Positions 1 through 24,080 of a stretch of DNA of 24,080 nucleotides are shown in pieces. Within the stretch, counting starts at the first letter, position 1; each line of letters starts with the position of its first letter. The stretch lies in the IMG/VR virus record IMGVR_UViG_3300035659_000095, positions 1 to 24,080 of that record; one strand, written 5' to 3'. The notes beneath the pieces are model-generated. The model was given only the letters and a program-made list of their open reading frames with translations, was not told the DNA's origin and ran no database searches. The position numbers and the translations under genes were made by a program. This DNA is from a virus.

Positions 1-975
1 GGTCACACTACTGCCCCCGGGAAGTGGGAGCTGGTAGCTGGGAAGTGCCAGGGATCCCTGGGCGCTTGGCGGAGGCACACTCACGGCTCCCCCTGGATAC
101 TGGGGCAAGCCACGCCCCCTCATCCGTGTGGCAGCCAACGTGCGCGCCTCCGTTCCAGGGATCCCCGCCTGGCGGGCCACCTGCGGAACCCTGAGCGTTC
201 CCTGTACCTCACCCGTCCAGGGAACCCTCCGAGCCTGAGTCAGACGGAAAGCCCCCTCAGGCTCTACTCCCTGAGGACCTTTGGATCGGAGCCACTTCCC
301 CATCTTCTTCGGGACCCCTACCGGCTTCTTGGGGGCCCCCGGACCCGTGGCCGGCTCGAGAAGCACCTGCTCCACCAAGGGGATCGCCCGAGCCAGAATC
401 GGGTGTTCCGCTTTGCTGAGGAGCCCCCGGGATGCCAGTGCAGGCTGCACCAGGCTTCGATAGCCGCGTCCGGCAGCGGTTCCGAGTACCTTGCCCCCGG
501 CGTACTCGGCCACGTCCAACAGAGCGGATCTGTTGGCCGTCTCAGGGTTGAGGTACATGGAAATCAGGTCCGGGATCATCCAGCCGGCGGCTTTGCCAGC
601 CAGGGCTCCTGTGGTGCCGACTCGAGATCCCAGGATACCCCCCGCAGCGGATCCCGGGTACTTCATCCACTGAGCAATCTCCGCACCCCGCTTCTCACCT
701 GGGGTTGGTCCCTCCCACTCGGGATTCATTGTACGCCGGTAAGCCTCGATCATCGTTTGGGGAGACACTTGTTTCCCAGATCTCTGCACGTCCTGGTAAT
801 ACTCCCAGCGGAGGGGGTCCACTGCATGGAGAAGAACCTCACCCATCCATTTAGCCGCCTCTGGACGGCTCTGGAGGGTCTGAGACGTGACGATCTTCAA
901 GAGATCCCCAATGCCCGGACCCCTCGCCGTGGAAGGCGTCGGGGCGGTTTCCTTCTTGGGGGGCAGCCGGCGCAC
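1..975 (-). CDS. Putative internal virion (ejection) protein, 3' end beyond window
   Basis: The frame is open from a GTG at 975 to the left edge, giving 325 codons with no stop, so the gene is incomplete. The start is chosen because GGAGG lies 7 nt upstream of the GTG, inside the end of the preceding 32-codon gene. The first 25 residues are Pro/Lys rich. Residues about 80 to 150 are rich in Gly and Ala with helix-compatible segments (GILGSRVGTTGALAGKAAGW), which could be membrane-interacting. The later part becomes basic and Pro/Gly rich. No family is recognised. Its place at the distal end of the virion operon, after two other Gly/Ala-rich proteins, fits an internal or ejection protein of a short-tailed phage. 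That role is inferred from context only. Confidence 0.7.
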   Translation of the reverse strand, partial: MRRLPPKKETAPTPSTARGPGIGDLLKIVTSQTLQSRPEAAKWMGEVLLHAVDPLRWEYYQDVQRSGKQVSPQTMIEAYRRTMNPEWEGPTPGEKRGAEIAQWMKYPGSAAGGILGSRVGTTGALAGKAAGWMIPDLISMYLNPETANRSALLDVAEYAGGKVLGTAAGRGYRSLVQPALASRGLLSKAEHPILARAIPLVEQVLLEPATGPGAPKKPVGVPKKMGKWLRSKGPQGVEPEGAFRLTQARRVPWTGEVQGTLRVPQVARQAGIPGTEARTLAATRMRGRGLPQYPGGAVSVPPPSAQGSLALPSYQLPLPGGSSVT

Positions 976-976
976 G

Positions 977-1075
977 TTACTTCCTCCGGAAGATTTTCTG
1001 TACGGCCTGGACCGGGGGGAGAACCCACTTCCAGATCCACTTCAGTAGACGGAACATCAGGAGGAACTTCTTCAC
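977..1075 (-). CDS. Small cationic, Trp-rich peptide (32 aa)
   Basis: GTG at 1075 overlaps the TGA of the upstream gene as GTGA, and the frame ends in TAA at 977, one base before the next GTG start. The 32-residue product begins VKKFLLMFRLLKWIWKWVL and ends in IFRRK. It has basic residues at both ends, one hydrophobic and tryptophan-rich stretch (residues 4 to 19), then a PP break and a short amphipathic tail. It is too short for reliable family assignment. The tight junctions on both sides support translation. It could be a membrane-active or pinholin-like peptide, a minor virion peptide, or merely a coupling leader whose end carries the Shine-Dalgarno site of the following gene. Confidence 0.5.
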   Translation of the reverse strand: MKKFLLMFRLLKWIWKWVLPPVQAVQKIFRRK

Positions 1076-2418
1076 CCAGGCCCACCCCCTCCACCCTTCT
1101 TGCCCTTGCCGCCGTACTTGGGCTTTCCCGCGGCCGCGTGAACCTTGGCCAGAGCCCGATCCGGCTCTACCCCCTGAAGAATCTGACCCACAACGTAGTC
1201 CCGCATCGACATGTCCATGCCCGGAGCGGGTTCGTCGTACTGCGGCTGGGAAAGCCAGGGGTACTGCTGAAGGACATTTTCCCTCTGCGCCATCTCAGGA
1301 GAGTAGTACCCGGACATCGTGGGAACGGAACCCGGCAAAACCGCCCCAGGCTGAGGTTCAGGAGATCCGGGGACGTAGGCCAAGGAAGGGTTGGACCAGG
1401 GGATCTGCCCACCTCCCATCACGGGAGCCGAGGGCCCCGCGCCTTGGGCCGGGGCCTGCGGGGCCCCGGCCGGGACGTTCGGGGAGAACGGCATCATCCC
1501 ACGTCCCCACTGTCCGGAAGGTCCCTGGAAAGACTCCCCACCTTGACCAGGTTGTTCCTGGGATGGAAATCCCATGTTGAGGGACTGCCGCCAGAGGTCC
1601 TGGATAATTCCTTGGGAGGTCGTCAACACCCGCTCCTGGTCCTCCGGAGAGATCATGCCCAGCATCTGGGCCACGGTCGGACGCTGACCAAGTACCGAAA
1701 GCCGGTTATACTCCTTCAGCGCCAACGGGTTTTCCTGCATAAGCTGACCAAAACTCTGCATGACAGCCATCTCTTGGAGCTGCGGATACATCGACATGTA
1801 ACGCTCCGCGTTCTCCATGGACCAGATGTCACCACCACCAGCGGCGGCTTCCCGAGCTGCGCTCTCCGCGTTCCGGGATGCGAGTTGCCCACGTTCCCCG
1901 AGGATGTTCCCCACCATCGAGAGTTCCCCGCGCGGGAGACTCCCATACCCCTGCCCCAGAAGTCCTGCGGCCTCCGGGCTGATCGGTTGCTGTTCCCAGC
2001 CGGCGCGTTCCACCTCAGTCCGCCGGAGTCCCAACATCGCGTCTTGGTATGCTTGATCCTGCTGGGCCTTCTGGAGATCCATCGCCTGCGGAACCGCCCA
2101 CATGGGAAGCTCCTCGGCACCCCCCATACCCCGTAGAGTGTTCTCGATTGGAGCCTGCTGTTCAGTGGGAGGACCGATGTATGAAGGGGGTGCCCCCAAC
2201 GCCTGGCGGAAGGAGCCCTTCATCCGTGCGGAGAGTTCCTGCTGCTGCTGGAGATCAAATTCCCGAGCCTTCAACTCTGCGTTAGCCGCGGCGATCCGAG
2301 CCGCCCGCTCTTCCTGCTGGCGTGCAGCTTCCTCCTTCCGGAGTTTGCGTTCCTGCCCGATCTCGTAGCCCTGCGCCCCACCCTGGAGCAGACCCCCGAA
2401 GAAGCTCCCGAAATCCAT
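1072..2418 (-). CDS. Internal virion protein-like, Gln/Met/Gly rich (448 aa)
   Basis: The ATG at 2418 is preceded by GGAGGGG. Residues 1 to 18 are Gly/Phe rich (MDFGSFFGGLLQGGAQGY). Residues 20 to 67 form a highly charged Glu/Gln/Ala/Arg stretch typical of a coiled coil. The middle is rich in Gln, Met and Ala, residues about 290 to 380 are Pro/Gly rich and look disordered, and the end is a Lys/Gly tail. There are no catalytic motifs. The pattern of an N-terminal glycine-rich segment, a coiled coil and a disordered remainder is common in short-tailed-phage internal proteins that are ejected with the DNA. It lies between a 212-residue protein of similar composition and the 32-residue peptide gene. 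Function is inferred from composition and position. Confidence 0.75.
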   Translation of the reverse strand: MDFGSFFGGLLQGGAQGYEIGQERKLRKEEAARQQEERAARIAAANAELKAREFDLQQQQELSARMKGSFRQALGAPPSYIGPPTEQQAPIENTLRGMGGAEELPMWAVPQAMDLQKAQQDQAYQDAMLGLRRTEVERAGWEQQPISPEAAGLLGQGYGSLPRGELSMVGNILGERGQLASRNAESAAREAAAGGGDIWSMENAERYMSMYPQLQEMAVMQSFGQLMQENPLALKEYNRLSVLGQRPTVAQMLGMISPEDQERVLTTSQGIIQDLWRQSLNMGFPSQEQPGQGGESFQGPSGQWGRGMMPFSPNVPAGAPQAPAQGAGPSAPVMGGGQIPWSNPSLAYVPGSPEPQPGAVLPGSVPTMSGYYSPEMAQRENVLQQYPWLSQPQYDEPAPGMDMSMRDYVVGQILQGVEPDRALAKVHAAAGKPKYGGKGKKGGGGGPG

Positions 2419-2439
2419 GGACCCCTCCGTCCAAACTAC

Positions 2440-3078
2440 CTAAAGTTTGGGGATGACTTGCCCACCGATCTGGCCGAGTCCCTGTCCGATGCTTCCCCAC
2501 ATCGCGGACTTACGTTCCTTGTCCCGCATCCACCGGTCCAGGTCCGCCTGCTTGCGCATCTGCTCGAGTTCCCTCATCTGCATCATCTCCTGAGAGGTCA
2601 ACCCCATCGTGGTCATAAGCGCACCCGTGAGCATGTTGCGCTCCCCCATCATCGCCCCGAGGTTCGCCTGGCCTGCACCCTGGAGAAACCCCCCGCCCCC
2701 GAGGTACCCCTGCACACCGGCTGAAGCCGCGGGAGCCATGGCCGACTGGGAGATCTGGGACATCGCGGAGGCACGCGCCTGAGGGTTCAACCCCCCAAGG
2801 CCCAGCATGGCGTTCCCGGCCTGCACGGACCCCGCCCGACTGGCGAGGTCCATCGCACCGTACCCGTACTGACGCATCTGAGATATGCCGGGAGCCGCCA
2901 TGGAAGGAACCAACGAGGGGAACAACCCCTCCAAAAGCCTCCTCAACCGATCCGCTTCGGACTCCTGCACCGCGGGAGCCCCGGGCGCACTCGGCCTCAG
3001 AGGGGTGCCCCCCACAGCCCCAGCACCGCCCCCACCCACACCCGCGCCCATGTACCGCTCAGCCGTTTCCCGCATCAT
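2440..3078 (-). CDS. Gly/Ala/Met-rich virion-associated protein (212 aa)
   Basis: ATG at 3078 overlaps the TGA of the preceding gene as ATGA, and GGAGG lies about 7 nt upstream. The N-terminus (residues 9 to 35) is Gly/Pro rich and flexible. Residues 40 to 60 form a short charged helix. Residues 75 to 155 are Gly/Ala/Met rich and weakly hydrophobic. Residues 160 to 190 are a charged helical segment (EMMQMRELEQMRKQADLDRW). The last 20 residues are again Gly rich. The family is not recognised. Its composition resembles the 448-residue product downstream and the partial gene at the left edge, so the three probably form one set of internal or ejection proteins. Confidence 0.75.
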   Translation of the reverse strand: MMRETAERYMGAGVGGGGAGAVGGTPLRPSAPGAPAVQESEADRLRRLLEGLFPSLVPSMAAPGISQMRQYGYGAMDLASRAGSVQAGNAMLGLGGLNPQARASAMSQISQSAMAPAASAGVQGYLGGGGFLQGAGQANLGAMMGERNMLTGALMTTMGLTSQEMMQMRELEQMRKQADLDRWMRDKERKSAMWGSIGQGLGQIGGQVIPKL

Positions 3079-3713
3079 GGCAATTCCTCCGGGCCCAGCA
3101 CGAGGTACCCCACCGTCACGTACAGGGCACTAGTTCCGTCGTTCGATACTGTGCAGGTCAAGGCCGCTCCCACGTTGCCCACGCAAGGAGCCCCGATGAA
3201 GCTCTCGATATGCGTGCCGCCATTCATATCCAGGTACCCCTTATGGAGATTGTTGTCGAAGTAGAAGGTCTTGCCCGAAGCCGTGTCAGGGTTGTTGACC
3301 TTGATGCGCTTGAGGACGATCCGTTTCCCCGGCACCGCTGCGACAACGGTAGTCGTCGCGTTGACCGCGCAGGATGCGTACGCGAAGAGCACGTCGTGCT
3401 CCCGGTATAGGAAGAGTTCTCGCAAGGCTCCCTCCACGGCTGCGGCAGAGGCCGCAGCCGCACCCGCCTCAACCGGCCAGAGGACATGGTACTCCCCGTC
3501 CAGGGCCAAATACAAGATCCGGTCTTCCAACAAAAGCTCCCCGTCTTCAGGGTCCAGGGAACGGGTACCCGTGGGGACGATCACCGCTCCCCCCAACAGT
3601 ACATCCCGAACCTGATTGAGCCAGGGCTCCAAGGTCGCCAGAGCATACTCCGGCTTCAACCCGACCAACTTTAGCCGGGACCCCGTGAACCGCACTTTCC
3701 GCGTGAGGGACAT
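3075..3713 (-). CDS. Fibre-like structural protein with C-terminal beta-sandwich (212 aa)
   Basis: The ATG at 3713 follows the upstream TGA by one base, and the Shine-Dalgarno site is weak (AAGG). The N-terminal half (to about residue 80) contains a segment VLLGGAVIVPTGTRSLDPEDGELLLEDRILYLALDGEY that reads like fibre-type beta structure. The C-terminal half from about 115 (NATTTVVAAVPGKRIVLKRI) is strongly beta and ends in a GTSALYVTVGYLVLG strand pair. This pattern is common in phage receptor-binding or spike C-termini. The same TVV, GKRI and GYL layout is seen in the 117-residue product at 10682 to 11035. The exact virion location is unknown. It lies between the fibre-like genes and the internal protein genes. 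Confidence 0.7.
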   Translation of the reverse strand: MSLTRKVRFTGSRLKLVGLKPEYALATLEPWLNQVRDVLLGGAVIVPTGTRSLDPEDGELLLEDRILYLALDGEYHVLWPVEAGAAAASAAAVEGALRELFLYREHDVLFAYASCAVNATTTVVAAVPGKRIVLKRIKVNNPDTASGKTFYFDNNLHKGYLDMNGGTHIESFIGAPCVGNVGAALTCTVSNDGTSALYVTVGYLVLGPEELP

Positions 3714-3714
3714 C

Positions 3715-4380
3715 TCAAAGCCTTTGTAAGACTACCTTGTAGTCAAACGTCATCGTACCTGTAGCGGTGGTCTTCGCAACCAGCCGGAAGTAGGGTGGTT
3801 GCGTTCCGGTGATCTGTACCCCCCATCCCTGGTTGACCAGGTAATGGTCGATCACATTCGCGTACACCGGACAGACGTAAGCGAAAACCGGTGTCCAGTT
3901 CGAGTTGAACGGAGTCGCCGTGTTGATCCCGCTCAGGAACCGAAGATCAAGCTGACACTTCTGGGTCACCGTATCCCACGTTAGGTCATAAGGATTGAAG
4001 TCGATCGGCACCGTACCATAGACCAGGCCGGTCGTGGTGCTGGTCAACTCACAGGTGCCAGACCCGGAGAGAACCACGTAGATGTTCGTGGAGTAGATCC
4101 GGGGCACGTAGTAGTTGCCCCAGACCACATTCATCGCCTGGAGATTGAAGTGCTTCTTCAGCAGCCCGGTGGTGACCAGGGGCTTCCCGCCGGCATTGGT
4201 CGTGGCGTTGTGGTTGTGACCGTCCTCATGGAAGTGGATCTGGGACTCGAGCAGCTTCGTCGTGGTGTCGATGTCCCCCATGGCGATGCCGCCCGTGAAG
4301 TACCCCCAAGCCTCGTTGAAGAGCTTCCAGAGGGAGTACCGCCGGGGAGGGGTCGTCAGGGTGTATGCTGAAAGCGCCAT
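3715..4380 (-). CDS. Putative tail fibre/appendage protein with His-rich motif (221 aa)
   Basis: The ATG at 4380 lies 4 nt after the upstream TGA and has GGAGAG/GAGG upstream; 17 codons of open frame further upstream overlap the preceding gene and are rejected. Residues 48 to 60 read IHFHEDGHNHNAT, a dense histidine cluster (H49, H51, H55, H57) followed by a linker with GGKPLVTTGLL. This resembles the H-x-H-x-D-G segments between repeats of phage fibres. The remaining 140 residues are beta rich, with TSTTTG and TTATGTMTFDY strands. It probably trimerises and the histidines might bind metal, but neither can be proven here. It sits in a run of similarly sized fibre-like genes. Confidence 0.72.
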   Translation of the reverse strand: MALSAYTLTTPPRRYSLWKLFNEAWGYFTGGIAMGDIDTTTKLLESQIHFHEDGHNHNATTNAGGKPLVTTGLLKKHFNLQAMNVVWGNYYVPRIYSTNIYVVLSGSGTCELTSTTTGLVYGTVPIDFNPYDLTWDTVTQKCQLDLRFLSGINTATPFNSNWTPVFAYVCPVYANVIDHYLVNQGWGVQITGTQPPYFRLVAKTTATGTMTFDYKVVLQRL

Positions 4381-4384
4381 GGCC

Positions 4385-4996
4385 TCATCTCTCCAGTGGG
4401 TCCAGGTACCCGGGAGCAGCACCCACAGCACAATACGTCACGGTGAACCCCGACATATTCACCGTTCCAAAATCTCCCTTGTTCGCATCGTCCAACCAAA
4501 TCCCTGAGAACATGAACCCCTGACTCGTGATTCCCGTCACCCATGCCGAGGCCCCGATAAACCCGGAATGCAGCGAGGCCCCCACGTAGAAGGAAGCCAT
4601 GACCTGCGGAATCGTCCCCGGAGAGAACGCCTGCCGCGCGTAGGACGTGGAAGCGAACTCGATGAAGAAAGGCTCACCCCAACCGCTGCCATAAAGCATG
4701 TAGGACCCGAAAAGCATCAACGTCTTCGGAGCTTGCGTGTTCAGAACCTGACAATTCTCCGCCCCCGTGACCCGCTTCAAGTGGTTGTCCCGGATCACGC
4801 CTAAGCCGAGTGTGCCGTCCTGATGATTGTGGCGGTCCCAGACCAGGTAGGTCTCCGAGATCCCCGCCTGGGGATGGAAGTTCCTCCAGTCCAGATGAAC
4901 CGTGGAAAGCGTCTTCAGGGTTTCGTAGGGCGTGCTGAGATGCGAGGCCGCTGAGATGCGGCCTCGCCCGAACGGCACGTAGGTCACGAGTCCCAT
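4385..4996 (-). CDS. Putative tail fibre/appendage protein (203 aa)
   Basis: The ATG at 4996 shares a base with the preceding stop (TAATG), with GGTGGAG upstream. A longer frame exists but would overlap the preceding gene without its own ribosome site. Residues 54 to 63 read DRHNHQDGTL, the same H-x-H-x-D-G idea as in both neighbours. The remainder is rich in aromatic and small residues and predicted beta (FMFSGIWLDD, FTVTYCAVG). No enzyme motif is visible. The order, size and motif suggest that it and the flanking 221- and 251-residue products make up a multi-part fibre or base appendage. Receptor binding is an inference. Confidence 0.7.
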   Translation of the reverse strand: MGLVTYVPFGRGRISAASHLSTPYETLKTLSTVHLDWRNFHPQAGISETYLVWDRHNHQDGTLGLGVIRDNHLKRVTGAENCQVLNTQAPKTLMLFGSYMLYGSGWGEPFFIEFASTSYARQAFSPGTIPQVMASFYVGASLHSGFIGASAWVTGITSQGFMFSGIWLDDANKGDFGTVNMSGFTVTYCAVGAAPGYLDPLER

Positions 4997-5751
4997 TAGA
5001 TCTCCACCTCTCCCATCACGTGAAGGTGGATCTCCCACCCCGCGGGGATCGCCACGCCTCCGGTGTCCTGCATGGATGCCGCTACAGAGGTCACCCTGCC
5101 ACCGGACGTACCCAGGGAAACCACTGGGTACATCAACCCCCGCTTCTGCGCGTCCGACATTTCAGAGTAGTTCGTGTACACCGGACTGGCGAAGTAGCGG
5201 CTCGTCCCGTGCGCCGCGTCTGCCCGGTACATCCGAAGCCCCGACGGGTCCCACTGGAGGTAGTTGTAGGGAACCGCCAGCATGTACGAAACCTGCGTGG
5301 CACTCACCGTGAAATCCTGGATCCGATCCGCAACCGCCATCGAGTAGAGGTACAACCCGAGGAAATCCGTGGACGGGTGCCGAACCATCCCGAATGCCAA
5401 AGACCCCATAAGCGTCGACCCAATGATCCCCGTAGCCAGAATCGCAGAGTCCACGCCATCGTGGCAGTGCCGAGTCCCATACGTGGGCCAGGTTTTATAC
5501 CCGTACTCCCAGTCTTGGAGCGTGGCGGTTTCCGTAACCGTGCCCGACGCCGGATGGATATCGGATCCGTTCAGGTTGCCGTTCACGTGAGAGAAGATCA
5601 CCGACCAGTTGGCCTGGATCACGTCCGCGTCTACCACGTCAGCCGTGTCCCAGTCCGACCAGGAAGCGTAGTCCGCCGCCGTGGCAAAACCGGCGTCCCG
5701 GGAAGCGAGCTTCCCGTGCGGAAGAACCGGCTTGATGAGTGGAAGACTCAT
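4996..5751 (-). CDS. Putative tail fibre/appendage protein with HDGVDSA motif (251 aa)
   Basis: The ATG at 5751 follows the SEC-C gene by 4 nt and has only a weak GGGA ribosome site, so it may be translationally coupled. Residues 30 to 60 contain aspartate and tryptophan residues of an N-terminal attachment-like domain (SWSDWDTADVVDADVIQANW). Residues 95 to 102 are HCHDGVDS, a motif often seen in phage tail proteins just before a beta-rich shaft or head region. Residues 110 to 251 are beta rich and end in AIPAGWEIHLHVMGEVEI. Its last codons overlap the next ATG (TAATG). A structural appendage is the best call. Enzymatic activity is not indicated. Confidence 0.72.
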   Translation of the reverse strand: MSLPLIKPVLPHGKLASRDAGFATAADYASWSDWDTADVVDADVIQANWSVIFSHVNGNLNGSDIHPASGTVTETATLQDWEYGYKTWPTYGTRHCHDGVDSAILATGIIGSTLMGSLAFGMVRHPSTDFLGLYLYSMAVADRIQDFTVSATQVSYMLAVPYNYLQWDPSGLRMYRADAAHGTSRYFASPVYTNYSEMSDAQKRGLMYPVVSLGTSGGRVTSVAASMQDTGGVAIPAGWEIHLHVMGEVEI

Positions 5752-5755
5752 TCAG

Positions 5756-6007
5756 TTATCCCGCCATCATGCAGCAACGCTTGAACCGCTTCCCACTACC
5801 ACACGGGCACGAACTGTTCCGACTGACCCTGCCGTGGCATGTAGTCTCCACCAGCCGGCGCACGCGAGGAGATAGGTTCGACAACCGGATCTCCTTCATG
5901 TTCCCCCGAGAATCCGAGTTGGTCCTGACCCTGCGCAGGTACTTCTTGGGAACCCCCCGAGCTACAAACTCCTTCAGTGGTGCAATCTCACCTGTCCGCA
6001 TGTCCAT
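5756..6007 (-). CDS. Small SEC-C motif zinc-binding protein (83 aa)
   Basis: The ATG at 6007 has a strong AAAGGAGGG site about 8 nt upstream. The C-terminus carries a clear SEC-C motif: C67-P-C69-G-S-G-K-R-F-K-R-C78-C79, the zinc knuckle found at the end of SecA and in many small stand-alone proteins. The first 60 residues are basic (VPKKYLRRVRTN, SPRVRRLVETT) and have no recognised fold. The zinc ligand set here is CxC plus CC. In known proteins the motif binds zinc and mediates protein or nucleic acid contacts. It lies between a 166-residue unknown and fibre genes in a virion operon, so a role in assembly is possible, but the function is unknown. Confidence 0.85.
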   Translation of the reverse strand: MDMRTGEIAPLKEFVARGVPKKYLRRVRTNSDSRGNMKEIRLSNLSPRVRRLVETTCHGRVSRNSSCPCGSGKRFKRCCMMAG

Positions 6008-6027
6008 GATTGAATCCCTCCTTTACT

Positions 6028-6528
6028 CTACCCTACCCAACTCCCCCGCCCCGGACCCGACAGACGCCGGAAGTGCCAGGCGAGTTGGATCACCCGGAAC
6101 GGCGTCAAGTCCGCAGCCACCATGAACCCGGCCGTGAAGGCCGGAGAGACCAACCTCGAGAACTCCGCCCGCGCATGAAACCTCCGCATGTGCGCGTAGC
6201 GAGCCGTGCCCCACGTCGGGGCATCCTGACCATAGAAGACGCCCGGCTCCGTCGCCTGAGCCGCTGCGGTGGTGTAGGTCGTCAGCTCGTACACCGTGCC
6301 CGTCTCCGTGATGGGAAACCGCTTCCAGACCTCCACCGAGATTGGGACTTCCCGCAGGGACTCGTAGATCATGTAGAGATGCTTCAGGTCCTTGAGTCCG
6401 TCCGGGTCCCCGAAATCCAACCCCTCCAGAACGAACCGAGCCGCGTTGTCGTACAGATCCGCAACCCCCGTGTCCGCCGATGGGTAGTCGGACAGGCAGT
6501 AGAGGATCGGAAGTACACGTACTGCCAT
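6028..6528 (-). CDS. Conserved-looking phage structural protein of unknown function (166 aa)
   Basis: The ATG at 6528 lies one base after the TGA of the propeller-like gene and has GAGG about 6 nt upstream. The in-frame extension to 6552 lacks a ribosome site. The N-terminus MAVRVLPILYCLSDYPSADTG is moderately hydrophobic. The middle (residues 30 to 75) looks helical and acidic, and the rest is mixed with aromatics and ends in a basic RRLSGPGRGSW tail. The family is not recognised. Tight coupling to the upstream tail gene suggests it is a tail or adaptor-associated component. Its stop is followed directly by the SEC-C gene's ribosome site. Confidence 0.7.
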   Translation of the reverse strand: MAVRVLPILYCLSDYPSADTGVADLYDNAARFVLEGLDFGDPDGLKDLKHLYMIYESLREVPISVEVWKRFPITETGTVYELTTYTTAAAQATEPGVFYGQDAPTWGTARYAHMRRFHARAEFSRLVSPAFTAGFMVAADLTPFRVIQLAWHFRRLSGPGRGSWVG

Positions 6529-6529
6529 C

Positions 6530-8128
6530 TCAAACCTCGAACCCCAACACAATCGCCTCCACCTGCCCGTAGGGGGCGCTCATGGAGAACGCCCAATCGT
6601 CGATCACGCCAACTAATCCGGTCTCGAGTTGAATCACCAGCGTCCGGTTCGGCTGGTAACCCGCCACGGGATCCGTTCCTCCATAGACATACTTCTGCCC
6701 CGTGTCGTCCCGGTAGGATAGGTAGTACCGATCATGCGACACCGCCCCACAGGCAAATCTCCAGTCGATAGACCCCAGTGAATCCCAACCAACACCGGAG
6801 AGAGGAGTTGATGGAATCGGTTGGGGGGAGGACCCGTTGAAGAAGTAGAGTCCGTCTCGGGATAGAAATACAACACCGTCCCTCCAGGGAAAGAGAGTCC
6901 GCGGGGCCACGCAGCCTACGTAGTCGTTATGAACCACGAAAACGTAGTTCTCCGGAGAGGATCCCGCCAAACGTAGGATCCCCCGGTCCAGGAACAGGTA
7001 GAGTTCCCCGTTGACGACTCGAGCCTGCTGGATCGTACGCACCCCAAGATCCGCCGATAGGGGGATCTCGAATGTCGCCGGCCACACATCCGGGTAGCCT
7101 GCCTTGGAGCAGGCTACCCGATTCGGCCGGCCGTACCCACCTATCCCCCACATGCGGTCCTGGTGTGCCACCAAGATTCGGAAGTGGCATGGCAACCCCG
7201 TGTCGTAGGGGATCGTGTACCCCAAATCGGTGTCGGGCACCGTGTCCAGGAAACTCGTCACCGGACGGAGAATATCCGCCACAAACTGGGGCGTAGCCGA
7301 AGCGTTCGGAGTCCGGTACAACCGGACCGCCGTGATATGCTCATCGAAGAAGGCCCACACAACACTGAAAATCGGGAACCCCTTCTCCACCTTCGCCAGG
7401 GAATCCACGGGCGTACCAAGAACCACCGGAGGACCCTCGCCAAACCGGGAAACCACGGAGGCTACGTACACCCCATGAGACGTGACGTTCGTCCCACCCC
7501 CGTACGAATACTTCCCGGAATACTTCGACAACCCCATCACTATGCACGCCCCGTCATTCAAGGTCGGGTGATAAACCCCCATCGCCCGGTAGTAGGCAGG
7601 CTTTATCGAGGGCTTGGCGAAGAGGGTGTGGAGTCCCTCGATTCGGATGGGCCAGTCGAGTCCGTTAGCAAAGTATAGGTTGTCTCCAAACTCAGCAAAG
7701 CTCCCGAGTAGGAAAGCAGCCCCAGTGTCGGCTCCGGGGTCAACACTCGGCCGGGCTGTCCAGGCAGGCCCCAACATAAGAAGTGCCTCAAACCGGAGCA
7801 GATACGGAGTTGTTCCGGGAGTGACACAATACTGATGCGACCGGAGAGTACCGAAAGATCCGCATAGGACAAGCGTCGATAACCCCCCGGACCCGCTCCA
7901 GTAGTGAATCCCGTGGTACTGGGTGGGTACGAGACTTCCGGTGTCGTCGAAGACTTGGGCAACCTGGGAGTAGCCGAAACTCTTGACCAGCTTGCCCTCA
8001 CGGTCAATCTGGAAACCGCGGCTCCGAAACGGATCGTAGTACGCACCAGGATCCGACACGCCCCCCGGAGAGCGGAAGCCAGGGAACTTATCCTGGACGT
8101 AGACTTCCGTTGGAGCCCCGTCTGCCAC
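6530..8128 (-). CDS. Putative tail nozzle/stabilisation protein, beta-propeller-like (532 aa)
   Basis: I prefer GTG at 8128, 4 nt after the upstream TGA with a GGGGGG site about 8 nt away; an upstream GTG at 8191 in the same frame (553 aa) lacks a clear site. The protein is almost entirely beta, with repeating blocks such as NGELYLFLDRGILRLAG, WRDGVVFLSRDGLYFFNGSSPQPI and HDRYYLSYRDDTGQKYVYGG. Blocks of this type are characteristic of the propeller-like tail nozzle or DNA-stabilisation proteins of short-tailed phages (the P22 gp10 class). It follows the adaptors and the second lectin-like gene, as expected for a tail component. The call is from pattern and position, not from a search. Confidence 0.65.
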   Translation of the reverse strand: MADGAPTEVYVQDKFPGFRSPGGVSDPGAYYDPFRSRGFQIDREGKLVKSFGYSQVAQVFDDTGSLVPTQYHGIHYWSGSGGLSTLVLCGSFGTLRSHQYCVTPGTTPYLLRFEALLMLGPAWTARPSVDPGADTGAAFLLGSFAEFGDNLYFANGLDWPIRIEGLHTLFAKPSIKPAYYRAMGVYHPTLNDGACIVMGLSKYSGKYSYGGGTNVTSHGVYVASVVSRFGEGPPVVLGTPVDSLAKVEKGFPIFSVVWAFFDEHITAVRLYRTPNASATPQFVADILRPVTSFLDTVPDTDLGYTIPYDTGLPCHFRILVAHQDRMWGIGGYGRPNRVACSKAGYPDVWPATFEIPLSADLGVRTIQQARVVNGELYLFLDRGILRLAGSSPENYVFVVHNDYVGCVAPRTLFPWRDGVVFLSRDGLYFFNGSSPQPIPSTPLSGVGWDSLGSIDWRFACGAVSHDRYYLSYRDDTGQKYVYGGTDPVAGYQPNRTLVIQLETGLVGVIDDWAFSMSAPYGQVEAIVLGFEV

Positions 8129-8132
8129 AACA

Positions 8133-9266
8133 TCATCCCCCCAAATCGTAGTATGCCTTGGCCCGACATACCGAACCACAGTACAAAACACTCAAGGTAG
8201 CTGAGGTCCACCTACTCCCCTCTCCAGAGACACCCGCCGTATGCTCCAACCCGAACTCCAACGTCCCCACGTTGGCATTGGTCCAGGGGATACCACCCCT
8301 GCCAAAGTCCGTCTCCTCCAACTGACACAAGTTGATAGTCCAGTTCGTCCCAAGAAGTTTCGCCAAGGTTGATTCCTTGTCCGTTCCGTCCGAACGGAGA
8401 AGAGTCTTCACGGAGTTACCTCCATAAGTTCTCTTCACGCAGAAGGACGCCATGACCGCAGCGATCGCGCCGACTCCCGTGGGAGCAGTTCGTACTTGGG
8501 TGGCCTTGGCCCCCTCGGTCGCAGCGTGCCGATAGGTTATGTCCCCGTCCGGAGGAACATCTTTCACGTAATTCCAATCGTGCGCCCAGGATGTGTGATA
8601 ACCATCCCCCACCGGAGAACCCGTACTGATAGAATACGGTTGGGTTAGGTAGTCCCCGGTGCAAAGAACCAGGTCATCATAGTAGAAACCAATCGTCTGG
8701 CTGCTGATGTTGATGTTCTTGCCCACGAAAATATTTCTGACTAGGATGCCCGGCCAACCCGCTCCGATGGTACCTGAGATCTTCGATACACCGTCCACCT
8801 TGAGTTCGTAGGATTCGTCGGACTTCTTCTGCTTGAATTCCAACAGGTACCACTGACCCGTCGTAATCTGATCCGGGGAAATCCCCAACAGATTCTCCGA
8901 CCCGTCCCGCAAGTGCAGGTAACCGTCGTGGTCCACACAGATCCGCATGCCCTCATAACCCGTATTTTCCACCGTCAGCAGATGTTCATACCCCGTACCA
9001 GGAAAAGCCCCCACCCAAAACCGAAAGCACCCGAAAACTTCCATGGCATTGAAGTTCCCTTCCAGGGTTCCATCTCCCCCCGGAGGAGCTACGACACCAT
9101 AGGCCGTAGCAGTTGTTGTAGGAAACACCCGGAACGAGTAGGCACCGGAATAGACGGGACTGGAAACCATTCCACAGTTCCCAGTCTTGTAGTCAAACCC
9201 CTCCACGTAGCCGTCAGCATGGCTACCACCGTTGAACCCCGTGAAGAATTTCACCACGCAGGGCAT
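8133..9266 (-). CDS. LamG/concanavalin-like virion protein, paralogue 2 (377 aa)
   Basis: The ATG at 9266 directly abuts the preceding TAA, and GGGGGG lies 4 nt upstream. Residues 1 to about 200 look like a LamG or concanavalin-type jelly roll: an N-terminal VVKFFTGFNGG opening, then GQWYLLEFKQKK and SYELKVDGV strands, and a closing IGFYYDDLVL strand. Residues 235 to 247 (VKDVPPDGDITYR) begin a second domain that matches the VDELPPDTADYIY region of the 402-residue product at 11070 to 12278. Members of this fold often bind sugars or form virion surfaces. The two copies flank the adaptor genes. Whether it is a fibre, decoration or tail protein is unknown. Confidence 0.72.
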   Translation of the reverse strand: MPCVVKFFTGFNGGSHADGYVEGFDYKTGNCGMVSSPVYSGAYSFRVFPTTTATAYGVVAPPGGDGTLEGNFNAMEVFGCFRFWVGAFPGTGYEHLLTVENTGYEGMRICVDHDGYLHLRDGSENLLGISPDQITTGQWYLLEFKQKKSDESYELKVDGVSKISGTIGAGWPGILVRNIFVGKNINISSQTIGFYYDDLVLCTGDYLTQPYSISTGSPVGDGYHTSWAHDWNYVKDVPPDGDITYRHAATEGAKATQVRTAPTGVGAIAAVMASFCVKRTYGGNSVKTLLRSDGTDKESTLAKLLGTNWTINLCQLEETDFGRGGIPWTNANVGTLEFGLEHTAGVSGEGSRWTSATLSVLYCGSVCRAKAYYDLGG

Positions 9267-9971
9267 TTAGCCCCCCAATGTCTGGGGAATCCGAGGCAAC
9301 CCCGGCTGGAAGCCGGCCAACGGACCCTCGATCTGCCGCATCTGGGGTACCGAGTCCGAGTGCAGGGCCAGGATCTTCACCATGTCCTGGAGTGCCGTTT
9401 CATACTCCATCTTGCAAACCATCGCCCGGTCCGGAGCGATCGACATCGACGCGAACCAGGCCGCACCCCACACCAAAACCCCCTCGAAGTGGTACGGGAG
9501 AGGAAGCCGATCGTCCGCCGTGGGGGGTGCCGCATAATAGTTCCCCGACCAGACCAACGTCAGGATCATGTCCCCCGAGGCCGGCGGAGAAATCCGGATC
9601 TTCTGCGTCGTCCCCGCCGGGACAACCGTCCAGATCAGGGGCTGCACCCCGGCCGCGATCGTAGAACCGATGTTCACCAACCGATCGAACTCCGCCGGAG
9701 GTCGGTAGACCGGGATGTAAAGATCCCCGGTCGTGTTCACGATCATCAACGCCACCGGAGTCCCGATCGACTCTCCCAACGTAGACGAGGACGCTCCGGA
9801 TACGATCGTGTCTACGCTGGTCGTGTAGAAAAGGGGATCCGGAACCCGCTGGCAAAGGTCGTTGAAGATGAACCCCAACCACTCGTACAGCCGGGCATCC
9901 AGATTGTCGATCCCCAGAATGTCCGCCACCTCCTGAGCCAAGGAGGACACCAAAGACATCGGATTTGCCAT
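9267..9971 (-). CDS. Head-tail adaptor-like protein 2 (234 aa)
   Basis: The start is ATG at 9971, 4 nt after the previous gene, with a GGGAGGG site upstream; 23 further codons upstream are open but overlap the previous gene. The N-terminal half is helical (LVSSLAQEVADILGI, LYEWLGFIFNDLCQRVPDPLFY). The middle is beta (TTQKIRISPPASGDMILTLVWSGNYY). The C-terminal half has a long helix beginning PLPYHFEGVLVWGAAWFASM, with MEYETALQDMVKIL. This helix-beta-helix layout is typical of short-tailed-phage adaptors that bind below the portal. It lies beside a second adaptor-like gene. It ends in LGG, whose codons supply the ribosome site of the next gene. Confidence 0.65.
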   Translation of the reverse strand: MANPMSLVSSLAQEVADILGIDNLDARLYEWLGFIFNDLCQRVPDPLFYTTSVDTIVSGASSSTLGESIGTPVALMIVNTTGDLYIPVYRPPAEFDRLVNIGSTIAAGVQPLIWTVVPAGTTQKIRISPPASGDMILTLVWSGNYYAAPPTADDRLPLPYHFEGVLVWGAAWFASMSIAPDRAMVCKMEYETALQDMVKILALHSDSVPQMRQIEGPLAGFQPGLPRIPQTLGG

Positions 9972-9975
9972 GGGA

Positions 9976-10677
9976 CTACATCCCTCCCCGAAGGACGATG
10001 GAGGGAACCATCCCACGCATGTGCGGGGTGGATGCCACAATCGCCTCCTCGCTGCGGATCATGTCGTTCAGGGACGCCGCGTACTCCTGCTGCCAGAGCA
10101 TGTACCCCTGGAGATTGCCCAGGAAAAGCATCGCCAGACGCATCACGCCAGACAAGACCAGCTTCCCGTACTTGTCCAGAATCCAGTGCGTGCTCGCGGC
10201 CCCGGTCATCTTGCCCGGGGCCGCAAGATACTGCACCAGAAAAGCGTTTGGCGCCGTGGTGTAGAACGGGTAGACCACCAGAAGCGGGATCATGTATTGA
10301 CCCGCTTCGGAACACCACCCCGGGATCGCGTAATGCGACGGGATCTCGCCAGAATAGGAAGCATTCCTCCCATGCAGGTTCCCGTAGAAGTCCTGGAGAG
10401 CATTCCGGACCAACACCCCCTGCGTGTCGTAGATGATGTGGTGGATGTTGATGAGATCCCGCGTGGCCCAGGGGGCCCACGTCGCCCACTGTCCGGTAAC
10501 CGTGGTAACCCTCGGGAATGAGCCCATCGTCTCCGTCTGGAGTTGCTTGTTCCAGGGAGCCTTGGTCGCCAATCCCATGAGAACTCGGTTGGTCCAGGTC
10601 ACCACCCGATCCGAGAGGTTGTGGTTCCCGGTCAGGACCTGTACCTGGTTCTGAATCTGTCCTACCGTCCACGCCAT
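9976..10677 (-). CDS. Head-tail adaptor-like protein 1 (233 aa)
   Basis: The ATG at 10677 has GGGGGAG about 8 nt upstream. The N-terminus MAWTVGQIQNQVQVLTG, then SDRVVTWTNRVLMGLATKAPW, fits the first helices of the SU10-type adaptor family. Residues 70 to 150 are beta rich, with a DLINIHHIIY strand. The C-terminal third is a long helix (VLSGVMRLAMLFLGNLQGYMLWQQEYAASLNDMI). It is followed 4 nt later by a protein with the same overall plan, suggesting two adaptor rings or a duplicated gene. Attribution rests on pattern and position. A perfect 10-bp inverted repeat (10196 to 10205 with 10215 to 10224) lies inside the gene. Confidence 0.65.
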   Translation of the reverse strand: MAWTVGQIQNQVQVLTGNHNLSDRVVTWTNRVLMGLATKAPWNKQLQTETMGSFPRVTTVTGQWATWAPWATRDLINIHHIIYDTQGVLVRNALQDFYGNLHGRNASYSGEIPSHYAIPGWCSEAGQYMIPLLVVYPFYTTAPNAFLVQYLAAPGKMTGAASTHWILDKYGKLVLSGVMRLAMLFLGNLQGYMLWQQEYAASLNDMIRSEEAIVASTPHMRGMVPSIVLRGGM

Positions 10678-10681
10678 GGTA

Positions 10682-11035
10682 CTATCTCCCCCGCGTGTGG
10701 ATCAGATACCGTCCCGTGATCGCCACGGTACCTGTAGCACTCAAGTTCCCGTAAAGAACCTCACCGTAACCACCCGATATCTCCGCCTGGATCAGGTTGC
10801 GGAGTGACATGCCGCCTTCCTTCAAGTAGTTCTTGTGGTAGAGCGCACCCGCCGCGCCGAAACGTATCGCTACCGTGATGAGATCCGCCCCCCCACTGCT
10901 GTACTCCAGGTAGGTGAGGGTGATCCTCCCGTCCGCCGCCGGAGTCACCAGAACCGTGTTCCCCGACGCTGTGAGGTCGATGCAGAACGGGATCCCCCCA
11001 CGAGATCGAAGCGGGGCCATCAGTTGATCCGTCAT
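10682..11035 (-). CDS. Small beta-sandwich virion protein (117 aa)
   Basis: The ATG at 11035 has GGGAGG 4 nt upstream. The sequence is one beta-rich domain: CIDLTASGNTVLVTPAADGR, then ITLTYLEYSSGGADLITVAI, a YHKNYLKEGGMSL loop, and a GYGEVLYGNLSATGTVAITGR closing region. The order of conserved small residues (GNTV, DGRI, GGMSL, GEVL, LSATGTV) matches a small sandwich domain often found as the C-terminal part of phage spikes or as a stand-alone decoration protein. A similar pattern occurs in the 212-residue product at 3075 to 3713. Here it lies between a lectin-like gene and the adaptors, suggesting a minor structural component. Confidence 0.65.
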   Translation of the reverse strand: MTDQLMAPLRSRGGIPFCIDLTASGNTVLVTPAADGRITLTYLEYSSGGADLITVAIRFGAAGALYHKNYLKEGGMSLRNLIQAEISGGYGEVLYGNLSATGTVAITGRYLIHTRGR

Positions 11036-11069
11036 CTATCCTCCCAGGGAAGCGTTCCGTCCGGAACGA

Positions 11070-12278
11070 CTACCCCCCCAACGTGTAACATCCCTGGTCG
11101 CTCACGGATACCGCAGCCGCCGGGATCTCCTTGAATAGAGCATGCAACGACATCCCACAGCAGTCAACCTGTTCTCCGTTCAGGTAGTCCCCAACGATCG
11201 TGATCCCAACCTCGAGGGCGTTCACCACAGCCGTCGACCAGGCAGCAGAAATCCCGGGGTTGACCCGCCAAAGAACCTGCCGGGGAGTCCAGATCCCCAC
11301 GCCACTGTCCGCAAACCAGTCGTCGGCGGATTGGTAGTCCACCGCAGCCGATCGGATGAAGTACCCGAGCAGATCCGACCCGGGCGTGAACGTCTCCCAC
11401 AGACTTTGCCAATACCCCTTCACCGCCAGGATGCTGTGTACCATCCCCACCGGCGAACCCGGGAGGTCCGCGCAGATGTAGGACTCCTTTCGCCCGGTAC
11501 GATTCTCGTAAATGTAGTCGGCCGTATCCGGGGGCAGTTCGTCCACGTCCGCGTACGTACCCACCCACTGATTGTAGTTTCCCGCCCCCGTGGGCATCAT
11601 CGGCGCGGCGTAGCACTCCCCGTTGAACCCCGCAGAGTCCAGAACCACATCGTCCAGAACGATCGAGAATGCCGAGGTCGCACGCTTCGTGTAGTTGCCC
11701 ATGAACAAGACCGCCCCGTTCACCAGACGAAACTTCCCATTGGTCCCGGAAAACTCCGTAACACCGTTGATCTTCAGAGTGTATGTCCCGTCCGCCACGG
11801 CGGGACCGGAGGAGTTGGTGTACGTCAACCCCACCCAGTAGTACGTCCCAGTCGCAAGCTCCGTAGTCCCCGACGCCAGCAATACCCCGTCCCGGTCGTA
11901 CAAATCCAGGTGGTAGTGTCCTCCGGTATGGCTGTTGATCCGCAGGTCCAGCTTTTGCAGTCCGCTGACGATCGCCGTCCGCATCGCCAGGATCTGCTCA
12001 CTTTCCCCTACGGTGGGAAGCGTGACCCCCTTCAACGCGAACTCGATGAATAGAGGCGAGTACACCAAATCCTTCCAAGACCCATCGGTTTCCAGGTCCA
12101 GGATCGTGATGTAGTTGGTGGTGAGCCCAGTGCCCGAGATCGTGATGTACCGGGTGCCGAAAGCACCCGCCCCGTGCGCGTTGGCCGGGGTGGACCCGAA
12201 CACCACGGACCCCACGGACGGAACGATCATCTCCGTCGAGTTCGCAATCTCAAATCCACAAAAGAAAACGGGGGTCAC
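11070..12278 (-). CDS. LamG/concanavalin-like virion protein, paralogue 1 (402 aa)
   Basis: GTG at 12278 overlaps the preceding TGA as GTGA. The N-terminus MTPVFFCGFEIANS is the characteristic opening of phage jelly-roll proteins (compare VVKFFTGFNGG in the 377-residue paralogue). Strands typical of a LamG fold follow up to about residue 215 (LDLRINSHTGG, YTLKINGVTEF, FSIVLDDVVLD). From residue 245 a second domain starts with VDELPPDTADYIYENRTG and includes VHSILAVKGYW; it is shared with the paralogue. The C-terminus has DCCGMSLHALF and ends LGG. The domain arrangement suggests a surface-exposed, possibly glycan-binding virion protein. It follows the glycosyltransferase cassette. Confidence 0.72.
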   Translation of the reverse strand: MTPVFFCGFEIANSTEMIVPSVGSVVFGSTPANAHGAGAFGTRYITISGTGLTTNYITILDLETDGSWKDLVYSPLFIEFALKGVTLPTVGESEQILAMRTAIVSGLQKLDLRINSHTGGHYHLDLYDRDGVLLASGTTELATGTYYWVGLTYTNSSGPAVADGTYTLKINGVTEFSGTNGKFRLVNGAVLFMGNYTKRATSAFSIVLDDVVLDSAGFNGECYAAPMMPTGAGNYNQWVGTYADVDELPPDTADYIYENRTGRKESYICADLPGSPVGMVHSILAVKGYWQSLWETFTPGSDLLGYFIRSAAVDYQSADDWFADSGVGIWTPRQVLWRVNPGISAAWSTAVVNALEVGITIVGDYLNGEQVDCCGMSLHALFKEIPAAAVSVSDQGCYTLGG

Positions 12279-12619
12279 TGATGCCGCCCATCCCTTCCGA
12301 AAGCTACTGCCGCTGCACGCTCTTCGGGGGTCACCCGATCCTTCCGGTGTGTCCGCATCCTGCGCTTGCCCGGAGTCGCCTTCAAGCGTTCACGCGGCAG
12401 GATGTCAAGACGCTTTCCCTCCGGGGTCACCTGGAGAACCCTTCGCCCTACCTGTGTTCCAAATACGGGAGCTGCGGGGCCTCCACCAGGCACGCCTCCC
12501 CGGCCCGGCAGTGGGAACCATCCGTTGGTAACCACGAGGGTCTCCTGCCCCAGCGAAGAGGGGGACGATTCGGGACGCATCCACCTGCTCTCCGACTTGG
12601 GCTCTGGCTTCTCGCTCAT
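12275..12619 (-). CDS. Small basic protein overlapping the glycosyltransferase gene (114 aa)
   Basis: The chosen ATG at 12619 has GGGAGG about 9 nt upstream. The first 215 nt lie inside the glycosyltransferase frame but in another reading frame. The end is coupled by GTGA to the 402-residue gene. The product starts MSEKPEPKSESRW, is Ser/Pro rich, has VVTNGWFPLPGRGGVPGGGP and GRRVLQVTPEGKRLDILPRERL, and ends with a strongly basic tail (KATPGKRRMRTHRKDRV). No known family is recognised. GC-rich third codon positions in the overlap suggest real coding. The alternative is a sequencing error or a later start at about 12580 (residue 14, Met), which would shorten but not remove the overlap. Confidence 0.6.
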   Translation of the reverse strand: MSEKPEPKSESRWMRPESSPSSLGQETLVVTNGWFPLPGRGGVPGGGPAAPVFGTQVGRRVLQVTPEGKRLDILPRERLKATPGKRRMRTHRKDRVTPEERAAAVAFGRDGRHQ

Positions 12620-13271
12620 GTTCAATCGCCTCCCTGACCTTGAAGTAGTGCGCCTCATCCACGATCATCGGGGTCTCGAGAATGTGTCCGATCTTGACCC
12701 CCGTGTGGACGTAGACGGGATACCCCGCGGCCAGCATGCGGGTGCAGACCGCGGCGTCCTCACCGAAGTCGTTCCCCAGGTTGAAGAGATTCGGACCCAT
12801 CGCCCGGAAGATCTCCACGTCGATAATCACGAATCCGAACCCGATCACGTCCACCTTCATCACTTCGTCCGGCGGGTAGTAAAAAATCGGCACCGTGCCC
12901 TCATCCGTGAGAGAGAAGATGCACGGAGCACAGGACAAACTCCGCGTGAAGTAGAGTGCCGAGAGGATCTTCGGCTGGTCCGGGTGTGTCTGCATCGCGT
13001 TCCATAACTTCGTGAAGTCCTTGCCGGAGAACTGGTGATCGTCGTCCAGGGAGAGAATGTGCGTCACCCCCAGTTTGAGACCCGCCTCCGCAATCCCGTT
13101 GCGGGCCGTCTGACGGTACGTCCGCACGTCCCGCTGAGTGTAAACATGCTCGATTTCGGGGTGCTTCCGACCGATCGTATACATCAGGTTCCAGCCGGAA
13201 TCCTGAGAGAACTCGGCCGGGGGCTTGCCGTACGTCGGGTCGGCTACCAACAGGGAGTAGGGGGCACTCAC
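12405..13271 (-). CDS. GT-A fold glycosyltransferase (family 2-like), 288 aa
   Basis: The GTG at 13271 overlaps the TGA of the zinc-ribbon gene (GTGA) with GGAGG about 6 nt upstream. An open extension to 13691 lies over that gene and is rejected. The order of motifs fits a GT-A glycosyltransferase: a QTARNGIAEAGLKLG segment (54 to 68), a DDD triad at 76 to 78 (HILSLDDDHQF) as the nucleotide-sugar/metal site, an acidic GED at 170 to 172, and H196 in VKIGHI. It should transfer a sugar from a nucleotide donor to an unknown acceptor, possibly a virion protein or DNA. Residues beyond about 216 look unlike the rest and overlap the next gene. Donor and acceptor cannot be predicted. Confidence 0.8.
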   Translation of the reverse strand: MSAPYSLLVADPTYGKPPAEFSQDSGWNLMYTIGRKHPEIEHVYTQRDVRTYRQTARNGIAEAGLKLGVTHILSLDDDHQFSGKDFTKLWNAMQTHPDQPKILSALYFTRSLSCAPCIFSLTDEGTVPIFYYPPDEVMKVDVIGFGFVIIDVEIFRAMGPNLFNLGNDFGEDAAVCTRMLAAGYPVYVHTGVKIGHILETPMIVDEAHYFKVREAIEHEREARAQVGEQVDASRIVPLFAGAGDPRGYQRMVPTAGPGRRAWWRPRSSRIWNTGRAKGSPGDPGGKAS

Positions 13272-13624
13272 GATCTCACCTCCAACCCCTTGCCCCGGTC
13301 GACCCCGACCCGGATCGGCTTCGTCCAACCCCACCCCAATGGGCCCCAGAAGTGCCAGTGATGAAACACGTACGCCAACCAGAGCGGGAACCACTCCCAA
13401 AAACCCCGCAACTTCGTGCCGATCATGTACCGACAACCACAGTGGGGGCACCCCCCATACTTCTTCGACTCCCACTCCGTCACCAACTTGCCGCAACCGT
13501 CGTACCTGACCGAACAGCGGTAGATCCAACAACGGATCTTCTCCGAAGACGGTTCCACGTACGGCTTCGGCATCAGGTGTCGAAGGTCCAACTTCGCGTT
13601 CTTGCTCAACCCCTGAATCCTCAC
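13268..13624 (-). CDS. Zinc-ribbon protein with Trp-rich hydrophobic segment (118 aa)
   Basis: The start is GTG at 13624 with AAGGAGGGG just upstream; an open extension to 13687 has no ribosome site. Cysteines at 32, 37 and 44 and a CPHCGC knuckle at 59 to 64 suggest a zinc ribbon, although the pairs are not a textbook CxxC/CxxC. Residues 75 to 100 are extraordinarily aromatic (GFWEWFPLWLAYVFHHWHFW) and could sit on or in a membrane or a hydrophobic pocket. It overlaps the glycosyltransferase start by 4 nt and lies 23 nt below a strong hairpin. The two genes are likely co-translated and functionally linked. No specific function is known. Confidence 0.75.
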   Translation of the reverse strand: MRIQGLSKNAKLDLRHLMPKPYVEPSSEKIRCWIYRCSVRYDGCGKLVTEWESKKYGGCPHCGCRYMIGTKLRGFWEWFPLWLAYVFHHWHFWGPLGWGWTKPIRVGVDRGKGLEVRS

Positions 13625-13647
13625 AGGCCCCTCCTTGGATTGTACCC

Positions 13648-13676
13648 CCGGGGCCGGCTCTAGGTGCCGGCCCCGG
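13648..13676. terminator. Perfect intergenic hairpin after the candidate decoration gene
   Basis: An 11-bp perfect inverted repeat (CCGGGGCCGGC with GCCGGCCCCGG) and a 7-nt loop fill the 89-nt gap between the candidate decoration gene and the zinc-ribbon gene. No U-rich run follows on the leftward transcript, so it is not a standard intrinsic terminator. It may protect or partially attenuate the abundant capsid mRNA before the accessory cassette. Confidence 0.5.
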
Positions 13677-13713
13677 AGACGTTGCATTCACCCGCGCATC
13701 TGCTCTGCCGGGC

Positions 13714-14319
13714 CTAGTCCAGACAGTGGATGAACGCCTTCATCGTGAACGCGCTCGTGTATGTTGCCGTGGCGGCAACGTTCCCCAGAGGCATCGCATA
13801 CCCACCGGGGTAGAGAGCCCCGAGACTGTGAGCCGCTGTGGACGCGATAGCCATCGGGATCGCCATCAGACCGAAGTACCCGTAGTTCGCCACCATGCCG
13901 GTGCTCTGCGTACCAAACACGTAATGACACGGCCGAAGGATCAGGTTCGTGAACTTCGATGCCGTCCAGGACGTGTAGGATGCGAACAACGTCACGTTGT
14001 CAATGAACGGGTCGACCGACGCGCTTCCCGAGCAGGCCAGAGCGTCGTGCTGACCGAACTTCTGCACCTCACCATACTCTCCCGGAATGATGTTGCGGCG
14101 TCCCACAACACCACACAGGAGTCCGGGGTTGATGCAGTTGGTTGCAGCCGTGGGAGAGAACGTGACTCCGTAGCCGGATCCGCTCCCACCACCCGCCACG
14201 ACTGTGTAGTTCCAGTAGACACCATGCCCTACCGTCATCGTGACCGTGGACTCGTTCTTCACCGAGACGAAGATCTTGTTGTTGTCGTCCACGCCCAGGT
14301 TGGGAATCGACCAAGCCAT
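13714..14319 (-). CDS. Candidate capsid decoration/head protein (201 aa)
   Basis: The ATG at 14319 has GGGGGGAG 4 nt upstream, and the gene directly follows the major capsid gene (12 nt). The protein is beta rich with many small and polar residues: MAWSIPNLGVDDNNKIFVSVKNEST, a GGGSGSGYGVTFSP linker at 39 to 52, a block YGEVQKFGQHDAL, and a hydrophobic C-terminal half (NYGYFGLMAIPMAIAS). No enzyme motif or known family is recognised. A gene in this position in related phages often codes for a decoration or minor head protein. The leftward mRNA ends this head module with a strong hairpin just downstream. Confidence 0.6.
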   Translation of the reverse strand: MAWSIPNLGVDDNNKIFVSVKNESTVTMTVGHGVYWNYTVVAGGGSGSGYGVTFSPTAATNCINPGLLCGVVGRRNIIPGEYGEVQKFGQHDALACSGSASVDPFIDNVTLFASYTSWTASKFTNLILRPCHYVFGTQSTGMVANYGYFGLMAIPMAIASTAAHSLGALYPGGYAMPLGNVAATATYTSAFTMKAFIHCLD

Positions 14320-14331
14320 TGTTCTCCCCCC

Positions 14332-15615
14332 CTATGTGTGGTACGCGGCACCGTCTCCGAAGGAGATGACGCCGTTCTGCGACCGGTTGTTGCAGCACAG
14401 GTTCCCCATGAAGAGAATCTGTGCGGTCTTCGCATCCTGGTTCGTCGGAGTCCGGAACGGGGTGATGGCGAAGTCGGCGTCCCGATGAACCACCCACTCG
14501 AACGAGTCCGAGTTGAGGAAGTACATCGGAGACATCTTCGTCGTCGGACCCGTAGGCGTACCCCGGAGAACCGTGGTGATTCCCTTGTCCATGACCAGCG
14601 GAACCGTGCGGTACCGCAGGTTCTGGAAACCCGCGTCCCCGAGCTTCGTGTCGTAGTACCGCTCGTTCGGCGTCAGCAACCCCTCGTACTGCCCGTACAC
14701 GTCACGGGCGGAGAGAAGGAAGTCGACCTGCTCGAGACGGTTGAACATCTCCCGCATGGCAGTCAACATCCCCGCGGGAGAAGTCGCGTTGAGGTCCTCG
14801 GCCGCGGTCAGCTCCGACTCCGGGAGTGCGGACCCGATCGTGCCACCCACGGAAGTTTCCTGGAGAAGATCCACGCCGGGATTGGCGTAGTTCATCCACC
14901 AGGCGTTGACCCAGGATCCGGTGTTAGCCACGATGTCGTCCCACAGGTTGTAGGCGGACTCACCCGTTCCCAGAGTCACGGAAACCGTGACCCCACCTAC
15001 CGTATGAGACTGGATCGTAGTCGCGTCGTTGTTCATCAACCCCCAGCCAGAACGGACGAAGTTGTCCAGCGAGTTGAACCACTTGTAGGCCAAGTCGCCC
15101 ATGTTCGCCGGAGAGTCGACCGCCGACCCACCCTGAGAGTCGACTGCGTTCGCGCTCTCCCGCCCGACGAAGGTGAGGCCGAGAGATCCATGAAGACCAT
15201 GCAGAGCCGCGGCCAGGGTCTTGCGCATGGAGTTCTCGGCCCGCTTCATCTCCGAATCAAGCAGGGAGAATCGCTGAGCCACGCCAGCATTCTTGCGGAG
15301 GTCCTCCCCCGCAAGCGTGATCGACGTGGCAACGTTGGCCCACTTGTAGATCGCCGCCGTGACTCCCTCGGTCGGAGTCGTGTTGAGCGTGTCGAAGCGG
15401 CCGTACGGCATGGTCGTCGTGTTGTTCCCGTACTCGAGGGTCACCACGATCTCCTGACCGCCGTCTTCGGTGCGCTTCCGCCCCTTCTCCTCCAACCAGT
15501 AGAGCAACGGCATCTTGCGTACCGTCTGTCGATAGACCCGAGGACGGACCTTCCGGGCCGCGCTGGTAAACAGCGTGTCCCAGGTATCCGTGACTTGGGT
15601 CGCCTGATAAGCCAT
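14332..15615 (-). CDS. Major capsid protein, HK97-like fold (427 aa)
   Basis: The ATG at 15615 has GGGGAG about 9 nt upstream, directly after the scaffold stop. The N-terminal arm MAYQATQVTDTWDTLFTSAARK is followed by KMPLLYWLEEKGRKRTEDGGQEIVV and LAGEDLRKNAG, which are typical of phage major capsid proteins of the HK97 fold. Charged helices follow (SEMKRAENSMRKTLAAALHG), then a long insertion (about residues 150 to 270), and the C-terminus has LFMGNLCCNNRSQNGVISFG. Position between scaffold and decoration genes fits. It should assemble into hexamers and pentamers of the head. Length is somewhat long for the core fold, which fits the insertion. Confidence 0.85.
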   Translation of the reverse strand: MAYQATQVTDTWDTLFTSAARKVRPRVYRQTVRKMPLLYWLEEKGRKRTEDGGQEIVVTLEYGNNTTTMPYGRFDTLNTTPTEGVTAAIYKWANVATSITLAGEDLRKNAGVAQRFSLLDSEMKRAENSMRKTLAAALHGLHGSLGLTFVGRESANAVDSQGGSAVDSPANMGDLAYKWFNSLDNFVRSGWGLMNNDATTIQSHTVGGVTVSVTLGTGESAYNLWDDIVANTGSWVNAWWMNYANPGVDLLQETSVGGTIGSALPESELTAAEDLNATSPAGMLTAMREMFNRLEQVDFLLSARDVYGQYEGLLTPNERYYDTKLGDAGFQNLRYRTVPLVMDKGITTVLRGTPTGPTTKMSPMYFLNSDSFEWVVHRDADFAITPFRTPTNQDAKTAQILFMGNLCCNNRSQNGVISFGDGAAYHT

Positions 15616-15621
15616 GGTTGG

Positions 15622-16473
15622 CTACTCCCCAATATCCCTCTTCCCAAGCACATCGTCAGGACGAAAGCCCGATTCCTCCAGAGCAGCCCGCATCGCGTCT
15701 TTCATCTCATACATCGGGCGTTCGGGTGTCTTAGGGACCGAGGACGCGGTTCCCGCACCACTCACACCTGCCCGATTTCGAGCATCAGACGCCTCACGGA
15801 GCCGCCTCGCCTGACGCACTTTTTCCACGATGGCGAAGTTGTAGGCATCCTCCCTGGACCGGAGTGGTTTTCCTAGGGCTGCGTCCTTCTGCCATGCGCG
15901 CCTCATCCCATCGTGGTGCTTTTGCCAGTCAGGGAACTCCTGGACGAACACCGCAAGAGCGAGTTGGTCCACGTTCTGCGCTTGCAGATTCCTGAGCTGC
16001 GCGGCCAGAGGGGCCACATGCCTTTGGACCACCTGTGAAACTACCGGATCCAGATCCGAATCCCCATCCATCCCACCCCCGGTGCCGGGTTCGGTGCCCT
16101 CCGGGAACGTCTCCATCAGGAAACGCTGCGTCCGTGGGTCCCGTAAAAACGGTTCCAACTGACGCAACCCGTCGAGTTGTGCCGCTCCAGCCTGTAGCCG
16201 CGCCTGAAGAGCCTCAACCTCCTTCCGCTGAGCGGAAAGAGTCTGAGTCTTCTTCGTCCACGCAGCCTGCATCCGAGTGTGGGCCTGCCGTTCGGACGGT
16301 GTGGCGTTCTCGGGAAGAGGTGCAAACTCCTCCCCTTCGGGGGGTGCGCCTTGACCCTGGTCCGAATCCGTTTCCTCGGTCCCAGTGCCATCGGGAATCA
16401 GAAGATCGGAATCCGCATCTGGGGCGGGGGCTCCTTCTCCTGCCGACAACGGGTTGGGGTCCTGGTCTACCAT
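15622..16473 (-). CDS. Scaffolding protein (283 aa)
   Basis: The ATG at 16473 has GAAGGAG 6 nt upstream. The first 60 residues are acidic and disordered (DADSDLLIPDGTGTEETDSD). A long coiled coil covers about residues 62 to 110 (KKTQTLSAQRKEVEALQARL). A Gly/Asp linker and a second helical block follow (VVQRHVAPLAAQLRNLQAQN). The C-terminal third is basic and amphipathic (KVRQARRLREASDARNRAG, ending ALEESGFRPDDVLGKRDIGE), which suits capsid binding. Immediate placement upstream of the major capsid gene is the standard scaffold position. No protease motif is visible, so self-cleavage is not indicated. Confidence 0.75.
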   Translation of the reverse strand: MVDQDPNPLSAGEGAPAPDADSDLLIPDGTGTEETDSDQGQGAPPEGEEFAPLPENATPSERQAHTRMQAAWTKKTQTLSAQRKEVEALQARLQAGAAQLDGLRQLEPFLRDPRTQRFLMETFPEGTEPGTGGGMDGDSDLDPVVSQVVQRHVAPLAAQLRNLQAQNVDQLALAVFVQEFPDWQKHHDGMRRAWQKDAALGKPLRSREDAYNFAIVEKVRQARRLREASDARNRAGVSGAGTASSVPKTPERPMYEMKDAMRAALEESGFRPDDVLGKRDIGE

Positions 16474-16488
16474 GCAAAACTCCTTCTG

Positions 16489-16752
16489 TTAGCCGGGCGC
16501 GGGAAGCACCCGGTTTCCCCCATCAATCAAACCATGCTCCTCGAGAACCTGATCCTTCACCGACAGCGCCGACGTGGCCTGGTGCTTGACACTCACCACC
16601 TTGAATGTGGCGGACCAACCTTGTGTTCCATCGTAGCCTCCGTGGTCCACACGGGTCAGTTCCGCCAGGACTTCCAACACATGGTCGGAGCCAATCTCCT
16701 CATTGTGGACTTCCTCCGCCACCGGGCCCTTGATCGTGAACTCGTCATCCAT
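16489..16752 (-). CDS. Small acidic head-region protein (87 aa)
   Basis: The chosen ATG at 16752 has GGGAGG 6 nt upstream, overlapping the end of the 83-codon gene by 8 nt; the ATG two codons earlier would abut the site, and the long open extension lies in another gene. The product MDDEFTIKGPVAEEVHNEEIG is acidic, then has a beta segment (ATFKVVSVKHQATSALSV), and ends VLPAPG. No family is recognised. It lies between the portal-downstream small gene and scaffold, so it may be a minor head or assembly factor. Confidence 0.6.
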   Translation of the reverse strand: MDDEFTIKGPVAEEVHNEEIGSDHVLEVLAELTRVDHGGYDGTQGWSATFKVVSVKHQATSALSVKDQVLEEHGLIDGGNRVLPAPG

Positions 16753-16996
16753 CGTCATCCTCCCGCACCAAGGAAGCCGCAGCCCCGCGATCGGGGACTT
16801 CCACCAACCCCATCTGGCGCAGTACGTCCCGCTTGTGCCGGCGGCTGTGAATCTCACAACCCAGATTCGGGGAGTAGTATGAGTTTCTCCTCGGGGGCAA
16901 CGACACGTCGTCAAAGGTCACGTGAGGAGTTCGATCGGAGATCTTCACGACCTTATCCACCTTCGGATCGTACTTGTAGACTCCCGTTTTGCTCAC
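16745..16996 (-). CDS. Small basic head-region protein (83 aa)
   Basis: GTG at 16996 overlaps the portal stop (GTGA) with GGAGGGG just upstream. The N-terminus MSKTGVYKYDPKVDKVVKISDR and the segment RNSYYSPNLGCEIHSRRHKRDVLRQMGLVEV give a short Lys/Arg-rich protein with an acidic tail (LVREDDDG). This pattern (an opening YKYDP, then YYSPNLG followed by basic helices and GLVEV) is common in small proteins coded between portal and scaffold in related short-tailed phages. Its biochemical role is unknown. A DNA or portal interaction is conceivable but not shown. Confidence 0.7.
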   Translation of the reverse strand: MSKTGVYKYDPKVDKVVKISDRTPHVTFDDVSLPPRRNSYYSPNLGCEIHSRRHKRDVLRQMGLVEVPDRGAAASLVREDDDG

Positions 16997-18894
16997 GACC
17001 CCTCCATGGGAAACTCGTTCCGAGGGTTCGGTCCTGCGGGACCCCTCCGAACCCCCACGTTCTGCGTGGCGGATAGAAGATCCCCCATGTTCGTGCCCCC
17101 GCTGCGGAGTCGGATGTCCTGACTCGCCGGACCTCCCGGAGTGCCCGGAACCCCGGCCGGGCCTGGTAGCCCGGCCGGCTGGCGCGAGGTCAGGAACCGC
17201 TCCGGGTTCGGGACGTTGAGCAACGTCGCAGCGAACCGTGCGGCCTCGTACAGGTCGATGACGGGCATCCCCGTCATGGGATCAACCTTGCTGCCGAAGA
17301 CGTTCACCCAATCCATGAATTGCTTGGTGCGGATCTCACGGGAAACGTACGCCATCGACCCCACACGGATCGTGATCTTGACCCGCGTACGCTTGAGGAA
17401 GTCCCCCTGGAAAACGTCCGCAAGCGCCGGGGCCTGCTCCATCCCGACCACGTGGGCAAAGTCCTGGACCGTCCCGTACTGCTGGATCATCGACCAGAGA
17501 CGGCGTACCCCACGGGTCACGAACGCAGCCACGAGCTGCACGTCGTCGGACTCACGCACGCGAGCCGTCGACTCCACGATCGAGGCTTCGGTCGCGGTGG
17601 CCCCCTTCATCTGCCCGCCCCGACGTTGCTCCGTGGATCCCGAGAGCTTCGTCAAACCGTCCTCGATGATCCCCCGCAAGGCGTAACTGTCCGAGGGGAT
17701 CGGGAGATCCGGGATCGGATAGACCGCCCCGTCCGGGGGACCGTTGAAATGCACGATCCCACAATCCGTGGGAGACTCGAGCATCGCCTCGTCTTCGTCG
17801 GCCGCGAATGCTCCCTGCTCCACTCCAAACTTCCGGGAACTGGTGCGGAGGATGTGCCCGTACTGCGCGGAGTTGAGTACGTTCAAGCAGACTGCGGGGT
17901 TGAACCAGGTGGATACGTCCGAGACCCCGTACACCTCGTCCGGGTCCTCGTTGAAGACCAGGATCTCGAATGGGAACCCACGGGCGTCGTAGGGGTTCAC
18001 ATCCTCCCGCAGGAACTTCGTGTGCTCACCCTTCAGCACCCCACCTTCGTCCATGACCAAGAGCGAGTTGGTTTCCCGGTCCCAGATTTCGTAGATCTTC
18101 ACCAGGTTGCCAAAACGGTTGGACACCCGGTCCTCGGAACTGACTACCGTGCCGTCCCCGGTCTTGGCCGCGAACACCGGGTAGGCATCCTTGAACCCCA
18201 CCGTCCCCTCAATCCCCGCCGCGATCGACTTCGTATACGTCGAGTCCTTCCGGACCTCCTCCTCCGGGCGCAGGATGATGTGCGCCACCCACCGGGCCCG
18301 CTCGAAACGGTTGCCGGCCAACGGGTCGATCAGGAACATGCGGGGGGAAACACGGAAGGCAAACGGCAACGCCTCCTGGATCCGGTAGTCCGGGTAGTAG
18401 GGCTTCTCCCCCTCCTCTTCGTCCAACCAGAGATCCGGGTCGAACATACTCTGGGCCATCACCGAGGCGAGTTCGTTCTCTACCGACCCCTCACGCGCCA
18501 AACCTCGCAAGTACCCAAACTTCATCACCCCCAAACCACAAACCAGGGCATCCAGGATCGTGCTGCGACACTCGCGCTGGTAGTCGATCTCGTCCAGGGT
18601 GTGATTGAGAATCATCTCCGCTGCGGTGGCGTAGGGGAGAAGTGTCGATCCGATCGGGTCCGCGAGAACGTCGGGGTTCTGGAAGTAGAGACCCGGGATC
18701 ACCGTACGAATGAGTTGGAAGATGTAGTTAATCCAGAGAACCTGACCCGCCGGCTTGTCACTCTCTGGAATCTCCTGACGGTAGTGGCTAAGATACTTGC
18801 GCCAGGTGTCGTACCGCTGCTTCAGCAAACGGTCACAGAGACCAATCTGCTCAGACCAAGACTGGTACCGCTCAGACTCACTCTTCCTTGGCAT
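16993..18894 (-). CDS. Portal protein (633 aa)
   Basis: I choose ATG at 18894, which shares its A with the TerL stop (TGATG); a TTG one codon upstream is possible. The N-terminal helices (DRLLKQRYDTWRKYLSHYRQEIPESD), the VIPGLYFQNPDVLADP motif and RARWVAHIILRPEEEV are typical of short-tailed-phage portals, as is LNVLNSAQYGHILRTSSRKFGV in the middle. Portals form the dodecameric ring through which DNA enters and leaves. The last 70 residues are unusual: a Pro/Gly triplet run (AGLPGPAGVPGTPGGPA) precedes a basic, disordered tail. An 83-codon gene overlaps its end. Confidence 0.85.
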   Translation of the reverse strand: MPRKSESERYQSWSEQIGLCDRLLKQRYDTWRKYLSHYRQEIPESDKPAGQVLWINYIFQLIRTVIPGLYFQNPDVLADPIGSTLLPYATAAEMILNHTLDEIDYQRECRSTILDALVCGLGVMKFGYLRGLAREGSVENELASVMAQSMFDPDLWLDEEEGEKPYYPDYRIQEALPFAFRVSPRMFLIDPLAGNRFERARWVAHIILRPEEEVRKDSTYTKSIAAGIEGTVGFKDAYPVFAAKTGDGTVVSSEDRVSNRFGNLVKIYEIWDRETNSLLVMDEGGVLKGEHTKFLREDVNPYDARGFPFEILVFNEDPDEVYGVSDVSTWFNPAVCLNVLNSAQYGHILRTSSRKFGVEQGAFAADEDEAMLESPTDCGIVHFNGPPDGAVYPIPDLPIPSDSYALRGIIEDGLTKLSGSTEQRRGGQMKGATATEASIVESTARVRESDDVQLVAAFVTRGVRRLWSMIQQYGTVQDFAHVVGMEQAPALADVFQGDFLKRTRVKITIRVGSMAYVSREIRTKQFMDWVNVFGSKVDPMTGMPVIDLYEAARFAATLLNVPNPERFLTSRQPAGLPGPAGVPGTPGGPASQDIRLRSGGTNMGDLLSATQNVGVRRGPAGPNPRNEFPMEGS

Positions 18895-20585
18895 CAACGT
18901 GTTCCAATCCTTGGAACCCCTTTACCCGTACCCCGGAACAGGTGCGGGAACAACGCCTCGAAGGACTCGGCCTTGGGCTTCTTCTTCGGGGCCGCAGGAC
19001 CCGGCACGACCAGCTTCGGCAACCACGCCAACGCATCTATACAGTCCTTCGTCTCCCCCAAGGGGAAGTGCAACATCTCCGTCGCCAGGAAGTCCTGCCC
19101 CGGTACGAGGGCATAGTAGAGATCCTCCGGCGGGAGAGTCAAGTCCGTTCCGTCCCTCACTCGGAGGTAGAGGCCCCGCGTTCGGGCAAACTCCGCGAAG
19201 TCCTCTATTCGCATGTCCTTAGACTTGTGGGTCTCTCCTTCCAAAGGATGAATGTGGAACCACTCCCCCCGCTCCACACACTGGGCCTTGAACGAGTGGT
19301 AGATCCCTTTCTGGAACTGGAAGGACTCGATGCCGATCTTGATCGGCTTCCACCGGTGACGGATCTGGAAGAGCGTTTCAATCAATCCCTCGTTGCCTAC
19401 GATCCGATCCCGGATCACCTCCATCACGTAAATCTCGTTGTCGGTCGAAATCCCCACGGTGTCGAATGCTGAATATGCAGAACTCGCCGTCTCCCCACGA
19501 CTGGGATCGAGGATCGTGATGTAGACGAAGTTGGTGGGCATCGGGAAGATCTCACCTTCCGCCGTGCGGCGGTACCGCTCGTTGTAGAATCCGAGGTTGT
19601 GGAGTTTGTAGACCTTCGACTCATCGGGGAGAGGGTCGTTCATGTAGAGACATGAGTAGAGCTCCGCCCCGAGAGTCTTCTTCATCTTCGCCAGGAAGGC
19701 TTTCGTGTGGCGGGTCGGGAAGTAGAGTTTACCCGCGGAGTTGACCGCCGGTTTGCAGTATTCCCGCCACTCCCGAGGCTCACGAGCACGCCGGCGCTGG
19801 CGTTCCTCGGCCTCGATCCGCCCATAAGGGTCTGAGAAGTGCCAACGGGTGCCGAAAAGCATCCGAGGCCCGCGCTGGCCCGGGTCGGACGACCATGGGG
19901 TCGTCCGCCCAACCCGCGGGCGCGTGAAGGGGTCGATCAACGGGGCCACCACGTTCAGGGACTGGTTGATCTGAGCCATGATCTCGGGGTTTCGACGGGT
20001 CATTTCGTTCACGGGATCGTCGATGATTACCATGTCGTAGTGCTGAGAGGTCTCCGAGGTCTTGATCGAGCTCGCAATCCACGAACACTCCACCCGGAAG
20101 AGCGTCCGACCTGTGAGCTTGATCCGATCCGTCCTCCAGGTGTCCGTCGTGCCCTCTCCGTGAGGTACTAGGTCCCCGTAGAGAAGCCGAAACGTCCGGT
20201 TCGACTCGAGATGCTGCTTTCCAACCGCTAACCACCCCTTCGTGTAGTCCATTTCCCAGCTCAGAGACATGATTCGGAGGTTCTTGTCCTTCGTGAAGAG
20301 CCAGAGAGGCAACCCTACCGACCCGATCGTGCTCTTGAAACACCCTCGGGGAGCCAGGATCAGCATGTCCTCCCACAAGTACCGCTGAATGAAGTCGCAG
20401 ATCTCCCAGTGAGGCTGAATCGCCATGTCTGAGTAGCCGAGAACGTACTTCGTGAATGCATAAAGGGAAGCGTCAGAGACCCGCTTCAACTTCTCGGCCA
20501 GGAGAATGAATAGACGCTGCTTCTGCTCCCGTGGAGTCCAGTCCCCCTGGAGTAGAGACTGGGTGAGTACCTCTTCCTGCCTCAC
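18894..20585 (-). CDS. terL: Terminase large subunit (563 aa)
   Basis: GTG at 20585 overlaps the TerS stop (GTGA). The ATPase domain has a Walker A-like APRGCFKST at 78 to 86, Walker B YDMVIIDD at 183 to 190, and the FGTRWHFSD motif at about 244 to 252. The RNase H-like nuclease has D360 (ILDPS), E420 (GIESF) and D517 (DCIDALAW). The N-terminal YVLGYSDMAIQPHWEICDFI is common in such terminases. It pumps DNA into the prohead and cuts concatemers, using ATP. Length is near the usual 500 to 600 residues. It precedes the portal gene. The C-terminus is basic and Lys/Pro rich. Confidence 0.92.
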   Translation of the reverse strand: MRQEEVLTQSLLQGDWTPREQKQRLFILLAEKLKRVSDASLYAFTKYVLGYSDMAIQPHWEICDFIQRYLWEDMLILAPRGCFKSTIGSVGLPLWLFTKDKNLRIMSLSWEMDYTKGWLAVGKQHLESNRTFRLLYGDLVPHGEGTTDTWRTDRIKLTGRTLFRVECSWIASSIKTSETSQHYDMVIIDDPVNEMTRRNPEIMAQINQSLNVVAPLIDPFTRPRVGRTTPWSSDPGQRGPRMLFGTRWHFSDPYGRIEAEERQRRRAREPREWREYCKPAVNSAGKLYFPTRHTKAFLAKMKKTLGAELYSCLYMNDPLPDESKVYKLHNLGFYNERYRRTAEGEIFPMPTNFVYITILDPSRGETASSAYSAFDTVGISTDNEIYVMEVIRDRIVGNEGLIETLFQIRHRWKPIKIGIESFQFQKGIYHSFKAQCVERGEWFHIHPLEGETHKSKDMRIEDFAEFARTRGLYLRVRDGTDLTLPPEDLYYALVPGQDFLATEMLHFPLGETKDCIDALAWLPKLVVPGPAAPKKKPKAESFEALFPHLFRGTGKGVPRIGTR

Positions 20586-21148
20586 TTGATACTCACAAAC
20601 TCGGCATCCTCGATTGGAATCACCTTCCCACCCGCTACCTGGAGATCACTGGAGTAGAGATGGGCAAAAGCTTGCCCAATCTCCCGGTCCAAGTCGTCGT
20701 CTGAGAGATCCCGGACCATCTGAGACTGGAAGGTGTCTCCCTGTCCCCCCAGGTTGAACTGGTTGATCGTCGGACCCTTCGATGCTACGACACCCGTGAT
20801 CTCCAGGAACTGACGAACTGCCTCTCGGTCCCCCTTATGGGCACGGAGAACCAATTTTCGTAGTACAGGAACGATGCTGGACTGGAGAGCTGATCTGTAC
20901 CTCTTGTAGGCTGCTTCATGGAAAGAGGGATCCAGTCTCCAGGTCACCAACTGGGAAATGGGAACCCCAAGCTCCTTGGCAATCTCCTTCTCCTCCTGAG
21001 TGTTCATCGGGTCAGACCAGAGTTCAAGGTAGGTCTGACGAATCTTCCTCATGTCCTCCAAACTGAACTCAGGAGTAACTGGTGTGACTGGAGATGAGGC
21101 TATGGCTATGATCTTCTTCCCTCTTGGTCTACGAGACCCGGTTTTCAT
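20582..21148 (-). CDS. terS: Terminase small subunit-like DNA-binding protein (188 aa)
   Basis: The ATG at 21148 lacks a visible Shine-Dalgarno site; an in-frame stop lies upstream, so it is the first possible start. Residues about 52 to 73 (EEKEIAKELGVPISQLVTWRLD) form a helix-turn-helix like those of small terminase subunits. Helical segments follow (RSALQSSIVPVLRKLVLRAH), then REAVRQFLEITGV, consistent with oligomerisation. The C-terminus has an acidic tail (DLDREIGQAFAHLY). It would recognise the packaging site and hand DNA to TerL, to which it is coupled by a GTGA overlap. The 16 N-terminal residues are basic. Confidence 0.78.
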   Translation of the reverse strand: MKTGSRRPRGKKIIAIASSPVTPVTPEFSLEDMRKIRQTYLELWSDPMNTQEEKEIAKELGVPISQLVTWRLDPSFHEAAYKRYRSALQSSIVPVLRKLVLRAHKGDREAVRQFLEITGVVASKGPTINQFNLGGQGDTFQSQMVRDLSDDDLDREIGQAFAHLYSSDLQVAGGKVIPIEDAEFVSIK

Positions 21149-21156
21149 ACTGGGGA

Positions 21157-21185
21157 TAGGTACTCTTCAACCTTCTTACTGTCAA
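21157..21185 (-). promoter_or_regulatory. Candidate leftward promoter upstream of terS
   Basis: A perfect TTGACA lies at 21180 to 21185 on the minus strand. With a 17-nt spacer the -10 position reads TACCTA (21157 to 21162), which is a weak match. A start about 7 nt beyond it would fall at or next to the terS ATG, giving a leaderless or near-leaderless mRNA; this agrees with the absence of a Shine-Dalgarno site there. The -10 weakness limits confidence. Confidence 0.3.
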
Positions 21186-21202
21186 GTATCTCCCACGAAT
21201 CG

Positions 21203-21228
21203 GCTGCGGGGCTCTGAGGCCCCGCAGC
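21203..21228. repeat. Perfect inverted repeat, 10-bp stem
   Basis: GCTGCGGGGC is followed by a 6-nt loop (TCTGAG) and its exact complement GCCCCGCAGC. No T-run follows on either strand, so it is not a standard intrinsic terminator. It lies upstream of the candidate promoter of the leftward operon and may be a structure, operator or attenuator element. Confidence 0.6.
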
Positions 21229-21302
21229 AAAGTGCGTGGGGAGTGGTCTAACTGGAGATGAGGTTCTCTACTCTCTTCTATCTCTATGTAACTACTACAA
21301 TC

Positions 21303-21338
21303 CCTGACACCCTTCGCCTTGAGGCTTCGGGTGTCAGG
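21303..21338. repeat. Perfect inverted repeat, 10-bp stem with inner stem
   Basis: CCTGACACCC pairs with GGGTGTCAGG. The 16-nt interior can form a second small stem (GCC TTGA GGC). No T-run follows on either strand. Its long stem in non-coding sequence suggests RNA structure or a protein-binding site rather than chance. Confidence 0.55.
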
Positions 21339-21391
21339 TCAATGAGTAGTAACTGGGGGGATTTCTAAGGGGGGACGGGTAGGTCTGTCAA

Positions 21392-21410
21392 CCCCCTATT
21401 TTCCAGGGGG
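21392..21410. repeat. Short hairpin CCCCCT/AGGGGG
   Basis: A 6-bp stem (CCCCCT with AGGGGG) encloses a 7-nt AT-rich loop (ATTTTCC). It lies midway in the divergent region. It could be a minor stem in a leader RNA, but the short stem could also be chance. Confidence 0.35.
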
Positions 21411-21445
21411 CGAAGTGGCGCAGCAGCCAGGGGTTAGGGGTTGTG

Positions 21446-21456
21446 GTACATTGTAC
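21446..21456. promoter_or_regulatory. Operator-like palindrome GTACATTGTAC
   Basis: The 11-mer is palindromic apart from its central base, within an AT-richer segment. TACAT (21447 to 21451) and ATGTA (21464 to 21468) form a second inverted pair. Such a site would suit a dimeric repressor. No repressor gene is identified in the window. Confidence 0.3.
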
Positions 21457-21580
21457 TAATACGATGTATTTTCTACTACTGGTCAGAATTTGGTGTGCAG
21501 AGAGGTGGGTAGTACCTAGGGTTTATAATGAATAGACGTACGCCGCGCCGGGGGGTGTACGCTCGGCCGGCTCGGGACAA

Positions 21581-21680
21581 CTCTTCGCGTGGGCGCACAT
21601 GTACGGGCATCTCTTCGCGCGGCTGCATGCATGCGAGTCAAGCCTAGCGCGGGTTTGAGAGCAATTCTTAGCGCGCGTGC
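21581..21680. repeat. Imperfect tandem repeats of about 30 bp (4 copies)
   Basis: Related units begin at 21581, 21611, 21641 and 21665, spaced 30, 30 and 24 bp. The shared core is CTCTTCGCGC or a variant ending TAGCGC, and a GCATG or GCACATG often follows. The second unit includes the palindrome GCATGCATGC. This could be an iteron set for initiator binding, operator repeats, or the DNA of a cysteine-repeat peptide on the minus strand. Confidence 0.55.
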
Positions 21681-21899
21681 ATGGGAGGGGATGGGAGGAG
21701 CTAGGTGAGGCCAATCTCTCCCCTCCCCTCCTGTGCTTCTTCTAGCTCTGGTGCTTGGTTGGAGTTACCCGATATGCTTCTAGCTCCTGTGACCAGTCTA
21801 GCCTGTTCATGTTCTCTGCATGGAATCAGCCACATGTGCGAAGTGTGGTGCATTTCAGCCAGCATCATCTTCGTCCCGCGACTGGCGCTTCTCAGCCAT

Positions 21900-22009
21900 C
21901 GTGCAGGACTCGCATTTTGCACGACAAAACCGTGCAGTCTGCACGTTTTCGGTTTGTGGTTCGAATCAGCCCTGCCAACGCAAAGCCCGTCGGCGCAGCG
22001 GTTTGCACG
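21900..22009. repeat. Cluster of five TGCACG/CGTGCA hexamers
   Basis: CGTGCA occurs at 21900 and 21931, and TGCACG at 21918, 21940 and 22004. The pair at 21931 to 21945 forms a 15-bp palindrome with one central base (CGTGCAG-T-CTGCACG), and 21918 with 21931 forms another inverted pair. Two copies are followed by TTTTCG sequences. The cluster resembles operator half-sites or initiator boxes ahead of the rightward genes. Confidence 0.5.
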
Positions 22010-22066
22010 AAAGTTTTCGTCGTGGCACGGCGTTCGCAAGTCTCGGTCTCGCCGGTCGCGGATCCC

Positions 22067-22108
22067 GCGAATTCGCCCCCGGAATTCTCAGACACTCGCG
22101 GAATTCTC
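22067..22108. repeat. Palindrome and paired GGAATTCTC repeats
   Basis: GCGAATTCGC (22067 to 22076) is a perfect 10-bp palindrome. GGAATTCTC follows at 22081 and again at 22100, exactly 19 bp apart, about two helical turns. They lie immediately upstream of the ribosome site of the first rightward gene. This placement suits repressor or activator binding. Confidence 0.45.
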
Positions 22109-22126
22109 CCCATCCCCGGAGGAAGC

Positions 22127-22324
22127 ATGAACTCTCTCCAGTCTGCAACCTACGACCCCAAGACCCAGGTTCTGACTCTGTGTGTGAAGTGTCAGAGTCC
22201 GACTCCCAGCATGAGTGGGAAGACTCTGGTGGTCGGAACTACCCATGGGAATCAGCCCACGGAAGTCCAGATATCGGGCAAGACTCTGATCGTGGGAGTC
22301 AACGCCTACATCCGGGCAGCGTAG
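22127..22324 (+). CDS. Small protein of unknown function (65 aa)
   Basis: The ATG at 22127 has GGAGG about 6 nt upstream; longer open frames are not supported by ribosome sites or composition. The product is beta-prone and contains a near repeat: SGKTLVVGTTHGNQPTEV and SGKTLIVGVNAYI, so it may be a tiny two-fold domain. CVKC (residues 20 to 23) is a single Cys pair. No known family is recognised. It is the first gene of the rightward unit and is followed by a strong nested hairpin. Confidence 0.6.
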   Translation: MNSLQSATYDPKTQVLTLCVKCQSPTPSMSGKTLVVGTTHGNQPTEVQISGKTLIVGVNAYIRAA

Positions 22325-22342
22325 GCTACTCCCAGCCACGGG
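22316..22342 (+). repeat. 27-bp direct repeat, copy 1
   Basis: The module begins GCAGCGTAGGCTACT and ends CCACGGG. It covers the last codons and stop of the 65-residue gene and the left side of the nested hairpin. It matches copy 2 at 22613 to 22639 at 25 of 27 positions. The 10-mer AGCGTAGGCT occurs a third time inside the hairpin at 22344 to 22353. Confidence 0.7.
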
Positions 22343-22376
22343 GAGCGTAGGCTCCCCGTGGCCCATTGGCTGGGAG
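22329..22376. terminator. Strong nested hairpin after the first rightward gene
   Basis: An inner 11-bp perfect stem (CCACGGGGAGC with GCTCCCCGTGG) has a 4-nt GTAG loop. Seven more base pairs (CTCCCAG with CTGGGAG) flank it, with an 8-nt bulge on the right side. There is no U-run, so termination is uncertain. A new promoter starts immediately to the right, which supports a transcription-boundary role. Confidence 0.6.
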
Positions 22377-22378
22377 CG

Positions 22379-22387
22379 TGATATACT
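22379..22387 (+). promoter_or_regulatory. Extended -10 promoter
   Basis: TGATATACT is a TGn extension followed by TATACT, a 5 of 6 match to the -10 consensus. Initiation about 7 nt later (around 22394) would leave a short leader containing GGGAGG before the ATG at 22406. No good -35 box is present, as is often the case for extended -10 promoters. Confidence 0.5.
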
Positions 22388-22405
22388 CTACTCGTGGGAG
22401 GACCG

Positions 22406-22621
22406 ATGACCAAGCGCGTGACCTGGCGCAAGCTAGCTGAGTCCAACCTTGCCGAGCTACGGGCTGGGGGGGCTATTGCCTGGTTGACGTCAACCAATCG
22501 AGCCCACGTCTATGTGAGTATCAGGACCCCAAAACATCTGTGGGAGGCTGGACCGATGACTTGGAAAGAAGCCAACCTGTATATCCACGGGCTGGCTCAA
22601 GGCAAGAAACTGGCAGCGTAG
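22406..22621 (+). CDS. Small protein of unknown function (71 aa)
   Basis: The ATG at 22406 has GGGAGG 4 nt upstream; a GTG at 22394 in frame would overlap the promoter region. The product MTKRVTWRKLAESNLAELRAG is basic and helical, then has LTSTNRAHVYVSIRTPKHLW and EANLYIHGLAQGKKLAA. An internal GTGGGAGGCTGGACCGATGAC (22540 to 22560) resembles the gene's own start region and could allow an internal start at Met 51. No known family is recognised. Confidence 0.6.
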   Translation: MTKRVTWRKLAESNLAELRAGGAIAWLTSTNRAHVYVSIRTPKHLWEAGPMTWKEANLYIHGLAQGKKLAA

Positions 22622-22639
22622 GCTACTTCCAACCACGGG
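22613..22639 (+). repeat. 27-bp direct repeat, copy 2
   Basis: This copy spans the last codons and stop of the 71-residue gene and leads into GGGAGG, the ribosome site of the next gene. It matches copy 1 at 22316 to 22342 at 25 of 27 positions. Both copies end a gene with an Ala-Ala or Lys-Leu-Ala-Ala C-terminus. Confidence 0.7.
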
Positions 22640-22651
22640 AGGAATCTCGTT

Positions 22652-22903
22652 ATGAGTCTGTTCAAGAGTCTGACCCCCGAAGAGGAGTCCCAGTACCGGA
22701 CGTGGGCCATCAACCACTACGCCCCGTTCGATGACATCAAGGGTACCTGGCATCCTACGATCCAGGCCGAGTGTGTAGAGATCAACCGGCGCCACGGCAC
22801 AACCCCGGAGCAGCGGTTGGTCTCCCTGGCGGCTCTGGCCGTCGAAGAGATCAATCCGGATGAACTGGAGCAGTACGTCAAGAACCATCCACAAGCGAGG
22901 TGA
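22652..22903 (+). CDS. Small acidic helical protein of unknown function (83 aa)
   Basis: The ATG at 22652 has GGGAGG about 9 nt upstream, supplied by the repeat. The product begins MSLFKSLTPEEESQYRTWAI, is acidic and helical, and contains a TPEQRLVSLAALAVEEINPDELEQYVKNH segment. No family is recognised. It lies 3 nt before the DUF932 gene, so the two are likely cotranscribed and perhaps coupled. Confidence 0.65.
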   Translation: MSLFKSLTPEEESQYRTWAINHYAPFDDIKGTWHPTIQAECVEINRRHGTTPEQRLVSLAALAVEEINPDELEQYVKNHPQAR

Positions 22904-22906
22904 ATC

Positions 22907-23908
22907 ATGCCACACGAACTGTCCTACGACGGAGAGGTAGTCGAGATGTCGGCGGTCATGGAAGGCGGCGAGCCCTGGCACGGCTTGGGTCAACGCCTAA
23001 CCGCCCGAGCCACGAGAGACGAGATCCTGACCGCTGCGAATCTGTCCTGGCCGGTGCTTCAGAGCCCCGTGATTCTGCGGGTGGGTGGTGTTGATCTGGA
23101 GCTCGATACCCACAAGATCAATTACCGTGTCCTGACCGATGGCACTCCACGCCCGCTGGGCGTGGTGGGTGCCGACTACTCCGTAGTCCAGCACTCCCAG
23201 CTAGGGGAACTGGCGGAAGCGATCGTGGGGGAGTCCGGAGGCATCTACGACACGGCCGGTGCGATCTACGGTGGCCGGCGGGTCTGGGTCTGCGTCAAGC
23301 TGGACTGGCTCCAGAACGCGATCCAGGGAGACCCCATCGACGCCTATCTCACGGTCATGTCCAGCCACGACGGTTCCATGGCTGTTTCGATCTGGCGTTC
23401 CGGTATCCGCACGGTCTGCAAGAACACGATCATGTCCGGAATCAGCCAGGCCGAAGGCCGTGGGAACCTGTGGCAGGTGCGTCATACGTCCGGTGCCCGT
23501 GTCAGGCTCGATGAACTCAAGCGTACCCTGGTTGGGATCCGCGAGGACTTCCAGCAGAACGTGCAGACGCTCCAGGCTCTCAAGGCTGCTCCCTGGGACC
23601 TAGACGTGGTGAACCGGATGCTGGAGGACCTGTGGCCCATCGCAGACGTGGAGAACCCCAGCCGTGCCTACTCGATCCGCACCGACAAGCGGGACCGCGT
23701 TCTGGAGCTGGCCCGCGACGAGAGCCGCGGCAACAACGGAACCACGCTCTACGATGCCTACAACGGCCTCAGCGACTACGTGAGCCATGAACTGGTGCCC
23801 GTGCGCACGATCCAACAGGCCGAACGCCGGATGCTGTCCATGGCGAACGGCACCGGTGCGGATCTTCTGGTCCAGGGTCGCAAGGTCCTGACCGATTCCC
23901 TGAAGTAG
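22907..23908 (+). CDS. DUF932-family protein (333 aa)
   Basis: The ATG at 22907 follows the previous stop by 3 nt; GAGGTGAATC is the upstream ribosome site. The PWHGLG motif at 23 to 28, the VVGADYSVVQH segment (86 to 96), WRSGIRTVCKNTIM and TTLYDAYNGLSDYV identify the DUF932 (phage/plasmid-like, TIGR03299) family. Members are common in phages and plasmids; their biochemical function is not established. Length is near the family norm. A perfect 12-bp hairpin starts 10 nt after its stop. Confidence 0.88.
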   Translation: MPHELSYDGEVVEMSAVMEGGEPWHGLGQRLTARATRDEILTAANLSWPVLQSPVILRVGGVDLELDTHKINYRVLTDGTPRPLGVVGADYSVVQHSQLGELAEAIVGESGGIYDTAGAIYGGRRVWVCVKLDWLQNAIQGDPIDAYLTVMSSHDGSMAVSIWRSGIRTVCKNTIMSGISQAEGRGNLWQVRHTSGARVRLDELKRTLVGIREDFQQNVQTLQALKAAPWDLDVVNRMLEDLWPIADVENPSRAYSIRTDKRDRVLELARDESRGNNGTTLYDAYNGLSDYVSHELVPVRTIQQAERRMLSMANGTGADLLVQGRKVLTDSLK

Positions 23909-23917
23909 CCCGAACCG

Positions 23918-23946
23918 GGGGGAGCGGGCTTGATGCCCGCTCCCCC
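23918..23946. terminator. Perfect 12-bp hairpin after the DUF932 gene
   Basis: GGGGGAGCGGGC pairs with GCCCGCTCCCCC around a TTGAT loop. It starts 10 nt after the TAG. No U-run follows; instead the ribosome site of the next gene follows within a few bases. It may act as an mRNA end, a partial terminator or a stability element. Confidence 0.6.
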
Positions 23947-23960
23947 ATGGAGGATTCTAC

Positions 23961-24080
23961 GTGAAAAAGGTCGAGTGGCAACCCATGAACCGACCACACC
24001 TTGAGCTATGCACCGACGATCTGGACCTGGAGATTGTCCACAAGAATGACGCGGGGGAACCCGTGCGCCTACTTGGGACC
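23961..24080 (+). CDS. Partial gene at right edge, unknown product
   Basis: GTG at 23961 has GGAGG 7 nt upstream, and the frame is open for 40 codons to the edge. The visible N-terminus is VKKVEWQPMNRPHLELCTDD, then LDLEIVHKNDAGEPVRLLG. It is acidic with alternating hydrophobic residues, so beta structure is likely. No family can be assigned from this fragment. The hairpin just upstream may insulate or modulate it. Confidence 0.6.
   Translation, partial: MKKVEWQPMNRPHLELCTDDLDLEIVHKNDAGEPVRLLGT

Follow-up and report, generated by a model that had tools for sequence, protein, structure and literature searches.

What a zinc-ribbon protein (ZR) and a glycosyltransferase (GT) do inside a virion operon, and which molecule would receive the sugar, are the questions raised by the uncultured soil virus record IMGVR_UViG_3300035659_000095, whose 24,080 bases were analyzed over their whole length and are referred to here as the window. 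The virion operon lies on the minus strand and runs from TerS, TerL (phrog_38), and an SU10/P22-like portal gene through an unknown-function gene and a scaffold-like gene to a podovirus-type major capsid protein (MCP), which is followed by a candidate decoration gene (dec), ZR, GT, a small gene, and then LamG-like and SU10-adaptor genes. The initial annotation had singled out the ZR-GT pair, and its coordinates, cysteines, tryptophan segment, GTGA overlap, DDD motif, and hairpin are all present on the minus strand. The term LamG-like that it gave to two downstream genes is weakly borne out, as the Laminin_G_2 match of a relative, at 1.7e-4, falls slightly short of the Pfam cut-off. The features are as follows:

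14332-15615, minus strand: MCP, podovirus type, anchor gene of the survey (NCBIfam NF033394, 6e-57; phrog_9953, 4e-42)
13714-14319, minus strand: dec, putative decoration protein of the capsid, proposed to accept the glycan and named from its place after MCP and from Foldseek of its model
13646-13678, minus strand: strong RNA hairpin in the dec-ZR gap, with 11-bp perfect arms in a 13-bp stem
13630-13636, minus strand: ZR ribosome-binding site AAGGAGG, 5 nt before the GTG start
13268-13624, minus strand: ZR, zinc-ribbon protein of 118 aa with a GTG start and family-conserved C37, C44, C59, and C62
13316-13405, minus strand: C-terminal part of ZR (residues 74-103), rich in tryptophan with 7 Trp per 30 aa
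13268-13271, minus strand: GTGA, in which the ZR stop overlaps the GT start and couples the two genes, with overlap or near-abutment in most relatives
12405-13271, minus strand: GT, GT-A glycosyltransferase of 288 aa with DDD at 76-78, GED at 170-172, and H196 (phrog_34859, 4.3e-7)
12275-12619, minus strand: g12275, small basic gene of unknown function, with a 5' portion (12405-12619) that shares its bases with the GT tail in another frame

Searches for close relatives with ZR, GT, or MCP returned two contigs only, and distant profiles were needed beyond these. Against contig 3300032883_000214 (91-95% identical), dN/dS was 0.09 for ZR and 0.11 for GT, which identifies both as real, constrained genes under purifying selection. 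The C-terminal tail of GT shares 215 nt with g12275, and both frames are open in the 91% relative; the GC3 of the GT frame drops from 0.82 to 0.59 inside the overlap. Because a g12275 homolog directly follows ZR in L095, a GT-less relative, the arrangement suggests that GT was inserted between ZR and the small gene or was lost from there.

Elsewhere in the window, TerS, TerL, and portal match their counterparts in relative L007 at 100% protein identity (dS 0.002-0.015; 16993-21148), and the genes from MCP downward (6028-16914) reach a dS of 0.6 or more against the same relative, which places an abrupt mosaic border close to the 3' end of the portal gene. Two adjacent minus-strand genes (9267-9971 and 9976-10677) both belong to the SU10 adaptor family (3.4e-8 and 2.4e-8) and form a tandem adaptor pair. 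A DUF932 protein (2.2e-34) is encoded on the opposite strand at 22907-23908, outside the virion operon.

The active site of GT is intact: D76, D78, D172, H196, R57, and R110 are invariant in an alignment of 26 GT sequences, and the protein has the DxD metal motif, a conserved catalytic acidic residue, and a metal-site histidine. GT is probably a working enzyme with a role on the virion side. Its matches to phage families are weak, as the phrog_34859 value indicates. An AlphaFold model (pLDDT 81.5) is confident to about residue 230, with the last 46 residues (243-288) disordered, and has a GT-A fold, with 291 Foldseek matches below 0.001. The best match was viral A197 (2c0n; E 8.8e-9), followed by COLGALT1, B4GALNT1, LH3, GalNAc-T2, and Mnn9, and both Mnn9 and A197 were also recovered by profile search of PDB sequences; a remote structural match was seen to Gp87 of Mycobacterium phage Ardmore (E 5e-6). 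Several of these structural neighbors have protein acceptors, others being sugar-nucleotide enzymes or a lipid glycosyltransferase, and they are only suggestive of a protein acceptor for GT.

The distribution of the two genes was surveyed from MCP. A search anchored on GT had given 80 viral loci, several with the order MCP-dec-ZR-GT; MCP was chosen as anchor to avoid the bias of starting from GT, and its 80 best matches were grouped at 80% MCP identity, with at least 2.5 kb downstream, into 38 clusters of uncultured podoviruses. Every locus is an uncultured contig, and open reading frames were called by six-frame scans with greedy selection. The adjacency that the initial annotation had put forward for checking is conserved, and homologs of the two proteins do co-occur: dec-ZR-GT is found in 20 of the 38 clusters, ZR without GT in six, and neither in 12, while GT without ZR was seen in none. 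ZR is not exclusive to GT, however; it tracks dec, since the six GT-less clusters keep dec and ZR, and 25 of 26 dec-positive clusters carry ZR. Six GT-less records, of which three span 41-48 kb, lack such a GT over their entire length. Because only one ZR change and three GT changes are seen on the MCP tree, the Fisher test of co-occurrence (7e-6) was set aside; the presence/absence pattern is almost a single clade marker, phylogenetically shallow, and weak evidence for a module. Alignments covering a broad range of ZR sequences varied too much to be used for scanning contigs, and ZR-anchored scans yielded 14 loci, all of them with MCP and dec upstream and GT downstream. In the GT-less loci L149, L157, L166, L167, and L171, ZR is followed by a gene of 133-149 aa and unknown function, with a possible SH3-like C-terminus.

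The model of the candidate decoration protein (pLDDT 71.9) gave top Foldseek matches that were mostly decoration proteins (Pam3, T1, TW1, lambda gpD, and P21 SHP), though weak ones, with a best E of 0.0095. As for decoration proteins of the lambda gpD and P21 SHP type, the gene follows MCP, directly so in the window and in 19 of the 20 clusters with both ZR and GT; unlike them, the dec protein is longer and its gene is sometimes tandem in relatives. Three copies lie between MCP and ZR in L098 (8252-10028) and two in L014 (3704-4622). The dec family has no shared PHROG, and a dec HMM found no match in the reference phages tested. In comparison with the 91-95%-identical contig, dec is the most divergent of the genes compared, and it is 61% identical in amino acids to its counterpart in a relative with a 93%-identical MCP (dS about 1). 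The window MCP is itself about 100 aa longer than the family model, owing to an insertion at about residues 190-280 that is shared only with the closest relatives and is possibly a surface domain.

The strongest evidence for a module, stronger than presence or absence, is block exchange. The loci L145 and L146 have MCPs that are 99% identical in amino acids, yet dec is only 37%, ZR 34%, and GT 30% identical. Their DNA is 94% identical up to the first dec codons and returns to 85% identity at the next core gene. The block replaced in between consists of dec, ZR, and GT, along with one small gene and a methyltransferase that stands alone in L145 and is fused in L146. Similar swaps at lower MCP identity separate L128 from L105 and L118, and L099 from its MCP neighbors, and module type among GT-bearing phages switches five times on the MCP tree. 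Over 22 loci, partial distance correlations given MCP were 0.73 for dec-GT, 0.75 for dec-ZR, and 0.76 for ZR-GT (permutation p 0.0005), and each pair still correlates when the third gene is also given (0.38-0.47; permutation p 0.0005). On this basis dec, ZR, and GT would belong together as a capsid-surface module that an uncultured lineage of podoviruses exchanges as a unit, probably glycosylating dec, a reading that is favored here with moderate confidence.

The choice of dec as the likely acceptor follows from its being the capsid gene that changes with GT while MCP stays constant, although its travel with GT could be explained by physical linkage alone. If GT acted instead on another virion protein, either MCP or a tail or LamG-like protein, dec would merely hitch-hike in an adjoining recombination hot spot, and its position at the edge of the swapped block fits such an account, as does the statement in PMC12363180, citing Freeman 2023, that mycobacteriophage capsid and tail-tube proteins are themselves glycosylated. 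Against this stand the L145/L146 pair, where GT has been replaced over a nearly unchanged MCP and aligned downstream genes that are 85-93% identical, and the dec-GT correlation, which persists given MCP and ZR (0.38, p 0.0005); action on another virion protein is considered unlikely.

Four cysteines (C37, C44, C59, and C62) are invariant in 28 ZR members and are predicted to supply the four ligands of two cysteine knuckles, the first of which is widened to C-x6-C in the window protein; C64 is also present, as is the CPHCGC motif. From residue 74 onward, 7 tryptophans and 12 aromatic residues fall within about 30 residues, while the other main window proteins tested have at most 4 Trp per 30. 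The initial annotation had proposed this segment as an anchor to a membrane or partner. The window tail is indeed strongly interfacial on the Wimley-White scale, but membrane anchoring does not hold as a family property, the tails of relatives being variable, often amphipathic, shorter, and in some cases acidic. Tail type tracks GT type, with acidic tails beside GT-methyltransferase fusions and aromatic tails beside single-domain GTs, L035 being an exception. The locus defines a zinc-ribbon family that shares no PHROG or Pfam entry and lacks a clear match in 50,697 deposited phage records, where tblastn gave nothing convincing; a ZR HMM likewise found no match in the reference phages tested. 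ZR-GT fusions were looked for and none was found.

Most likely ZR is a small accessory factor linked to dec and retained where GT is missing. It might, on the other hand, have nothing to do with glycosylation and serve as a core capsid or assembly factor, or as a nucleic-acid-binding regulator of the operon, beside an inserted GT cassette, a proposal that concerns ZR only and is compatible with GT acting on dec. Its association with dec and persistence in the six GT-less clusters agree with such independence, as do the small gene directly after ZR in L095, the kilobases that separate GT from ZR in L099 and L185, and the resemblance, by weak matches, of the ribbon profile to the ribbons of RNA polymerase Rpo12 (0.0022) and NOB1 (0.0036). 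It is opposed by the ZR-GT partial correlation of 0.47 given MCP and dec, by the pairing of acidic tails with the fusion type outside L035, and by the conserved start/stop coupling, and in balance it is judged only slightly less probable than its contrary. A more specific role, in which ZR is a dedicated targeting subunit whose ribbon docks on dec while its tail, variable and either aromatic or acidic, recruits the GT that fits it, is unlikely. If it were so, acceptor, adaptor, and enzyme would be passed on together as a single antigen-like cassette open to swapping, and phage heads would have a serotype system built of modules.

The slot occupied by GT in the window is filled in relatives by GT4 and GT2 enzymes, GT-methyltransferase fusions, and SAM methyltransferases. 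In L099 and L185 it also holds DegT/DnrJ/EryC1 aminotransferases (~1e-97 and 1e-100) and CmcI-type methyltransferases, together with a sulfotransferase in L185 and a GNAT-type acetyltransferase in L099; because these predicted activities are amino-sugar and sugar-modifying ones, the slot in these two loci is read as a glycan island, of which the window, with one GT, has the minimal form. A small acetyltransferase gene, maybe for another virion-modifying enzyme, also follows the stabilization/head-closure gene in the cultured or complete MCP relatives L008 (14760-15044), L009 (14110-14523), and L173 (10636-11043).

Two acceptors other than a virion protein were also weighed. GT might modify a host surface glycan or the envelope late in infection, causing receptor masking or a serotype-like conversion, and phage glycosyltransferases are described as converting serotypes in PMC12619734; GT also has an NCBIfam rhamnosyltransferase match, albeit weak at 1.1e-4 and well under the cut-off. 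It is nevertheless improbable that GT acts there, given that it has no evident membrane span, lies in the late virion operon, and co-switches with dec, and that no prophage relatives turned up in the genome collection except for one short binned contig. The MCP scans of bacterial genomes for a host yielded one 7-kb contig from a Gottesmanbacteria bin, maybe a mis-binned phage. The initial annotation had named a virion protein or the phage genome as the target, and only the former is sustained, through the co-inheritance and co-exchange of GT with dec. Glycosylation of modified bases in phage DNA would find a parallel in GT-based DNA hypermodification (Pyle 2024, as cited in PMC12619734) and in a weak match of GT to phrog_842, an HMC alpha-glucosyltransferase family (0.014). 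However, GT switches together with a capsid gene, and no thymidylate-synthase or dCMP-hydroxymethylase relative was found in 19 records, many of 35-48 kb and some fragments, in a search whose control was positive in nine genomes; DNA is accordingly a very improbable acceptor. A Tet/JBP hydroxylase was likewise found in none of the 19 records, although the control genomes were silent as well.

The hairpin between dec and ZR is invariant, loop included, in the 91%-identical relative, where flanking bases differ, and its fold has a z-score of only about -2 against shuffles. Hairpins of unrelated sequence occur 3' of dec in many relatives; they are stronger than those after GT (p 6e-5) or MCP (p 0.01), p values that are rough because the loci are related, and they are weak in a five-member GT-less clade. 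An intrinsic terminator was rejected as there is no U-tract, and a step-down of expression or protection of an mRNA 3' end is proposed instead.

A working model can be drawn from these observations. The hairpin after dec would probably keep the structural-gene transcript high and the output of the enzyme genes low, though this is speculative. Late in infection, the soluble, metal-dependent GT would take a host nucleotide sugar and attach it to a serine, threonine, or asparagine of dec, either ahead of or during the binding of dec to the capsid, so that the head would acquire a coat of sugar. Where GT is present, ZR may, again speculatively, bring it to dec or to the assembling head by means of the variable aromatic tail. 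In relatives, the glycosyltransferases, sugar or O-methyltransferases, sulfotransferase, acetyltransferase, and aminotransferases of the slot would elaborate the glycan.

To our knowledge, glycosylated capsids have been demonstrated for only a handful of phages, chiefly mycobacteriophages, and we know of no ZR in their virion-glycosylation systems. Methyltransferases are often found with such virion-glycosylating phage glycosyltransferases. In mycobacteriophages Che8, Corndog, and Myrna, phage glycosyltransferases glycosylate capsid and tail-tube proteins (Freeman 2023, as summarized in PMC11256854 and PMC12363180), much as is proposed here for the window. The window GT comes immediately behind dec and ZR and is exchanged en bloc with dec, whereas in Maravista (F1) the glycosyltransferases lie near the genome 3' end. 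The likeness to the mycobacteriophage enzymes is proposed at the level of function. The A197 protein of STIV (PDB 2c0n), an archaeal viral GT-A enzyme from a virus with a glycosylated capsid protein according to PMC10551542, is the best structural and second-best profile match of GT and likewise a small GT-A domain, but it is about 16% identical, comes from an unrelated virus, and has, like GT, a putative acceptor. The protein O-glycosyltransferases COLGALT1/LH3 and GalNAc-T2, as well as Mnn9, share the GT-A fold, the metal site, and nucleotide-sugar donors with GT, but are remote eukaryotic enzymes whose donor and linkage cannot be carried over. The cultured Microcystis phage Mel-JY34 (phrog_34859/phrog_1574) has a homologous GT next to a capsid gene, after MCP, in a stretch without ZR or a dec family gene.

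The locus points to widespread, modular capsid glycosylation in a lineage of uncultured environmental podoviruses, in which the naturally occurring swap between L145 and L146 singles out a candidate acceptor. A coat of sugar on the head could influence adsorption, recognition by antibodies, grazing, and the stability of the particle.
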